Part shown: piece by piece, positions 1 to 64,000 of the stretch
Layout: each line of letters opens with the position of its first letter
Position numbering within the stretch: position 1 is the first letter of the stretch
Assembly: GCA_902513935.1 (NCBI GenBank)
Contig: CABXOR010000001.1
Location: forward strand, 1 to 64,000
DNA from: an uncultured SAR324 cluster bacterium
GTDB lineage: Bacteria > SAR324 > NAC60-12
Direction: 5' to 3'
Length of the DNA stretch: 64,000 nt
Notes under the pieces: model-generated
What the model was told of the DNA's origin: nothing
Database searches by the model: none
The model's input: the letters and a program-made list of their open reading frames with translations, nothing else
Position numbers and translations under genes: made by a program

Positions 1-111
1 TTTATTAGCCGTGTCTATTTCTGCAGTTAATTTTTCCGGCACTGATTTTTTGGCTGCAGGAGCCTTGGCACTGATTTTATCAATTTTTACCAGTGTGTGT
101 GCCTGGCGGTG
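1..111 (-). CDS. rplU: Ribosomal protein L21, C-terminal part only
   Basis: Read on the minus strand, this stretch is open to the window edge and encodes the end of L21: [13 protein letters not shown] matches the family's usual C-terminal HRQPYT-x-V-KI-x-KI pattern, followed by an Ala/Lys-rich tail of over 20 residues that most L21 proteins lack. L21 binds 23S rRNA in the large subunit. Homology stops at about position 111, exactly where L27 sequence begins on the other strand. Normally rplU and rpmA are co-directional neighbours, so the head-to-head join is abnormal (see findings). The stop codon lies outside the window. Confidence 0.6.
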
Positions 112-356
112 ACTCACAAGGACAAAGACGGGGAGTGAAAAAGTTTGGTGGAGAATTTGTTAAATCCGGAAACATTCTGGTACGTCAAGTTGGTTCTACT
201 TTTCACGCAGGTCTGAATGTTGGTACCGGGAGAGATTTTACTTTGTTTTCAAAGGTCTCTGGACATGTCCAGTTCATTCAAAAAGGAAGCGGTAAACATA
301 AACGCAAATATATCAGCGTTATTGCGGACGATGCAGCAGTATCTGCTTCTGTTTGA
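93..356 (+). CDS. rpmA: Ribosomal protein L27, N-terminus missing
   Basis: This encodes large-subunit protein L27, which reaches toward the peptidyl-transferase centre. The segment [20 protein letters not shown] followed by a [12 protein letters not shown] motif is diagnostic. The family's N-terminal MAHKK-x-x-GS-x-x-NGR, about 14 residues, is absent: a frame stop lies at 72-74, and upstream of about 108 the DNA is inverted L21 sequence. The GTG at 93 is only a formal start. As written this would be a defective L27, so it is either an assembly or amplification chimera or a broken second copy. Its stop is 3 nt before trpS. Confidence 0.75.
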
Positions 357-359
357 GAT

Positions 360-1331
360 ATGGGCGCTAAACCCCGTTCACTTTCCGGAATAAAACCTAC
401 CGGTACTCCCCATTTAGGAAACTATCTGGGAATGATAAAACCGGCGATTCAATTACAAAAAACGCACGAGACGTTTTACTTTATCGCCGATTATCATGCT
501 CTTACCTCCACTCGTGATCCCGCGAAACTAAGTGAATATACAAACGATCTCACAGCCATTTTCGCAGCACTGGGCATGGACTTTGAGAATCACGCATTTT
601 TTCGACAATCTGACATCCCGGAAGTTACTGAACTGACATGGATCCTTTCCTGTATTACATCAAAGGGTATGATGGAACGGGCACATGCCTATAAGGATGC
701 AGTATCCAAAGAGCGGGATGTCAGTATGGGGTTATTTTGTTATCCGATTTTGATGGCTTGCGATATCCTGATTTATGACTCAAATTTTGTCCCGGTGGGT
801 CAGGATCAGCAGCAGCATCTTGAAATTACGCGTGACCTTGCCATTCGTTTTAATCATCTTTATGGAGACGCCTTAGTTGTCCCAGAAGCAATCATTGCAG
901 ACGATGTTGCCACCATTCCAGGGCTGGACGGAAGGAAAATGAGCAAATCCTATGGAAACATAATTCCTTTGTTTGCATCGGAAAAACAATTTCGCAAATC
1001 TATTATGAAAATCACTACCGACTCAAAATCAGTGGACGAAGCTAAAAATCCAGAGGCGTGCAGTGTGTTTGCTCTTTTCAAGTGTTTTGCAGATAAAGCA
1101 GATCAGGAAGCATTAGCAGAACGATACCGTGCAGGAGATATGGGCTATGGTGAAGTGAAACAGCTTTGCTTCGAGAAACTTAATGCTGAACTTCATGAAC
1201 CACGTGAAATTTATCAGCAAATGCGGAACGACCAGGTAAAGTTGGAAGGTATCCTCGAATCCGGACGTGACAAAGCGCGCGTCATAGCCAGGCAAGTTAC
1301 TGATCGTGTACGTAACAAAGTTGGTTTGTGA
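360..1331 (+). CDS. trpS: Tryptophanyl-tRNA synthetase
   Basis: Class I aminoacyl-tRNA synthetase that charges tRNA-Trp in the cytoplasm. The Rossmann HIGH-type motif is TGTPHLGNY at residues 14-22, after the TrpRS-typical LSGIKPTG lead, and the KMSKS loop is GRKMSKSYGN near residues 191-200. The length of 323 residues is normal for bacterial TrpRS. ATG at 360 follows the rpmA stop by 3 nt, which suggests co-transcription, though the usual rpmA neighbour is obg. A 131-nt gap without a clear terminator separates it from purB. Confidence 0.95.
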   Translation: MGAKPRSLSGIKPTGTPHLGNYLGMIKPAIQLQKTHETFYFIADYHALTSTRDPAKLSEYTNDLTAIFAALGMDFENHAFFRQSDIPEVTELTWILSCITSKGMMERAHAYKDAVSKERDVSMGLFCYPILMACDILIYDSNFVPVGQDQQQHLEITRDLAIRFNHLYGDALVVPEAIIADDVATIPGLDGRKMSKSYGNIIPLFASEKQFRKSIMKITTDSKSVDEAKNPEACSVFALFKCFADKADQEALAERYRAGDMGYGEVKQLCFEKLNAELHEPREIYQQMRNDQVKLEGILESGRDKARVIARQVTDRVRNKVGL

Positions 1332-1462
1332 TTTATGTAAAAGCAACAAAAAAACTTAAATTCAACTGATTTTCACTGATTGCCGCGGATAATTATCTAT
1401 GATTCCCCGTAAAAAGCTGAGTTACAAAACACTAATCTAAAACCACCATTCATCATATTGGA

Positions 1463-2881
1463 ATGATTCCTAATATTCTTGCATCACGTTATGCCAGTCC
1501 TGAAATCACCTCAATCTGGTCTCCAGAAGGAAAAGTACGTTTTGAACGAGAATTCTGGATTGCAGTGATGAAGGCTCAACGTAAATTAGGAGTTGATATA
1601 CCTGAGACTGCGATTGCTGCGTATGAAAATGTCAAGTATAAAATTGACCTTGAAAGCATTTCGCAGCGTGAACAAAAACTGCGGCATGATGTAAAATCCA
1701 GAATTGAAGAATTTTGTGAATTGGCCGGATACGAGCACATTCACAAAGGGCTTACCAGTCGTGATTTAACGGATAATGTGGAACAACTGCAAATTCTCCG
1801 TTCTCTACGTTTAGTAAGAAGCAAAGCTGTGGCGGTATTGCATAAGTTGGCTAATTGGAGCTTACGCACCAAAGACATAATGCTCGTTGGACGGACCCAC
1901 AATGTACCTGCACAGCCGATAACTTTGGGCAAACGGCTGGCCATGTTCGGAGAGGAAATAATGTTCGGGCTTGGGCGGCTCGATCACCTGATTGAAAATT
2001 ATCCTTTGCGCGGCCTACAGGGATCTGTTGGAACAAGACTTGATCAATTGGTTTTGATGAACGGGGATAAAAAAAAGGTGCAAGAGCTTGGTGAACAAGT
2101 ACTGAAGCATTTAGATTGCAGTACGTCTTTCAAAGCGGTGGGCCAGGTTTATCCGAGGAGTCTGGATGTAGAGACCGTGCGTGCGTTGCTTGCACTCAGT
2201 TCCGGAATTTCAAGTTTTGCGAAGACTTTGCGTTTGATGGCAGGACAGGGTTTAGCAAGTGAGGGATTTCAGCAGGGACAGGTAGGCTCTTCAGCAATGC
2301 CCCATAAAATGAACGCCCGCACTTCAGAACGAATCAACGGTTTTCACCAAATACTAAACGGTTACGGCACGATGCTTTCCGGATTGAGCGGTGATCAGTG
2401 GAATGAGGGGGATGTTTCGTGTTCAGTAGTCCGGCGCGTGGCACTTCCCGGGGCTTTTTTCGCGTCTGACGGACAACTTGAAGCGGCCCTTACTGTGCTG
2501 AGCGAGATGGGATTTTTTGAAGCCGCGATTGCACAGGAACTGAAGCAGTATCTACCGTTTTTGGCCTCTACTACATTGCTGATGGAAGCAGTACGTAAAG
2601 GTGGTGGACGAGAAAGTGTGCATGAGGCGATCAAGGAAAATGCGGTTGCCGTCGCCGATGCTTTGAGGAACGGAAATCTTAGTGAAAATGATTTATCGCA
2701 GCGACTTGCAGATGATGAACGAGTTCCTTTGGATTTGCAGGAAATAGAAGCAATTCTGAATGATCCGGAAAATTTTGCAGCTTTTTCGCTGGAACAAGCA
2801 GAGAACTTCGCTGCTCAAGTAGGGAAATGGACTGAACGCTTTCCGAAAGCAAAAAAGATGGTACCGCAAGTGTTGCTTTGA
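1463..2881 (+). CDS. purB: Adenylosuccinate lyase
   Basis: This enzyme cleaves SAICAR to AICAR and adenylosuccinate to AMP, both releasing fumarate, in purine synthesis. It belongs to the fumarase/aspartase superfamily: the signature loop SSAMPHKMN is at about residues 276-284, and the lyase region TSRDLTDN is near residue 98. The N-terminus MIPNILASRYAS is typical of PurB and fixes the ATG start. The 472-residue length includes the C-terminal ADSL domain. A strong hairpin follows 7 nt after the stop. Confidence 0.95.
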   Translation: MIPNILASRYASPEITSIWSPEGKVRFEREFWIAVMKAQRKLGVDIPETAIAAYENVKYKIDLESISQREQKLRHDVKSRIEEFCELAGYEHIHKGLTSRDLTDNVEQLQILRSLRLVRSKAVAVLHKLANWSLRTKDIMLVGRTHNVPAQPITLGKRLAMFGEEIMFGLGRLDHLIENYPLRGLQGSVGTRLDQLVLMNGDKKKVQELGEQVLKHLDCSTSFKAVGQVYPRSLDVETVRALLALSSGISSFAKTLRLMAGQGLASEGFQQGQVGSSAMPHKMNARTSERINGFHQILNGYGTMLSGLSGDQWNEGDVSCSVVRRVALPGAFFASDGQLEAALTVLSEMGFFEAAIAQELKQYLPFLASTTLLMEAVRKGGGRESVHEAIKENAVAVADALRNGNLSENDLSQRLADDERVPLDLQEIEAILNDPENFAAFSLEQAENFAAQVGKWTERFPKAKKMVPQVLL

Positions 2882-2887
2882 GTGGGG

Positions 2888-2915
2888 AAAAGGAGCCGGC
2901 TTCGCGGCCCCTTTT
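2888..2915 (+). terminator. Rho-independent terminator after purB
   Basis: AAAAGG-A-GCC pairs with GGC-C-CCTTTT around a GGCTTCGC-type loop and ends in a short T run. The A-rich left arm would also let it act on the minus strand for the convergent FecR-like gene. Confidence 0.75.
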
Positions 2916-2934
2916 AAATATGGTAAACTGTTAG

Positions 2935-4201
<1,267 letters not shown>

Positions 4202-5011
4202 TCAACTTTGTGTGACAATCTCTACAGGCATTCCGACAGACAGCTTTCCATTAATTGTTGCAATCAGATTCTGACCAAACTGTACGTTGCCGTTTTGTTT
4301 TCGATAGCCAGCCAGTGTACGCAGTGGTTCTTTTCCGGCAAATTTTCCAGTTTCCGGATCAACAGTAATGAGTATACAACGTGAACATGATTTTACTATT
4401 TGAAATTCACATTCTTCAATTCTGATTTTTTCCCATTTATCTTCTGCATAAGGCTCCGTGTTTTTCACAACCATATTTGGACGAAAACGTTTCATTGCTA
4501 TGTATTCTGGAAGACGGTTGTTAAGGTCACTTAAGGATGATTCAGAAATCAGCAGCAAAGGGAAACCATCTGAAAACGAAACCTGATTTTGTGCAGGCGC
4601 ATAGTCCGGATCCACCAGACGATTGCTGTGATCAGGCATAAAAACAATTTTACAGCTTTTGCGCAAATAATCACTGATCCACAATCCGGATTGGGAATTC
4701 GAAGTCCAGGCCTCACAACGGTCACCCCAAATTTCAACTTCTAGAGATTCACCTTTTGTGGGATACAAAGGCAGGCTTAACTCGGACATTCGCGGGGCGT
4801 TCAAAGTCAGTGTTTGGCCGACTAGTTCTGTGTTTATCAATGCCATGCTTGGGCAGGTTCTTTGTGTTATAAATTTACCGGAATCATCCACTACCATCCA
4901 ACGTCGGTCATGTGCCAATCCTCTTTGCTCCATAAAAGCGTTATCCAGAGAAATTCCACTTGCTGATTTTAGCGGATAAATATTGAGTTGACTTAAAACC
5001 GGATTTGTCAT
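4202..5011 (-). CDS. MOSC domain protein (YcbX/MTARC-like)
   Basis: A 269-residue protein with an N-terminal MOSC beta-barrel (residues 1-~120: LNIYPLKSASG opening, then RGLAHDRRWMVVD) and a C-terminal MOSC domain. The C-terminal Cys segment, CSRCILITVDPETGKF, matches the molybdenum-cofactor-binding Cys of the YcbX and mARC families, which reduce N-hydroxylated compounds with the help of a ferredoxin or cytochrome domain. No fused ferredoxin domain is present, so an external electron donor would be needed. It is separated by 34 nt from the downstream minus-strand gene. Confidence 0.8.
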   Translation of the reverse strand: MTNPVLSQLNIYPLKSASGISLDNAFMEQRGLAHDRRWMVVDDSGKFITQRTCPSMALINTELVGQTLTLNAPRMSELSLPLYPTKGESLEVEIWGDRCEAWTSNSQSGLWISDYLRKSCKIVFMPDHSNRLVDPDYAPAQNQVSFSDGFPLLLISESSLSDLNNRLPEYIAMKRFRPNMVVKNTEPYAEDKWEKIRIEECEFQIVKSCSRCILITVDPETGKFAGKEPLRTLAGYRKQNGNVQFGQNLIATINGKLSVGMPVEIVTQS

Positions 5012-5045
5012 TTTTCGATCCTTCTACTCAGATTCTCTGTGAAAA

Positions 5046-5732
5046 CTAAAGCAAGAGGTATCGATGAGGAAATACCAGATGAAAATTTCCTGAACATTCT
5101 CTATTATCAAGATAAAACGGCAATACTATATATTCTTCATCCATAACAGAATTACGAAGAAACCCCAATTGTAAGATATGACGGCAACTGGCCACTTTTA
5201 ATTTATCGCTTTTTGGCCATAGTTCTAACAAACTGGCAAAAAATTTGCGTAGCATTTCTCCAATTTCCAGATAAGTGATAGAGTCTGCTTCACATAAATC
5301 ATTAAAAATATTTGCATGATTTAGAGAATTTTTTGTATGAACCAATGAAGCCAATCCTTCACCGACGGTGCGGCTAAAATGCAAAATCCACACTGAGTTG
5401 GAATGTTTCATCTCAAACAGAGAAAAATAAGACCGTCCGGGAGCCCAACTGCTCAAGTTGGCATAAGACAGGCATTGTTCAGTTTCAGAGGTAATTCTGA
5501 AGGCTCCGGGAAGGATTGTTTGAAGTTGGGCAGTTAGTGTATTTACCAGTCTCTGAACTAATAAATTCTCTTTAGACTCCGAGTTTCTTTCGATTTGCTG
5601 TGAAAATCCTGCTCCGGGGAAGTTTTTCTCAGATGCCGGTTTTTCGATCTTGGGAACTTCAAATGTCTCCCGAATCATTTGTTGGAGTATTTCCTCTGAC
5701 GTAATTTCTGTGACTGATGTTTGATTTAGCAT
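5046..5732 (-). CDS. FliM-like middle-domain protein, divergent
   Basis: A 228-residue protein without a close match I can name. The order of elements recalls the FliM middle domain (CheC/FliM fold): an early helix LVQRLVNTLTAQLQ, strand AGRSYFSLFEMK-like, a repeat-like VGEGLASLVH, then ITYLEIGEMLRKFFASLLEL (compare the FliM T-x-IE-x-x-VL helix) and a final strand NFHLVFPHRYLLL like FliM (L)-IPY-x-x-LE. It lacks the C-terminal C-ring domain and the N-terminal CheY-binding peptide. No flagellar genes are nearby. The fold assignment is tentative; the alternative is a lineage-specific unknown protein. Confidence 0.4.
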   Translation of the reverse strand: MLNQTSVTEITSEEILQQMIRETFEVPKIEKPASEKNFPGAGFSQQIERNSESKENLLVQRLVNTLTAQLQTILPGAFRITSETEQCLSYANLSSWAPGRSYFSLFEMKHSNSVWILHFSRTVGEGLASLVHTKNSLNHANIFNDLCEADSITYLEIGEMLRKFFASLLELWPKSDKLKVASCRHILQLGFLRNSVMDEEYIVLPFYLDNRECSGNFHLVFPHRYLLL

Positions 5733-5900
5733 TTTTTACTTTATAATTCTAAATCTGAAGTGCCCCGGAAATCTCTTCCCAATTTCTGGATCAATTATAC
5801 ATCCAGATTGTGTTTGAGGCCAACACTAATTTTTTTATAGAAAACTTCCAAGTTAATAAGATTGAATTTCCTGCTAATTTTTGAAAAAAATCTAAGGAAA

Positions 5901-6821
5901 ATGTTTAAAGACAGATTGCGTATCAATTTAACAGGAAGAAAAAAATATCGTGACATAACATTGTCTGATTCAAAGTTCATGCAGAAGTCTCTTGGAATCA
6001 TCATTATAATATTATTTTGTTTTTCAGGTGTACTGTTTTTTGAACAAAATTTAAGGGCAGAAAGTCAGGGCCGTAAAATACAATCCTATGTAAAAAATGG
6101 AACTGTTTTACAGGCCAGGATAAGGGAAGCACGTATTCTAGAACAAAAAAACAAGGGACGTAAAGTGAAGTATTATGTTTTGAAAAAATCTGTTTTGCAA
6201 GGTAGGAAAAGTATTGCAAAGATGTCTTCAAAAAAAATGTTGGAAACCGGTTTGGTTACTTCTAAGATGGTTAAAAATAACCACTGGTTTGTGAAAAAGC
6301 CTTTTCAGCCGCGATATACAAAAGTCAATATTGTCAGTAAATATAATCCTCCGGAGGTAAATCCAGAAGAATCTGAAAAAATAAGGCGAAAGGCACTGCA
6401 GATGTCTAAAACACGAGCACGCATAACTGGACCTGTTGAGCCTGGGATTCTTTTTTCTGAAGAGTCCAGTCGTGGAGTATTGAAGATGTCTAAAACACGA
6501 GCACGCATAACTGGACCTGTTAAGCCTGGTATTCTTTATTCTGAAGAATCCAGTCGTGGAGTATTGGAGATGACCAAAACACGAGCTCGTATAACTGGAC
6601 CTGTTAAGCCGGATATCATATACTCTAAGAAGGTAAGTCGTGAAGCAATGGAAATGACAATGACATTTAAGCGCTCCCAAAAAGTTGTAACTTCAAGAAA
6701 AGGCATAGTTTATTCTGCCAAAATATTGAGAAAAATGAGTAAAAGGCCGACCATTGTTTATGCTCCATTTAAAAGTGAAAAAGCCGGTGAGAAGAAAGAA
6801 CCCGATGTCGAAAAAAATTAA
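5901..6821 (+). CDS. Membrane-anchored protein with 28-residue tandem repeats
   Basis: Unrecognised protein of 306 residues. The ATG at 5901 is preceded closely by AAGG; a TTG at 5862 would lengthen it, and an internal ATG at 5979 would start directly at a signal/anchor segment MQKSLGIIIIILFCFSGVLF. After the anchor the chain is very basic. Three nearly identical 28-residue repeats begin at 6402, 6486 and 6570 (consensus TRARITGPV-K-PGI-x-YSEESSRG), followed by a degenerate fourth copy at 6654. The high Lys/Arg content suggests an extracytoplasmic protein binding a polyanion or the cell envelope, but that is inference. Confidence 0.6.
   Translation: MFKDRLRINLTGRKKYRDITLSDSKFMQKSLGIIIIILFCFSGVLFFEQNLRAESQGRKIQSYVKNGTVLQARIREARILEQKNKGRKVKYYVLKKSVLQGRKSIAKMSSKKMLETGLVTSKMVKNNHWFVKKPFQPRYTKVNIVSKYNPPEVNPEESEKIRRKALQMSKTRARITGPVEPGILFSEESSRGVLKMSKTRARITGPVKPGILYSEESSRGVLEMTKTRARITGPVKPDIIYSKKVSREAMEMTMTFKRSQKVVTSRKGIVYSAKILRKMSKRPTIVYAPFKSEKAGEKKEPDVEKN
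6402..6737 (+). repeat. Tandem coding repeat, 84-nt period, four copies
   Basis: Copies start at 6402, 6486, 6570 and 6654. The first three keep the same DNA almost letter for letter over the stretch TCTAAAACACGAGCACGCAT and the segment coding for AGTCGTGGAGTATTG; the fourth is diverged. The period is a multiple of three, so copy-number change would keep frame. Confidence 0.9.
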
Positions 6822-6852
6822 GTCAGTTCAACCCCTTGAAATTTCCCAGGAC

Positions 6853-6882
6853 CCTTCGCCGTCCATTTAATTGTGGTGAAGG
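6853..6882 (+). terminator. Possible terminator hairpin
   Basis: CCTTCGCC and GGTGAAGG form an 8-bp stem (one G-U pair) 31 nt after the stop of the repeat protein. There is no real T tract, so it may be a weak or Rho-aided terminator. Confidence 0.4.
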
Positions 6883-7208
6883 CTTAAATATTGTCTGAAC
6901 GAAATTCTATCTATACCAATAATTAGCAAGGTTTCATCAGGTACTGAATAACCGAAGATTAGCTGTCAGTTTTAATCTCTCAGTTAACAGATTGAATAAT
7001 CAGACCAAAAAACTGTCAACTGACTGCTGCAAGTTTTTTGTAAAATCCTCATTGCTGAAATCAAAAATAATTAACTGTTATTACTACATAATTATTCTTT
7101 TTATTTCAAGCACTAATAATCAAAATAAGAAACAAATATGGTTTTTTTGCTAATAAAAGGTATTATCAAATTGTAGGATCCAAACACATCATTGACTGAG
7201 GTAAAACA
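6883..7208. other. Leader region of the pyruvate dehydrogenase operon
   Basis: About 325 AT-rich bases ahead of aceE. GAGG at 7199-7202 is the likely ribosome binding site of aceE. Promoter and operator sites must lie here, but I cannot single out one convincing -35/-10 pair or a regulator palindrome. Confidence 0.4.
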
Positions 7209-9869
7209 ATGACTCCAAAAAAAATAAACGATTTAGATCCGCAGGAGACCGAGGAATGGGTAGAGGCTATGGAAGCAGTCGTTGAAAGAGACGGTTTTGA
7301 ACGGGCACAATTCCTCTTACGAGAATTGGCAGACCATGCGGTTTTGTCAGGAGCAGGAAGTCCTTATTCTGCTAATACACCGTATCTGAATACAATTCCT
7401 CCGGAACTTGAAGTACGTTCTAAAGGAGATCAGGAACTGGAGCACAAGATTCGCTCAATTATCCGTTGGAATGCAGCGGTAATGGTCATGCGTGCAAATC
7501 GGGATTCATCTGACTTAGGAGGGCACATCGCCAGTTTTGCTTCTTCGGCTACACTGTATGATGTCGGTTTTAACCATTTTTGGCAGGCAGCAAGTAAAGA
7601 TCATGGTGGTGATTTAGTATTTTTTCAGGGTCATTCAGCACCAGGAATATATGCTCGGGCCTTTGTGGAGGGCAGGCTGACGGAAGAGCAAATGGATAAT
7701 TTCCGTCGTGAATCCGATGGTAAAGGTGTTCCGTCATATCCTCATCCATGGTTGATGAAAGACTTTTGGCAGTTTCCGACTGTTTCCATGGGACTGGGGC
7801 CAATCATGGCAATTTACCAGGCACGTTTCCTAAAATACCTTCACAACCGCGGCCTAGCAGACACTACCGGACGCAAAGTATGGGCTTTCCTGGGGGACGG
7901 TGAAACAGATGAACCGCAATCTCTGGGAGCAATCGGTTTGGCCTCCCGTGAAAATTTGGACAATCTTATTTTTGTTATTAACTGCAATTTGCAAGGACTA
8001 GATGGCCCAGTACGTGGAAACGGAAAAATAATACAGGAACTTGAAGGTGATTTCCGTGGTGCAGGTTGGAATGTGATAAAAGTTATCTGGGGTTCATACT
8101 GGGATCCTTTGCTGGCAAAAGACACTGAAGGTTTTCTGCGTAAACGTATGGATGAAGCAATTGACGGAGAATATCAGGCTTTTAAAGCAAAAGGTGGAGC
8201 ATATACCAGAGCTCACTTTTTTGGTAAATACCCTGAATTGCTGGAGATGGTTTCTAATATGTCTGATGAGGACATTTGGAGACTGAACCGTGGTGGGCAT
8301 GATCCTCACAAAATATACGCAGCATACCATTCTGCAGTAGGTCATACTGGACAGCCAACTGTAATTCTCGCAAAAACGGTAAAAGGTTACGGGATGGGAG
8401 GATCTGGTGAGGCAATCAACATCACTCATTCACAAAAGAAAATGAAAATGGACGATCTGAAAAGTTTTAGGGATCGTTTTCAGGTTCCAATTTCTGATAA
8501 AGAAGTGGATCAAATGTCGTTTTACAGGCCTCCTGATGATACTCCTGAATTGGAATATCTTAAACAGTGCCGTACTGCTCTTGGTGGCAACCTGCCCGCC
8601 CGTAGAACAAAAGGAGATTCTCTTGACATTCCCGCATTAACAATTTTTGAACGATTATTACAGGAAACTGGAGAACGAGAAATATCCACAACTCAGGCAC
8701 TTGTGCAGGCAATAACATTATTGTGCAAAGATAAAAACATCGGCCAGCGCGTTGTTCCCATAGTGCCTGATGAAGCAAGAACATTTGGCATGGAGGGAAT
8801 GTTTCGCCAAATCGGAATTTATGCTCACGAAGGACAAAAATACGAACCTGTCGATCGGGATCAATTAATGTATTACAAGGAGAATCAGAGCGGTCAATTA
8901 TTGGAGGAGGGGATTACTGAAGACGGCGCCATGTCTTCCTGGATTGCTTCTGCGACAGCCTACAGCAATTCCGGAATGCAGATGATTCCATTTTATATTT
9001 TTTACTCGATGTTTGGATTTCAGCGGATTGGAGATTTAGTTTGGGCTGCTGGAGATATGCAGGCACGGGGATTTTTAATTGGCGCTACTTCTGGACGAAC
9101 CACACTCAATGGTGAGGGTTTGCAACATGAAGATGGACACAGTCAAATCATGGCTGGAAATGTGCCCAACTGTGTCTCTTATGATCCGACTTTTTCTAAT
9201 GAATTGATGGTGATTATGCAGAATGGAATGGAACGCATGTTTAAAAAACAGGAGAATGTTTTTTATTACATAACCACAATGAATGAAAATTATTCGCATC
9301 CGGGCTTAAGAAAAGGTCAGGAAAAAAACATTGTGAAAGGAATGTATTTGCTGCAAAAAGGTAAAAAGGGGAAAACGAGAGTACAATTGTTGGGTTCCGG
9401 ATCAATTTTACGGGAAGCGATTGCTGCGGCAGATTTGCTGTCTGCAGATTTTAAGGTGGAGGCGGATATCTGGAGCTGTACCAGTTTCAATGAACTGAAG
9501 CGAGACGGGGATGATGTTTCACGCTGGAACATGCTGCATCCAGATAAAAAACCAAAAATGAGTCATGTTGAAAAATGTCTCTTAGACACAGACGGTCCTG
9601 TAGTTGCGGCAACAGATTATGTCAAACTTTTTCCCGACCAGATACGTGCATATGTACCTCGATCTTATTCTGTGCTTGGAACTGATGGATTTGGCAGGAG
9701 CGATTCACGTCAAGCCTTGAGAAAGCATTTTGAAGTAGACCGTTATTACATTGCAGTGGCATCGTTAAATGCTCTTATGGAAGATGGGAGTGTTTCATCC
9801 AAAAAAGTAAATGGTGCCATCAAAAAATACGGAATTGACCCCAACAAAAATAATCCATTGATGTCCTGA
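7209..9869 (+). CDS. aceE: Pyruvate dehydrogenase E1, homodimeric type
   Basis: Thiamine-diphosphate enzyme that decarboxylates pyruvate and acetylates the lipoyl group of E2. At 886 residues it is the long single-chain form, not the alpha/beta form. The ThDP/Mg site reads GDGETDEPQSLGAI, followed about 30 residues later by NCN, at about residues 229-260. The N-terminus (ETEEWVEAMEAVVERDG) matches the proteobacterial AceE assembly region that docks on E2. It is first in a three-gene operon, with 11 nt before aceF. Confidence 0.96.
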   Translation: MTPKKINDLDPQETEEWVEAMEAVVERDGFERAQFLLRELADHAVLSGAGSPYSANTPYLNTIPPELEVRSKGDQELEHKIRSIIRWNAAVMVMRANRDSSDLGGHIASFASSATLYDVGFNHFWQAASKDHGGDLVFFQGHSAPGIYARAFVEGRLTEEQMDNFRRESDGKGVPSYPHPWLMKDFWQFPTVSMGLGPIMAIYQARFLKYLHNRGLADTTGRKVWAFLGDGETDEPQSLGAIGLASRENLDNLIFVINCNLQGLDGPVRGNGKIIQELEGDFRGAGWNVIKVIWGSYWDPLLAKDTEGFLRKRMDEAIDGEYQAFKAKGGAYTRAHFFGKYPELLEMVSNMSDEDIWRLNRGGHDPHKIYAAYHSAVGHTGQPTVILAKTVKGYGMGGSGEAINITHSQKKMKMDDLKSFRDRFQVPISDKEVDQMSFYRPPDDTPELEYLKQCRTALGGNLPARRTKGDSLDIPALTIFERLLQETGEREISTTQALVQAITLLCKDKNIGQRVVPIVPDEARTFGMEGMFRQIGIYAHEGQKYEPVDRDQLMYYKENQSGQLLEEGITEDGAMSSWIASATAYSNSGMQMIPFYIFYSMFGFQRIGDLVWAAGDMQARGFLIGATSGRTTLNGEGLQHEDGHSQIMAGNVPNCVSYDPTFSNELMVIMQNGMERMFKKQENVFYYITTMNENYSHPGLRKGQEKNIVKGMYLLQKGKKGKTRVQLLGSGSILREAIAAADLLSADFKVEADIWSCTSFNELKRDGDDVSRWNMLHPDKKPKMSHVEKCLLDTDGPVVAATDYVKLFPDQIRAYVPRSYSVLGTDGFGRSDSRQALRKHFEVDRYYIAVASLNALMEDGSVSSKKVNGAIKKYGIDPNKNNPLMS

Positions 9870-9880
9870 GGAGAAACGCT

Positions 9881-11206
9881 ATGAGTAGTATCAAAGATAT
9901 ACTTGTTCCTGACATAGGTGAATTCGATGCAGTAGAAGTTATTGAAGTTCTGGTTAAATCGGGAGACACCGTTTCTGCAGAAGAGGCTCTGCTCACAATG
10001 GAAAGTGATAAAGCATCAATGGATGTCCCTTCTCCGTTTAGCGGTACAGTAAAGACTGTAAAAATAAAAGCTGGAGACAAAGTTTCACAAAACGACCTGA
10101 TCCTTACTTTAGTGGTAAAAGAACTTGAAACTGCAGATACGGAAACTTCTGCTGAAACAGAAAATTCTGAAGCAACTTCACCGGTAAATAAGTATATTGT
10201 TCCCACAAAAGAATCTGAATCAACAAGCTCTGGAGCTGTTTCAAAAGAATCGGGACAGCGTCCACCACCAATAGTGATGTCGGTTAACCAGAAATTATTT
10301 TTGCGTGCACATGCCAGTCCATCGATTCGTAAATTTGCCCGTGAATTAGGTGTTGACCTGAGTCAGGTCCATGGTTCCGGCCGCAAAGAACGTATCACAA
10401 AAGAAGATGTCCAGGAATTTGTCAAGCAGGCTTTGGGAGGAACAGCTTCCGGAACTGCTGCTGAAGGATCAGGAATTCCAGCAATGCCTGAAATAGATTT
10501 CAGTAAATTTGGTCCTGTTGAAATTAAACCGCTTTCCAGAATACAGAAAAAAGCTGCTGAAAATTTGCATCGAGGATGGCTAAACTTACCAATCGTGACG
10601 CATCATGATGAGGCTGATATAACTGAACTCGAATATTTTCGAAAATCTCTCAAAGACGAAGCGGCAAAGCAGGGCGTGAAGGTAACTCCTCTTGTTTTTT
10701 TACTCAAAGCATGTGTTGTGGCAATTCGGAAGCATCCAAATTTCAACTCATCCTTGACTGCAGACAAGGAAAATTTGGTGTTAAAGAAATATCTTCACAT
10801 TGGAGTGGCAGTGGATACTCCGGACGGCCTGGTGGTTCCTGTGATAAAGGATGTGGAACAGAAAGGTTTGCTGGAACTGGCCAAAGAACTGGGTGAAGTT
10901 AGTGAAAAAGCTCGAGCAAAAAAACTAAAAACCAACGACATACAGGGTGGTTGTTTCAGCATATCCAGTTTAGGCGGAATTGGCGGAATAGCTTTTACAC
11001 CTTTGGTGAATGCTCCGGAAGTTGCAATTCTTGGTGTAACGCGTTCGCGTATGATGCCTGTCTGGAACGGTAAAGAATTTTTGCCGCGTCTGATGCTGCC
11101 AATGGATTTGACTTATGATCACCGTGTGATTGATGGAGCACAGGCGGCTCGATTTATGGTAGACTTGTGCGAAATTTTGTCAGATTTGCGGAGAATGTCG
11201 TTATGA
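9881..11206 (+). CDS. aceF: Dihydrolipoamide acetyltransferase (E2 of PDH)
   Basis: Core of the pyruvate dehydrogenase complex, moving the acetyl group from lipoamide to CoA. There is one lipoyl domain, residues 1-~80, with the lipoylated Lys44 in [13 protein letters not shown]. An acidic/Ser-Thr-rich linker follows, then the E1/E3-binding domain around residues 144-180 ([15 protein letters not shown]), then the catalytic domain with the active-site motif [11 protein letters not shown] near residue 413. Having a single lipoyl domain is at the short end for AceF; a second one is carried by E3 downstream. Its stop overlaps the lpd start (ATGA). Confidence 0.95.
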
Positions 11207-12981
11207 GTCTCATTGAAGTAAAGGTTCCGGATATTGGTGATTTTGAAGATGTTGAAATTATTGAAGTAATTTGCAATGTAGGCGATAAGGTTGCACTGGA
11301 GGATCCGCTGATTTCTGTGGAAAGCGACAAGGCAAGCATGGATGTTCCCTCACCGGTTGCGGGAATAATCCGTGAAATAAAAGTTAAAGCAGGAGATAAA
11401 GTTTCTGAGGGCAGCCAGATTTTGAAATTGGAGACAAAGGAATACGCAAAAGTTAAAACCCAAAAATCTGAAAAAATCCCGCCATCCCAAAATTCTAAAC
11501 CAGATTCTCAATCGAAGACATTCAAAACCGTAAAATCCTTTTCCGGAAAAGCAGATATGACATGCGATGTGCTCGTGCTAGGTTCCGGACCTGGAGGGTA
11601 CACCGCAGCTTTTCGTGCAGCGGATTTAGGTCAGGAAGTAATTTTGGTGGAGCGCTACAATTGTATTGGCGGTGTGTGTTTGAATGTTGGCTGTATTCCG
11701 TCAAAGACACTGTTACATGCAGCAAAAGTCATTGACGAAGCTGAATCGATGAGTGCACACGGAGTATCATTTGGAAAACCAAAAATTAATATTGACCAGT
11801 TGCGTGAGTGGAAAGACGGAATTGTAAATCAGTTAACCGGAGGTCTGAAGAGCATGGCTAAACAGCGCAAAGTGCAAATCATTACCGGCATGGGTGAGTT
11901 CATGGACCCTAACCATCTTTGTGTTACTGATGCTGATGCAAATAAAAATACAATTCATTTTGAAAATGCGATTATTGCAGCAGGTTCTCTGCCGGTGAAG
12001 CTCCCCTTTCTTCCGGAAGATTCACGTATTATAGATTCAACCGGTGCATTGGAGCTTACTAAAATTCCAGAGCATCTGCTGGTAATTGGAGGAGGTATTA
12101 TAGGTCTGGAAATGGCTACTGTTTATCATGCTCTAGGTTCAAAAATAACCATTGTTGAAATGCTTGATGGCTTGATGGTCGGCGCAGACAGGGATTTAGT
12201 TCGTCCTTTTCAAAAAAGAATATCCAAACAATATAAAAATATCTGGCTTGAAACACGGGTAACAAAGGTAGAAGCCCTCAAAAAAGGAATGAAAGTCTCT
12301 TTTGAAGGTAAAAATGCACCGGGTAAGCCTCAGATATTTGACAGCGTTCTCAGTTCAGTAGGACGTACCCCAAATGGATTCCGGATTGGTGCAGAAAAAG
12401 CAGGGATAGCAGTTGATGAGGTTGGATTTATTACGACTGATTCGCAAATGCGTACAAACGTTTCTCATATTTTTGCGATTGGTGATATTGTAGGCCAGCC
12501 GATGCTGGCACATAAAGCGACACACGAAGCAAATGTTGCTGCAGAAGTTATTTCAGGAATGAAAAGGCATTTTGATGCCCGGACGATTCCGTCTGTAGCA
12601 TATACTGATCCGGAAGTTGCCTGGGCAGGTATTACTGAAGAAGAAGCAAAAAAGCAGGGCGTTGCTTACGGCAAAGGAAATTTTCCTTGGGCTGCAAGCG
12701 GACGCAGTTTATCTTTGGGACGCAGTGAAGGCATGACTAAAGTCCTTTTTGAAGAAGACACAAACAGAGTCATTGGAGTAGGAATTGTCGGACCAAATGC
12801 TGGAGATTTGATTGCAGAAGGTGCTCTGGCGATTGAGATGGGATGTGATGCAGAGGATCTAAGTTCAACGATTCATCCGCATCCGACACTTTCGGAAACA
12901 GTAGCCTTTGCGGCAGAGGCTTTTGAAGGAACAATCACTGATCTCTACCTACCAAAAAAGAAAAAAAACAGCACATCATAG
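11203..12981 (+). CDS. lpdA: Dihydrolipoamide dehydrogenase with N-terminal lipoyl domain (E3)
   Basis: FAD enzyme that reoxidises dihydrolipoamide with NAD. I chose ATG 11203, which overlaps the aceF stop by 4 nt and begins at a proper lipoyl domain ([14 protein letters not shown], Lys43 in [12 protein letters not shown]). After a Lys/Ser-rich linker comes the FAD motif [13 protein letters not shown] near residue 126, the redox pair in [14 protein letters not shown] near residues 159-164, the NAD motif [15 protein letters not shown], and the C-terminal active-site HPHPTLSE near 557. At 592 residues it is longer than plain E3, because of the lipoyl domain that some proteobacterial PDH operons carry. 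Confidence 0.95.
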
Positions 12982-13006
12982 AGCAAGGCAGCAAAATATT
13001 TGTGAT

Positions 13007-13040
13007 TTAAAAAAGAACTCGACAGTCAAGAGTTTTTTTC
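13007..13040 (+). terminator. Terminator of the aceE-aceF-lpd operon
   Basis: AACTC and GAGTT close a small loop, extended by an A run on the left and seven T on the right. It starts 26 nt after the lpd stop. Confidence 0.75.
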
Positions 13041-13117
13041 GTGTCATCCCGAACATGTGTGAGGTATCTTATACGATCTTGGCACTTTATTAGATCTCTC
13101 ACTTCGGCAGAGATAAC
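13041..13117. repeat. Imperfect inverted repeat, MITE-like
   Basis: The left arm TGTCATCCCGAAC...GTGAGGTATCT and the right arm AGATCTCTCACTTCGGCAGAGATAACA are imperfect reverse complements around an AT-rich loop. Interspersed elements beginning TGTCAT-CC-GA and ending in the complementary sequence are common in bacterial intergenic DNA. A single copy is seen here, so its mobility is inferred. Confidence 0.5.
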
Positions 13118-13462
13118 AAGGTATAATTAATAATATCAGTATATTACTAGAATTAATGTCTCACTGGAAAAATAACTGATTCAGGAAAAATATTTTTTTT
13201 TATAAAAACACTTGACAATGTATAGAAAATTGGCGAAGTTAGAATACCCTATTTATTAATAGCACAATTCTAGATCAAGCAGTTCCACTGTAGACAATAC
13301 CTTACCCACGTTGTTTTTATTAATCACTATAACCACTTTTTGTAATTGAAGTTGTTGCAAATACGTTGAAATTTATTATCCTTCCATTTAACTAAACACA
13401 TCAGAAAATGGTCTCTAAGATTAAGGGATCCTATCATTGATTAACCTCCGACTAAACCTCAC
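13118..13462. other. AT-rich region upstream of rho
   Basis: About 345 bases with no convincing gene. This should hold the rho promoter and leader. Many bacteria attenuate rho in its leader, but I see no clear hairpin here. Confidence 0.35.
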
Positions 13463-14788
13463 ATGCCTAAAAGCAGGCCTGAAAATGGCGACAACAATAA
13501 TTCAAAAAATAATTCAGATAATTCATCCACGCCAAATACACTCAATTTAATTGAGTTGAAGAAAAAAGATATCAATGCACTGATTAAGATTGCACGTGAA
13601 TATGATATCGAAAATGCAAACAGCATGAGAGGGCAGGAACTGCTCTTCGCGCTTTTGCAGGCCCAGACGAAACGCAAAGGGATAATTTACGGCGCAGGAG
13701 TTTTGGAAGCCCTTCCTGACGGGTTCGGATTCCTGAGAGCACCTGATTACAACTACCTCCCTGGACCAGACGATATTTATGTTTCACCTTCACAGATAAG
13801 GCGTTTTAATTTACGGACAGGCGATACAGTTGCAGGGCAAATCAGGCCACCAAAAGAGAGCGAACGTTATTACGCTCTGCTTAAGGTCGAAGAAATTAAT
13901 TTCCGTGACCCAAATAAGGCATTCGAAAAAATTCTTTTTGACAACCTCACTCCTCTCCATCCAAATGAACACCTCAATCTTGAACGAAAAGATAATGATT
14001 TGACCACAAGGGTCATTGACCTTGTTTCGCCAATTGGGAAAGGCCAGCGCGGAGTGATTGTTGCTCCGCCAAGAACCGGTAAAACAATGATTCTGCAGTC
14101 AATAGCAAACAGTATCACTGAAAATCATCCTGAAGTGGATTTGATTGTTTTGTTAATTGACGAACGACCTGAGGAAGTGACAGATATGCGTCGTTCCGTA
14201 AATGGAGAAGTAGTTGCCTCAACTTTTGATGAACCGGCAACGCGGCACGTACAGGTTTCTGAAATGGTTTTGGAAAAAGCAAAACGACTTGTTGAACATC
14301 AGCGTGACGTTGTAATTTTGCTGGACTCAATAACGAGGCTGGCACGGGCCTACAATACAGTCATTCCTCCAAGCGGAAAAATTCTTTCCGGAGGAGTTGA
14401 TTCCAACGCACTTTTTAAACCTAAAAGATTTTTTGGTGCAGCCAGAAACATTGAAGAAGGTGGATCATTGACCATTATTGCGACCGCACTGATTGATACT
14501 GGCAGCAGGATGGACGAAGTGATTTTTGAGGAATTCAAAGGTACAGGTAATATGGAACTTGTACTTGATCGGAAACCTGTTGAAAAACGGATCTTTCCTG
14601 CAATCGATCTCAGCAAATCCGGAACACGCAAAGAGGAACTGCTTGTTGAAAAAGCAGACCTTGATCGTATTTGGGTCTTACGTAAAGTTCTCTCTCAATT
14701 GAATGTAGTTGAGGCCCTGGAATTTCTCATTGATAAAATGGAAAAATTCAAAGAGAATGTGAATTTTCTCAATATGATGGATAAATAA
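13463..14788 (+). CDS. rho: Transcription termination factor Rho
   Basis: Hexameric RNA-dependent ATPase that ends transcription at C-rich untranslated RNA. The order is: an Asn/Ser-rich tail (residues 5-25), Rho N-terminal helices, a cold-shock-like RNA-binding domain with [20 protein letters not shown] near residues 84-105, then the ATPase with P-loop APPRTGKTM near residue 203, Walker [16 protein letters not shown], and Q/R-loop region [20 protein letters not shown]. The 441-residue length is slightly above the enterobacterial protein because of the Asn-rich tail. rpmE and prfA follow on the same strand. Confidence 0.96.
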
Positions 14789-14869
14789 AACTAAAATTAA
14801 ATTGCAGACAGCAAATACATTTTAACTTAAAGCTCAAACTTTAAAAAACTTAAATCGGAAAAACGAAAA

Positions 14870-15076
14870 ATGAAATTAAATATTCACCCGGAGTATAAAG
14901 AGACCTCGTTCCGCTGTGCCTGCGGAGCGACTTGGGAGACACAGTCTACAAAGGGCGGAGAAACAACAGTAGAAATTTGTTCAAACTGTCATCCGTTTTT
15001 TACTGGATCAGCACAAAATTTTGTTGATAGTGCAGGTCGAATTGAAAAGTTTAAACGTCGTTACAAACGGGCCTGA
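14870..15076 (+). CDS. rpmE: Ribosomal protein L31, zinc-binding type
   Basis: Large-subunit protein of 68 residues. Cys16 and Cys18 (CAC) with Cys37 and Cys40 (CSNC) form the zinc site of C+ L31 paralogs, which are used when zinc is sufficient and can serve as a zinc store. HPFFTG and the basic C-terminal end FKRRYKRA are typical. It lies between rho and prfA, a common bacterial order, with only 6 nt to prfA. Confidence 0.95.
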
Positions 15077-15082
15077 CCCGAG

Positions 15083-16150
15083 ATGCTGGAAAAACTTGCG
15101 GAAATAAATGAACGCTTCGAAAGTCTGACGCACGAACTCGGTCAACCCGACGTGACTCAGGATCAGGAGCGTTACCGGAAGTTGAGTCAGGAACATTCAG
15201 GTCTGCAGGAAATTGTTGAGTGTTATCACCGATATCTTGAAATCCAGCAAGAACTCGATGATAACCGTGAATTAGCGGACGCGGATAATGAAGATCAGGA
15301 AATCCGCGAAATGGCCAGTCAGGAAATTTCGGAGCTCGACCGACAGTTGGAAGAGTTGGAAAAGGAGATCCAACTTTTACTTCTTCCAAAAGATCCAGAC
15401 GATTCCCGTAATATCATAATTGAAATTCGTGCAGGCACAGGTGGTGATGAAGCAGCTCTCTTTGCCCGGGACCTGTTTCAAATGTACGCACATTATGTTG
15501 AAGCACGTAAATGGAAATTGAAACTGCTCAACGAAAGCAAAAATGATCTTGGTGGTTTCAAGGAAATCACTTTTTCAATAGAGGGCAAAGATGTATTCAG
15601 CCGCTTGAAATTTGAGGGAGGTGTACATCGTGTACAACGGGTTCCCAAAACTGAAACGCAAGGACGTATCCACACTTCAGCTGCAACTGTAGCAGTGTTG
15701 CCTGAGGTAGATGATGTTGAGATTGAGATCAATCCTGGAGATTTACGGATTGATGTTTATCGGTCATCTGGGCCGGGTGGACAGAGCGTGAACACCACTG
15801 ATTCTGCAGTTCGGATTACCCATATTCCAACCGGATTGGTTGTCATTTGTCAAAATGAAAAATCCCAGTTAAAAAATAAAAACCAAGCCTTAAAGGTCCT
15901 GCGGGCAAGGCTCTATGAAAAGGAACTTGAAGCACAACAATCTGCAACCGCAGAACAACGCCGAGGCATGGTTGGAAGCGGTGACAGGAGCGAACGTATC
16001 AGGACCTATAATTTCCCCCAGGGTCGTCTTACTGATCATCGCATCAATCTCACTCTATACAAACTTGAAGAAATTTTGCTAGGCAAGTTGGAACAAGTGA
16101 TTGACCCCTTGATGTCTCACCATCAGGCAGAAATGCTCAAAGCATCTTGA
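15083..16150 (+). CDS. prfA: Peptide chain release factor 1
   Basis: Reads UAA and UAG stop codons and triggers peptide release. The tripeptide anticodon region reads VPKTETQGRIHTSA (P-x-T form, near residue 190), which identifies RF1 rather than RF2. The catalytic GGQ lies in SSGPGGQSVN near residue 232. The 355-residue length is normal. The start 6 nt after rpmE suggests co-translation. The usual neighbour hemK/prmC, the GGQ methyltransferase, is not downstream. Confidence 0.95.
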   Translation: MLEKLAEINERFESLTHELGQPDVTQDQERYRKLSQEHSGLQEIVECYHRYLEIQQELDDNRELADADNEDQEIREMASQEISELDRQLEELEKEIQLLLLPKDPDDSRNIIIEIRAGTGGDEAALFARDLFQMYAHYVEARKWKLKLLNESKNDLGGFKEITFSIEGKDVFSRLKFEGGVHRVQRVPKTETQGRIHTSAATVAVLPEVDDVEIEINPGDLRIDVYRSSGPGGQSVNTTDSAVRITHIPTGLVVICQNEKSQLKNKNQALKVLRARLYEKELEAQQSATAEQRRGMVGSGDRSERIRTYNFPQGRLTDHRINLTLYKLEEILLGKLEQVIDPLMSHHQAEMLKAS

Positions 16151-16250
16151 GTATTTAACAGTTTACAGTATAAAGTTAAGCGCTTCTTAATAAGCTTGAT
16201 TTGTTTGTAGATAAAACCCAAAACACATAACCAAAATCCAATTCACTATA

Positions 16251-18269
16251 ATGGCTTTTGAAACCTTGCTTAGTCCACTGAAAGTCGCCAGCATTACCCT
16301 GAAAAACAGAGTTATGATGGGGTCAATGCATACCGGACTTGAAGAACATCCTAATGGTTCATCTCGTCTGGCAGCTTTTTATGCAGAAAGGGCCAAGGGA
16401 GGAGTGGGACTTATTGTAACCGGGGGCTTTGCGCCAAATGCAGCAGGTCGTGTTTTTGAAGAAGGCGCAGAATTAGTTTCGGAAGATCAATTGGATTTTC
16501 ACGAACCGATTGTAGAGGCAGTTCATGAAAACGGTGGCAAAATAGTTTTGCAGATTTTGCATACAGGGCGTTACGGGCTCTTGGAAAATTGCGTTGCGCC
16601 TTCCCCAATAACTGCGCCAATCAACTTTTATCGTCCCAAAGAATTAACTCCGGATGATATTTTACAAACTATAGAAGATTTTGTGCGTTGTGCAAAACTA
16701 GCACAAAAAGCCGGTTATGACGGAGTGGAAATAATGGGTTCTGAAGGTTATCTGATCAACCAGTTCATTGCCAAATGTACAAATCAACGCAGCGACAATT
16801 GGGGGGGATCTTACGAAAACCGGATCAGGTTTCCACTCCGGATTGTGGAGCGGGTTCGGGAAGAATCCGGAGAAGAGTTCTTGATTATATTCCGCCTTTC
16901 GTGTCTTGATTTAGTTGAAGACGGAAGTATTTTTGACGAAGTTGTTGAACTTGGACAGCGTGTAGAAGAGGCAGGAGCGTCGTTGATCAATACCGGAATC
17001 GGCTGGCACGAAGCACGGATTCCGACAATTGCCATGATGGTGCCCCGTGCAGCATTTACCTGGCTAACAGGCAGGCTGCGTCCTCATTTTAATATTCCGA
17101 TCGTGACTTCCAACCGCATAAACGATCCGTATGTCGCAGAGAATCTTTTGCGAGACGGGCTGGCGGACATGGTCTCGATGGCACGTCCATTTTTGGCCGA
17201 TGAAAATTTTGTCAATAAAACTGCAGAGGGACGCCCGGAAGAAATCAACACCTGTATTGCCTGCAATCAGGCTTGTCTGGATCATATATTTAAAATGGAA
17301 ACAGCAACTTGTTTAGTTAATCCGCGTGCAGGACATGAAACTGAATTAAACTACGTAACTGCAAGTATTCCAAAATCTATTGCAGTGATTGGAGCAGGTC
17401 CAGCCGGAATGACGGCTGCCTACATTTCTGCCATGCGTGGACACCGAGTCACTTTGTTTGACCAACGACCTGAACTTGGCGGCCAAATCAATTTAGCAGT
17501 GAAAATTCCCGGGAAACAGGAATTTTTTGAAACACTCCGCTTCTATCGAGTAATGCTTGAAAAATATGGAGTGGAATTAAAGCTGAGGCAGACTGTTGAT
17601 GTCGAAACTCTTAATTCAGGAACATTTGATCTTGTTGTGTTGGCAACCGGGGTAAAGCCTCGAGAATTGGAACTGGATGGAATCGATCATCCTAAAGTTC
17701 TGAGTTATCTGGATGTTTTAGACAAAGAACGAGTAGTAGGACAAAAAGTTGCTGTAATCGGAGCAGGAGGAATCGGCATTGACGTAGCGCATTATCTAAC
17801 CGCGCAATCTCCTTTCTCGAGTGAAGTTCCGGAGTATTTTCAGGGCTACGGGATTCTTGATTCGGAAAAAGCTTTAGCTCTCCGGAAACCTAAAAAACGT
17901 GAAGTTACGGTTTTACAGCGTTCTGCAGACAAAATAGGTAAACGGCTTGGAAAAACTACAGGCTGGGCACATATCCAAACTTTAAAATCACACGGTGTAC
18001 AACTCCTTCCTGGTGCAACTTATCTTAAAATCGATGATTCCGGACTGCATGTGAAAGTTTCTTTGAAAAAAGGTGAAGAACCAAAAGATATTGTGTTTGA
18101 AGTGGACAATGTGATTGTTGCCGCAGGACAGGAGCCAAGACGTGAATTGGAAACTTCTTTACGCAAAGCTGGATTCGAGGTAAACGTAATCGGCGGAGCC
18201 AAAGCTGCGCTCGGACTTGACGCAAAAACTGCAATCAGCGATGGTGCAGAATTGGCGGCAAAACTCTGA
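16251..18269 (+). CDS. fadH: 2,4-dienoyl-CoA reductase-like NADH:flavin oxidoreductase
   Basis: Iron-sulfur flavoprotein of 672 residues, full length for the FadH/trimethylamine-dehydrogenase family. An OYE-type FMN barrel spans residues 1-~335 (LKNRVMMGSMHTGLEE; GYDGVEIMGSEGYLINQF), then the 4Fe-4S cysteines CIACNQACLDHIF...C near 337-356, an FAD motif VIGAGPAGMTAAY near 382, and a second nucleotide motif AVIGAGGIGIDVAHYL near 503. FadH reduces 2,4-dienoyl-CoA during beta-oxidation of unsaturated fatty acids; other substrates are possible in this family. It stands as a single gene. Confidence 0.85.
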   Translation: MAFETLLSPLKVASITLKNRVMMGSMHTGLEEHPNGSSRLAAFYAERAKGGVGLIVTGGFAPNAAGRVFEEGAELVSEDQLDFHEPIVEAVHENGGKIVLQILHTGRYGLLENCVAPSPITAPINFYRPKELTPDDILQTIEDFVRCAKLAQKAGYDGVEIMGSEGYLINQFIAKCTNQRSDNWGGSYENRIRFPLRIVERVREESGEEFLIIFRLSCLDLVEDGSIFDEVVELGQRVEEAGASLINTGIGWHEARIPTIAMMVPRAAFTWLTGRLRPHFNIPIVTSNRINDPYVAENLLRDGLADMVSMARPFLADENFVNKTAEGRPEEINTCIACNQACLDHIFKMETATCLVNPRAGHETELNYVTASIPKSIAVIGAGPAGMTAAYISAMRGHRVTLFDQRPELGGQINLAVKIPGKQEFFETLRFYRVMLEKYGVELKLRQTVDVETLNSGTFDLVVLATGVKPRELELDGIDHPKVLSYLDVLDKERVVGQKVAVIGAGGIGIDVAHYLTAQSPFSSEVPEYFQGYGILDSEKALALRKPKKREVTVLQRSADKIGKRLGKTTGWAHIQTLKSHGVQLLPGATYLKIDDSGLHVKVSLKKGEEPKDIVFEVDNVIVAAGQEPRRELETSLRKAGFEVNVIGGAKAALGLDAKTAISDGAELAAKL

Positions 18270-18450
18270 ATTACAGTAAAGTATTTATCTTTTAATTTAT
18301 TTATTGTTAATGATTAAAAAACAATCATTTCTAGGTTTATTTAATAGAAACAGTAACTACTCTAAAAAAATATTTATACTTTCTCATTTTCCGTAATTTT
18401 TTATAATACAAAATTCATTTAAAACGCATATATCAATTCTAATATAATAA

Positions 18451-18837
18451 TTAATCGACAAACGCAAAATTATTTTCTAAAAAAAAAGACTTCAATTTTT
18501 CCAATTGTATTGTTTTAACAAGAAAATAATCTGTGTTGAAAGTTGTAACTGTTAGTACTGCGCAACCACAATTTGAGCAAGCCGAAGTGATTCGAGACCA
18601 AATTCCTGTTTCTTCGACATTTAATTGTCCAACAAGTTTTATGCATGTCCATTTATCATCTCTTAAACTATCTTTTATTTTTAAAGTAGAGTCGCAGATT
18701 AAAGATGTCTCTTCGTCTGTAGAAGTAAAAGAAAAAAAACTATTCTTTTTATAAAGAGAATAAGGCAATTCATGTTTGGGCAATAACTTATGAATCGAAT
18801 ATTGATTTGGTAATATTTTTAATCTTAGTGTTTGCAT
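18451..18837 (-). CDS. ACT-domain (ACT_7/CASTOR-like) protein
   Basis: A 128-residue cytoplasmic protein. The pattern LKILPNQYSIHKL, then SFFSFTSTDEETSLIC, WTCIKLVGQL, GIWSRITSA and TFNTDYFLVK matches small double-ACT proteins of the COG3603/ACT_7 type, which bind amino acids. Nothing suggests an enzyme. It is the last gene of the minus-strand operon running down from 26186, 31 nt after the DapA-like gene, so it may sense the operon's amino-acid-like substrate or product. The family call rests on the motif pattern; the ligand is unknown. Confidence 0.6.
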   Translation of the reverse strand: MQTLRLKILPNQYSIHKLLPKHELPYSLYKKNSFFSFTSTDEETSLICDSTLKIKDSLRDDKWTCIKLVGQLNVEETGIWSRITSACSNCGCAVLTVTTFNTDYFLVKTIQLEKLKSFFLENNFAFVD

Positions 18838-18868
18838 TAAAAGTATATGAATTTTAAATCAAAATTTT

Positions 18869-19804
18869 TTATTGGTTCCAGTTTTGCCACCAATCCTTAA
18901 ATAATTTAAACTGTTTTTTTGCAAATATGGATTGACTTTCGCTTAGTTTGTCAGAGTTATTAAAATGGAAATCATATTCATCTTCCCCTTTTAGTTTTAA
19001 TAAATACTTGTAAAAAAGGACTAAGTCTGGTCCTTCGTCAAATGTTGATAAAACTTTAAGTGCATCGTTTAATTCTAAAGCAAGTTGTCTTGATTTTACA
19101 CTTCCATTTGCAGCTTCAATGCATAACTCGTAAAGTTTGAGGACAGCTTCTGGAATAACATTTCCAATGCCAGTTATAACTCCAATTGCTCCACAATTCA
19201 CAATTCCATGAAAAACCTGGGTATCGACTCCTACAACTAGTGCAAGTTCTTCTTGTGCCTCTGTAATATTTTCAGCAGCATAACTTAGTGCTACTGCTCC
19301 ACCAAATTCCTTGAAACCAACAAGCTGAGGATATTTCTCACGGAGATTAAAAAAGAGATCTGCCTTCGTCTCAAAACCATAGTATGGACTATTGTAGATG
19401 ACGGATGGAAGTCCTTTACCAGCTTCTAAAATAGACTCAAAATGTTTTTTTTGTGCGGATGGGGAACTCCCGCGAGATAGTACTCTAGGTATAATCATTA
19501 AACCTATAGCTCCATTTTCCAAAGCGTGTTTAGAATGAAGTGAAGCTTTTAATGTGTTTTGAGCTCCAGTTCCTACAATCACAGGAATACCAGCATTAAT
19601 CAAAGAAGAAACCCCTTCCTGCCTTTGTTCATCTGTTAAAAGCGGCCAATCACCCATCGAGCCACAATAGACAACGGATTGCATGCCAGCTTTTATCAAT
19701 TGTTTTGCTTTTCTTACAAGTGCTTCAAAATCAGGTTCACCTATAGAATTACATGGTGTCATTATGGCTGGTATACAGCCTTTAAAAACATGTTCATTTT
19801 CCAT
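18869..19804 (-). CDS. Dihydrodipicolinate synthase family lyase/aldolase
   Basis: TIM-barrel class I aldolase of 311 residues. The Schiff-base Lys sits in LVGFKEFGGA, and the conserved Tyr is in SVIYNSPYYGF; the entry motif GCIPAIMTPCN and the GSMGDWPLLTDEQ strand are family hallmarks. Members include DapA, N-acetylneuraminate lyase, KDG aldolase and pyrroline-4-hydroxy-2-carboxylate deaminase. The proline-racemase-type gene in the same operon makes the last, from the hydroxyproline pathway, worth testing. There is no lysine-synthesis context, so DapA itself is unlikely. Confidence 0.8.
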   Translation of the reverse strand: MENEHVFKGCIPAIMTPCNSIGEPDFEALVRKAKQLIKAGMQSVVYCGSMGDWPLLTDEQRQEGVSSLINAGIPVIVGTGAQNTLKASLHSKHALENGAIGLMIIPRVLSRGSSPSAQKKHFESILEAGKGLPSVIYNSPYYGFETKADLFFNLREKYPQLVGFKEFGGAVALSYAAENITEAQEELALVVGVDTQVFHGIVNCGAIGVITGIGNVIPEAVLKLYELCIEAANGSVKSRQLALELNDALKVLSTFDEGPDLVLFYKYLLKLKGEDEYDFHFNNSDKLSESQSIFAKKQFKLFKDWWQNWNQ

Positions 19805-19829
19805 ATTTAAACTCCATTACATTTAAATC

Positions 19830-20297
19830 TTAATTATTATTTTTTATTAAAACTAAATATATTCCAAAAATTATAAATAATGTGCCTAGAATTTTTTGAT
19901 AGTTATAAGATTCTCGAAAAATATAAAAGGAAAAAATCATTGTTATCAAGATAGTTCCACCTAATATGACAGGAATTGCTGTATTAGCAGTTAATGGTCC
20001 ATTTGGATTGGATGCATTAAATAAATAAAAGTATCCTATTTCAGCAAATCCGATTGAAATTCCAGCAAAGATAGCATATAGATATGTCTTTGAAGTTAGA
20101 ACAAAAATTCTTTCACCTTTTGAAAATAAATAAACAGAAAAGATAGAAGTAACTATTAAGGCAAATATTTGTAGGCATAATGTAGCAGCAATACTATTAG
20201 TATTATTAATATTTTGAGAGCTAGCTAACTTAATAAATAAATTGTAACCTGCATATGACAGAGTGACAATAACGAGCAAAAGCAAATTGTTGATCAT
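19830..20297 (-). CDS. Single EamA-domain membrane transporter
   Basis: A 155-residue, highly hydrophobic protein with about five membrane segments. NTAIPVILGGTILITMIF followed by a helix, YQKILGTLFIIFGIYLV, is the usual end of an EamA (drug/metabolite transporter) repeat. Most DMT transporters have two such repeats; this is a half-size form and would act as a dimer. It lies 25 nt upstream of the DapA-like gene and 4 nt downstream of the SDR. The cargo is unknown. Confidence 0.65.
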   Translation of the reverse strand: MINNLLLLVIVTLSYAGYNLFIKLASSQNINNTNSIAATLCLQIFALIVTSIFSVYLFSKGERIFVLTSKTYLYAIFAGISIGFAEIGYFYLFNASNPNGPLTANTAIPVILGGTILITMIFSFYIFRESYNYQKILGTLFIIFGIYLVLIKNNN

Positions 20298-20301
20298 GTA
20301 A

Positions 20302-21045
20302 TTAACTCATATATTCACCACCATTTACATAAAATGTAGCCCCAGTTGTGAAACTAGAAGATAATATACAATTTACCATTTGCGCCACGTCTTCGGTTTT
20401 ACCAAGCCTACCCATTGGTATCCCATTTACAACAGAATCAAATCCCTCTTTTGTATCAAGTTTATATCGCTCTCTAACTTCAGGAGTATCAACTGCACTT
20501 GGTATTAAACAATTTACTTGAATTCTAGGGGATAATTCCAAAGCTAAGCATTTAGTAAGAGCCAAAATACCTGCTTTTGCGCTACAAAAATTTGCCCCAT
20601 TTTTTCTCCCTTGTATTCCGCATGCTGCCGATACATTTATTATATGCCCATTACCTTGAGATTTAGAATTAACAAATTCTTGACAACAAATAAATGTCCC
20701 CTTTAGATGAACAGAAATTACACTGTCCCAGTCTTCATCACTCATCTCTATAAAAGGTGAATCCCTATTTATTCCAGCAAAATTTATAAGATAATCTATT
20801 TTTCTAAATTTTTTCAAAGCTAAATTAAACATTTCTTTTACTTCCAATCTATTTGAAACATCAACTTGATGAGACATGATATTCTCAGAACAATTTAATT
20901 CAGATTTATTATTGTATTTGTTAATATCAATTTTATGTATATCTGCAATCACAACACACATATCTTTTGATAGTAAATCTACAGCGACAGCCTCTCCCAA
21001 ACCTCTGCCAGCACCTGTTACTAAAGCAACTTTTTTATCAACCAA
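20302..21045 (-). CDS. SDR-family protein lacking catalytic Ser and Tyr
   Basis: A 247-residue classical short-chain dehydrogenase fold. The NAD(P) motif TGAGRGLGEAVAVDL is at residues 10-24, and the structural NNAG equivalent reads NFAG. The catalytic segment reads NVSAACG...ANFCSAKAG: the usual second Ser is Ala and the Tyr of Y-x-x-x-K is Phe (codon TTT), while Lys remains. The C-terminal GATFYVNGG is typical. It is therefore either an inactive or binding-only SDR or one with altered chemistry. It lies in the TRAP/proline-racemase operon, 25 nt after dctM. Confidence 0.8.
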   Translation of the reverse strand: MVDKKVALVTGAGRGLGEAVAVDLLSKDMCVVIADIHKIDINKYNNKSELNCSENIMSHQVDVSNRLEVKEMFNLALKKFRKIDYLINFAGINRDSPFIEMSDEDWDSVISVHLKGTFICCQEFVNSKSQGNGHIINVSAACGIQGRKNGANFCSAKAGILALTKCLALELSPRIQVNCLIPSAVDTPEVRERYKLDTKEGFDSVVNGIPMGRLGKTEDVAQMVNCILSSSFTTGATFYVNGGEYMS

Positions 21046-21070
21046 ATGGTCTCCTTTTTTATAATTTTAA

Positions 21071-22354
21071 TTAATTTACATAACCTAGTAGTCTAGGGAT
21101 AAACAATGTTATTTCTGGTACAAAACTGATTAACATCATAGTGGTCAGTAAAACTGCGAAGAAGGGGAGAAGGGGTTTGACGACATCCTCAATAGGCAAT
21201 TTACTCAATCCACATGCCACATATAGACAAACTCCAACAGGAGGAGTAAACATGGATAAGGCTACATTTGACTCAATCAGAATTCCAATATGTATGGGAT
21301 CCATTCCTAGAGCTACTCCTGCAGGGACTAATATCGGCATGAGAATTATCAAAGCGGGGAGCGCATCCATCAGCATTCCTAAGATCAAAAAAACCACATG
21401 AACGATAATTACGAAAACCACCCAATTGTTGGAATGTTCAACAATAAATTCAGCTATGTCATGGGGAATTCGTTCAAAAGCAAGGAGGAACGAAAAAGCA
21501 GAAGCCATTCCTAAAACTAGCATTACCACCCCTGTAAGTTTGCATGCTTCAAGAAAAACATCAGGCAAATCCCTAAGTTTGAGTTCCTTGTATATGAAAA
21601 GGGATACTACCAATCCATATACTACCGCTACAGATGAAGCTTCAGTGGGAGTGAATATACCTCCTAAAATCCCTCCAAGAATAATGACGGGCATGAGTAA
21701 CGCAAAAATTCCATCTGCAAAAACTTTTACTTTTTCTCTTAGACTCATTGCTTCAATCAGAGGAAGATTAAGTTTTTTACCGTAATAATATACTAGGCCA
21801 ATTAAAGCCAGAGCATTGACTAAACCAGGTAAGAATCCAGCGGCAAAGAGTCCTCCAATTGAAATACTGGCTACAACACCGATAATAATGAGGTCAATTG
21901 AAGGGGGAACAATAGTAGCAGTACCTCCTGCAGCAGCTAGCAGAGCAGTAGCAAAAGGGGCTGGATACTTTCGTTTCAACATTTCCGGCATTGTGATAGA
22001 ACCAATTGCTGCGGTGTCTGCGCTTGCTGAACCACATACTCCTGAAAAAAACATTGTGCCAAAAACCACTACCATGCCTAAACCACCTCGAACACGCCCT
22101 ACCAGTACTAAAGACATGTTTACAATGCGTCCTGCTATCCCTCCATGACCCATAATAGTTCCAGCAAAAATGAAAAGGGGTACGGCTAAGAGAGTGAAAG
22201 AGTCCATGCCGCTAAGTACTTTTTGAGGCATTGTTACCAAAAACTCTGGTGATAAAATGAACATACCAACAAAAGTAGCAATACCTAAAGATATAGCAAT
22301 AGGAACAGATGAAACCAAACAAATTAGTAAAATAAAAAGAACGATAATTCCCAT
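21071..22354 (-). CDS. dctM: TRAP transporter large permease
   Basis: A 427-residue, about 12-helix membrane protein that forms the ion-coupled translocation path of a TRAP importer. The DctM hallmarks are visible: TMPQKVLSGMDSFTLLAVPLFIFAG split around residues 40-65, GTMFFSGVCGSASADTAAIGS, and ESNVALSMFTPPVGVCLYV near the C-terminus. It is 15 nt after dctQ and is followed by the SDR gene. Sodium-coupled uptake of a carboxylate-bearing compound is expected. Confidence 0.93.
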   Translation of the reverse strand: MGIIVLFILLICLVSSVPIAISLGIATFVGMFILSPEFLVTMPQKVLSGMDSFTLLAVPLFIFAGTIMGHGGIAGRIVNMSLVLVGRVRGGLGMVVVFGTMFFSGVCGSASADTAAIGSITMPEMLKRKYPAPFATALLAAAGGTATIVPPSIDLIIIGVVASISIGGLFAAGFLPGLVNALALIGLVYYYGKKLNLPLIEAMSLREKVKVFADGIFALLMPVIILGGILGGIFTPTEASSVAVVYGLVVSLFIYKELKLRDLPDVFLEACKLTGVVMLVLGMASAFSFLLAFERIPHDIAEFIVEHSNNWVVFVIIVHVVFLILGMLMDALPALIILMPILVPAGVALGMDPIHIGILIESNVALSMFTPPVGVCLYVACGLSKLPIEDVVKPLLPFFAVLLTTMMLISFVPEITLFIPRLLGYVN

Positions 22355-22369
22355 ATTTTATTTTTTTTG

Positions 22370-22840
22370 TTACTTCATGGTGGTGTTAGAACTTATGTCT
22401 TTTATAAATGTTTTTAACACATAAAAAAGCATAAGCATACTTCCCACGATGCATGCTGAATAAGGTATTTCCATTGGAATCTGAAGTGCCGGTGCAAGAT
22501 GGCCTTCCACCCCCAGGACAAATTTAAAAGAATTGTAAAGAAAACCAACAAGAAATAAAATAACCAGCAGTGAAACAAACTGTGAAATAATTTTTTGCAT
22601 TTTTTGGGGAACGGAATTGACCACAAACTGTAGGGCAAAATGTGCTTTAATTTTAAAGGCATATGCTGCACTTAGCATTGCCAGCCACAATAGAAGAAAC
22701 CGGGCTAGTTCTTCTGACCATGACAAAGGAGCTTCAAAAACGTAACGTGCAACCACTTGACTGAATGTGACAATAGAAAGAAAAGCAATCAAAACACATA
22801 GAACACTTTCAAGTGGATTCCTAAAAATTGTTTTTAGCAT
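22370..22840 (-). CDS. dctQ: TRAP transporter small permease
   Basis: A 156-residue, four-helix protein of the DctQ family. RYVFEAPLSWSEELARFLLL is the family signature, followed by a MLSAAYAFKIKAHFALQ segment. It pairs with DctM in the inner membrane. A hairpin lies between dctP and this gene, which probably lowers membrane-subunit expression relative to the binding protein. Confidence 0.92.
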   Translation of the reverse strand: MLKTIFRNPLESVLCVLIAFLSIVTFSQVVARYVFEAPLSWSEELARFLLLWLAMLSAAYAFKIKAHFALQFVVNSVPQKMQKIISQFVSLLVILFLVGFLYNSFKFVLGVEGHLAPALQIPMEIPYSACIVGSMLMLFYVLKTFIKDISSNTTMK

Positions 22841-22932
22841 AGGAGATCTGTAAATTTAAAAGAATCATTTAATTAAATGAACAAGAAATTATTGATTATT
22901 AGTTAAGATATTTCTTGTTTAAAATGGGGGAA

Positions 22933-22960
22933 AAGGGTGGCACTATTTTAGCCACCCTTT
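22933..22960 (-). terminator. Hairpin between dctP and dctQ
   Basis: A perfect stem of AAAGGGTGGC with GCCACCCTTT surrounds a 10-nt AT loop, 39 nt after the dctP stop. In the minus direction a short T run follows. It is probably a partial terminator or mRNA stabiliser giving more DctP than DctQM. Confidence 0.7.
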
Positions 22961-22998
22961 AAAAATGATATAGAAAGATGTTATTTAACTAATAAAAT

Positions 22999-23979
22999 CT
23001 ACTGTTTTGAGACAAGTTCAATTACACTCATGCCTCCAACCTTTTCTGCGTTCTTTCTATAAACTGAGCCGACTTTAGCTTGAAAAGGTGCAACGTCTAC
23101 AGAATAGAATTTCAAACCTTTCTTTTTCAATTTTGCTAATGCATCACCTGTCATAATCTCCATTGCATCACGTTGCGTTTGTACTGACGCTTGACCAGCA
23201 TGAAGAAGAGCAAGTTTATATTTCGCAGGAAGTTTGTCGTAAACCTTTTTACTACAAACTAATCCTGCTGCAAGGTATAGGTGACCAGTAAGGGAGACAT
23301 GCTTCGTAACTTCATAGAATTTTTCTACCAAGAGATCTACATGGTCAGTTTCTGCACCATCAATAACTCCTTGTTGCAGACTGGTATAAACTTCACCCCA
23401 TGACATAGGGGTAGCTTGGGCTCCAAGTGCATTGAATGTATCGATCAAAACTGGACTACCCATTACTCTGATTTTCAATCCTTTCAAATCATCAGGTGTC
23501 ATTACGGGACGTTTCCCATTCCACTCATTACGTATTCCCGAAAACCACCAGCCTAGAAAAACTGAGTCCAATTTATCCTCTACATCTCTAGCTATGAGGT
23601 CACCTACAGGACCATCTAAAACCCTATAAAAATGTGGAACATCTCTGAAGAGAAAGGGTAAGTTAAAAAGATCAGCAGATGAAACAAAAGGAGCGAGCCC
23701 TCCACCAGCACTTTCCACAGCACAAGCTAGTGTCCCTTGTTTAATCATTTGACTTGTCTCTTCCTCAGACCCCAACTGTTCGCCAGGAAAAATCTGCACT
23801 GTAACAGCACCGTCAGTCTCTTCCTCCATCACTTGTTTAAAACGTTCGGCACCATTTTGGAATGGATGTTGTTCTGGTCCATTGTGGGCTAGTTTTAAAA
23901 CAAAATCTGCAGCATAAATTGTTGTAGTAAACATAGTTATAGAAACAAACAATGTTACAATATTTTTTAGGTTTTTCAT
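22999..23979 (-). CDS. dctP: TRAP transporter substrate-binding protein
   Basis: Periplasmic solute receptor of 326 residues. The signal peptide is residues 1-23, ending IYA. DctP-family features: LKLAHNGPEQHPFQNGAERF, IFPGEQLGSEEE, and the carboxylate-binding Arg region GLKIRVMGSPVLIDTF, where the Arg contacts the substrate carboxylate in characterised members. A typical GEVYTSLQQGVIDGAE follows. It is third in the operon after the proline-racemase-type gene (99-nt gap). The ligand probably carries a carboxylate. Confidence 0.92.
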   Translation of the reverse strand: MKNLKNIVTLFVSITMFTTTIYAADFVLKLAHNGPEQHPFQNGAERFKQVMEEETDGAVTVQIFPGEQLGSEEETSQMIKQGTLACAVESAGGGLAPFVSSADLFNLPFLFRDVPHFYRVLDGPVGDLIARDVEDKLDSVFLGWWFSGIRNEWNGKRPVMTPDDLKGLKIRVMGSPVLIDTFNALGAQATPMSWGEVYTSLQQGVIDGAETDHVDLLVEKFYEVTKHVSLTGHLYLAAGLVCSKKVYDKLPAKYKLALLHAGQASVQTQRDAMEIMTGDALAKLKKKGLKFYSVDVAPFQAKVGSVYRKNAEKVGGMSVIELVSKQ

Positions 23980-24078
23980 AAAAACTCCTTTAATAGAATT
24001 AATTGTTTAAATAAGATGATTTAGTTAAATTTATATTAATTTTACATTTTTTTTACCTCCTTTCTTTTTTTAAATTAA

Positions 24079-25140
24079 TCAATTGCCACCCCAAATATCT
24101 CCAATTGTATAACCTTCTGGAAAAGGATCATTTGCATCTAAAACATATTGAGCAAAACCAGTAATCCATGCTCTACCAGTAATTGTTGGTACTACTGCGT
24201 CATAATTTCCTACTTTAGTTTTTCTCAAAAGCCTACCTGTAAAAGTAGTACCTAAAATACCTTCATGAATAAAATCTGTATCTAGCTCTAACTTGTTTTT
24301 TTCAAATAGTGATGCCATTTTTGCGCAGGTACCTGTGCCACAAGGAGATCTATCTATTACCCCTTTCCATGTTTCTCGGCGGTCCCAATCTAACTTCCCA
24401 GTGGATACTACAACGGCGTTTTTCAATGTTGCATCAGGATTTTCCGGTGGGCCTGAAACCACTGCTATTGTTATCCCAGAAATATCTTTATTCTCAGGAT
24501 GTACAACTGGCAAATTTTCTGAAGCTATTGCTTTTACCATTTCCGCAATACGAACAATTTCACCCCCATTTTCTGGACTTAATTTCAAGCCTAATTCTTC
24601 TGAATCTAAAATAACATAAAACATTCCCCCGTAAGCTACATCAACTCTCACTTCTCCAATTTCAGGCACAAGTATAGATTTATTAGTATAAACTGAAAAT
24701 GCTGGAACATTTTCAAATGTCACATTTTTTGCCTTACCATTGCTAACTTCTGCTTTTATTGATATTAATCCTGCTGGAGTATCCAATTTAAACTCAGTGA
24801 ATGGTTCATTTACCTCTACCATTCCAGTTTCAATTAGAGTAGTAACAACACAAATAGTATTGGTTCCAGACATTCCTGGATATTCAGTTTGTTCCATAAT
24901 AACAAAGCCAGCTACAGCTTCAGGATTATTTGATGGTAAAATCAAGTTACAGTTTGCAGCAGGGTATCCTCTTGGTTCGCGAAGCATTCTTAAACGTAAT
25001 GAATCTGCTTTTTGAGATAAATGTTGCATTTTTTCAAACATTGATTCACCAGGAACATCAAGGATTCCCCCAACAATTACTCTTCCTGGTTCTCCGCAGG
25101 CGTGAAGATCTACTGCATGTATCATATTTGAGATCTTCAT
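24079..25140 (-). CDS. Proline racemase family protein, Ser/Cys active site
   Basis: A 353-residue member of the proline racemase/hydroxyproline epimerase/trans-3-hydroxyproline dehydratase family. The first catalytic site reads GMSGTNT, so Ser91 replaces the usual Cys (and Thr replaces the following His of MCGHG). The second, RSPCGTGTCAKM, keeps Cys267. Proline racemases are Cys/Cys, t3Hyp dehydratases Cys/Thr, and some hydroxyproline epimerases Ser/Cys, so an epimerase of a hydroxyproline-like acid is the best guess. It overlaps the aldo/keto reductase stop (TAATG) and precedes dctP. Confidence 0.85.
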   Translation of the reverse strand: MKISNMIHAVDLHACGEPGRVIVGGILDVPGESMFEKMQHLSQKADSLRLRMLREPRGYPAANCNLILPSNNPEAVAGFVIMEQTEYPGMSGTNTICVVTTLIETGMVEVNEPFTEFKLDTPAGLISIKAEVSNGKAKNVTFENVPAFSVYTNKSILVPEIGEVRVDVAYGGMFYVILDSEELGLKLSPENGGEIVRIAEMVKAIASENLPVVHPENKDISGITIAVVSGPPENPDATLKNAVVVSTGKLDWDRRETWKGVIDRSPCGTGTCAKMASLFEKNKLELDTDFIHEGILGTTFTGRLLRKTKVGNYDAVVPTITGRAWITGFAQYVLDANDPFPEGYTIGDIWGGN

Positions 25141-26186
25141 TATTTAATCTCCCAGTCTATATTTGTTTTCATCCATTCTGCAGTATTATGAAAGTTGGCG
25201 ATTACACTTCCAGGAGGCACTAAATTGTCACATGCAATACGAATATCATCACTCAATTTCATACCAGCAACTGGTAATAGATTTTCTAAATGAGCTAATG
25301 TTCTTGGTCCTATAAGTGGAGCAGCAATACCCACTTGATCCTTTACCCACAAAATTGCAAGTTGTGCTGCAGTTAAGCCTATCTGTTCAGCTAATTTTGA
25401 AAAAATAATACCTACTTCAATCCCTTTTTTAGTTACACGATCAGCATAAAACCCCCCTCTTAAGGAAGCCCGAGAATTTTCAGGATAATCATCAAAACTT
25501 TTATATCGTCCTGCAAGAACACCCATGGCCATAGGTGCCCATGTAATCAGTCCTATTCCTTGTTTCTGACACATTGGTATTAGTTCATTTTCAATACGTC
25601 TATCTAATAAATTATATGGGGGTTGTTCAAAAACTACTCGAGAATATCCTTTTAATTCACTGCACATAATTGATTCCATAACCATCCAAGAGGGATGTGT
25701 TGAGCAGCCAATGTAACGTACTTTCCCTTGACGAACTAGGTCGGTCATTGCCCCAAGTATTTCATCAAAATGTATTTCAGGAGAAGGACGATGCAATTGA
25801 TAAATATCTATGTAGTCGGTTTGTAATCGTTTGAGAGATTTTTCGCAAGCTCTAATTATGTTTAATCTACTATGTCCGTGATCATTAGGGCCAGAAAGTG
25901 ATGGGTCGTCTATTGAATAGCCAGGGCGTCTTTTCCCGTGATCTACTTTTGTTGCTATTAAAACATGATCTCTTTTCTTAGATCTTTTTAGAGTTTTGCC
26001 AATTATTTTTTCACCTTCTCCATCTGCGTATACATCACCAGTATCTACCAAGTTGATTCCAGCATCAATTGAAGCTTCCAGGATAATAGATGATTCTTTT
26101 TCAGGTGTTGGATCTGCAAAATTATCAGTCCCAAGCGCCAAACAAGATATTTTAAGTCCTGTTTTACCAATTAATCTATAGTCCAT
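25140..26186 (-). CDS. Aldo/keto reductase
   Basis: A 348-residue NADPH-dependent AKR barrel, the first gene of the operon. Features: LALGTDNFADP near the start, the catalytic DTGDVYADGEGE segment (Asp, Tyr), DHVLIATKVD with its Lys, DYIDIYQLHRP with the catalytic-tetrad His, and a C-terminal cofactor segment IAAPLIGPRTLAHLEN. It is a member of the AKR12/13-like broad group and would oxidise or reduce a sugar-like or hydroxy-acid compound. It shares a 1-nt overlap with the proline-racemase-type gene, so the two are tightly coupled. Confidence 0.88.
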   Translation of the reverse strand: MDYRLIGKTGLKISCLALGTDNFADPTPEKESSIILEASIDAGINLVDTGDVYADGEGEKIIGKTLKRSKKRDHVLIATKVDHGKRRPGYSIDDPSLSGPNDHGHSRLNIIRACEKSLKRLQTDYIDIYQLHRPSPEIHFDEILGAMTDLVRQGKVRYIGCSTHPSWMVMESIMCSELKGYSRVVFEQPPYNLLDRRIENELIPMCQKQGIGLITWAPMAMGVLAGRYKSFDDYPENSRASLRGGFYADRVTKKGIEVGIIFSKLAEQIGLTAAQLAILWVKDQVGIAAPLIGPRTLAHLENLLPVAGMKLSDDIRIACDNLVPPGSVIANFHNTAEWMKTNIDWEIK

Positions 26187-26506
26187 AAGAAATGATTTCT
26201 AATTTTAATGGTTCAAAGAAAAAATATTGATTCCAACAAGGCAAGTAAATTAGGTTGGCTCAAATCTGAATTTTTAAAAAATACTTTAATGTTAAAGGTT
26301 CCTAAAAACTTCTTTAATTCCTCTAATATCGATTAAATTTGTCAATTTTGCAAACATCATTTGTATTCAAACCCCAAACTAATTGATAATATGGTCCCTC
26401 TCTCTTTTGCATATTTAATTCACAAGATCCTTGGCCTCTAATATAAAACCTGACGAATTCATGGACGAAACAGAAAATTAATAAATAGTAACAAAATTGC
26501 TGATTA
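26187..26506. other. Intergenic region upstream of the AKR operon
   Basis: About 320 AT-rich bases between nagA (minus) and the AKR operon start (minus). The operon promoter should lie here. The one longer reading frame, on the minus strand, has no family features and I do not call it. Confidence 0.35.
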
Positions 26507-27601
26507 TCAATTCTCAAAGAAAAACTTTCCGCTCCGAGCAGCTTTTACCTGCCACTCCTCTTCCTCTTCTTTCCACCAAACGGTTTGCTCCAGTGCTGAT
26601 AATTGAGTTTTAACTTTTGCTGAGTTGAGCAATTTGAGTGGATTATCGGCTGCCCAGCTTATGGCTTCTTTCAAAGGCATGTCATACCAGTTAATTACGT
26701 TTCGCACACACTGATCGAGCGTTACAGCAGAACCTACTGGTCTAGATGTTTGTGGGTCTAAAATGACGGGTTCCGTTTCAAGCTGCAATTCAGAATTTCC
26801 TAACTTGTAACGTCCTTGAGGCGCCGCTGCTCCGGCTGTAGCGTCTGTTACCAGAATCACTCGTTCAGTACATTTTGCTCTTAGATAGGCTTTCAACACA
26901 TCCGGAGAAAGATGATAGCCGTCCGCGATAAAACTTGCGCTTAGTCTGTCCTCACTCAATTGTGCTATGATCGGATTATTGTTTTTGTGCAGTTCTTGAC
27001 AGGTGCCGTTTCCCAGGTGTGTTGAAAGTCTTGCACCTGCATCTACAGCTTGTTGGGTGGTTTCATTGTCAGCAGCTGTGTGTCCTAAGGAAACAATGAT
27101 TTGATCCTGAACTAATTTTTCAATGAAAGCTATAGCACCTTCAACTTCAGGAGCCAACGTCACCAGCCGGATATTACCTCCAGCAGCTTGTTGTAGACGC
27201 AAAAACATTTCCGGATCAGCCGCACACATAGCCTCAACCGGGTGACAACCTGAATATCCGGGAAGTTTTGATAGAAAGGGCCCTTCCAGATGATAGCCGG
27301 CTACCATGGTTTTTGCTAATCGAGAGGATTTTCTTGCTTTTTCCAAAGCCGAAAAGCATGTATGCAAATGTGCCTCAGATCCAGTAATGATTGTGGGCAG
27401 ACAGGCCGTCACACCCGTTGCCAGCATTGCTTCAAGAGACAGTTGAAGAGAATCTGAAGTTAGACCTGGTGAGTTAAAATCCACCCCTGCAAAACCATTT
27501 ACCTGTAAATCTACCAGTCCTGGAGTTTTCACCCATTTGTTTGCTTTACTTTTAAACGTAGAGGCAGTTAAGTCTGCAGTAGGTAATTCGATAAACGCCA
27601 T
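26507..27601 (-). CDS. nagA: N-acetylglucosamine-6-phosphate deacetylase
   Basis: Amidohydrolase-superfamily enzyme that converts GlcNAc-6-P to glucosamine-6-P and acetate. GLVDLQVNGFAGVDFN opens the barrel, YHLEGPFLSKLPGYSGCHP is the NagA signature, and the metal/substrate histidines are in SLGHTAADNETTQQAVDAG and STHLGNGTCQ. The catalytic Asp is in ILVTDATAGAA. The 364-residue length is slightly short of typical. It lies 131 nt downstream of nagB, with a poly-C tract (minus strand) in between. Confidence 0.92.
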   Translation of the reverse strand: MAFIELPTADLTASTFKSKANKWVKTPGLVDLQVNGFAGVDFNSPGLTSDSLQLSLEAMLATGVTACLPTIITGSEAHLHTCFSALEKARKSSRLAKTMVAGYHLEGPFLSKLPGYSGCHPVEAMCAADPEMFLRLQQAAGGNIRLVTLAPEVEGAIAFIEKLVQDQIIVSLGHTAADNETTQQAVDAGARLSTHLGNGTCQELHKNNNPIIAQLSEDRLSASFIADGYHLSPDVLKAYLRAKCTERVILVTDATAGAAAPQGRYKLGNSELQLETEPVILDPQTSRPVGSAVTLDQCVRNVINWYDMPLKEAISWAADNPLKLLNSAKVKTQLSALEQTVWWKEEEEEWQVKAARSGKFFFEN

Positions 27602-27673
27602 GTATTTCTTTTGCCTTAGTTAAAAACCCACAAATAATCATCCTAAACAGCGATAGTCCCGGGTCTTTGTACC

Positions 27674-27684
27674 GGGGGGGGGGG
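27674..27684. repeat. Homopolymer of 11 G between nagB and nagA
   Basis: An uninterrupted run of 11 G (C on the coding strand) located 73 nt before the nagA start. CCGGG/CCCGG arms around GTCTTTGTA sit directly beside it and could fold. Runs of this kind are prone to slippage and sequencing error. Confidence 0.85.
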
Positions 27685-27732
27685 AGGTAAAGAATTATGT
27701 GAGGGTTAGTATATTGTTGTATGCTTGTTTTA

Positions 27733-28515
27733 TTAGTAACGTTGCCAGTCAAGTTTGTTTTTTTCAATCCACTTGTAATGATCTTTTAATGTCAATAAAT
27801 AGGCGGACTCTTCGTCAAGAACTATAGTTACACGTGGATGCATCTGTAGAATTGAGGCTGGACAACTGGCAGAAATTGGGCCCTCAATCATCTTCCGGAT
27901 CGCATCTGCCTTCTTTGCACCATTGGCCAGCAACAGGCAATGACGGGATTCCATGATGGTGGCAATGCCCATCGTCACCACATGTCGCGGAACTTCCTCC
28001 AGTTTGTCAAAGTAGATTGAATTATCCTGTATGGTTTGCTCACTGAGAATTTTTACCCACGTGCGTGAGGCAAAAGAGCCGGTTGGTTCGTTAAAACCGA
28101 TATGGCCGTTGGCACCTATACCGAGTACCTGCAGATCAATTCCGCCTGCGTTTTTGATTTGCTGTTCATATTTGCGGCAGGCCTCCCGCAGGTCTTTTGC
28201 GTTACCATCCGGAAGGTGTACCCGCTCGCGGTTAATATCCAGATGATCGAATAAATTGATCATCATGTAATAATAATAGGAGCGTTTATCTTCACGGGGC
28301 AATCCTGCATATTCATCTAAATTGAAAGTTGTACATTTTTGAAAACTTAATTCTCCGGACTTATTCATCCGGATTAATTCATGATACATTCGGAGCGGTG
28401 TTCCTCCGGTAGCCAGACCCAAAACAGAATTTTCTTTTGAATTAATAATTTTTTTGACAACACTTGCGGCCACCTCAGCAGCCGCTTCCAGGGAATCACG
28501 AATAAGTATTTCCAT
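27733..28515 (-). CDS. nagB: Glucosamine-6-phosphate deaminase
   Basis: Converts glucosamine-6-phosphate to fructose-6-phosphate and ammonia, feeding amino sugars into glycolysis. The family motifs LGLATGGTPLRMYHELIR, TTFNLDEYAGL (catalytic Asp) and LGIGANGHIGFNEPTG (phosphate/substrate loop) are clear. The 260-residue length matches NagB. It is the first minus-strand gene of the amino-sugar locus, divergent from the GH20 gene across a 230-nt control region. Confidence 0.95.
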   Translation of the reverse strand: MEILIRDSLEAAAEVAASVVKKIINSKENSVLGLATGGTPLRMYHELIRMNKSGELSFQKCTTFNLDEYAGLPREDKRSYYYYMMINLFDHLDINRERVHLPDGNAKDLREACRKYEQQIKNAGGIDLQVLGIGANGHIGFNEPTGSFASRTWVKILSEQTIQDNSIYFDKLEEVPRHVVTMGIATIMESRHCLLLANGAKKADAIRKMIEGPISASCPASILQMHPRVTIVLDEESAYLLTLKDHYKWIEKNKLDWQRY

Positions 28516-28745
28516 AAAAAATTTCAGTAGGGAAATATGTTGTTGTCATTTACTTTGTAAACATTTACGTTTGGTATAGTAGTTAAATTAACTTTAACAG
28601 ATTTATTCTGCTCAGAATGCAGGACTTTAAAGGATTAATTTGATTTTGTCCAGACATATTTTAGATTCATGATTACTATTAAACAGTATTTTGTTCTAAA
28701 AATGTATTTGATGTTCAGGACAAAAATAAATCAGAGAAAGATGAG
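28516..28745. promoter_or_regulatory. Divergent control region nagB / GH20 operon
   Basis: 230 bases between two divergent halves of the GlcNAc locus, so both promoters must lie here. An AT-rich TTTGTAAACATTTACG stretch around 28554-28569 is a partial palindrome and could be an operator. No regulator gene is visible in the locus. Confidence 0.45.
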
Positions 28746-30635
28746 ATGAGACTTATTACAGAGACAGATGGGGATGGAGTGATTTTAGCTAGATTTTGCT
28801 ATAGCGGCAGTGATGAGATCAATGGATTCAAAATTTGCTTTAGCCTGCTTTCAAAATGTTCGGTTGTTTCAGGATGTAAGTTGATGCATCAATTTGGTGG
28901 ATATGCGGAACTGGCTCCAGATTATACAAGAAGCCTGATGAATGGTGATGAATGGAACTTTTCCTTTAAATATGAATTTGAACGACATGCGCCTGTAAAT
29001 GTTTCCTGGGGGCCAATGGGCACTTTTCTGAAATTAAAAGATGGTCAGACTGTAGAAGTTTTAAATGAAAAGTTGAAATTCCTCAACGGTACAACTAAGA
29101 AAAGGAAGAAGCTTTCCGCAGAAGAACCTCCACTCCGCTTAATACCTCATCCTCTTTCGTGGGAACAAGAAGCTGAAACATGCGATTTGTCTGAAGGTTT
29201 CAAAATTTCCGGATTCTCCTCTGAAACCCAGAAAAAGGTCGTTAGTTCTTTTAAATCACTAATTGAGCGATGTGATTTAAAAGGAATTCTCAGTAATCAA
29301 GGTGTTAAGGTCTGTTTTGAGAAAGATAAGCAAAATTTCGGGGAAGAAGGTTATGAAATGCTAATCAAGCCAGATAAAGTGAAGATCCATGCCTCTCAGT
29401 ACACTGGATATTTTTACGGTCTCATCAGCCTGCTGCAGTTGCTTAAAACCTACAATTCCTTGATTCCATGTGGGCAAATTAAGGATCTCCCTCAATTTAG
29501 CTGGAGAGGACAGCATCTGGACTGTGCCAGACATTTTTATAAGGTGGACAGTGTCCTTAGATTACTTGATCTGATGGCTTTTTTGAAACTGAACCGATTT
29601 CACTGGCACATGATTGATGATGAGTCTTTCCGACTTGAACTTACAAGTTTTCCGGAATTAGCCGATAAAACCGGAATGCGTGGAAATGGCTGCGTAATTC
29701 CCGCAGTGTTTGGTGGAGGAATGGGTCCTACAGGTGGAACATACTCTGCGGATGATGTGAGGAGGATTATCGATCATGCTGCCAGCCTTGGTATATCAGT
29801 TATGCCGGAAGTAGAAATTCCGGCTCATGCAAAGGCGCTGCTGAAAGTTATTCCGGAGTTGAGAGATCAGAAAGATAAAAGCTATGAAGAATCGGTTCAG
29901 GGATATGTTGAAAATACGATCAATCCGGCAATGCCGGCAACTTGGGAATTACTGAATAAGGTGATTCCGGAAATAATAAGCATGTTTCCATTTGGAGTAA
30001 TTCACCTTGGATGTGATGAATTACCACAAAAAATGTGGCAAAAATCACCTGCCATAAATAAGTTGAAAGAGCAGGAAGGTTTGGAGTCAACGGAAGATGT
30101 TCAGGAATGGACCATGCAACGTGCGGCAGGAATTGTTATTGAAGCGGGAGGACGCCCTGCTGGCTGGGAACAGGCCGGGCTAGGTAAAAATGGCGGAATT
30201 GGACAAGGGACGCTGCTCTTTTCATGGAGTGGTAAAGAACCAGGACTGAAAGCTGCCCGGGCAGGTTATGATGTTGTCATGTGTCCTGCACAACACATTT
30301 ATTTTGATATGGCACATACTTCTGAGCCGCATGAAGTTGGTGTGATGTGGGCTGCTTTTGTTTCAATGGCGGACGCATTGGAATGGGACCCAGTTCCAGT
30401 TAATGAACCTGAACTTGAACAGAGGATTATTGGAGTTCAAGGTGAACTCTGGTCAGAAACCATAATTAAAGACAGTGATATGGAAGCAATGCTTGCTCCA
30501 AGAATACTTGCACTTTCTGAAGTAGCATGGTCTACTCCAGGGAGAAAAAGAAAGTTGAGTGAATTTTTGGGTGCAGTAGGACACTTCCAAAGTATATTTG
30601 ACCAACTGGACTGGCAAAGTCACAAACCGGATTGA
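28746..30635 (+). CDS. Beta-N-acetylhexosaminidase, GH20
   Basis: Removes terminal beta-GlcNAc/GalNAc from chitooligosaccharides or related glycans. The 629 residues hold an N-terminal region, a GH20b-like domain (RLIPHPLSWEQEAE near residue 135), and a TIM barrel with HWHMIDDESFRLEL near 287 and the catalytic Asp-Glu in HLGCDELPQKMW near 423. YTGYFYGLISLLQLL and WRGQHLDCARHFY are also family-typical. I see no signal peptide, so the enzyme is probably cytoplasmic, acting on imported oligosaccharides. The ABC transporter genes follow 26 nt later. Confidence 0.9.
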   Translation: MRLITETDGDGVILARFCYSGSDEINGFKICFSLLSKCSVVSGCKLMHQFGGYAELAPDYTRSLMNGDEWNFSFKYEFERHAPVNVSWGPMGTFLKLKDGQTVEVLNEKLKFLNGTTKKRKKLSAEEPPLRLIPHPLSWEQEAETCDLSEGFKISGFSSETQKKVVSSFKSLIERCDLKGILSNQGVKVCFEKDKQNFGEEGYEMLIKPDKVKIHASQYTGYFYGLISLLQLLKTYNSLIPCGQIKDLPQFSWRGQHLDCARHFYKVDSVLRLLDLMAFLKLNRFHWHMIDDESFRLELTSFPELADKTGMRGNGCVIPAVFGGGMGPTGGTYSADDVRRIIDHAASLGISVMPEVEIPAHAKALLKVIPELRDQKDKSYEESVQGYVENTINPAMPATWELLNKVIPEIISMFPFGVIHLGCDELPQKMWQKSPAINKLKEQEGLESTEDVQEWTMQRAAGIVIEAGGRPAGWEQAGLGKNGGIGQGTLLFSWSGKEPGLKAARAGYDVVMCPAQHIYFDMAHTSEPHEVGVMWAAFVSMADALEWDPVPVNEPELEQRIIGVQGELWSETIIKDSDMEAMLAPRILALSEVAWSTPGRKRKLSEFLGAVGHFQSIFDQLDWQSHKPD

Positions 30636-30661
30636 AAGACATAAAAATTTTTTAAAGCAAA

Positions 30662-31585
30662 ATGAGTTCAAAGAACTTAGCTTATAATTCATTGTGGCAG
30701 AGGCTGGTGAGATCCCATGCTTTTTATGCCTGGCTGCTCATTGCGCCTGCTGCTCTTTTTCTGTTCACAATTGTTGGTTGGCCCCTTATTGAAACGGTAC
30801 GACTCTCATTTACCAATGCAGGACTTGGCGGTGAAGAGTACATAGGCTTTTACAATTATGAAAAATTATTTAGTAACCGGAAATATCCAGGAATTGTAGG
30901 CAGGACATTTTATTGGATGTTTCTTTCGGTCAGTCTGAAAATGATTTTGGGGACAATTGGTGCTCTCTTGATAAACGTAAAACTTAGAGGTCAGGCATCT
31001 TTTCGTGTCCTTGTAATGCCTCCTTGGGTGGTCCCGATGGCGATCGGCTGTATAGGTTGGCTCTGGGTATATAATGGTCACTTCGGTATCCTCGCCGGAG
31101 TATTGATGCATTTGGGTATTCTGGATGGCCCCTTTGGATTCTTAGCATATAAAACCAGTGCGTTTTATTCTGCAGTCGTAACTGATGTATGGGTAGGTAC
31201 GCCAATGGTAACAGTTTTTTTCCTGGCTGCAATGCAGGGTGTTTCGCAAGATCTGTACGAAGCAGCTTATGTGGACGGCGCATCGAGATGGTATCGGTTT
31301 CGAAGAATTACTATTCCACAGATCATGCCTGTTATTTTATCGATGGCTATATTGTCTGCGATCTGGACTTTTAATTCCTTCGAAATAATCTGGATCCTGA
31401 CTGAAGGAGGACCACGTGGAGCCACTACGACAATGATTATTGATACTTATAAAATGGCAATTGCAAATTACAAGTTTGGTTATGGTGCTACACGGGCATT
31501 GATGGTGGTCATATTTTTAGCTTTTTTTTCACTACTTTACCTTGTTTTATTGAACAAAGTAAATGAACGATTCAAAGTAAAATAA
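30662..31585 (+). CDS. Sugar ABC transporter permease (MalF-like, CUT1)
   Basis: A 307-residue inner-membrane subunit with about six helices (LLIAPAALFLFTIVGWPLI is the first). The cytoplasmic EAA loop, which contacts the ATPase, reads YEAAYVDGASRWYRFRRITI near residue 200. Context (GH20, NagK-like kinase) points to GlcNAc or chitobiose-type substrates. It is separated from the MalG-like gene by 2 nt. Confidence 0.9.
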   Translation: MSSKNLAYNSLWQRLVRSHAFYAWLLIAPAALFLFTIVGWPLIETVRLSFTNAGLGGEEYIGFYNYEKLFSNRKYPGIVGRTFYWMFLSVSLKMILGTIGALLINVKLRGQASFRVLVMPPWVVPMAIGCIGWLWVYNGHFGILAGVLMHLGILDGPFGFLAYKTSAFYSAVVTDVWVGTPMVTVFFLAAMQGVSQDLYEAAYVDGASRWYRFRRITIPQIMPVILSMAILSAIWTFNSFEIIWILTEGGPRGATTTMIIDTYKMAIANYKFGYGATRALMVVIFLAFFSLLYLVLLNKVNERFKVK

Positions 31586-31587
31586 TT

Positions 31588-32427
31588 ATGGAGAGATTTA
31601 CTTTTGTCCAGAAGTTTTTTCTTTATTTAGGAATAGCAGTTTTTTTGACATTCATACTGCTTCCGTTTTTTGAAATGTTCATGACTTCATTGAGGCCTTT
31701 GGAACATCTTTTTCGTTCTCCATATCAGTTCTGGTCTGATGACATGTCTTTTCAGGCATATTTGGATATATGGGATACTGTCCCCCTACTGGGGAGATAT
31801 ATTTCCAACAGTGTTTTCTTGGCATCTGTAACGACTTTTCTGTGTATGATGTTTGTCATTCCAGCGGCCTATTCTTTTGCACGATTCAAGTTTAAAGGAA
31901 GAACTATCAGTCTGGGTTTATTTCTTGGAGTTAACATGTTTGCGGGAGCGGTGCTTCTGATTCCTCTATACAAATTGCTGCGCTCAATGGGTTTACTAAA
32001 CACCTATGCCGCAATGTTTGTTCCCGGAGCTGCATTTCTGGTTCCAACAGGAATTTGGCTGCTGAAAGCTTATCTTGAAAAAATTCCCATTGAGCTCGAG
32101 GAATCAGCATGGATTGATGGTGCATCCAGAATATATATTCTCATGAGGGTTGTTCTTCCCCTTTCGGTACCAGGCCTGATTGTGGTAGGAGTATACTCAT
32201 TCATCGGCGCATATGCACAGCAATTCCTTTTTGCAATCACATTCAACCAAAAAAGAGAATACATGCCCTTACCTGCAGGAATCTTTGAATTCGTAGGTTA
32301 TCAAAGCGTGATTTGGAATCAGTTGATGGCAGCAAGTATTGTGGGTATTATTCCGGTTTTACTAATTTTTCTTTTTTTGCAGAAATATCTTGTTGAAGGT
32401 TTGACTAAAGGTGCAGTCAAAGGATGA
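31588..32427 (+). CDS. Sugar ABC transporter permease (MalG-like, CUT1)
   Basis: A 279-residue permease pairing with the preceding MalF-like gene. MTSLRPLEHLF near the start and the EAA loop LEESAWIDGASRIYILMRVV around residue 170 are typical of the MalG side. The end ...LVEGLTKGAVKG is the usual CUT1 C-terminus. Six helices are predicted by eye. Confidence 0.9.
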   Translation: MERFTFVQKFFLYLGIAVFLTFILLPFFEMFMTSLRPLEHLFRSPYQFWSDDMSFQAYLDIWDTVPLLGRYISNSVFLASVTTFLCMMFVIPAAYSFARFKFKGRTISLGLFLGVNMFAGAVLLIPLYKLLRSMGLLNTYAAMFVPGAAFLVPTGIWLLKAYLEKIPIELEESAWIDGASRIYILMRVVLPLSVPGLIVVGVYSFIGAYAQQFLFAITFNQKREYMPLPAGIFEFVGYQSVIWNQLMAASIVGIIPVLLIFLFLQKYLVEGLTKGAVKG

Positions 32428-32643
32428 ATCTTGTCTAGTCAGCGGGATTCATTGTTTATCCGTTAACGGACTTTATAAGAAAGGAGGTGCAGAGAGAAAT
32501 ATTAAATGTTTCATCTTTTTTAATGTTGAAATTTTTCTTTAATCACGCGTTTGGATTTGAAAGTTTGTTTATCAATATAGAAACAGGTTTAAACGCGAAA
32601 TTCTACAGGTCTATGACCTATCATTCTAACAATAAAGGTGAAG

Positions 32644-33867
32644 ATGAAGTTGAATAAAAAATTGCAGCGGTTTTCGCTGTTAAGTGCAGGTCTCTTCCTG
32701 TTGACGGGTTTGTTCCAAATTCAGGCTCAGGAATTGAAATTTGTTATGTGCGGAGGAGAAGTCCGTGCGGCTGATCAAAAAGTGATCGATGCCTTTCAGG
32801 CCAGTAATTCTGGTGTAAAAGTAAATATGGAAGCCGTCCCCTGGGGAACTTGCCAGGACAAATCCATGACGCTTGCTGCAGCAGGTGATCCTGTAAGCTT
32901 GTCTTACATGGGTTCAAGAACATTGAAACAGTTGGCTAAAAACGGCCTGATTGTTTCAGTAAACATTTCTGAGGCGGATCAGGCAAAATATCAGCCTGGT
33001 ATCTTAGACACCGTCAGCTACAAAGGGAAATTTTGGGGATTCCCTCACGCTTTCTCGACGAAAGCTCTGTTTATTAATTGCGGTTTGATTGAGAAAGCCG
33101 GAATGCAGTGTGTGCAACCTCATACTTGGGAAGGTATGTATCAAATGGCTAAGACTGTTAAAGACAAACTCGGCATTGCCGGTGTTGGTTTGGCTGCCAA
33201 AGATTTTGATAATACTATGCACCAATTCCTGAACTACCTTTACAGCAACGGTGGACAGGTAATTGATTCGGCCACCAACAAAATCACGTTAAACAGTCCG
33301 GAAACTGTTGAAACACTTTCATTTTATGGCAAGTTAGTCAGTGTTGCTCAGGAAGGGCCGACGGCATTTGAGAGATCACAATTAAAAGATCTCTTTAATG
33401 ACGAAAAGATAGCCATGTACATCGATGGTCCTTGGGGAGGTGGTCAGCACAAAAAGACACTGAAAACCATTGCAGTCCCGATTCCTGCCGGACCCAGCGG
33501 CACCAACGGAACTCTGCTAATTACAGATTCACTTGCTGTCTTTAAAGGAACTGGACACGAAGACGTAGCGATGGAACTCGCACGTGCCCTTTCTTCAGGA
33601 GATGCACAGTATGACCTTGATTCCAGTTGGGGTTTGACGCCGATCATGAAGTATGAAGGTATGGTCGCTAACCCTTACTACGTCAATAGTTCGTATTGGA
33701 GCGTTTTCGTTGAACCGATCGGATCAGGTGGCCCTGAGCCCCTGTTCGTAGAATACAAATCTCTGCAAACTGTGATGAACAGTATGATTCAGGGAATTGT
33801 ACTTGGTGAAGGTACTGCAAAAGATTTGGTTGCCACTGCCGCTGAAGAACTTGAGGAATTCAAGTAA
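32644..33867 (+). CDS. Sugar ABC transporter substrate-binding protein
   Basis: Periplasmic solute-binding protein of about 407 residues. I prefer ATG 32644, which follows AAAGGTG at a normal distance; GTG 32638 overlaps that ribosome site. The signal peptide core FSLLSAGLFLLTGLF ends at QAQ. The SBP_bac_1 fold is indicated by VIDAFQASNSGVKVNMEAVPW, the hinge segment YMGSRTLKQLAKNGLI and MYIDGPWGGGQ. Expected cargo is an amino sugar or oligosaccharide. It lies 210 nt after the permeases, with its own leader, so it may also be separately expressed. Confidence 0.9.
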   Translation: MKLNKKLQRFSLLSAGLFLLTGLFQIQAQELKFVMCGGEVRAADQKVIDAFQASNSGVKVNMEAVPWGTCQDKSMTLAAAGDPVSLSYMGSRTLKQLAKNGLIVSVNISEADQAKYQPGILDTVSYKGKFWGFPHAFSTKALFINCGLIEKAGMQCVQPHTWEGMYQMAKTVKDKLGIAGVGLAAKDFDNTMHQFLNYLYSNGGQVIDSATNKITLNSPETVETLSFYGKLVSVAQEGPTAFERSQLKDLFNDEKIAMYIDGPWGGGQHKKTLKTIAVPIPAGPSGTNGTLLITDSLAVFKGTGHEDVAMELARALSSGDAQYDLDSSWGLTPIMKYEGMVANPYYVNSSYWSVFVEPIGSGGPEPLFVEYKSLQTVMNSMIQGIVLGEGTAKDLVATAAEELEEFK

Positions 33868-33874
33868 AACTAAT

Positions 33875-33905
33875 AAAAGGCGGGCCAAAAGTCAGCTCGC
33901 CTTTT
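33875..33905 (+). terminator. Hairpin after the sugar-binding-protein gene
   Basis: AAAAGGCG and CGCCTTTT pair with an inner GC step, 8 nt after the stop and ahead of the ATPase gene. This is probably a partial terminator raising binding protein over ATPase. Confidence 0.6.
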
Positions 33906-33947
33906 AAGTCCTATTTCACATCTATAACGGCGTAACAGTAAAATTTC

Positions 33948-35048
33948 ATGGCAACAGTTTCTCTAAAATCAATCAACAAGTTATTCGATACTACACAGGT
34001 TCTTTATGATGTTAGTCTTGATATTGAAGATAAGGAATTTGTCGTTTTTGTCGGTCCTTCGGGATGTGGAAAAACAACTTTGTTGCGAATCATTGCCGGA
34101 CTAGAAGAAGCGACAAGCGGAGAAATAGAGATTGACGGAATAGAGGTTTCAAAGGCTCATCCAATTGAGCGTGGTATTTCTATGGTTTTTCAATCTTACG
34201 CTCTCTATCCACATTTGAATGTTTATGAAAATATCGCTTTTCCGCTTCGTGTTGCCAAACTTCACAAAACTAAAATTGAAAAAATGGTGCAACGCGCCGC
34301 AGAGACTTTGCAATTGACGGATCGATTGCAATACAAACCAGGACAATTATCCGGAGGTCAGCGACAGCGTGTTGCGATTGGTCGCTCAATTGTCCGGAAT
34401 CCAAAGGTCTTTCTTTTTGATGAACCTCTTTCCAATCTTGATGCGGCATTGCGCGGTGATATGCGGGTTGAATTGTCCAAACTTCACAAAAATTTGGACA
34501 CAACCATGATTTATGTGACGCACGATCAAGTGGAGGCCATGACCATGGCAGACCGGATTGTTGTTATTTCTGAAGGAAAATTAGAACAATTCGGAACACC
34601 GATGGAATTGTATCATCGGCCAGAAAGCAAATTTGTCGCCGGATTCATTGGACACCCCAAAATGAATTTTTTGTCAGTACCCCACCTTTCTAGAAATTCA
34701 AGCGGAGTTACTGTTGAGTTGCCGGAAATCGGGGAGCAATTACTTCCGGTTGATGCAATTGACATGAATGATGGTGAAAATCTTGAAGTGGGTATCAGAC
34801 CTGAAGATTTGATGTTGTCAACAATCGAAACTGGTTTGCCTATGAAAGTTGAAGTTTTGGAACGTTTGGGAGGCAGCACTTTGGTTTATGGAAGTGTCCA
34901 AGGAAATCAAAATTTTTGTGCATTACTTCCGGGAGATACCGTAGTTCGCGAAGAAGAAATCATTAAGTTAGCAGTAAATCCTGCCAACGTCCATGTCTTT
35001 GACTCCAAAGGAACAGCCATGAAACGACGCGAAGCCCCGATTGTCTGA
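33948..35048 (+). CDS. ABC transporter ATPase (MalK/UgpC/MsmX-like)
   Basis: ATPase subunit of 366 residues for the CUT1 importer above. Walker A GPSGCGKTTLL near residue 37, Q-loop MVFQSYALYPHLNVYENIAF, signature LSGGQRQRVAIGRSIV, Walker B VFLFDEPLSNLDAALR and the switch His in YVTHDQVEAM are all intact. The C-terminal ~130 residues are the TOBE/OB domain (LEVGIRPEDL), where regulators or enzyme IIA can bind in relatives. Confidence 0.93.
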   Translation: MATVSLKSINKLFDTTQVLYDVSLDIEDKEFVVFVGPSGCGKTTLLRIIAGLEEATSGEIEIDGIEVSKAHPIERGISMVFQSYALYPHLNVYENIAFPLRVAKLHKTKIEKMVQRAAETLQLTDRLQYKPGQLSGGQRQRVAIGRSIVRNPKVFLFDEPLSNLDAALRGDMRVELSKLHKNLDTTMIYVTHDQVEAMTMADRIVVISEGKLEQFGTPMELYHRPESKFVAGFIGHPKMNFLSVPHLSRNSSGVTVELPEIGEQLLPVDAIDMNDGENLEVGIRPEDLMLSTIETGLPMKVEVLERLGGSTLVYGSVQGNQNFCALLPGDTVVREEEIIKLAVNPANVHVFDSKGTAMKRREAPIV

Positions 35049-35070
35049 ATAAATCAAATTTCAAAATTAA

Positions 35071-35910
35071 ATGAAAATCAGTGCAAATTATTGGATTTTT
35101 GAAGGCGGTCTCGATGGAACTTTGCCAATAGCTGATGCCATGAAACAAGCCGCTCAATTGGGTTTTGACGGCATTGAATTGTGCATAGCGAGTCAAGGAG
35201 TTTTGACTCAGAAAACGACTCAAGTAGAATGCGAAACGTTTTGTGAAGAAGCACAAAAAAACGGCCTCGAAATTTCCGGTGTTGCCAGTGGAGAAAGTTG
35301 GGGGTGTTCACCAACATCCTACGATCCGGAGGTGCGACAATCCATCATCGACTTCACTAAAAAATCTCTTCAAATCACGAAATGGTTGGGAACGGACGCG
35401 TATTTATTTGTTCCAGGTGCAGTTGATGTTTTCTTTTTGCCAGACGGAGAAGTGGTTCCGTATGATGTCTGTTATCAAAGAGCGACGGACTCTATTTTTC
35501 AAATTGCACCGACTGCTGAAAAACTGGGGGTCTCCATTGCGGTGGAAAATGTTTGGAATAAATTTTTGTTGAGTCCATTGGAAATGCGGAGTTTCATCGA
35601 TCAGTTTCATTCAAGAAATGTTGGTGCTTATTTTGATGTGGGCAATGTTTTATTGACGGGTTATCCGGAACAATGGATTCGCATTTTAGGCTCTCGTATC
35701 AAACGCATTCACATCAAAGATTTCAAACGTTCTATCGGAACCATTGACGGTTTTGTGGATTTACTTGAAGGCGATGTAGATTTTGAAGCGGTCAATAAAG
35801 CATTGGCTGAGATTGGTTATGACGGTTTTGTAACGGCAGAAATGTTGCCTTTTGTGCCTGGACGTCCGGAAAAAACAGCAAAGGCCATGAAACAAATTTT
35901 CAAAAACTAA
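35071..35910 (+). CDS. Sugar phosphate isomerase/epimerase (AP-endonuclease-2 fold)
   Basis: A 279-residue TIM barrel of the xylose-isomerase-like family. Metal-site elements visible: VAVENVWNKFLLSP-type (IAVENV with Glu), AYFDVGNVLLTGYP (Asp), RIHIKDFKR (His) and TAEMLPF (Glu). Such enzymes isomerise or epimerise sugars and often pair with Gfo/Idh/MocA oxidoreductases, as here (27 nt downstream). The exact substrate is unknown. Confidence 0.85.
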   Translation: MKISANYWIFEGGLDGTLPIADAMKQAAQLGFDGIELCIASQGVLTQKTTQVECETFCEEAQKNGLEISGVASGESWGCSPTSYDPEVRQSIIDFTKKSLQITKWLGTDAYLFVPGAVDVFFLPDGEVVPYDVCYQRATDSIFQIAPTAEKLGVSIAVENVWNKFLLSPLEMRSFIDQFHSRNVGAYFDVGNVLLTGYPEQWIRILGSRIKRIHIKDFKRSIGTIDGFVDLLEGDVDFEAVNKALAEIGYDGFVTAEMLPFVPGRPEKTAKAMKQIFKN

Positions 35911-35937
35911 AAACGGTTTCTGTAGGAAGAGAACAAA

Positions 35938-36957
35938 ATGTTGAGAATTGGTATTGTCGGTTGGGGCTTTATGGGCAAAATGCACTTTCGTTGCTACACG
36001 TCCGATACAAATGTGGAGGTTACAGCAATTTGTGATGCCGACGCAAAGCAATTACAAAATTCTTCTGAAGTCTCCGGTAATATTTCCGGGGCAGAAAATG
36101 ATCTGGATTTAAGCAATATTACGCTTTATTCTGATTTATCCAAAATGATCGCGGACGAAAAATTAGATGCGTTGTCCATTGCATCCCCAACTTTTTTGCA
36201 TGCTTCACAAACGATTGAGGCACTCAACGCAGGAGTTCATGTGTTTTGCGAAAAACCGATGGCCTTGAATTCTGGCGATTGCAGAGAAATGGCTGAAGTA
36301 GCAAAACAGTCCGGAAAGACACTTCAAATTGGTCATTGTATCCGGTTTTGGCCGGAATATGTGCAAGCAAAAGAAATCATCGACTCACAAAAATACGGCA
36401 AAGTTTTGGCCGCAACTTTTCAACGACTTAGCCTCACACCAACTTGGAGTTGGGATAATTGTTTTCTCGATGGCAAACGGAGTGGCGGAGCAATGCTGGA
36501 TTTGCACATTCATGATACGGATTATGTACAATATGTTTTTGGAATGCCCAAAGAAGTTGTTAGTCGCGGCGTAATTGGGCCGAGCGGAGAATTTGACCAC
36601 ACCGTTACACAATATTTTTATGGAAATGATTGTGTCATCACAGCCGAAGGCGGCTGGATTATGGCTCCGGGATTTGGTTTTGAGATGAGTTTCAAAATTA
36701 TGCTGGAAAAGGCAACTTTGGTTTATAGTTCCGCACAAGAACCGACCTTCCGGATTTTTCCAATAGACGGAGAAACAGTCATCCCTGAAATACCGACAGG
36801 AGATGGTTATTCTTTTGAAATTCAACATTTTGTTGCTACTCTTTCCGGAGATTCAGTTCCGTCAATCATCACTCCGGAACAATCTGGAGATTCGGTAAAA
36901 ATAATTGAAGCGGAAAAAGAATCTATCCAAAACAATGTTAAAATTTCACTTCTCTGA
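35938..36957 (+). CDS. Gfo/Idh/MocA family oxidoreductase
   Basis: A 339-residue NAD(P)-dependent sugar oxidoreductase. The Rossmann start is VGWGFMGKMHFRCY (residues 7-20), the EKP motif of the active site is HVFCEKPMAL near residue 104, and the catalytic helix is MLDLHIHDTDYVQYVFG with the His/Asp pair. Relatives oxidise inositol, glucose-fructose or amino sugars. Flanked by two isomerase-type genes, it may take part in a side path of amino-sugar use or an oxidation-isomerisation-reduction sequence. Confidence 0.87.
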   Translation: MLRIGIVGWGFMGKMHFRCYTSDTNVEVTAICDADAKQLQNSSEVSGNISGAENDLDLSNITLYSDLSKMIADEKLDALSIASPTFLHASQTIEALNAGVHVFCEKPMALNSGDCREMAEVAKQSGKTLQIGHCIRFWPEYVQAKEIIDSQKYGKVLAATFQRLSLTPTWSWDNCFLDGKRSGGAMLDLHIHDTDYVQYVFGMPKEVVSRGVIGPSGEFDHTVTQYFYGNDCVITAEGGWIMAPGFGFEMSFKIMLEKATLVYSSAQEPTFRIFPIDGETVIPEIPTGDGYSFEIQHFVATLSGDSVPSIITPEQSGDSVKIIEAEKESIQNNVKISLL

Positions 36958-36971
36958 AAACAAAAATCACA

Positions 36972-37781
36972 ATGCTTTCTTGTCAAAATTGGCCTGTCGG
37001 AATTTGCACTTGGTCGTTGGGGAATGACATTACGGTTTTAGAACAAGCGATGATTGCTTCCGGGATGACGCATCTTCATCTTTCCCTTGATCCTGCTTTG
37101 TCTGCTGATAACCGTGATTATCTGAATTCTATTGAAAAAAATCAATGGCAACCGACCGCCTCGATGATAAGTTTTTCGCAAGAAGATTATTCAACACTTG
37201 AAACAATAAAAAAAACTGGCGGAATAGTTCCGGATCAACATTGGGAAAAAAATAAAGAAAAAATTTTACAAGCCATTGAGTTGACAGCTTCTCTCAATAT
37301 TAAATTTTTGACATTCCATTTTGGCTTTATCGAAAATTTTGATGATGAATTACGGGAAAAGGTTCGTTTTTTGGGCGATGTCGCAGAGCAAAATAGTATA
37401 ATGATTTTGATGGAAAGCGGACAAGAAAGCGCAGAAAGTTTAAAAGATTTTTTAGTAAAACTTTCTCATCCGGCGTTGGGTGTAAATTTTGATCCGGCAA
37501 ACATGATTTTGTACAATAAAGGTGATCCGGTTTTGGCTTTGGAAACGCTTACTCCGTGGGTCAAACACATTCATATCAAAGATGCTCGGCGGAGTGCTGT
37601 TGCCGGACAATGGGGTGAGGAAGTACCGTGGGGGGATGGCGATTGTAATAACTATGAATTCTTGAAAGCCTTAAACCGAATCGGCTACCAGGGTGCCCTG
37701 GCCATTGAACGCGAAGCCGGTTCAAAGCGTCTGGAAGACATTCAACACGCCGCCCTTAGCTTGAGTCAGTTTCCTTTTTGA
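36972..37781 (+). CDS. Second sugar phosphate isomerase/epimerase
   Basis: A 269-residue TIM barrel distinct from the gene at 35071. Metal-binding pieces: IKFLTFHFGF, MILMESGQESAES (Glu), LGVNFDPANMILY (Asp), VKHIHIKDARRS (His) and ALAIEREAGS (Glu). It starts 15 nt after the oxidoreductase and ends 11 nt before the kinase. I infer a role in the same amino-sugar pathway; the substrate is not visible. Confidence 0.85.
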   Translation: MLSCQNWPVGICTWSLGNDITVLEQAMIASGMTHLHLSLDPALSADNRDYLNSIEKNQWQPTASMISFSQEDYSTLETIKKTGGIVPDQHWEKNKEKILQAIELTASLNIKFLTFHFGFIENFDDELREKVRFLGDVAEQNSIMILMESGQESAESLKDFLVKLSHPALGVNFDPANMILYNKGDPVLALETLTPWVKHIHIKDARRSAVAGQWGEEVPWGDGDCNNYEFLKALNRIGYQGALAIEREAGSKRLEDIQHAALSLSQFPF

Positions 37782-37791
37782 GAAAAATACA

Positions 37792-38688
37792 ATGATTTCG
37801 ATAGGAATTGATGGAGGCGGTTCCACTTTGCGGGTTGGGATTTACACTAAAAATATGGAATGTCTCCATCTTCACGAATTAGCTGAAACCGCCAACCCCA
37901 GTGTCCTCGGATATTCGCAAGCAGAAGAACTACTACGTTCTTCATTGACACAAACGATTTCTGACGCAGGGATTACCTCTTCTAAAGTGCATTACGTAGG
38001 CGCAGGAATGGCAGGTGCAGCTCAAAATCCTGAATGGCTGAGAAACATTCTTACTTCCGTTCTTTCCCACGCGCAAATCACAGTAGCTCCGGATTATGAA
38101 ATTGCGTTGATTGGAGCACATGGAAAACGCTACGGTATGCTTGTGCTTTCCGGAACAGGAAGTGTGGCCTTTGGAATTGATGCATCCGGAGAATCGACAC
38201 ATTCAGGAGGTTGGGGTTATCTTTTGGATGACGGTGGCAGCGGCTATTGGCTTGGTTTGGAAACGCTTAAATCAGCAACTCGGATTGCGGATGGCCGTGA
38301 AGAGGAAACTGGGGTTTATAAACAAACCTTCGCTCATTTAAAAATATCTGCTCCGGATGAATTGATAAGCTGGATCTATGCACCAGAACGAAACACTAAG
38401 GAAATCTCGCAAATGGCGACTCTTGTTTTAAAAGCAGCCTCAACTGGTGATTCAAATGCAGTACGAATTATCGAAGCTGGAGCAGAACATTTACACCAAC
38501 TTTATTTAAGTGTAGTTAAACGGCTTTATTTTAGAGAGCCTCCGGTGATGTTTGCAGGGAGTTTATTGAGCTCCGACACACTCCTGCGCCGTCTGTTGAT
38601 GCAGAAAATAGGTCTTAATACTGCTCCTTCACCAAAATATTCTCCCGTTGCCGGCGCTGCTTTAATGGCCTACTTATCAAATTCATAA
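37792..38688 (+). CDS. nagK: BadF/BadG-type N-acetylglucosamine kinase
   Basis: A 298-residue ASKHA-fold kinase. Phosphate-1 motif IGIDGGGSTLRVGIY at residues 3-17, the phosphate-2 region VLSGTGSVAFGI near residue 118, GGWGYLLDDGGSGYWLG, and an adenosine motif VMFAGSLL. This family contains the eukaryote-type GlcNAc kinase and bacterial amino-sugar kinases. In this locus it would make GlcNAc-6-P from imported GlcNAc for NagA and NagB, which fits an ABC rather than PTS import route. Symbol by analogy. Confidence 0.8.
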   Translation: MISIGIDGGGSTLRVGIYTKNMECLHLHELAETANPSVLGYSQAEELLRSSLTQTISDAGITSSKVHYVGAGMAGAAQNPEWLRNILTSVLSHAQITVAPDYEIALIGAHGKRYGMLVLSGTGSVAFGIDASGESTHSGGWGYLLDDGGSGYWLGLETLKSATRIADGREEETGVYKQTFAHLKISAPDELISWIYAPERNTKEISQMATLVLKAASTGDSNAVRIIEAGAEHLHQLYLSVVKRLYFREPPVMFAGSLLSSDTLLRRLLMQKIGLNTAPSPKYSPVAGAALMAYLSNS

Positions 38689-38734
38689 AAATAAAAAATT
38701 TGTCAAAACAGATCGAATACATATTTATTTTAAG

Positions 38735-38763
38735 AAATATTAATTTTTTTAATATTTTTTTTT
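38735..38763 (+). terminator. AT-rich hairpin with T run after nagK
   Basis: AAATATT and AATATTT form a stem and run into a T tract, 47 nt after the stop. The stem is all A-T, so it is weak. Confidence 0.35.
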
Positions 38764-38824
38764 GAAGAAGTTGATCCAGACAAAATTTCATAATTCTCAT
38801 TAACTTTAACAGAAAGACGAAAAC

Positions 38825-40156
38825 ATGACTCTGACTGCTCAGTTAATTGAACTGATTGAAAGCAAAGCAATTGGGAAAAAAGAGAGCGAGGTTGCATCTT
38901 GGTTTGTATTGGACGCAATAGCTAATTTTGTTGCAGGTCGCAATTCTGAACAGGGAAGAATACTTGAAGGCTGGTATCTGGACGAACCTGCGGAAACTTC
39001 ACGCACGGCGTTCTGGATGGGCGCATCAATGCATATCCAGGAAGTAGATGATCTGCACCGACAATCAGTGGTTCATCCGGGATGTGTGGTCATTCCGACG
39101 GTACTTGCACTTGGAATGCGTGAAGACATCAGTGGACTTCAGATGCTGGAAGCAGTAGTCAAAGGATTTGAAGCCTGTACGAGGATCGGTAATTCAGTGG
39201 GTCCGACGCATTACAAGATTTGGCATAACACTGCAACTTGTGGTCCTTTCGGTGCGGCTTATGCGGCGGGGACACTCTTTGGACTTGAGAAGGAACAATT
39301 CCGGGATGCTCTTGGAAATGCCGGGACACAGTCCTCTGGGCTCTGGGAATTTTCAGAAAATGGTGCGATGAGTAAGCACCTTCATGCGGGTCGTGCGGGA
39401 CAATCCGGATTACTTTCCGCAGAACTGGCCAAACTTGGTTTCAGCGGTTCACCCACCATTTTGGAAGGCAAGCGAGGTTTTTATGCGGCTTGCTGTCCCG
39501 ACGCAAATCAGGATGCTCTGCTTGTTGATCCGGAAGGTTCCTGGCAAATTCATAAAACTTCAATTAAACCCTGGCCCTGTTGTCGACACACACATCCAGC
39601 TATTGATGCGGCTTTGGAAATTTCAACTAAGTTGGATGGCGGAAATATTGAATCCATCGAACTTGGAGTAACACAGGCTACCCTGGATGTCTGTGATAAA
39701 CCGACTCCGGAAACGCTTTACGATGCCAAGTTTTCCTTGCAGCATTGTGTCTCTGTTGCCATACTTGATGGTCAAGTCGGTTTCGATGCTTTTGAATCCG
39801 ATGCTCGCCAACGGGTTGCCAAAATGGCGATGAAAATCAGTCTGGAACACAACGAAGAAATTGAAAAGGCCTACCCGAATGCCTGGGGTGCAGAGGTTAA
39901 AGTCAAATTAACGAATGGAAAAGAATTTAGCATCCGTCGGAAACACGCCAAAGGTGATCCGGATGCCCCGCTTTCACCGACTGAATTTAAGGAAAAAGCA
40001 ACCATGCTTTTCCGTTTCGGAGGAGTTTACGAACCTGAGGCATGGGTGGAACGCATTCTTAAACTCGATCGTGTGTCATCGTTTCGTGATAGTGAATTAA
40101 TTGACTTGCTGAATGTTCCCGCGAAGGGAAGCATCGGCAAATCTTTTAAAATTTAA
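38825..40156 (+). CDS. MmgE/PrpD family protein
   Basis: A 443-residue member of the 2-methylcitrate dehydratase (PrpD), MmgE and cis-aconitate decarboxylase superfamily. Visible features: MHIQEVDDLHRQSVVHPG (the D-x-H active region of the helical domain), HYKIWHNTATCGPFGAA and SIKPWPCCRHTHPAIDA. It is the first gene of a + strand operon with a CMD-like protein, a BKACE and an ABC ATPase, not a methylcitrate locus, so the substrate is likely another hydroxy-di/tricarboxylic acid. An isomerase or lyase role is inferred from the family. Confidence 0.88.
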   Translation: MTLTAQLIELIESKAIGKKESEVASWFVLDAIANFVAGRNSEQGRILEGWYLDEPAETSRTAFWMGASMHIQEVDDLHRQSVVHPGCVVIPTVLALGMREDISGLQMLEAVVKGFEACTRIGNSVGPTHYKIWHNTATCGPFGAAYAAGTLFGLEKEQFRDALGNAGTQSSGLWEFSENGAMSKHLHAGRAGQSGLLSAELAKLGFSGSPTILEGKRGFYAACCPDANQDALLVDPEGSWQIHKTSIKPWPCCRHTHPAIDAALEISTKLDGGNIESIELGVTQATLDVCDKPTPETLYDAKFSLQHCVSVAILDGQVGFDAFESDARQRVAKMAMKISLEHNEEIEKAYPNAWGAEVKVKLTNGKEFSIRRKHAKGDPDAPLSPTEFKEKATMLFRFGGVYEPEAWVERILKLDRVSSFRDSELIDLLNVPAKGSIGKSFKI

Positions 40157-40184
40157 ACTAACAAACTCAAACCAAGAAATAAAT

Positions 40185-40568
40185 ATGGACAAAGAACGTT
40201 TTGAACGTGGACTGGTTGCAAGAAAATCTGTACTCGGAGCTGAATATGTGGAAAAAGCACTGGCGAAGGCCGACGACTTTAACCGTGAATTTCAGGAACA
40301 ACTCACAGAGTTCTGTTGGGGTTCTTGCTGGGGGAACGAAACATTAGACCGACGCCAGCGAAGCTTACTCAACCTGGGTATGATTGCGGCACTCAACCGT
40401 ATGGTTGAGTGGGAAATTCACTTCAGGGGTGCCATCAAGAACGGTATCACACGCGAAGAACTCAAGGCCATCCTGCTCCAAATTTCAGTATACTGTGGAA
40501 TGCCCACCGGAGTGGAGTGCTTCCGTATCGCCCAAAAAGTGTTTGCTGAACTAGATGCTGTTGAGTAA
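40185..40568 (+). CDS. Carboxymuconolactone decarboxylase-like protein
   Basis: A 127-residue small helical protein of the CMD/AhpD-like family. I take ATG 40185, giving MDKERFERGLVARKSVLG and the standard family length; the frame is open a little upstream within the preceding gene. RSLLNLGMIAALNRMVEWEIHF and GITREELKAILLQISVYCGMP carry the usual helix and HxxxC-position residues (here a Tyr-Cys-Gly instead of CxxC), so it is a lactone decarboxylase-type rather than a peroxidase-type member. It lies 28 nt after the PrpD-like gene. Confidence 0.85.
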   Translation: MDKERFERGLVARKSVLGAEYVEKALAKADDFNREFQEQLTEFCWGSCWGNETLDRRQRSLLNLGMIAALNRMVEWEIHFRGAIKNGITREELKAILLQISVYCGMPTGVECFRIAQKVFAELDAVE

Positions 40569-40610
40569 ACAAAATCTATTTTTAAAAACTTATGATTAAG
40601 AGGTTGAATT

Positions 40611-41495
40611 ATGAATTATGAAGTAATTGTTTCATGTGCAGTCACAGGGGCCGGCGACACCGTCGGAAAAAGTCCCCTCATTCCGGTAACACCAGAAGAA
40701 GTTGCGAATGCCGCTATTGAAGCCGCCAAAGCAGGTGCGGCGATCGCGCACATACATGTCCGTGATCCTGAAACCGGAAAAGGATCACGCGATCCGGAAT
40801 TGTTCAAGAAAGCGGTAGACCGCATTCGTTCCAGTGACACCGATGTTGTTATAAATTTGACTTCCGGAATGGGTGGTGATTGGACTCCGAGCGACGACGA
40901 GCCGGCGATGCCCGGTCCCGGAACAGATATGATTGGACCGCTTGAGAGACTTGCCCATGTGAAGGAATTGCTTCCGGAAATATGCAGTCTTGATTGCGGA
41001 ACTTTGAATTTTGGTGACGGAAATGATATTTACATCGCAACACCACCTTACCTCAGAAAGATGGCCGAACTGACGAAAGAGTGGGGCGTCAAACCTGAAC
41101 TAGAAGTCTTTGAACTCGGGCATCTTCGTTTCGCCAAACAAATGATTGCCGAAGGTCTGATTGCCGAACCGCCGATGTTTCAAATTTGTCTCGGAATTCC
41201 TTGGGGTGCAGATCATAGCGTGGACATGCTGAAGGTTATGAAGGACGAACTTCCTGGTGAAGCGGTTTGGGGAGGATTCGGAATTTCACGCATGCAGATG
41301 CCAATCGCGGCTGCAACAGTCGCAATGGGCGGAAATGTTCGTGTCGGTCTTGAGGACAATATATATCTTGAGCGTGGTGTGCATGCAACTAATGCGCAGC
41401 TTGTTGAAAAAGTGATTGGAATTATCGATCGGATGGGGGCGAGGGCAGTAACTCCAGCTGAGGCTCGAAAAAAACTAGGGTTGCGGAATGCTTGA
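40611..41495 (+). CDS. Beta-keto acid cleavage enzyme (BKACE, DUF849)
   Basis: A 294-residue TIM barrel using zinc to condense a beta-keto acid with acetyl-CoA, releasing acetoacetate and a new CoA ester. The Zn histidines sit in [14 protein letters not shown] near residue 46, and the Glu side of the site in [16 protein letters not shown] and [15 protein letters not shown] near residue 240. Members use 3-keto-5-aminohexanoate, dehydrocarnitine and other keto acids. Grouped with MmgE/PrpD and CMD-like genes, it suggests a catabolic path ending in a beta-keto acid. Confidence 0.9.
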
Positions 41496-41532
41496 ATTAT
41501 TTTGATGATTGATAACCAATAACTTGATTGAC

Positions 41533-42678
41533 ATGAAAAATCCATCTGCAATCGGAGCCACAGATGACAATGGACTAAGACTTGAGAGGTTGGGCAAGAA
41601 CTTCGGTGAGTTCATCGCAGTTGAGGATGTGAACCTCCACATTAGGCGAGGAGAATTTCTGACCATCTTGGGACCATCTGGCTCCGGCAAAACCACCTTG
41701 CTCATGATAATAGCTGGATTTTTGGAAGCAACAACTGGCGATATTCAGTTCGATGGCTTGTCAATCATGTCGCTAAGGCCAGAAAAACGCAATTTTGGAA
41801 TGGTTTTTCAAGGTTATGCATTATTTCCTCACATGACGGTGAGACAAAATATCGCCTATCCCTTAGAAGTGCGTAAGGGAGCCCGTGATGAAATCGTCAA
41901 GCGGGTAGACGAAATGCTGGAACTCGTTCAACTTGAAACTTTTGGTGATCGTTTGCCACGCCAGCTTTCAGGTGGCCAGCAGCAACGTGTCGCTTTGGCT
42001 AGGGCTTTGATTTTTGATCCGCTTGTGCTTTTGCTTGACGAACCTCTGGGTGCTCTCGATAAGAAACTGCGCTCCAATGTCCAGACTCAGTTGAAACATC
42101 TGCACCGAAAAGTTGGAAAAACATTTGTTTATGTAACACACGATCAGGAGGAGGCACTGTCAATGTCTGATCGTGTGGTAATTATGAACCATGGTCGAGT
42201 TGTTCAGGTTGGATCGCCACAAGAACTATATGAAAGGCCTTCCACGGTATTTGCCTCAAAATTCATTGGAAAGAGTAATATTCTGCGGGGAGTAGTTAAT
42301 CAAGTGGATGGAAATGAAGTTCTATATGCCATTGCAGATAAATATTTCCAACAATTTGTTTCGAACGAGAAGTTTTCTAAAAATGATGAAATCATTTTAG
42401 CACTCCGACCAGAGAAAATAAAAATCGCTCGCAGTAAAATTGCATCAAATGAAGTTAATATTTTAGTTGGACGAATTATTGATATTACATATTTTGGTTC
42501 GACAATTTTAGTGAATGTAGAAACAGATTCAGTTGGTGAATTCATAGTAGAAGTCCAAGCATGGAATAACCAAGAAACACTTGAGGAAGGGCAAAATATT
42601 TCACTCACATGGTCACCGGATGCAGCTTTTACAGTTAAAGATATTGAATCTTCATTTAAAGTCAGATTACAACGGTAA
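41533..42678 (+). CDS. ABC transporter ATPase, PotA/CUT1-like
   Basis: A 381-residue ATPase; ATG 41533 chosen over a TTG at 41509. Walker [13 protein letters not shown]-loop [20 protein letters not shown], signature [15 protein letters not shown], Walker [18 protein letters not shown] and switch [14 protein letters not shown] are intact, with a C-terminal TOBE domain ([11 protein letters not shown]). The Q-loop and signature are PotA/FbpC-like. There are no permeases beside it; the PotDBC-like genes at 60.5-63.4 kb and the CUT1 set at 50.3-53.7 kb both lack an ATPase, so it may energise one or both. Confidence 0.88.
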
Positions 42679-42959
42679 ATCACAACAAAGCACAATAGAT
42701 TAAAGATGTAATATCAGTTAGATGAGTAATCAACAACAAACTACAATATTGTACTTATTTGTGGCCTAGTGCAACAAATTTGCGACATTATAGACACCAC
42801 CAACCCCTACGGGGTACCCCCATACTTCGTTATTTAGAGAGAGACACAATCCTCCTCAAAAAATCAGGCTAACAATAAGATCTTTTTTCGACCTATCAAG
42901 GTATTGCATTTGCATCTCATATGAGGTGCTATTACCATGTCATTTACTTGATAATATTA
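42679..42959. other. Intergenic region, no gene seen
   Basis: 280 bases after the ATPase. A short CCCCTACGGGG stem-loop near 42815 may act as a terminator. I see nothing else. Confidence 0.3.
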
Positions 42960-43871
42960 ATGAAACTATTGGATTCACACCACCATTTCTGGAACCTTCA
43001 GGTTCTAGATTACATCTGGCTCAAACAAATTGGGAAACCAAAACCGTTCGGTGATCCGACTCCGATTCAAAAGGATTACGTCAAGAAAGATTTCCTAAGT
43101 GACGTTGCCAATACTAATAAAATAAAATTGGCCGGGTCTGTTCACATTCAAGTCGACAGTGCACTTGCTGATCCAGTATCGGAAACCAGTTGGCTAAGTA
43201 AATTTGTGCCAGCTGGAATACCCTCAGCTATAGTCGGTTACGTAGACCTAACAAAAGAAGATGCTGGAGATGTCCTCAAACGTCATCTAACCTATCCTAA
43301 ATTTCGAGGTGTACGCCAAATCATCGGTAAGCTGGAAAAACGTCCAGATCTTTCTTTTACCAATGAAAACCTACTTCTAAATAAATCTTGGCAAAAAAAC
43401 TTTGCGCTATTGGAAAAACATAATCTCAGTTTTGACCTCCAGCTTTATCCTGAACAAATGAATGAATCTGCTGAATTTCTGAGTGACTTTCCTGGAATTC
43501 CAGTCGTTATAGACCACGCAGGTTGTCCTTACGATCAAAGCGATTCCGGACTTCGCATTTGGAAAAGGAGCCTAACCAGCCTGGCAGCACTCCCAAACCT
43601 TCACATCAAACTCTCTGGTTTTGGAATGTATGATAAAAACTGGTCCTCAGAATCTACTCAAATAATTTTCGATACAATCCTAGAAAATTTTAACCCAAAT
43701 CGTATTATGTGGGGTAGCAATTTTCCTGTTGAACGATTGATGAAGCCTTACAGCTTTTGTGTCAAACAACTTTTAAATTGGCTCACTCCTCTTTCGACTA
43801 AAGATAAAAATAGTATAGCCTCAGAAACAGCACTAAATTACTACAATATCGGTGAAAATTCTGAGCTTTAA
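42960..43871 (+). CDS. Amidohydrolase (COG3618-type metal-dependent hydrolase)
   Basis: A 303-residue TIM barrel of the amidohydrolase_2 family, which contains PDC hydrolase and sugar lactonases. I start at ATG 42960, giving MKLLDSHHHFWNLQ, the standard H-x-H metal motif at the N-terminus; an ATG at 42921 would add 13 odd hydrophobic residues. Other sites: FRGVRQIIG, LQLYPEQM, IPVVIDHAGCP (His) and IMWGSNFPVERL (Asp position as Asn). The usual D of WGSDFP is Asn, so metal use or activity may differ. Lactone hydrolysis would fit a path feeding the BKACE. Confidence 0.8.
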   Translation: MKLLDSHHHFWNLQVLDYIWLKQIGKPKPFGDPTPIQKDYVKKDFLSDVANTNKIKLAGSVHIQVDSALADPVSETSWLSKFVPAGIPSAIVGYVDLTKEDAGDVLKRHLTYPKFRGVRQIIGKLEKRPDLSFTNENLLLNKSWQKNFALLEKHNLSFDLQLYPEQMNESAEFLSDFPGIPVVIDHAGCPYDQSDSGLRIWKRSLTSLAALPNLHIKLSGFGMYDKNWSSESTQIIFDTILENFNPNRIMWGSNFPVERLMKPYSFCVKQLLNWLTPLSTKDKNSIASETALNYYNIGENSEL

Positions 43872-43872
43872 A

Positions 43873-44574
43873 CTATCGAATTTTTGCGGAATCCTGAATT
43901 GCTTTTTTGAGTATCTCAAAATTAAAGTCTTGTCTTTTACAAGCATCTAGTATGATCTTTTCTTTACGAATCATGAGATCGATCGCTGTCGGAAGTTTTT
44001 CCGCAAGTTCTGCTGGTATGACTACGGAGCCATGTCGGTCTGCATGGATCAGGTCATTGTGCTGAACATTCATTCCAAAAATGTTTACCGGTATGCCTGT
44101 TTCTTCTATGCGCACATAAGCGTGGGCTGGTCCAATTTTACCTGCCAGCACTTGAAATCCTGCTGAAAGGACATCAAGGTCCCGAACCGAGCCATTGGTA
44201 ACCACACCAATAACCCCAAGTGCATTATGAATGTTTGAATTAACCTCTCCCCAGAAAGCCCCAAATCCCGGACTTTCATCAATATCCTGGATAACGCTGA
44301 TGAATGGTGCTGTTCCGGAAGACACATATTCGTAATAAGCTAAACTTCGATCACGTTTTGTATTTGGATCCACTTCAGAAGATGCTCTGATTGTTGCTGT
44401 TCGGGCATAACCGACAATCGGAGGTAGAGTGGTATCCGCACAAATCATCTGTTCGGTTGTAAAACAGCTGGTACGGAATTTCGAATCGAGGAGTTCAAGC
44501 GAATTCACGATTGTAGGTGTGTCATATTTGCTGAAAGTATTAAGCAAGCTTTCCGGGATTTGTTTCATCGGCAA
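43873..44574 (-). CDS. RraA-like aldolase family protein
   Basis: A 233-residue member of the RraA/HMG-aldolase fold. GVIGVVTNGSVRDLDVLSAG corresponds to the family's G-x-V-x-DG-x-xRD motif, and NDLIHADRHGSVVIP to the D-x-x-G-V-x-IP motif that holds the metal. Aldolase members split 4-hydroxy-4-methyl-2-oxoglutarate or oxaloacetate; others are RNase E regulators. It is third in the HisD-like/SDR operon, 36 nt after the SDR, which favours a catabolic aldolase or decarboxylase role. Confidence 0.8.
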   Translation of the reverse strand: MPMKQIPESLLNTFSKYDTPTIVNSLELLDSKFRTSCFTTEQMICADTTLPPIVGYARTATIRASSEVDPNTKRDRSLAYYEYVSSGTAPFISVIQDIDESPGFGAFWGEVNSNIHNALGVIGVVTNGSVRDLDVLSAGFQVLAGKIGPAHAYVRIEETGIPVNIFGMNVQHNDLIHADRHGSVVIPAELAEKLPTAIDLMIRKEKIILDACKRQDFNFEILKKAIQDSAKIR

Positions 44575-44610
44575 TCATTTTTAGTGTTTAAGTAATTTGA
44601 CTTGTTGGGA

Positions 44611-45366
44611 TTACACTGCGGTCCAGCCTCCATCAACCTTGATGGTAGAACCGGTCACCATTTTACTCATGTCAGAGGCAAGAAACAAAACCGCGTCTGC
44701 CACATCCTCTGTCTGTCCAACGTGTCCAAGCGGGATTCGACTTAAAATATAATCTTTGAACTCATTTTCTTCCATAAAGGGCCTTGTCAAATCCGTCTCA
44801 ATGAAAGTTGGGCTTACCGTGTTCACCCTGATTCCATTTTCTGCCAAATCCAAAGCCATGCTTTTGCAAAAACCTTCCATTGCATGTTTGGATGCGCAGT
44901 AGACAGTTCTGTTTCGTCCTCCAACGATGCCCATCTGACTTGAGATGTGGATTATGGATCCTCTGATTCCCGATTCAACCATACCTCTTGCCACAACCTG
45001 GGCAACAAAAAAGGCTGATTTGACATTAAGGTCCATGACTTTGTCGAACCTCTCTTCAGTGACCTCACAGAAGTGTTCCGGAATGTTGTTGCCTGCGTTG
45101 TTGACAAGAATGTTAAAATGACCTAACTTTTTTAAATTATTAACAGCTTCCATTGAGCAAATATCGGCCGCATGAACTGAGGCTTTTCCTCCGGACTTAA
45201 TGATTTCATCCCTGACCTGTTCCAGCTGTTTTTCTGTCCTGGCAGTCAGCACAACTTCCGCTCCTGCAGCGGCCAGGGTTTTGGCACAAGCTTCACCAAT
45301 ACCTCTGCCTGCGCCTGTAACCAGAGCCCGCTGTCCCCGTAAATCGTAAACTTTTGCGGTTGTCAC
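44611..45366 (-). CDS. SDR-family dehydrogenase
   Basis: A 251-residue classical SDR. NAD(P) site [15 protein letters not shown] near residue 17, NNAG intact ([12 protein letters not shown]), catalytic Ser in HISSQMG and YxxxK as [10 protein letters not shown]. It starts with GTG and overlaps the preceding HisD-like stop by 4 nt, so the two are translationally coupled and probably act on consecutive alcohol/keto intermediates. The intact active site contrasts with the SDR at 20302. Confidence 0.88.
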
Positions 45367-46649
45367 GCAGCTTCTCCACTATATCGTCTAACCCTGAGAT
45401 CTGCCTGTTCCTGGTGTCCGGCAAATCCTTCAAGCTTGCATAATCTTGAACAGTATTCTCCCACCTTTACACTGGCTTCGTTGTTGAGAATTTTCTGGTA
45501 GGTGCATGTTTTGAGAAATTTCCCAACCCAGAGACCTCCGGTGTATCGTGCGGCTTTTAATGTAGGCAAAGTATGGTTTGTACCTATGACCTTGTCTCCG
45601 TATGAAACATTGGTACGAGGCCCAAGGAAAAGTGCGCCGTAATTTATCATGTTTTCCAGAAACCAGTCATCTTTTTTGGTCATTACCTGAACATGTTCGA
45701 AGGCGAGTTCATTTGCTATCTCAAGCATTTCATCATAAGAGTCTGCTACAATAATCTGTCCATAGTTTTGCCATGCAGGCGCTGCCGTGTCTCTGGTTGA
45801 AAGAGTTTTCATCTGTTTCTCTACCTCCTCCAATGTCTGCCTGGCAAGATTCATGGAATTTGTTAAAAGGACAGCAGGAGACGTTGGACCGTGTTCGGCC
45901 TGGCCCAACAGGTCTGTAGCGCACATTTCTCCGTCTACTGTTTCATCTGCTATGACAAGAGTTTCGGTTGGACCGGCAAAAAGATCAATACCGACTCGTC
46001 CATATAGCTGCCTCTTAGCTTCTGCTACATAGGCATTGCCAGGACCAACTAGCATGTCCACAGCAGGTATCGTTTCAGTTCCTAATGCCATGGCCGCAAC
46101 TGCCTGGACACCTCCAATCACGAAAATATCGTCTGCTCCTCCAAGATGCTGAGCTGCAACGATGGCATCAGATGGGCGTCCCTCATAAGGGGGAGCGCAG
46201 GTAATGATTTCCTTCACACCTGCAACATTTGCAGTTACAACTGACATGTGAGCAGAGGCTACCATTGGGAACTTACCTCCTGGTACATAACTCCCTACAC
46301 GGTTGGTCGGAATATTCCTGTGACCAAGAATCACTCCCGGAAGCGTTTCCTCTTCAACGTCTTTCATGGAATCCCGCTGAATCTGGGCGAAGTTCCTGAT
46401 CTGCTCCTGTGCAAAGCGGATGTCACCAATTGTTTGTGCATCAAGTCTATCAATACAGGATTGGATTTCTTTTTCAGAAAGCCGGAATTCATCCGGTGAC
46501 CAGTTGTCAAAACGTTTCGAAAGTTCCCTGACGGCTGTGTCTCCTCGTTTGTCAATATCCTCAAGCAATTTTTCTACAGTATCACGTATTTGTATCTGGG
46601 CTTCGTCCCGTTGTTCTTCTGAAATTGCTTCCTTTATCCAGTTTGCCAT
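45363..46649 (-). CDS. Histidinol dehydrogenase-family alcohol dehydrogenase (HpsN-like)
   Basis: A 428-residue HisD-fold zinc/NAD enzyme. Visible motifs are [70 protein letters not shown] (zinc Gln and His) and the C-terminal [19 protein letters not shown] with the catalytic-region His. No histidine-synthesis genes are near, and the sequence resembles the paralogs that oxidise sulfopropanediol or other diols (HpsN) more than HisD. It forms an operon with an SDR and an RraA-like protein. The substrate is not determinable here. Confidence 0.82.
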
Positions 46650-46713
46650 AATTCTCCCTATTTTATTGAACGATTTTTGTACTTAATTTATTTTTAACCG
46701 GTTTATCGATGTA

Positions 46714-47688
46714 TTAACTCATGGAATAGCTGCTGATTTGCATCCATAGTGAGATCTCATCAATCGCATTATATTCCCTTACAACCAAACCTTCCTGCAT
46801 TTCAGCATGGGTCATGGCCATTATTACCACAGGAGCACCTGTTGGTTCGCCGAAACTTCCAAATCCGGTATGTTTAGCGGAATAGCTCCAGCGTAAAGCA
46901 ATTCTGGTGTTTTTTCCTTCCTCCTCATTGAGAATCCAATGATGAACCCTGAAACTTCCTTTTGGGAAAGATTTAGTGTAGCCTGTGAGAAATTCAATAA
47001 GCTGATCACGGCCATAAATAACTTTTTCTTCAGGAGCATGAATCTGGCAGGCCCTGTTGTGTGATTTTTCTAGAGCGATGAATTCTGATTGCTCCCATAC
47101 CGCCTGGTAAGTCTGAGCGAGATTTTTTGCTACTCCTGAAAGTGGTCCTGAGTCAGGAGGGCCTTCCCAGCGTTTAACGTAGCACTCAGCACTTGGAACT
47201 ACATTCCCGGTCTCCTTTAGGTTTAAAGCCAACTGCTGGCCGAATTCACTGGGTTCGAGTCCAACCTGTTTCACAATGGCGGACTGATCTCGCACCATCC
47301 ACTCATCAATCACCTTGTTTCCCCTGCAGACGCAGTCGGCGATGACTCTGTAATTAACTTTTGAACCTGTAGGAGATCCACAAAAGCCGTCGCCAAGATG
47401 TGTTGCTGAACTGAGGATCCTGTGTGATGAATAGAATGTGCCTGGCTCGTCCTCAGAACCAATAACATCTTCTCCCAGCAACTCCCTGTCTGGAAACATC
47501 TGCAAGGTCTTGTAGGTGGAGCTAATTACATCTTCAACATTGTCTGAGACACTTGTGGGGGTCTTCACTGGAGCTTTTTCCCCATAATAATCTCTTATTC
47601 GTTCCACTCCACGTTCCTCCCAGATACGATAAGTGATCTTGAGGATGTAATCTTTTAAATTCTTAAATTCTGAGTCAAATCCTTCCAT
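46714..47688 (-). CDS. Two-domain SnoaL/NTF2-like protein, divergent member
   Basis: A 324-residue cytoplasmic protein with two NTF2/SnoaL-like halves. Half one ends in NKVIDEWMVRDQSAIVKQVG near residue 140; half two includes an aromatic core VHHWILNEEEG and ends LVVREYNAIDEISLWMQI. SnoaL-fold proteins are aldol cyclases, hydratases, isomerases or small-molecule binders. It lacks the WYGP-x-G and PGP-x-T-x-DG motifs shared by the four relatives at 48.3-56.3 kb, so it is a distant relative. A truncated permease lies 22 nt upstream, so it was once part of a transporter operon. Confidence 0.7.
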   Translation of the reverse strand: MEGFDSEFKNLKDYILKITYRIWEERGVERIRDYYGEKAPVKTPTSVSDNVEDVISSTYKTLQMFPDRELLGEDVIGSEDEPGTFYSSHRILSSATHLGDGFCGSPTGSKVNYRVIADCVCRGNKVIDEWMVRDQSAIVKQVGLEPSEFGQQLALNLKETGNVVPSAECYVKRWEGPPDSGPLSGVAKNLAQTYQAVWEQSEFIALEKSHNRACQIHAPEEKVIYGRDQLIEFLTGYTKSFPKGSFRVHHWILNEEEGKNTRIALRWSYSAKHTGFGSFGEPTGAPVVIMAMTHAEMQEGLVVREYNAIDEISLWMQISSYSMS

Positions 47689-47710
47689 TTTAATAACATT
47701 CTTATAATTT

Positions 47711-48058
47711 TCATACCCTTACTGGACCTGCGGTCAAACCGTTGACTATCTGACGCTGGAAGAACATTAACAGCACAAAAAGAGGTAAAGTTGTTGATAC
47801 AACTGCAGCAACTGCAGACATCACTTCACCTTCCTGTTGTGTTGATCCCAGAAAACTGGCTATCTTTGGTACCATAGTCTGGTTTTTCTGACTTAGAAGT
47901 ATTGCTGTAACCGCAAAGTCATTGTAGGCAAGGAGGAATGAGAACAGGCCAGTAGTTATGAAAAAGAGCCACATCACCAGAATGATTACATGGCAAAAGG
48001 CTTGAAAACGATTACAACTGTCAACCAAGGAAATTTCATAAAGTTCTTTTGAGGAAGT
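47711..48058 (-). pseudogene. Truncated CUT1 permease remnant
   Basis: The reading frame matches the last third of the intact permease at 50307. SSKELYEISLVDSCNRFQAF aligns with VPKELDESGMIDGCSHFQAF and FSFLLAYNDFAVTAILLSQ with FSLMLAYNDFTVTAMLLSY, through to the C-terminus QIVNGLTAGPVRV. The first two thirds, including the membrane entry helices, are missing: an in-frame TAG at 48059-48061 marks the breakpoint. It cannot form a permease. Confidence 0.85.
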
Positions 48059-48060
48059 CT

Positions 48061-48100
48061 AGAAAAAATTATACGTAAATTTTGTAAACGAGATGTTCAG
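48061..48100. promoter_or_regulatory. Conserved noncoding block, copy 1
   Basis: AAAAAATTATA-c-GTAA then TTGTAAACGA-g-ATGT closely matches the block at 53911-53950. It lies between a minus-strand permease remnant and a plus-strand SnoaL remnant, the same relative place as in the intact module, and is probably an old divergent promoter or operator. Confidence 0.55.
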
Positions 48101-48271
48101 CACTTCATGACGTCAGGATGGCATAGTATTAATACAATTCATGTCAATGAAAATTTGTTGGGTTATGACGCTTCAAGAAAAACCGTGACAAAGCGTGTGA
48201 TGAATTTTTATTTGTATGATAAAAGACTTTTTCGAGAGAACTGAGTCCCACATGTTATTTTGCTCATTCCT
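48101..48271 (+). pseudogene. Remnant of a SnoaL-like gene, C-terminal part
   Basis: The plus-strand frame from 48101 reads MTSGWHSINTIHVN then LLGYDASRKTVTKRVMNFY and KRLFREN, matching the C-terminal part of the intact plus-strand protein at 54257 (TGWPNMIQT, MGIAPSGKRITLRSLDFW, ELIREN). The codon for the invariant Trp after REN is TGA at 48242-48244. The rest of the gene is missing upstream, and homology fades by about 48270. Confidence 0.75.
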
Positions 48272-48296
48272 GAACAAACTATGTATTTTGAAGAAT

Positions 48297-49322
48297 TTAG
48301 TTATCCTCAAATAATATTTCAATATCCACCGCTTTGAAAACGTCGTAATCAAGCTGTTTTAACATATCAACAAGATCAACGAATACCCAATTCTCGACAA
48401 GTTTATTCCCTTCTCTTCTCCACCAATCTGAAATTCGACAAGTAAATTGTTGCCCTTTAGCTTCAATTCCTAACCATTCTTTACATAAATGTCCTCCGTG
48501 TGAAGGCCAACCGCCTGATGCAACGAAATTTCCTTCAGCAAATCTCGCAAAATGGCCTTTAACAGCTAAATCAAGCTTTGATCCTTTTTCACAAGTCATG
48601 GTTGTAGAAGATTTACGATAGGGATCAAAAACACTTTCATAGGGTAATTGAAAACGAGCAAAACCATCTACACCTATATAACTTCCATAGCCTGATGGAC
48701 CATACCACATCATATTTGGGTGCCAATATTTTCTCCAATATTGTTCTTTGGTATGAAGATTTCTAAGCATTTCTTCAACCATTACAAGGCTGGTTTTAGT
48801 TTCTTCTGAATTTTGAGCTTCTAATATAATCCCATCTGAAGTTATTGGACCAGGAATAAATCTCTCATCTCCCAAACTTTTAGTAAGCAACGGCCACTTG
48901 CCAATTTGGCGAAGTAAATCAATTAAATCAAAAAATAAATAAGTTTCAACTGCTTGGCCATTTTGCATTCGATGAAACTCACCAAAACGTAAATACGTTA
49001 ACTTATTATTTGCTGGAATTCCCATCCAATCCTTTGCAAATGTTCCAACATAGTGACCAGAGCCTGTCACCCATTCTTCTTCATTAATAATTCCACCAAA
49101 AAGAATATCTGTTCGTCGATAAAAGTCTGGAAAAGCATATAACATTGGTAAAAAAAATTTTTTTATAAGTTCTTCTGACCCATTGATTTCATTTATAGGA
49201 TCTACAATATTAATTATTGCATCCTTTTTAAAAAACTTATTAATTGCACTTTCATGGTTTTTTTGAGCATCGTATAAAAATGTATCACAAAAATATTTAT
49301 AAATTTTTTTATTATTTTCCAA
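48297..49322 (-). CDS. Two-domain SnoaL-like protein A
   Basis: A 341-residue protein with two NTF2/SnoaL-like domains and no signal peptide. Domain 1 has RFGEFHRMQNGQAVETYLFF (residues ~110-130) and ends IGKWPLL; a linker, PGPITSDGI, is shared by the family. Domain 2 opens WHPNMMWYGPSGYGSYIGVD and closes SDWWRREGNKLVENWVFVDL. The fold suggests a cyclase, isomerase or hydratase on a small molecule. It is the last gene of the transporter operon, 4 nt after protein B, and markedly AT-rich. Confidence 0.8.
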   Translation of the reverse strand: MENNKKIYKYFCDTFLYDAQKNHESAINKFFKKDAIINIVDPINEINGSEELIKKFFLPMLYAFPDFYRRTDILFGGIINEEEWVTGSGHYVGTFAKDWMGIPANNKLTYLRFGEFHRMQNGQAVETYLFFDLIDLLRQIGKWPLLTKSLGDERFIPGPITSDGIILEAQNSEETKTSLVMVEEMLRNLHTKEQYWRKYWHPNMMWYGPSGYGSYIGVDGFARFQLPYESVFDPYRKSSTTMTCEKGSKLDLAVKGHFARFAEGNFVASGGWPSHGGHLCKEWLGIEAKGQQFTCRISDWWRREGNKLVENWVFVDLVDMLKQLDYDVFKAVDIEILFEDN

Positions 49323-49326
49323 CTTA

Positions 49327-50301
49327 CTATTTCAATTTAGCAAATAAATCGTAGTCAATTTGTAACAAAAGATCTGGAACATCAACAAACACCCAATTTT
49401 CTACTAATAAATTTCCTTCACGACGCCACCAATCGCATACACGCATAGAAACATCTTTGTTTGTAGGTTCTTGATCAAGAAAACGCTTTACATGTTTACC
49501 GTTTACTGACAACCAACCACCATTGGTGGCATAATTGCCATCTGCTACACGAATAAAATCTTTTATAATAGTATTATTATTAGATAACTCTACCGTCCAT
49601 CCTTGAAAACAAGATTCAAATGGTACCTGAAAATTTTCAAAATTTTTGATCCCAATATAAGATCCAAATCCAGCAGGGCCGTACCATAACATGTTTTCGT
49701 GCCAATAAGGATACCACTCTTTGTTTGGAGTATTTAATTTTGATAGCATTTTTTCTACAATTGTAAGCGTTTTGCTCGATTCAATCGGATCACTTTCTCC
49801 ATAAACTAAACCATCATGCGTTGCAGGTCCAGGTATGTGACCTGAATAACCGGGGCTAGGAGATAGTGGCCATATTCCAAGCTCCATCATCAATTCTGGT
49901 AAGTCATAAAAGATATAAGACTCAACACATTTGTTATTCTGCATCCGATGAAACTCACCAAACCGTATGTAAACAAGTCTATTATTTGCTCTCATCCCCA
50001 ACCAATCATTGATCATTTTTCCAGCAAAATAACCTGTAGATGTAATCCAATCATTGCCCTCATAATTTCCTCCTATAACTATATAGTCACTTCGATAAAG
50101 CCCTTCAAATGCTTTCATCATTGGTTTTAAAACCTTATCTATATAACCTTGCGAACCTTGAATTTTATTAATTGGATGAACAACATTTATTGATGCTTCT
50201 TCAGAAAAAAAATTATGTACTGCATTTTTGTAATTAGTTTCATTTGGGTAAGAAAACTCTCTAAGGTAGGATTTATATAATTGTTTATTTTCTAATATCA
50301 T
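49327..50301 (-). CDS. Two-domain SnoaL-like protein B
   Basis: A 324-residue paralog of protein A. Domain 1 carries RFGEFHRMQNNKCVESYIFY and ends LGIWPLS, then linker PGPATHDGLV. Domain 2 opens WHENMLWYGPAGFGSYIGI and closes CDWWRREGNLLVENWVFVD. It lies 5 nt after the MalG-like permease and 4 nt before protein A, so it is tightly tied to the importer. The shared motifs with A, and less so with the two plus-strand copies, imply local duplication. A and B may form a hetero-oligomer or handle sequential intermediates. Confidence 0.8.
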   Translation of the reverse strand: MILENKQLYKSYLREFSYPNETNYKNAVHNFFSEEASINVVHPINKIQGSQGYIDKVLKPMMKAFEGLYRSDYIVIGGNYEGNDWITSTGYFAGKMINDWLGMRANNRLVYIRFGEFHRMQNNKCVESYIFYDLPELMMELGIWPLSPSPGYSGHIPGPATHDGLVYGESDPIESSKTLTIVEKMLSKLNTPNKEWYPYWHENMLWYGPAGFGSYIGIKNFENFQVPFESCFQGWTVELSNNNTIIKDFIRVADGNYATNGGWLSVNGKHVKRFLDQEPTNKDVSMRVCDWWRREGNLLVENWVFVDVPDLLLQIDYDLFAKLK

Positions 50302-50306
50302 TCTAT

Positions 50307-51188
50307 TTACCCTTTAACTGCTCCAGTAGTCAATCCACTTATAATTTGTTTTTGAAAAAACATAACAACCATAAATAAAGGTGCTGTTGCAGAAACCACT
50401 GATGAAACAGCCCACATCATATTTCCTTCATGTTGATTGGTACCTAAATAACTTGCAAGTTTGGGGACCATCGTATGGTTTTCATAACTTAACAACATTG
50501 CTGTAACAGTGAAATCATTATAGGCAAGCATCAGACTAAATAATCCTGCTGTTATCACCCCAGGCCACATGACAGGCATTATGATATATCTAAATGCTTG
50601 AAAATGTGAGCACCCATCTATCATGCCACTTTCATCTAGCTCTTTTGGAACGGTTTTAAAAAAAGAATATAATAACCATAAAGTGAATGGTTGATTAATC
50701 GCAACAAGAACGATAATAGTTGTTGGAAGAATACCCCAAATGTTTAATTGAAAAAAGGGGAAAAGATATCCTGAAACAAGCGTAATATGTGGCATAGCAC
50801 GAAAAACAAGTGCAGCTATTAATATCCAAAATGCATATCGATAAGGTGAGCGTGAGAGAGCATACCCTCCAAGAGTTCCTAGAAATAAAGAGATCGTAAC
50901 AACAAAGAAAGTTACAATTACTGAATTTCTTGCTGCATACAAAAATTCTCCTTCAATCCAAGCTTCTCTAAATGCATTTAAAGTGTATCGTCCGCCAGTC
51001 TCAATAATTGTATGAAAACCTGAGATTACATACCACCAATCAGATCTTGAAAAAAAATCCTCACGAACCTTAAATGATCCTAAGAAAGTCCAGATAAATG
51101 GAAAAGCTGCTATAATAAGCCAGGCTAAAATAAATATACTATTTATAATTAATAATTTTTTAGATTTTTTGTCTGCTAAAGTTGCCAT
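50307..51188 (-). CDS. Sugar-type ABC permease (MalG-like, CUT1)
   Basis: A 293-residue permease with six helices; the EAA loop reads ELDESGMIDGCSHFQAFRYI near residue 200, with Glu-Ser-Gly in place of the common EAA. It ends QIISGLTTGAVKG. It is the intact counterpart of the remnant at 47711. 6 nt after the MalF-like gene. No ATPase is encoded in this operon. Confidence 0.9.
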   Translation of the reverse strand: MATLADKKSKKLLIINSIFILAWLIIAAFPFIWTFLGSFKVREDFFSRSDWWYVISGFHTIIETGGRYTLNAFREAWIEGEFLYAARNSVIVTFFVVTISLFLGTLGGYALSRSPYRYAFWILIAALVFRAMPHITLVSGYLFPFFQLNIWGILPTTIIVLVAINQPFTLWLLYSFFKTVPKELDESGMIDGCSHFQAFRYIIMPVMWPGVITAGLFSLMLAYNDFTVTAMLLSYENHTMVPKLASYLGTNQHEGNMMWAVSSVVSATAPLFMVVMFFQKQIISGLTTGAVKG

Positions 51189-51194
51189 GTTTTA

Positions 51195-52223
51195 TTATCT
51201 TGATTCACCAAATTCACGCCATGTTTTAATAAGTACTGGAGTTAAAAGTATTCCAACCATGATGATAGTTAAAATAGATGTTGAAGCCGCAGAACCAAAA
51301 TTCATTACCTCAATATTTCGAAGATCATTATAAATTAACCATGAGAATGATTGAGCACTAGCCTCAGCACTAAATCCAAGTATCGGTTCGAAAACTCTAA
51401 TATTATCCATCATTGAAATAAGAGCAATAAAAACTGCTACTGGGTACAGATGTGGAATAACAACATGTCGAATTCTTTGCCAGCGATCTGCCCCATCTAT
51501 TATCGCAGCTTCTATGGGATCTTGTGGAACTGTTTGAAGGGCAGCATAAAAAACTATAAAGGCAAAAGGAGAATGGTGCCATATTCCATAAGTTATTAAT
51601 GTAATCCAAGTAAGATTAGTTGAAGCTTTTAAAGATAGATAAGGATCATTGAATAAATCTTGAATTGTTGATCCAATTATACCTTCTGCGTCAATCATCC
51701 AGAATAATACTAGAGAACCCATGAGAGGTGTAACAATCATTGGCAAGATTGTTACGAAAATAGTTGGACCTTTTATCTTCTGTGACAAAGCATTAATGCA
51801 AAGCGCTATAATAAAACCTAAACATATGACAAAAGGTGTAACAAATAACGTATAAGTTAATGTAAATATTAATGCCTTATAAAAAGGTAAATTAAAAAAA
51901 GTGCTAGAAAATTCGCTAAATGTTTTTGAATTACTCCATCCTTCATACAATTCTTTAAATGCTAAATGATTTCTATCGATATAAGTTTTAAAACCATTAA
52001 ATCTCCCCAAAGGTTTTTCTTTATTCAGAGCAGCATACGCTTCAACATCTACACCTATCTCTTTTTTACAGCCAAATGGATCACATATCTCCATTTCAAT
52101 TGTAGGTTTTTGATGTTCAATAAAAAGTGATTGAACAAAAATTGAAACAATAGGAATTGCAATGAACAAAACCATTGCTACACAAGTAGGAAGCATGAAC
52201 CAAAAAAAAGTTTTATGTTTCAC
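51195..52223 (-). CDS. Sugar-type ABC permease (MalF-like, CUT1)
   Basis: A 342-residue permease. After the first helix (FWFMLPTCVAMVLFIAIPIV), a periplasmic insert of about 85 residues contains the pair Cys-Asp-Pro-Phe-Gly-Cys, unusual in this family and able to form a disulfide. Five more helices follow, with the EAA loop PIEAAIIDGADRWQRIRHVV near residue 245. It pairs with the MalG-like protein downstream. Confidence 0.9.
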   Translation of the reverse strand: MKHKTFFWFMLPTCVAMVLFIAIPIVSIFVQSLFIEHQKPTIEMEICDPFGCKKEIGVDVEAYAALNKEKPLGRFNGFKTYIDRNHLAFKELYEGWSNSKTFSEFSSTFFNLPFYKALIFTLTYTLFVTPFVICLGFIIALCINALSQKIKGPTIFVTILPMIVTPLMGSLVLFWMIDAEGIIGSTIQDLFNDPYLSLKASTNLTWITLITYGIWHHSPFAFIVFYAALQTVPQDPIEAAIIDGADRWQRIRHVVIPHLYPVAVFIALISMMDNIRVFEPILGFSAEASAQSFSWLIYNDLRNIEVMNFGSAASTSILTIIMVGILLTPVLIKTWREFGESR

Positions 52224-52456
52224 GTAAGCAACTCTATCAGAAATTTATATGTTGAAATTGGTTGAATCCTTGAATATTCTTGAAGTGTCGAAAACTACCG
52301 TACTCTACCTTGCAACCTGAGCAAGAGAAAGTACAGGAATTATAAATAGGCTACTGAGGAGCAGAGCGTTGGCCACGGTTGTACATCTAGCGTTTTTAGT
52401 TTAGAAAGAACAGATGTAACCCAAAATCATGAATTTGGTCAGGTTGGAAAAAGTAA

Positions 52457-52487
52457 AAAAGGTGGAAATATTATCTTTCCACCTTTT
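52457..52487 (-). terminator. Hairpin after the binding-protein gene
   Basis: AAAAGGTGGAAA pairs with TTTCCACCTTTT around a 7-nt loop, 14 nt after the stop of the minus-strand binding-protein gene; a T-rich tract follows in the minus direction. Partial termination would give excess binding protein over permeases. Confidence 0.75.
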
Positions 52488-52501
52488 AGCATTTTTTTAA
52501 T

Positions 52502-53737
52502 TTACAGGAAGCCTTTTTCTTTAGCTTTACCTCTATAAGCAGCTTCAGTGTCTGCAAGTGCTTGTTGAGCTGTTTCTTTGCCTTGTAAGAAATCAACAAT
52601 TTCTGAGCCAAGTGCTCCATGCATAAGTGACATGTGAGGCAACATAGGATAAGGTTTTGCTCCCATCTTAGCTGCAGCAAGTACTCCAACTGATTTTGGA
52701 CCAGGTTTAAATCCCTCCACTAGCCACACTGCTTGATCTGATGCATCATTTGCCATTTTCTTAGAAGTTGCTGCATGAACAAGTACTTGAAAGCTAGCTT
52801 CCGCATCTTTATCTGATCTATTTGTTGCTAAAGTAAAGCCATCCCACCATAGAGTGGCTGCTGGAATAGAGCCTCCTCCAACAGTTGCGGGTGCTCCTAA
52901 TTTTGTTGCAGCAGTAATTGCCGGATCACCTTCATCATCAAGCAAAGTCCCTGATCTTGAAGCCCATAAAGTCATAAGACCAACTTTTCCTGATTCCCAC
53001 TCAACTTTGATAGCTTCTGAGTCATGAGTTAGGAAATCTGGATTGCTATAACCAGCAAGTGTTTTTAACATCTTAAGTGTTGCAATGCCTTTCGGGTTGT
53101 TGATATTTGGCTCTGCAGAACCAGATTTGAAAAACTCTCCACCATGACCGAGAAACATGTTTACAAATTCTTCTGCTAAATTCCATCCAGCTTTATAAGC
53201 TGCAGCATATGGATTTAGTAATTTACCTGAAGAACGCATTTTTTCAGCTGCTGCTACCACTTCTTCATAAGTTTTTGGTACAGCTATACCAAGTTCATTA
53301 AGAATATCTTCACGGTAATACAAATGCTGTGTATTTGCCATAAAAGCAACAGCCATCACTTTTCCATTTATTGTAATTAACTGTGATTTTTGTAAGCCTT
53401 CTCCGTATTTAGCAACAAGGTCATCCATTGGTCTAATTAAACCTTCATTCATTAAAGGCACAATAGAACTGTTAGCACCAATTCTAGCTGAATATTCTGC
53501 AGGATTAGCCGATAGAGCTGCCATTGCTAAATTGCTATGTTCAGATGTGTGATTCACTCTGAAATCAGCACCAGCTCCTGCACATGCTTTTGCTGTATCC
53601 GTGTATGTACGTAACGCAGGAAAATCATTTGCCAAAATATTTATTGATCCACTAGTTATCCCACAAGCAGCATAGGTTGTATGCACTAATAGAAACATGA
53701 ATGTTGATGTTAGGGTTATTTTAGATAGCATTTTCAT
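52502..53737 (-). CDS. ABC transporter substrate-binding protein (CUT1)
   Basis: A 411-residue periplasmic protein with signal peptide residues 1-23 (ITLTSTFMFLLVHTTYA). The SBP_bac_1 features are VNHTSEHSNLAMAALSANPA, NEGLIRPMDDLVAKYG, MANTQHLYYREDILNELGI and a Trp-rich ligand site (GLMTLWASRSG; ATLWWDGFTL). It heads the minus-strand operon with permeases and SnoaL-like proteins A and B, so its ligand is presumably what those proteins act on. There is a good ribosome site before ATG (GGAGAGAG, minus strand). Confidence 0.9.
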   Translation of the reverse strand: MKMLSKITLTSTFMFLLVHTTYAACGITSGSINILANDFPALRTYTDTAKACAGAGADFRVNHTSEHSNLAMAALSANPAEYSARIGANSSIVPLMNEGLIRPMDDLVAKYGEGLQKSQLITINGKVMAVAFMANTQHLYYREDILNELGIAVPKTYEEVVAAAEKMRSSGKLLNPYAAAYKAGWNLAEEFVNMFLGHGGEFFKSGSAEPNINNPKGIATLKMLKTLAGYSNPDFLTHDSEAIKVEWESGKVGLMTLWASRSGTLLDDEGDPAITAATKLGAPATVGGGSIPAATLWWDGFTLATNRSDKDAEASFQVLVHAATSKKMANDASDQAVWLVEGFKPGPKSVGVLAAAKMGAKPYPMLPHMSLMHGALGSEIVDFLQGKETAQQALADTEAAYRGKAKEKGFL

Positions 53738-54256
53738 GATCTCTCTCCTTTATGATGGGGGTTATTAAAAGGGGCTTAATTTAATGGCAACCCCCAATGA
53801 TTAATTGATCTGGAATGTTTAATACAAACAATTCTTCCACCAATCTGTTTAGACATAGAATGTGAATTATACAAAGGTATTCATTTTATGCAAGAAAAAT
53901 ATTGCAGATATAAAAAATTATATGTAATTATTGTAAACGATATGTAGTTCCATCAAAAAATGTTTCGTAAATTCATGTAAATCTAGGAAAAAATAACATA
54001 TCGTGAAAATATGGAAAAGGATCGCCATTGAAGTATAAACAGGTCTAAATTAATCAAATTTAATACAATTTCTGAAGTATGATATGAAAGGATTTCACTC
54101 ACCTCAGTCAGAAATGAAGAAAAACTGTATGTTGTTGAATCAATAGTAAAGGTTGAGAGGATTTTGATATGTGAGAAATATATATATAAAAAATGAAATT
54201 TGTTGCAGTTATTTTCAATGTTAAGAATTTTTTTTCCTATTGGTAAAGGAGTTAAT
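53738..54256. promoter_or_regulatory. Divergent control region of the SnoaL/transporter module
   Basis: About 520 very AT-rich bases between the binding-protein gene (minus) and SnoaL-like protein C (plus). It contains conserved block copy 2 (53911-53950). Both promoters must lie here; exact -35/-10 sites cannot be told from the general AT content. Confidence 0.5.
53911..53950. promoter_or_regulatory. Conserved noncoding block, copy 2
   Basis: TAAAAAATTATA-t-GTAA...TTGTAAACGA-t-ATGTAG, differing by only a handful of bases from 48061-48100. It is a candidate operator or promoter for the divergent module. Confidence 0.55.
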
Positions 54257-55306
54257 TTGGATAGGCACACAAAGAATAAAGAACTGATTTCTGCTTTGAG
54301 AATGGCAATGTACGATTTCAGCGAAAGTAGTGTACGCAAAGTACTTGATAGGCTTTTTATTTCAGAGACCGTATTACGCCTTTGCTATCCACTTGGAGAG
54401 AAAGTTGGAGTAGATAATTTTTACATGGATGTTTTTGCTCCACTTCTTTTGGCTTTACCTGATTTAGAGCGGCGTGACACTATTGTGATGGCTGGACCAA
54501 CTCAAGAAGGTACTGATTGGGTAGGTTGCTGTGGTTATTACACAGGAACATTCAGTAAGGCATGGTTGGACATTCCACCGACAGGGCATCAAGTTGCCAT
54601 GAGATTCCACGAGTTCTACCGCTTTGAAGATGACAGAGTGACCGAAGTACAGGCTATATGGGACATCCCTGAGGTCATGATGCAGGCGGGAGCTTGGCCA
54701 ATGGCTCCTAGTCTTGGTCGTGAATGGCAGGTTCCTGGACCTGCAACGCAAGATGGAATTATACAAGGTCCCTATGATGAATCAAGTAGCTCAGCAACCT
54801 GCCAGTTAATAATTGACATGCTTACCGCAATGAAGAGGCATCCTTTAGAGGGAGGGCCTGAAGTAATGGAAATGAATAAATTTTGGCACCCAAAAATGAA
54901 CTGGTATGGTCCCTCTGGTATCGGAACAGGCCGAGGTATAGAAGGATTTCGAAATTGGCATCAGATTCCTTTTCTTGCAGCCATGCCGGACCGAGGTCAG
55001 TTTGTTGATCAGATTACGAACCATTTTTTTGGTGATGGAGATTATGTAGGAGTTACAGGTTGGCCAAACATGATACAGACTATGTCTGATGGAGGCTGGA
55101 TGGGTATTGCTCCGTCAGGAAAGAGAATTACTTTGCGAAGTTTGGATTTCTGGAGACTGGAAAATGAACTGATCCGAGAAAACTGGGTTCTGGTAGATTT
55201 GCTTGACGTCTATGACCAGATCGGTGTTGATGTCTTTGCCAGAATTCGTGAGTTCAATAAGGTACGAAGAGGTTTTGTTCCTGAGACTGGTGTTGCACTG
55301 AAATAG
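54257..55306 (+). CDS. Two-domain SnoaL-like protein C
   Basis: About 349 residues. I prefer TTG 54257, which lies 5 nt after AAAGGAG; TTG 54200 or ATG 54218 would add an unlikely N-terminal stretch. Domain 1 has MRFHEFYRFEDDRVTEVQAI and ends AGAWPMA; linker PGPATQDGI; domain 2 opens WHPKMNWYGPSGIGTGRGIE and closes DFWRLENELIRENWVLVDLL. It is divergent from the transporter genes and less AT-rich than proteins A and B. It pairs with protein D 9 nt downstream. Confidence 0.8.
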   Translation: MDRHTKNKELISALRMAMYDFSESSVRKVLDRLFISETVLRLCYPLGEKVGVDNFYMDVFAPLLLALPDLERRDTIVMAGPTQEGTDWVGCCGYYTGTFSKAWLDIPPTGHQVAMRFHEFYRFEDDRVTEVQAIWDIPEVMMQAGAWPMAPSLGREWQVPGPATQDGIIQGPYDESSSSATCQLIIDMLTAMKRHPLEGGPEVMEMNKFWHPKMNWYGPSGIGTGRGIEGFRNWHQIPFLAAMPDRGQFVDQITNHFFGDGDYVGVTGWPNMIQTMSDGGWMGIAPSGKRITLRSLDFWRLENELIRENWVLVDLLDVYDQIGVDVFARIREFNKVRRGFVPETGVALK

Positions 55307-55315
55307 TAAATTAAA

Positions 55316-56323
55316 ATGAAAAGCTATCAAGATCAAAAATCATTGATTTTATCATTTTATGATGAGCTAGAAGCAGCAAATGCAGACAGTGTTGGAAAGG
55401 TCATCAGTCAGTTTACAAACCCTGACTTTCAATGGTACGGTGTCTACCCGTTTAACGAGCAGAATGGCGGAGATGCGGTAGCAAAAGTTTTCTGGATCCC
55501 TTTTCTCTCTGCCTGGTCTAATGTTAAGCGCAGGCAGGACGTTTTTCTGGCAGGTACCAGTGAGATTGACAATACTGACTGGGTTATCAGCATGGGACAC
55601 TTTATGGGCCTTCTGGATGGAAATTGGTTAGGTTTTCCTGCCAGCCGAAAAATAGCTTTCCTGCGTTATGCTGATTTCAATTGCATTAAAGATGGTAAAA
55701 TAATAATAAGCAGTTTTTTCTGCGATCTAATTGGCTTCATGCATCAATTGGGCATCAATCCCCTACCTCCTCAAACGGGCGCTTCTTTCATTTATCCCGG
55801 TCCAAGAACACATGACGGACTATTATTTGAACCTCAGGACCAGAGAGAGTCTCAGAAGACTCTTGAATTGGTAAACCGAATGATAGGCGATCTTACAGAT
55901 CTTAATAAAAATGAAAATGACTGCCCCCCTCCAGATTTGCTAACAAAAACTTGGCACGATGATATGATCTGGTACGGTCCAGCTGGTATTGGAGCATCTT
56001 ACACTATTCCGCGATACCAGGAACAACACCAGTACCCATTCAGGAGAGGGCTGAAAAATAAGGTTTTTAATGGCCACATCTGCCGATTTGCTGAGGGTAA
56101 CTATGCTGGTTTCTTTGGTTGGCCCAATCTGACCAACACGGCTACAGGTGGTTTTTTGGGGCTGCCTGCGAGTGGTACTGCTGCAGATATGAGGGTTGTG
56201 GATATCTACCGCCGGCAAGGAGAAAAACTCTCTGAAAACTGGGTGTTGATTGACCTGCCTTGGTGGTTAAAACAGCAAGGAGTCGATGTTCTAGAAAGAA
56301 CAAAGAAAATTATTAATAACTAA
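55316..56323 (+). CDS. Two-domain SnoaL-like protein D
   Basis: A 335-residue member of the same family. Domain 1 ends LGINPLP after FNCIKDGKIIISSFFCDL; linker PGPRTHDGLL; domain 2 opens WHDDMIWYGPAGIGASYTI and closes VDIYRRQGEKLSENWVLIDL. Compared with A-C, the EFHR segment reads DFNC, so the position of the conserved His in domain 1 is changed, which hints at a division of labour. It is co-transcribed with protein C. Confidence 0.8.
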   Translation: MKSYQDQKSLILSFYDELEAANADSVGKVISQFTNPDFQWYGVYPFNEQNGGDAVAKVFWIPFLSAWSNVKRRQDVFLAGTSEIDNTDWVISMGHFMGLLDGNWLGFPASRKIAFLRYADFNCIKDGKIIISSFFCDLIGFMHQLGINPLPPQTGASFIYPGPRTHDGLLFEPQDQRESQKTLELVNRMIGDLTDLNKNENDCPPPDLLTKTWHDDMIWYGPAGIGASYTIPRYQEQHQYPFRRGLKNKVFNGHICRFAEGNYAGFFGWPNLTNTATGGFLGLPASGTAADMRVVDIYRRQGEKLSENWVLIDLPWWLKQQGVDVLERTKKIINN

Positions 56324-56348
56324 GCTTGCTTCCTATGAAGTTGTATAT

Positions 56349-57524
56349 TCAATACTGTAAAGCCTGTTCAAGATCTTCAATTAAGTCCTCCATCGATTCG
56401 ATACCAACGGACAGACGTATAAGACCATCCACTAAGCCTATTTTCTCCCTGCGTTCTAGTGGAATAGCTGCATGTGTCATGGATGCTGGATGTTGAATTA
56501 GGCTCTCCACTCCTCCAAGACTGACCGCAAAATGAAACAAATTGCAACGTTGAAGTACAGTATCTGCTCGTTTAAGACCTCCTTCTAAAACTATCGTGAT
56601 GATTGAGCCAAACCCATCCATCTGACTTTTTGCGATTTCGTATCCAGGATGATCTTTTAACCCCGGATAGTTTATAGATGCAATCCCAAGTCGAGATTGG
56701 TTTTCAAGCAAAAAGTTTGCAATACACTCTGCATTATAGAAATGCCTCTCCATCCGTACCGGGAGGGTTTTTAAAGATCTTAGCAATGTGGCGCAGTCGT
56801 TGGGACTTAAGACCGAGCCCAAAGCATTCTGAAGAAATCGGAGTTGATCTACCATACCTTCCGGAGCATAGCCTGAAATAGCCGCTACACCGGCTAACAA
56901 ATCCGAATGACCATTCAGGAATTTGGTGGCTGAATGAACTACCATATCTATCCCATGTTCAAGGGGTCTTTGGCAATATGGCGAGGCAAAAGTGTTGTCA
57001 CACACGCTAATTGCTTTAATCGATTTGGATAAAGCAGCTATTTTTTCCAGATCAACGATTTGCAATAGAGGATTAGAAGGTGTTTCAAACCAGAGCATCT
57101 TGGTTTCTTCTTTAATCGACTTACGTACTGAATCCAAATCAGAAAAATCGACAAAACTTACTTGATGGCCGCTGGATCTTCCTCTCACATTTGCAAAGAG
57201 ACGGTATATTCCACCATAAAGATCATCGTGCACTACAAGATGTGAACCTGCATCCATTAATTCAAGGACAGTGGCTGCTGCTGCTAGACCAGATGGGAAA
57301 GCAAACGCTGCTTGAGCTCCCTCTAAATCTGCAAGGCACGCCTCCAGAGTCAGACGGGTCGGATTAGCAGTTCTCGAATAGACAAAGCCCTTATTCTTAC
57401 CAATACCCTCCTGCACATAAGTCGATGCTGTATATACTGGTGCAATGATAGCTCCTGTTAGAGGGTCAGGTACCTGTCCGGCATGGATAGCTCTTGTGTT
57501 AAAATTTCTATGCTTAGTGGCCAT
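56349..57524 (-). CDS. Cys/Met-metabolism PLP enzyme (cystathionine gamma-lyase/synthase type)
   Basis: About 391 residues, a fold-type I PLP enzyme. ATG 57524 gives the family start MATKHRNFNTRAIHAGQ; an upstream ATG at 57575 adds 17 residues. The PLP Lys sits in VVHSATKFLNGHSDL, the cofactor-ring Tyr in APVYTASTYVQ, and the substrate-binding end SVGIESMEDLIEDLEQA is typical. It may be a cystathionine gamma-lyase, gamma-synthase or methionine gamma-lyase. Its divergent neighbour is MetE-like, which supports a sulfur amino-acid or thioether role. Confidence 0.88.
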   Translation of the reverse strand: MATKHRNFNTRAIHAGQVPDPLTGAIIAPVYTASTYVQEGIGKNKGFVYSRTANPTRLTLEACLADLEGAQAAFAFPSGLAAAATVLELMDAGSHLVVHDDLYGGIYRLFANVRGRSSGHQVSFVDFSDLDSVRKSIKEETKMLWFETPSNPLLQIVDLEKIAALSKSIKAISVCDNTFASPYCQRPLEHGIDMVVHSATKFLNGHSDLLAGVAAISGYAPEGMVDQLRFLQNALGSVLSPNDCATLLRSLKTLPVRMERHFYNAECIANFLLENQSRLGIASINYPGLKDHPGYEIAKSQMDGFGSIITIVLEGGLKRADTVLQRCNLFHFAVSLGGVESLIQHPASMTHAAIPLERREKIGLVDGLIRLSVGIESMEDLIEDLEQALQY

Positions 57525-57849
57525 GATTGTGTTTAAAAATAAAATTTGGATTGGTAATGAATTATTAAGAATCATTGCTTGTATGCATAACTACATCATC
57601 CAAGTAATTTGAGTCAAGTTTTAATCAAATTCAAACATTTGGTTATTTTTAAATAAAACAGTAATTATTAATTATGGAATGAACAAAAATGATATTTTTA
57701 CTGGTAAATTTATTAAGAAGATATCAACATGACATACGTATACAATGGAATTCACTATAAAATTTTCTTATAAAAAGTTTGATACGCCGATATATAATAG
57801 TATTCTTCAGACGAACGATTAAAGAACAAAAGAAAGGAGAAAAATAAAT
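57525..57849. promoter_or_regulatory. Divergent region between the PLP and MetE-like genes
   Basis: About 325 AT-rich bases. A palindromic CATACGTATAC lies near 57733. AAAGGAG at 57833-57839 is a strong ribosome site for the plus-strand gene. I looked for an S-box riboswitch and did not find one. Confidence 0.4.
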
Positions 57850-58992
57850 ATGAAATTAAGTAAAGATAGAATACTGACCACACATGTTGGCAGCCTTCCT
57901 CGTTCTGAAAAAGTTTTTAAACTTGTCTTCGCAAAGGAGGATGGAAAAAATCTAGACAAAAAAGAATATGACGAAGTTATTGCTGACGCTGTTAAAACAG
58001 TGGTAAAAAAACAAGAGGAAGTAGGAATAGATGTTGTAAGTGATGGAGAGCAAAGTAAGATCAGTTATGCCACATATATCAAAGACCGTCTGAATGGATT
58101 CGAGGGTGACAGTCCTCGACTCACTCCAAAAGATCTTGAAGAATTCCCAACATTTTCCTCGAGAGCATCAAAATCCGGCGGTGTTCCAACATACACCCGT
58201 CCACGTTGTACTGGGCCAGTTACAGTAAAGGACATGAAACCACTTGAAATCGATCTCGCAAATTTACGAAAGGCACTTGATGGGACTAGTTTCTCTGAAG
58301 CTTTCATGAACGCTGCTTCACCAGGTGTGATCGCTCTATTCCAGCCAAATGAATATTATCCCGATCACAAAAGATACCTCTATGCTTTAGCAGATTCAAT
58401 GAAAGCCGAATATGAAGGGATTGCGAAAGCGGGCTTTCTAATTCAGATTGATAGCCCTGATTTAGCTCTTGGACGTCATGTACTTTTCAAGGACAAAAGT
58501 GACGAAAAGTTCCTTTCTATGATTCAACTCCACATCGAAGCCCTAAATCATGCACTTGAGAACATATCCTCAGAAAAACTTCGTCTGCATGTCTGTTGGG
58601 GTAACTACCAGGGTCCTCACCACTGTGATATCGAGATGAAGAAAATTCTTCCTACAGTCCTAAAAGCCAAACCTCAGGCTCTTTCATTTGAAGGATCTAA
58701 CCCACGACACAGTCACGAATGGACTGTTTTCAGAGATTTCAAAATTCCTGAGGAGAAGATTTTGATTCCAGGTGTACTCGATTCGACAACAAACTTTGTA
58801 GAGCACCCTGAACTGGTTTCAGAACGAATTTGTCGATTTGCAGATATTGTTGGAAGAAATAGGGTAATTGCTGGCTCCGACTGCGGATTTTCTACATTCG
58901 CCGGTTTTGGAACAGTCGATGCTGACATAACCTATGCAAAACTTTCATCGCTGGCAAAAGGTGCAGAAATAGCTTCAAAAAAGCTTTGGTAA
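57850..58992 (+). CDS. MetE C-terminal-domain-like methyl/alkyl transferase
   Basis: A 380-residue stand-alone barrel of the cobalamin-independent methionine synthase C-terminal family. The zinc ligands are all present: His-x-Cys in LRLHVCWGNYQG, Glu in ALSFEGSNPR and Cys in AGSDCGFST near the end. Full MetE also has an N-terminal domain, absent here; short relatives include methyltransferases using other methyl donors and the epoxyalkane:CoM transferase. The acceptor is likely a thiol. It precedes a bicupin gene by about 110 nt. Confidence 0.87.
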   Translation: MKLSKDRILTTHVGSLPRSEKVFKLVFAKEDGKNLDKKEYDEVIADAVKTVVKKQEEVGIDVVSDGEQSKISYATYIKDRLNGFEGDSPRLTPKDLEEFPTFSSRASKSGGVPTYTRPRCTGPVTVKDMKPLEIDLANLRKALDGTSFSEAFMNAASPGVIALFQPNEYYPDHKRYLYALADSMKAEYEGIAKAGFLIQIDSPDLALGRHVLFKDKSDEKFLSMIQLHIEALNHALENISSEKLRLHVCWGNYQGPHHCDIEMKKILPTVLKAKPQALSFEGSNPRHSHEWTVFRDFKIPEEKILIPGVLDSTTNFVEHPELVSERICRFADIVGRNRVIAGSDCGFSTFAGFGTVDADITYAKLSSLAKGAEIASKKLW

Positions 58993-59103
58993 AATCTTTC
59001 CAGCATGGTGTGAAATTATTAACAAAAACACCCAACAGAGACCGCTTGACAAATTTTTGAAACTGTTTTCTTCACCAAAAAATAATAAATTTTTGTGTCA
59101 TCT

Positions 59104-60108
59104 ATGAAAACACTTGAAACTATGGGAAAAAGACTAGTTCGTAGGAGTGAAATGGTTCCCTGTAAAAGTGCCTTTATAGATGCTCATACTCCTGGGAGTC
59201 ATCTCAAGGACAACTTTAGTATTATTGGGCCAGGTGTAACAGAAAATAAAGAACAGTTCATCAATATACGCGAACCACATGGATTCAACATCGGAGCAGC
59301 TGGTCAGCCACCTCACATCAAAAACTCACTACATAGCCACTTCACAGCTGAGGTATTCATGATTCAAAAAGGAGCTTTCGAAATTTACTGGGGGTTGAAG
59401 GCTGAAAACCGGACAACTCTGTCTGAGGGAGACGTTATTTCTATACCAACAAATTGTTTTCGCGGTTTTGAAAACATAGGTAATAAATATGGATTCATGT
59501 TCGCAATTCTTGGAGGAGATGATACAGGCGGTGTTGAATGGGCTCCTCAAGTATTCGAAGAAGCTGAAGATCATGGACTAGTATTGCTTGAAGATTATGG
59601 AGTGTGGGATTCCAATAAGCATCCCATTCCAAAAGGTGCAAAACCAGTTAGACCTATGAGTCATGAAAAAGCCGCAACTTATGAGAACTACTCTACTGAA
59701 GAGATGGAGCTACGAATATGCCGCTCAGACTCTCTAAAACCACTAAAGAATCATTCTTTAAAACCTGGAGAATTCGGTTCAATTCAATTACATCGTTTAA
59801 TAGGAACAAAAGAATCTGTTATTCCTGGTGGAGATGGATTTGAATTATTACTCTCCGTCGCCAAACCAGGAGGAGGATTTAAAACGTTTTGCAGACCTGA
59901 AAAAGAAGTCCTAATCTGTTATGAAGGAATCTGGAAAGTCGATTGGACTGGTGAGGGCCAAAAAGGAAGTTTTTTGCTCAATGCCGGTGATTTGTTTTCA
60001 GTACCTGATCACTTTGAAAGGTCAATGGAATGTGTTGGGAAAAATGAGGGATCTCTATACTCTGTCATAAATGAAAACTCACCGAAAGATCCTAGTTGGA
60101 CTAACTGA
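59104..60108 (+). CDS. Bicupin protein
   Basis: About 334 residues with two cupin barrels. Barrel 1 has HSHFTAEVFMIQKGAFEIYWG then GDVISIPTNCFRGFEN (His-x-His...Glu and the late P-x-x-x-x-R/H motif); barrel 2, near residue 245-320, has LLLSVAKPGGG, EVLICYEGIWKVDW and AGDLFSVPDHFERSMEC. Metal ligands are clearer in barrel 1 (HSH). ATG 59104 is chosen; GTG 59095 is possible. Its role may be a dioxygenase, isomerase or sugar-binding enzyme; the operon-like position after the MetE-like gene is the only clue. Confidence 0.78.
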   Translation: MKTLETMGKRLVRRSEMVPCKSAFIDAHTPGSHLKDNFSIIGPGVTENKEQFINIREPHGFNIGAAGQPPHIKNSLHSHFTAEVFMIQKGAFEIYWGLKAENRTTLSEGDVISIPTNCFRGFENIGNKYGFMFAILGGDDTGGVEWAPQVFEEAEDHGLVLLEDYGVWDSNKHPIPKGAKPVRPMSHEKAATYENYSTEEMELRICRSDSLKPLKNHSLKPGEFGSIQLHRLIGTKESVIPGGDGFELLLSVAKPGGGFKTFCRPEKEVLICYEGIWKVDWTGEGQKGSFLLNAGDLFSVPDHFERSMECVGKNEGSLYSVINENSPKDPSWTN

Positions 60109-60174
60109 TTTTATCACCCTTTGTCTATTTTCTTGCGGTCTCCACTTAAGTTGCTAAATATATTAGCAAAAAAG
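60109..60174. other. Gap with 7-bp-arm inverted repeat
   Basis: TTGCTAA-ATATA-TTAGCAA at 60151-60169 is a perfect inverted repeat just outside the tRNA fragment. It is followed by an A run, so it does not look like a terminator for the plus-strand cupin gene, but reads as poly-T plus hairpin on the minus strand. Confidence 0.6.
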
Positions 60175-60219
60175 TGGTGGGTCGGTAGGGATTCGAACTC
60201 CGGACCACCGGATTAAAAG
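60175..60219 (-). other. 3' fragment of tRNA-Lys (UUU), likely att site
   Basis: On the minus strand the sequence runs from the anticodon loop (CTTTTAATC) through a GGTGGTC variable region and a TTCGAATCCCTACC T-arm to the acceptor end CCGACCCACCA, matching the 3' half of bacterial tRNA-Lys. No D-arm (GGTAGAGC) or 5' acceptor strand exists in the following bases, so it is not a tRNA. The T-stem shows mismatches by eye. Truncated 3' tRNA ends typically mark one edge of an integrated element. Confidence 0.65.
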
Positions 60220-60541
60220 AAAAAAAGTCATTTGGTAATCTTATTTTCACATAAGATTGCATCGTATAAAATAAAATTCAATAATATAATTAATAATTAT
60301 ATCAATAAAATATGTATAGTATAACGAATAATGTTGGAGCTTTACGAGGACATCAAACAAAAACAGGAATTTTTAATTGACTTTAACAATAATGAAAGAT
60401 AAATTAAATCCCGTAAAGCAACTAGTCTGAGCCTGTTAAAGTATCACTTGCTCAATGAGTTGTTTATGTAGACCGTAAACGGTTCAGTGAATTGTTTGCT
60501 ATAAAATCAATTTGTTAAAAATCCTAAAAAGGAGATGACAT
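60220..60541. other. AT-rich gap upstream of the PotD-like gene
   Basis: About 320 bases, very AT-rich at 60260-60330, no gene. The PotD-like gene's promoter should lie here, and AAAGGAG at 60529-60535 is its ribosome site. Confidence 0.4.
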
Positions 60542-61651
60542 ATGCAAGACAAGATGTTTTATAAAGACCTGGCATTCACAGGGGCGAAGGACTTCAAGAG
60601 CGGTAAGTTGGGCAGACGAGACTTCTTGTACCTTTGTGCCTTGGCTGGAGTTGCCACATCATCCGTGATCGCCGGCGATGCTGAAGCGGCAGCAAACGAA
60701 ATTGTGTTGTGGAACTGGGGGGGCGATGCCGTCAAATGCCATACTAGTGCTTTTGGTGCCGCATTCACAAAAGAATCCGGTCTTCCAGTCAAATACGATA
60801 CCTCAGGACCATTACAAGGGAAAATCAAGGAAATGGTGAATTCCGGAAATGTTACCGCTGATGTCGCAGATGCCGATGCCTTCGATGCAATTTCACTAGG
60901 CAAGTCCGGTCATTTGGAGAAAATTGATTATTCCGTCGTTGACAAGAAAAAGGTACTCAAGGGCTTCGCTTGGGATTACGGAGTCTCGATTATCTTTTAT
61001 GGTTATGCGTTCATGTATGATACAAAAAAATTCAAAGGCAACCCACCTAGCACTTGGGCGGATTTTTTCAATACCAAGAAATATCCCGGCAAGCGATCCT
61101 TGTATAAATGGGCGAATGGTTCGCTCGAAGGTGCCCTGATGGCCGATGGCGTGTCAAAAGACAAGGTCTATCCAATGGATCTTGACCGTGCGATCAACAA
61201 GATCAAGTCGATCAAATCCGATACAATTTTCTGGGGTTCTGGTTCTGCAGCACAACAAATGATTGTGAATGGTGAAGTTTCTATGGGCATGGTTTGGCTC
61301 AACCGCGCAAAGGCGGTAGAGGCTGACACCAACGGACGCTATCGACTCAACATGAATGAGGCGATTGCAATGCCCGGAGCTTATCTAGTTCCTAAGGGGA
61401 ATCCGGCTGGACGTGCAAATGTAATGAAATTTATTGCCTCGTGCCAAGTAGCTGAACGTCAAATCGAAATTCTTAGATGTCATGGGATGACTCCATCTAA
61501 CCCCGAAGCCTTCGGAATGATCCCAGACGACCTCAAGCGTTTTGCAGTGACTTCGAAAGAGAATCTTTCGCGAGTTCTCCTTAACGATCCTATTTGGTGG
61601 GCGAAAAATGGTGGAAATGCCGTCAATAAGTTTCTCGAAGCCATTGGCTAA
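60542..61651 (+). CDS. Polyamine-type ABC substrate-binding protein (PotD-like), Tat signal
   Basis: A 369-residue periplasmic receptor. The N-terminus carries a Tat export motif GRRDFLYLCALAG near residues 24-36, ending near AEA-AA. NEIVLWNWGGDAVKCHTSAF, GKIKEMVNSGNVTADVADAD and AWDYGVSIIFYGYAFMYDTK follow the PotD/PotF scheme, the WDYG region in place of the usual polyamine-site residues. It leads an operon with PotB- and PotC-like permeases but no ATPase. The ligand could be a polyamine or another amine-containing compound. Confidence 0.87.
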   Translation: MQDKMFYKDLAFTGAKDFKSGKLGRRDFLYLCALAGVATSSVIAGDAEAAANEIVLWNWGGDAVKCHTSAFGAAFTKESGLPVKYDTSGPLQGKIKEMVNSGNVTADVADADAFDAISLGKSGHLEKIDYSVVDKKKVLKGFAWDYGVSIIFYGYAFMYDTKKFKGNPPSTWADFFNTKKYPGKRSLYKWANGSLEGALMADGVSKDKVYPMDLDRAINKIKSIKSDTIFWGSGSAAQQMIVNGEVSMGMVWLNRAKAVEADTNGRYRLNMNEAIAMPGAYLVPKGNPAGRANVMKFIASCQVAERQIEILRCHGMTPSNPEAFGMIPDDLKRFAVTSKENLSRVLLNDPIWWAKNGGNAVNKFLEAIG

Positions 61652-61725
61652 CGACGTGCAAGAGTAGGACGATCGGCCCGATAATATTTAATTGGAAAAC
61701 CAGTAATGCGTCAAACGCCTACTGG

Positions 61726-62535
61726 TTGCTCGTGGTACCATTGTTTGGGCTGATCATTGTTCTCTATGCTTGGCCGGTAATAAATATTCTTTGGCTTGGA
61801 GTTTCTGACCCGGAACTAGGTATACAAAATTACAAGCTACTATTCACAAAGTCATCGCTGGTCAAGATTCTCTGGACTACAATACGTGTGTGCCTCATCA
61901 CGACAATCTTTAGCGTGGTGATTGGTTATCTGATTGCCTATGCCATGGTTCATCTAGTTGGACGAGAGCGAAGCTGGATGCTGACACTCGTACTGATTTC
62001 CTTCTGGGTCTCGGTCTTGGTCAGAGCTTTTTCTTGGCTGACACTGCTTAGTAGAAACGGTCTCGTCAACGCTGCACTGGTAGGCAGCGGACTGGCGGAA
62101 GAACCGATTAGCATGATTCGCAATGAATTTGGAGTTTTAATCGGCATGGTCCACTACATGGTTCCGTATGCGGTTCTCCCCCTGCTCGCAAATATGCAAG
62201 GAATTGATCATCGGGTTATGGATGCGTCCCGTAGTCTTGGTGCTGGCCCATTACTAACATTCGTGAGAATTTACCTGCCATTGACGAAACCGGGAGTAAT
62301 TGCAGCATCACTGCTCGTTTTCATTATCAGCTTGGGTTTTTATGTTACTCCAGCCTTGCTGGGTGGAGGACGGGTGCTCATGATTGCGGAATATGTGAGT
62401 GTGCAGATTCTCGTAACAGTACAATGGGGAGTGGCGGCAATGTTAGCAACTCTGTTACTTTCTGGGGTTCTTGCCCTTTTATACATCATGTCCAGATTTA
62501 TGAACATTGGTGAAGTTTTCGGGGCTAGAGCATGA
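61726..62535 (+). CDS. ABC permease, PotB-like
   Basis: About 269 residues, six helices, EAA-type loop VMDASRSLGAGPLLTFVRIY. No ATG exists at the expected N-terminus: the first usable start is TTG 61726, yet the frame is open upstream and reads NWKTSNASNAYW just before LLVVPLFGLIIVLYAW, as in normal PotB N-termini, so translation may begin at a rare start further up. Its stop overlaps the PotC-like start (ATGA). Confidence 0.85.
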   Translation: MLVVPLFGLIIVLYAWPVINILWLGVSDPELGIQNYKLLFTKSSLVKILWTTIRVCLITTIFSVVIGYLIAYAMVHLVGRERSWMLTLVLISFWVSVLVRAFSWLTLLSRNGLVNAALVGSGLAEEPISMIRNEFGVLIGMVHYMVPYAVLPLLANMQGIDHRVMDASRSLGAGPLLTFVRIYLPLTKPGVIAASLLVFIISLGFYVTPALLGGGRVLMIAEYVSVQILVTVQWGVAAMLATLLLSGVLALLYIMSRFMNIGEVFGARA

Positions 62536-63353
62536 CAAAAGAGAACAGTTCAGGTCGGAAATTTCTTCGTGGTTTTGCTTGGGCCGGACTTGCTTTCCTC
62601 GTCCTGCCAACGTTGATCGCCGTGCCAGTCTCACTGACACCAAAGCGTTATCTTTCTATGCCGACAGGAGAGGTTTCCCTGCGCCACTACATCAATCTTT
62701 TTAGTAGTACGGAGTGGATGTCGAGCATTGGACAGAGTACGATTATAGCTGGTTTTTCAGCACTAATTGCTACTGTACTTGGGACGCTCTGCGCCATTGG
62801 CCTGTGGCGAATATCATCTAGGGCATCGGAAGTTATCCGGGGGATTCTGTTGCTGCCCTTGATCATTCCGCCGATCATTTCGGCGATGGCCTTCTATCGA
62901 ATTTGGGTAAAACTAGGACTGCTGGACAGTTACTCGGGTATGATCATTGCCCATGCGATTCTAGCAGCACCAATAGTGTTGATCACAGTTTCTGCCTCGC
63001 TCGCTAATTTCGACCTGAGACTCGAACAGGCTTCGTGTAATCTTGGTGCATCGATTGGTACAACGTTGCGGCGTGTAGTTCTGCCGTCAATTAAACCGGG
63101 AATTTGGGCCGGCGCAATTTTCGCCTTTATTCTTTCGTGGGATGAAATTGTCGTTGCCTTGTTTATTGCCAAGTTTCGGATTATGACTCTCCCACGAAGA
63201 ATGTGGGACGGCATTCGTGAAAATACTGATCCGACTGTGGCCGCTTCTGCTGTTGTTTTGGTTCTTGTCACTATCAGCGCACTGACAATTTACACCATTA
63301 TGACTAATCACGTTAGGATACAGGGAAGTTCTGAGCGGGAAGAGAATAGTTAA
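62532..63353 (+). CDS. ABC permease, PotC-like
   Basis: A 273-residue permease with about six helices; FLVLPTLIAVPVSLTPKRYL is the first part and the EAA-type loop LEQASCNLGASIGTTLRRVV lies near residue 170. SWDEIVVALFI is a typical late helix. Its ATG overlaps the PotB-like stop by 4 nt. The ATPase partner would have to come from elsewhere, for example 41533. Confidence 0.88.
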   Translation: MTKENSSGRKFLRGFAWAGLAFLVLPTLIAVPVSLTPKRYLSMPTGEVSLRHYINLFSSTEWMSSIGQSTIIAGFSALIATVLGTLCAIGLWRISSRASEVIRGILLLPLIIPPIISAMAFYRIWVKLGLLDSYSGMIIAHAILAAPIVLITVSASLANFDLRLEQASCNLGASIGTTLRRVVLPSIKPGIWAGAIFAFILSWDEIVVALFIAKFRIMTLPRRMWDGIRENTDPTVAASAVVLVLVTISALTIYTIMTNHVRIQGSSEREENS

Positions 63354-63378
63354 ACATATTATAAAATATTAGACGGAA

Positions 63379-64000
63379 ATGGATATCGAGCTTAGCCACG
63401 AACAACGGATGTTGTTGGAGACAGTACAAGGATTTTTGGAGAAAGAAATTTACCCCCACGAAGAGGAGGTTGATCGTCTGGGGCGAGTACCATTAGAACT
63501 TGGTCGGCAGATTGAGAAACGCGCGATAGATATCGGATTGTTTGCCGCAAATCTGCCGGAATCTGTTGGCGGAGGTGGACTCGACTATCAGAGTTTGGTA
63601 CTGATTGAACGGGAATTCGGAAAAACCACCCATGCGCTTCATTCTTGGATTGCACGCCCTGCTGAAATTCTAATGGCTTGTGAAGGAGATCAGGTTGAGA
63701 AGTATTTGATACCTTGTGCTAGGGCAGAAAAACGGGAACTATTTGCCCTTACTGAACCGGAGGCGGGCTCCGACATCATGTCCATGAAGACCAACGCCCG
63801 TCTTGACGGAGAGGACTGGATTCTTAACGGTTCAAAACACTTCATTTCTGGTCCCGTCATGCCAGACTTCGCCATCGTTTTTGCAGTAACTGGAATGGAC
63901 GAAACCGAACGCGGCCGTCGCAAACGGATTACCGCTTTCCTTGTCGATGTTGGAACTGAGGGCTTCGATATATCCGAGGGAACCCGTTCAGTTAGTTATC
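63379..64000 (+). CDS. Acyl-CoA dehydrogenase, 3' end beyond the window
   Basis: The first ~207 residues of an acyl-CoA dehydrogenase (FAD flavoprotein oxidising acyl-CoA at the alpha-beta bond). MDIELSHEQRMLLETVQGFL begins the helical domain; GGGLDYQSLVLIEREFGK and ALTEPEAGSDIMSMKT with DWILNGSKHFISG are the FAD-binding and beta-domain hallmarks. The frame runs off the end without a stop. It starts 26 nt after the permease operon. The substrate class (caiA-like, short-chain) is a guess. Confidence 0.85.
   Translation, partial: MDIELSHEQRMLLETVQGFLEKEIYPHEEEVDRLGRVPLELGRQIEKRAIDIGLFAANLPESVGGGGLDYQSLVLIEREFGKTTHALHSWIARPAEILMACEGDQVEKYLIPCARAEKRELFALTEPEAGSDIMSMKTNARLDGEDWILNGSKHFISGPVMPDFAIVFAVTGMDETERGRRKRITAFLVDVGTEGFDISEGTRSVSY

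Follow-up and report, generated by a model that had tools for sequence, protein, structure and literature searches.

SnoaL-fold proteins are known from antibiotic biosynthesis, and tandem NTF2 domains are found in Lsd19. The polyketide-tailoring proteins SnoaL, AclR, SnoaL2 and KstA15 share the family PF07366 with the proteins described here, which differ from them in having two domains per chain and in lying in a catabolic-looking context. The polyether epoxide hydrolases Lsd19 and MonBI/MonBII gave the best whole-length fold matches to our structural model. As regards gene organization, the sugar-type CUT1 catabolic operons with LacI have in common with the present loci a solute-binding protein (SBP), two permeases, usually an ATPase and LacI, and dehydrogenases, but the fuller of our loci add three to five tandem SnoaL paralogues; to our knowledge, no operon with such a set has been described. 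Two companion enzymes also have described counterparts, namely the core of the cobalamin-independent methionine synthase (MetE, Meth_synt_2) and HpsN of the DHPS pathway. For the latter pathway, a CUT1-type importer and SnoaL genes, both present here, go unmentioned in the portion of PMC11131964 available to us. A search of the open-access full-text literature, covering titles and abstract beginnings of the best matches, returned no description of the cluster.

Gene content of the locus

The original prediction had placed four two-domain SnoaL (NTF2-fold) proteins around an SBP/MalF/MalG operon encoding a CUT1 sugar-type importer. This arrangement was confirmed in the window (the whole stretch of 64,000 nucleotides that was analysed): the open reading frames lie as described, PF07366 matches each of the four proteins twice, and Pfam assigns SBP_bac_1 to the SBP and BPD_transp_1 to both permeases. 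It had also been stated that catabolic enzymes of the common types were absent, which has to be abandoned, as genes for HpsN/HisD-like, SDR, RraA, amidohydrolase, MetE-like and cupin proteins lie on both sides. The features are the following, with counts in brackets referring to related long loci that bear the transporter:

42921..43871, plus strand: Amidohydro_2 protein (nearest PDB chain 4dlf)
43873..44574, minus strand: RraA-like protein, aldolase/decarboxylase family (homologue in 10 of 25 loci)
44611..45366, minus strand: SDR dehydrogenase of generic type (nearest curated models glucose 1-dehydrogenase, FabG and KduD)
45363..46649, minus strand: HpsN/HisD-like dehydrogenase (TIGR00069, 448.8 bits)
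46714..47688, minus strand: E, a fifth, distant two-domain SnoaL protein of 324 aa, without the motifs of A-D (PF07366, E 1.6e-19)
48297..49322, minus strand: A, two-domain SnoaL protein of 341 aa (PF07366 in two stretches, E 2e-21)
49327..50301, minus strand: B, two-domain SnoaL protein of 324 aa directly behind the permeases (PF07366; model pLDDT 94.5)
50307..51188, minus strand: MalG-like permease (PF00528, BPD_transp_1; orthologues in related loci)
51195..52223, minus strand: MalF-like permease (PF00528, BPD_transp_1; orthologues in related loci)
52502..53737, minus strand: CUT1-type SBP (PF01547, SBP_bac_1)
54257..55306, plus strand: C, two-domain SnoaL protein divergent from the SBP, 349 aa from its likely start (PF07366; model pLDDT 91.9)
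55316..56323, plus strand: D, two-domain SnoaL protein of 335 aa (PF07366)
56349..57575, minus strand: Cys/Met-metabolism PLP enzyme of uncertain pathway membership (PF01053; also beside C/D in locus L057)
57850..58992, plus strand: MetE-like (Meth_synt_2) enzyme of 380 aa (one Meth_synt_2 family match; H-C-E-C positions)
59095..60108, plus strand: cupin protein (PF07883; homologue in 20 of 25 loci)

The mechanical open reading frame of C spans 54200-55306 on the plus strand, and the start was set at 54257 as the likely one because close homologues have 349 aa. E and the companion enzymes are additions to the gene set first proposed. The window is SAR324-like, and the named locus nearest to it is L057.

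Regarding the importer, the distant PDB relatives of the SBP include MalE3 and the sulfoquinovosyl-glycerol binder SmoF, the latter being third of 45 matches with 39.8 bits. No ATPase gene adjoins the permeases in the window, where MalK-type genes are located at 33948 and 41509; a MalK-type ATPase lies within the locus in 23 of the 25 transporter-bearing relatives. Most relatives have a LacI-family regulator, and no LacI match was found in the window. A shared LacI operator was considered and rejected: two of 100 shuffled sequences reached the window's own number of copies of a 15-base repeat, the pattern having been drawn from the repeats themselves, and L057 gave only three-mismatch matches to it, as expected by chance.

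The nearest PDB chain to the HisD-like protein is sulfopropanediol 3-dehydrogenase (HpsN; 8v35), matched with 368 bits over almost the full length, with histidinol dehydrogenase 4g07 behind it at 262 bits. The best matches of the SDR, which adjoins the HisD-like gene, are mixed reductases and sugar dehydrogenases, and its substrate was not discriminated by the solved structures. The MetE-like enzyme shares the fold family of methionine synthase and the H-C-E-C residues, which correspond to the MetE zinc ligands and are kept in all 32 aligned sequences, the window's included. It differs from MetE in its 380 aa, its single Meth_synt_2 match and its score, which was 116.6 bits with the best-scoring methionine synthase model, whose curated cut-off is 406. 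A homologue of the amidohydrolase lies beside D in seven loci (L014, L015, L017, L035, L049, L054 and L096) and is also present in L057 and L060. No further neighbour family recurred in more than two loci.

The tandem SnoaL proteins and their pockets

The PF07366 scores of A-E range from 47.7 to 82.7 bits against a curated cut-off of 28.4, with two stretches in each protein. By alignment, B, C and D are 44%, 32% and 33% identical to A, and E only 17%. TIGR02096 (ketosteroid isomerase-related) matched A, C, D and E with 18-33 bits, under its cut-off of 97.1 bits, and did not match B. The three motifs proposed earlier, a PGP-x-T-x-DG linker, a WH-x-x-M-x-WYGP opener and an ENWV closer, are indeed present in A, B, C and D, with the single departure that C reads IREN where LxEN had been given. 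When loosened forms of these motifs were surveyed in 221 tandem proteins, those of the window included with those of the fetched loci, they were found, as a range over the three, in 5/5 A-type, 26-55/59 B-type, 41-56/63 C-type, 26-38/40 D-type and 2-7/8 unassigned proteins, and in 0/46 of the E type. In the tree, A groups with proteins of L057, L059, L060 and L081 (support 0.996), and the D (40 proteins, 0.90) and E (46 proteins, 1.0) clades were recovered, together with weakly supported B (59 proteins, 0.49) and C (0.12) clades. Four proteins of a Halobellus plasmid fall in this weak C clade and one protein of a Vibrio plasmid falls in no clade, so the tandem SnoaLs of these two plasmids are putative orthologues at most.

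Whole-length comparison with Foldseek, using the predicted model as the query, gave Lsd19 and MonBI/MonBII as the best matches (E 3.7e-09 and up). Over their nine chains the TM score is 0.32-0.36 over the query, with an rmsd of 14.5-17.9 A and 8-11% identity, which suggests that the window model arranges its two domains in another way.

In the SnoaL polyketide cyclase, Asp121 and His107 are catalytic, according to the section of PMC6830212 at our disposal. At the sequence level, through the alignment with IdmH, the C-terminal domain has V304 for Asp121 and D290 for His107; extending this from domain to domain gives I130 and E116, respectively, for the N-terminal one. An equivalent of Asp121 was thus found in neither domain by sequence alignment, and the position of His107 carries a conserved carboxylate instead, so that each predicted SnoaL pocket of A-D has one. 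Three nearly invariant polar residues, R287, D290 and N302, lie in or next to the pocket in A-D, as does a fourth, E116, in A-C. Since the Asp121 equivalent is missing, a plain SnoaL-type aldol cyclase is less likely, and with both domains lacking it the SnoaL proteins count as putative catalysts.

Recurrence of the cluster among relatives

In support of the original prediction, the importer and the tandem SnoaL genes form a real unit that recurs across relatives, down to a Vibrio plasmid. Among 34 long loci, 25 bear the transporter and 22 of these have an E-type gene, in a count where weak C-type matches (150-370 bits) were scored as D-like. B, C, D and E occur together in 15 loci. We also surveyed 121 genomes, species being sampled from the order of the Aliiroseovarius genome G099, which we take to be Rhodobacterales. 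An SBP orthologue was matched in 62 of them, about half of the sampled species of this order, and a HisD-like gene in 67. Tandem SnoaL genes were present in 52, all 52 of which also had the SBP orthologue and the HisD-like gene, and in 44 of the 52 they lay within 10 kb of the SBP. The SBP without tandem SnoaL was observed in 10 genomes at the chosen cut-off, the HisD-like gene without SBP in six, and the SBP without the HisD-like gene in one; all these counts come from one order, whose genomes are not phylogenetically independent. The association between the importer and the tandem SnoaLs is not due to chance.

It had been stated that SnoaL-like genes occurring without the transporter would speak against the link. 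Such a situation exists at the level of the locus, in nine of the 34 long loci, and mostly disappears at the level of the genome, where 13 of 14 genomes tested possess an SBP orthologue; in eight of these 13, the fetched B copy was on another contig or more than 1 Mb from the SBP. The exception (G112, a SAR11 genome, locus L078) carries tandem SnoaL, HisD, SDR, E and cupin genes without this SBP.

Other relatives carry only part of the set. The Vibrio plasmid combines the importer with four tandem SnoaLs (C, D, an E-type and one unassigned), and none of the other recurrent genes, HisD, SDR, LacI, cupin and MetE among them, was found in 29 kb. The 31 kb fetched from Sinorhizobium medicae contain genes for the importer, HisD, SDR, LacI, cupin, RraA and E; A-D and MetE are missing from that stretch. 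Each of these two keeps one set with the importer, and therefore the two halves can be separate. On a haloarchaeal (Halobellus) plasmid, a Pot-type importer is accompanied by four tandem SnoaLs, one single SnoaL and a MetE-like gene.

A putative catabolic pathway and its alternatives

Judging from gene content and protein families, we consider it somewhat probable that the locus is a catabolic regulon or cluster, in which the SnoaL set would act by acid-base chemistry on a carbohydrate-like compound brought in by the importer, assisted by the dehydrogenases, the MetE-like enzyme, the hydrolase and the RraA-like protein. The CUT1-type importer would take up one small ligand of this class. The tandem SnoaLs (A or B, C, D, the distant E and often a single-domain F), with two NTF2-type pockets each, may act as cofactor-free acid-base catalysts on the ligand or its oxidised forms, by dehydration, isomerisation, ring opening or ring closing. 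It had been proposed that they form a hetero-oligomeric enzyme that would cyclise, isomerise or hydrate a ring compound. Alcohol groups could be oxidised by the HpsN/HisD-like, SDR and sometimes GMC dehydrogenases, the MetE-like enzyme could shift a methyl or other alkyl group onto a thiol, and the hydrolase and RraA-like enzymes would perform the final cleavage; regulation may fall to the LacI-family gene of most relatives' clusters. Both the catalytic role of the SnoaL proteins and the order of the steps are what we infer. The importer type and LacI point to a carbohydrate-like ligand, the SDR being too generic to tell. Among the candidate ligands weighed, namely mycosporine-like amino acids, methylated cyclitols and amino sugars, the evidence favours none over the others.

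That the ligand may be methylated is suggested by MetE and by a small number of demethylation genes nearby. L013, L020, L021, L023, L094 and L095 have MTTB, a GcvT/SoxA-like oxidase, a DesA/LigM-like protein scoring under its curated cut-off, or sarcosine oxidase in the vicinity of their SnoaL clusters. The case is weakened because four of these six loci are gammaproteobacterial, two of them named Thioglobus, and because L019 and L026, which lack the cluster, have MTTB-like genes too.

Several other explanations bear on the SnoaL proteins themselves. They could be oxygenase components like SnoaL2 and AclR (putative hydroxylases), forming with the SDR a two-component metal-free hydroxylase for the imported compound. 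Of a SnoaL2/SnoaW-like pair acting with oxygen, the SnoaL fold and a clustered SDR are seen here, but Z differences below 1 fail to separate AclR from KstA15, 3kkg and other SnoaL-fold proteins, the SDR is a generic one close to glucose 1-dehydrogenase, FabG and KduD, and the Vibrio and Halobellus sets have no SDR among their annotated or labelled genes; we regard this as unlikely. Little credence is likewise given to the idea that they are non-enzymatic, intracellular binding or scaffold proteins passing an unstable intermediate between the dehydrogenases. The several paralogues per cluster, the missing Asp121 equivalent and a designed cortisol binder with this fold among the structure matches listed agree with it, yet the near invariance of R287, D290, N302 and, in A-C, E116 goes beyond what binding would appear to require. 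It is hardly credible that the cluster is a biosynthetic one for polyketide tailoring, as annotations such as 'ester cyclase' and 'polyketide cyclase' and the family name of PF07366 would have it, given that the recurrent neighbours that were labelled are genes for uptake, regulation and oxidation.

The partial sets of Vibrio and S. medicae, one with the importer and tandem SnoaLs but no dehydrogenases and the other with the importer and the second set, would also agree with two independent pathways sharing a neighbourhood, namely importer and A-D (with F and MetE) on the one hand, and HisD-like, SDR, cupin, RraA and E on the other. We find this improbable, since E accompanies both sets, the importer is common to them, and they recur together in the 15 loci and 52 genomes mentioned above. 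A sulfonate pathway, overlapping with the catabolic reading, would imply a ligand containing a DHPS-like three-carbon sulfonate, or an HpsN-like protein and an SDR acting as HpsN/HpsO. The closeness of HpsN, the SDR next to HisD and the distant match of the SBP to SmoF are in its favour, and the part of PMC11131964 we could consult describes HpsO as an SDR whose DHPS-binding Gln147 stands two residues past the catalytic Ser145. The window SDR, counted from its Ser and Tyr, has Met at this position, and the conserved stretch GRYAHIASA of HpsN reads GKFPMVASA in the HisD-like protein; these substitutions indicate that the DHPS pathway is not the simple answer, and we deem this reading very unlikely.

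Returning to the catabolic reading, a broader form of it is possible and is offered tentatively: bacteria and archaea may share a strategy in which at least four paralogous tandem SnoaL enzymes (at least eight NTF2 pockets), perhaps in a mixed complex, carry out the central ring reactions on a single natural product taken up by the cell, whichever the importer family. The combination of importer, two-domain enzymes and dehydrogenases in many marine bacteria looks like a widespread way of using a carbohydrate-like natural product, and an importer so common suggests that its ligand is an abundant dissolved compound, the degradation of which is undescribed in the literature searched. The locus also offers a clean test case for the catabolic use of SnoaL-fold proteins. 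Open-ocean groups, namely SAR324, Thioglobus and, in part, SAR11, are among those with relatives of the cluster.

Enzymes around the importer and the proposed pathway

Several catabolic-type enzymes were found around the SBP/MalF/MalG operon and its four tandem (two-domain) SnoaL proteins, A to D, which contradicts the original prediction that no usual catabolic enzyme was present. On the 3' side of A, on the same strand, there is a fifth tandem SnoaL protein, E, which is distant from A-D and was overlooked by the original prediction, followed by an HpsN/HisD-like dehydrogenase (HisD-like), an SDR and an RraA-like protein. The operon's other surroundings include genes for an amidohydrolase, a PLP enzyme of the Cys/Met type, a cupin protein and a MetE-like enzyme. 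On the best-supported account, to which as a whole we give slightly better than even chances, the genes form a catabolic regulon that serves the breakdown of a carbohydrate-like compound taken up by the importer, with the SnoaL proteins as its unusual catalysts. The existence of the importer/SnoaL gene unit is much firmer than its chemistry; the hetero-oligomer and the ring reaction (cyclisation, isomerisation or hydration) proposed earlier are possible.

Co-occurrence of tandem SnoaL proteins with the importer

The expectation that CUT1 genes accompany the tandem SnoaL proteins was borne out in 121 genomes evenly drawn from the order of an Aliiroseovarius genome (G099). At cut-offs of E <= 1e-40 for tandem SnoaL, 1e-60 for SBP and 1e-150 for HisD-like, these were detected in 52, 62 and 67 genomes, and all 52 genomes with tandem SnoaL also carried the other two (SnoaL-SBP co-occurrence within this one order, Fisher P 1.8e-24). 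The nearest SnoaL-SBP distance was at most 10 kb in 44 of the 52, and in the other eight the genes were more than 100 kb apart or on separate contigs. SBP occurred without a SnoaL match at the cut-off in 10 genomes, HisD-like without SBP in six, and SBP without HisD-like in one. Strict B-type matches (>=329 bits) were restricted to 11 of the 121 genomes, so that most of the 52 carry C- or D-like types.

A profile scan of one genome per species (84,980 species) gave at least 596 pattern matches, at least 574 of them confirmed, and the best 80 loci were retained, their neighbour genes being labelled by comparison with proteins of the window and its relatives. Among these 80, 39 were at least 18 kb long and 34 of the 39 held an A/B-type match; SBP, MalF and MalG were present in the same locus in 25 of the 34. 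These 25 mostly also hold D, ATPase, LacI, E, HisD-like, F (a single-domain SnoaL protein), cupin, SDR and MetE. SnoaL genes without the transporter, which were proposed as evidence against the unit, do occur at the locus level in the other nine (L006, L012, L019, L024, L030, L038, L040, L048, L060), but mostly not genome-wide, since an SBP orthologue was present in 13 of the 14 genomes checked. It lay elsewhere in the genomes of L006, L012, L019, L024, L030, L040 and L048, and also of L009; the genomes of L038 and L060 were outside this check, and both loci contain other cluster genes. The sole exception among the 14, with no SBP orthologue, was a SAR11 genome (G112), whose single-cell contig (L078) carries tandem SnoaL, HisD-like, SDR, E and cupin genes. 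In the same eight loci, L009 included, the B-type gene is apart from its own genome's transporter cluster (other contig or >1 Mb). In L055, L056 and L096, a gene for a small SAM-dependent methyltransferase separates the cupin gene from the MetE-like gene.

Three variant clusters show that the SnoaL set is linked to more than one importer type, and that the oxidative half can be missing or occur with just the importer and E. On a Vibrio pelagius plasmid, ATPase-SBP-MalF-MalG has two tandem SnoaL genes after it and two more, divergently oriented, in front (types C, D and E, and one outside the named types); HisD, SDR, LacI, cupin and MetE are absent from this locus of 29 kb, and sarcosine oxidase genes start about 0.8 kb past the cluster. 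In the archaeon Halobellus limi, four tandem SnoaLs, a single one and a MetE-like gene stand next to an importer; its permeases have PotB/PotC as closest models, with scores below their cut-offs. On the far side of a regulator gene there is a GcvT-type gene, separated by about 1.3 kb from SBP and by 9 kb from the SnoaL genes, its product being closest to O-demethylase models (470 bits against a cut-off of 800). In S. medicae, the importer stands together with HisD-like, SDR, LacI, cupin, RraA, amidase and hydrolase genes and with E, and neither A-D nor MetE is present within 31 kb.

Predicted active sites

The roles of SnoaL Asp121, His107 and His119 were taken from PMC6830212. By profile-to-IdmH alignment, their equivalents in the C-terminal domain of B are V304, D290 and N302, and in the N-terminal domain, with the two B domains aligned by eye, I130, E116 and S128. 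D290 is conserved at 98-100% in clades A-D, and E116 at 95-100% in clades A-C (clade D, 62% Glu and 27% Asp); E-type proteins deviate at both positions, with Ala, and mostly Ser/Thr. D133 and D307 are at least 94% conserved in every clade, and D307 aligns with an IdmH Asp outside the IdmH catalytic position. It is therefore likely, as judged from the alignments, that these pockets are active, with an acid-base group unlike that of SnoaL.

The H-x-C, E and C positions of the MetE-like protein, which are zinc ligands in MetE, were kept in 32 of 32 aligned sequences (>300 aa and >300 bits), including that of the window, although the protein scores far under the methionine synthase cut-offs. From sequence, its natural reading would be a thiol-alkylating zinc enzyme. 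HpsN is the nearest solved structure to the HisD-like protein, in which a conserved stretch is altered. At the DHPS-binding position of HpsO, the window SDR has no Gln (position counted by hand).

The island in the window and its surroundings

B was matched in 13 of 98 genomes related to the window, five of 17 in the nearest genus, mostly at the C- or D-type level, and not in G001, the nearest genome of this sample; the SnoaL/importer island is thus patchy among these relatives. The nearest named locus, from a SAR324 bacterium (L057), keeps the window gene order D, C, SBP, MalF, MalG, A, E, HisD, SDR, RraA, with B absent from it. G+C drops to 0.333 at 48001-52000, against 0.363-0.452 in the remaining 4-kb steps, and A, B and the permeases may therefore be recent arrivals. 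The MalG piece listed below suggests that the importer operon was once duplicated or replaced.

Features of the window around the SnoaL genes
21071-25140, - strand, TRAP transporter DctM subunit and proline racemase family protein
28746-36957, separate sugar operon: GH20 hexosaminidase, SBP, MalK-like and GFO/IDH/MocA proteins
38825-42678, + strand, MmgE/PrpD, carboxymuconolactone decarboxylase-like, BKACE and MalK-like genes, adjoining the amidohydrolase
47714-48028, - strand, second MalG C-terminus piece between A and E, with 60% identity to the intact MalG over its residues 189-292
60542-63353, + strand, second importer with PotB/PotC-like permeases, after the MetE-like and cupin genes

Like the window with its importer at 60542-63353, the haloarchaeal SnoaL cluster has an importer of the Pot type. 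The pattern TTGTAAACGAKATGT has only two matches in the window, the same two copies from which it was derived (48082-48096 and 53931-53945). One copy falls within the divergent promoter region of SBP and C, the other precedes the MalG piece and E, and the pattern is a possible regulator site.
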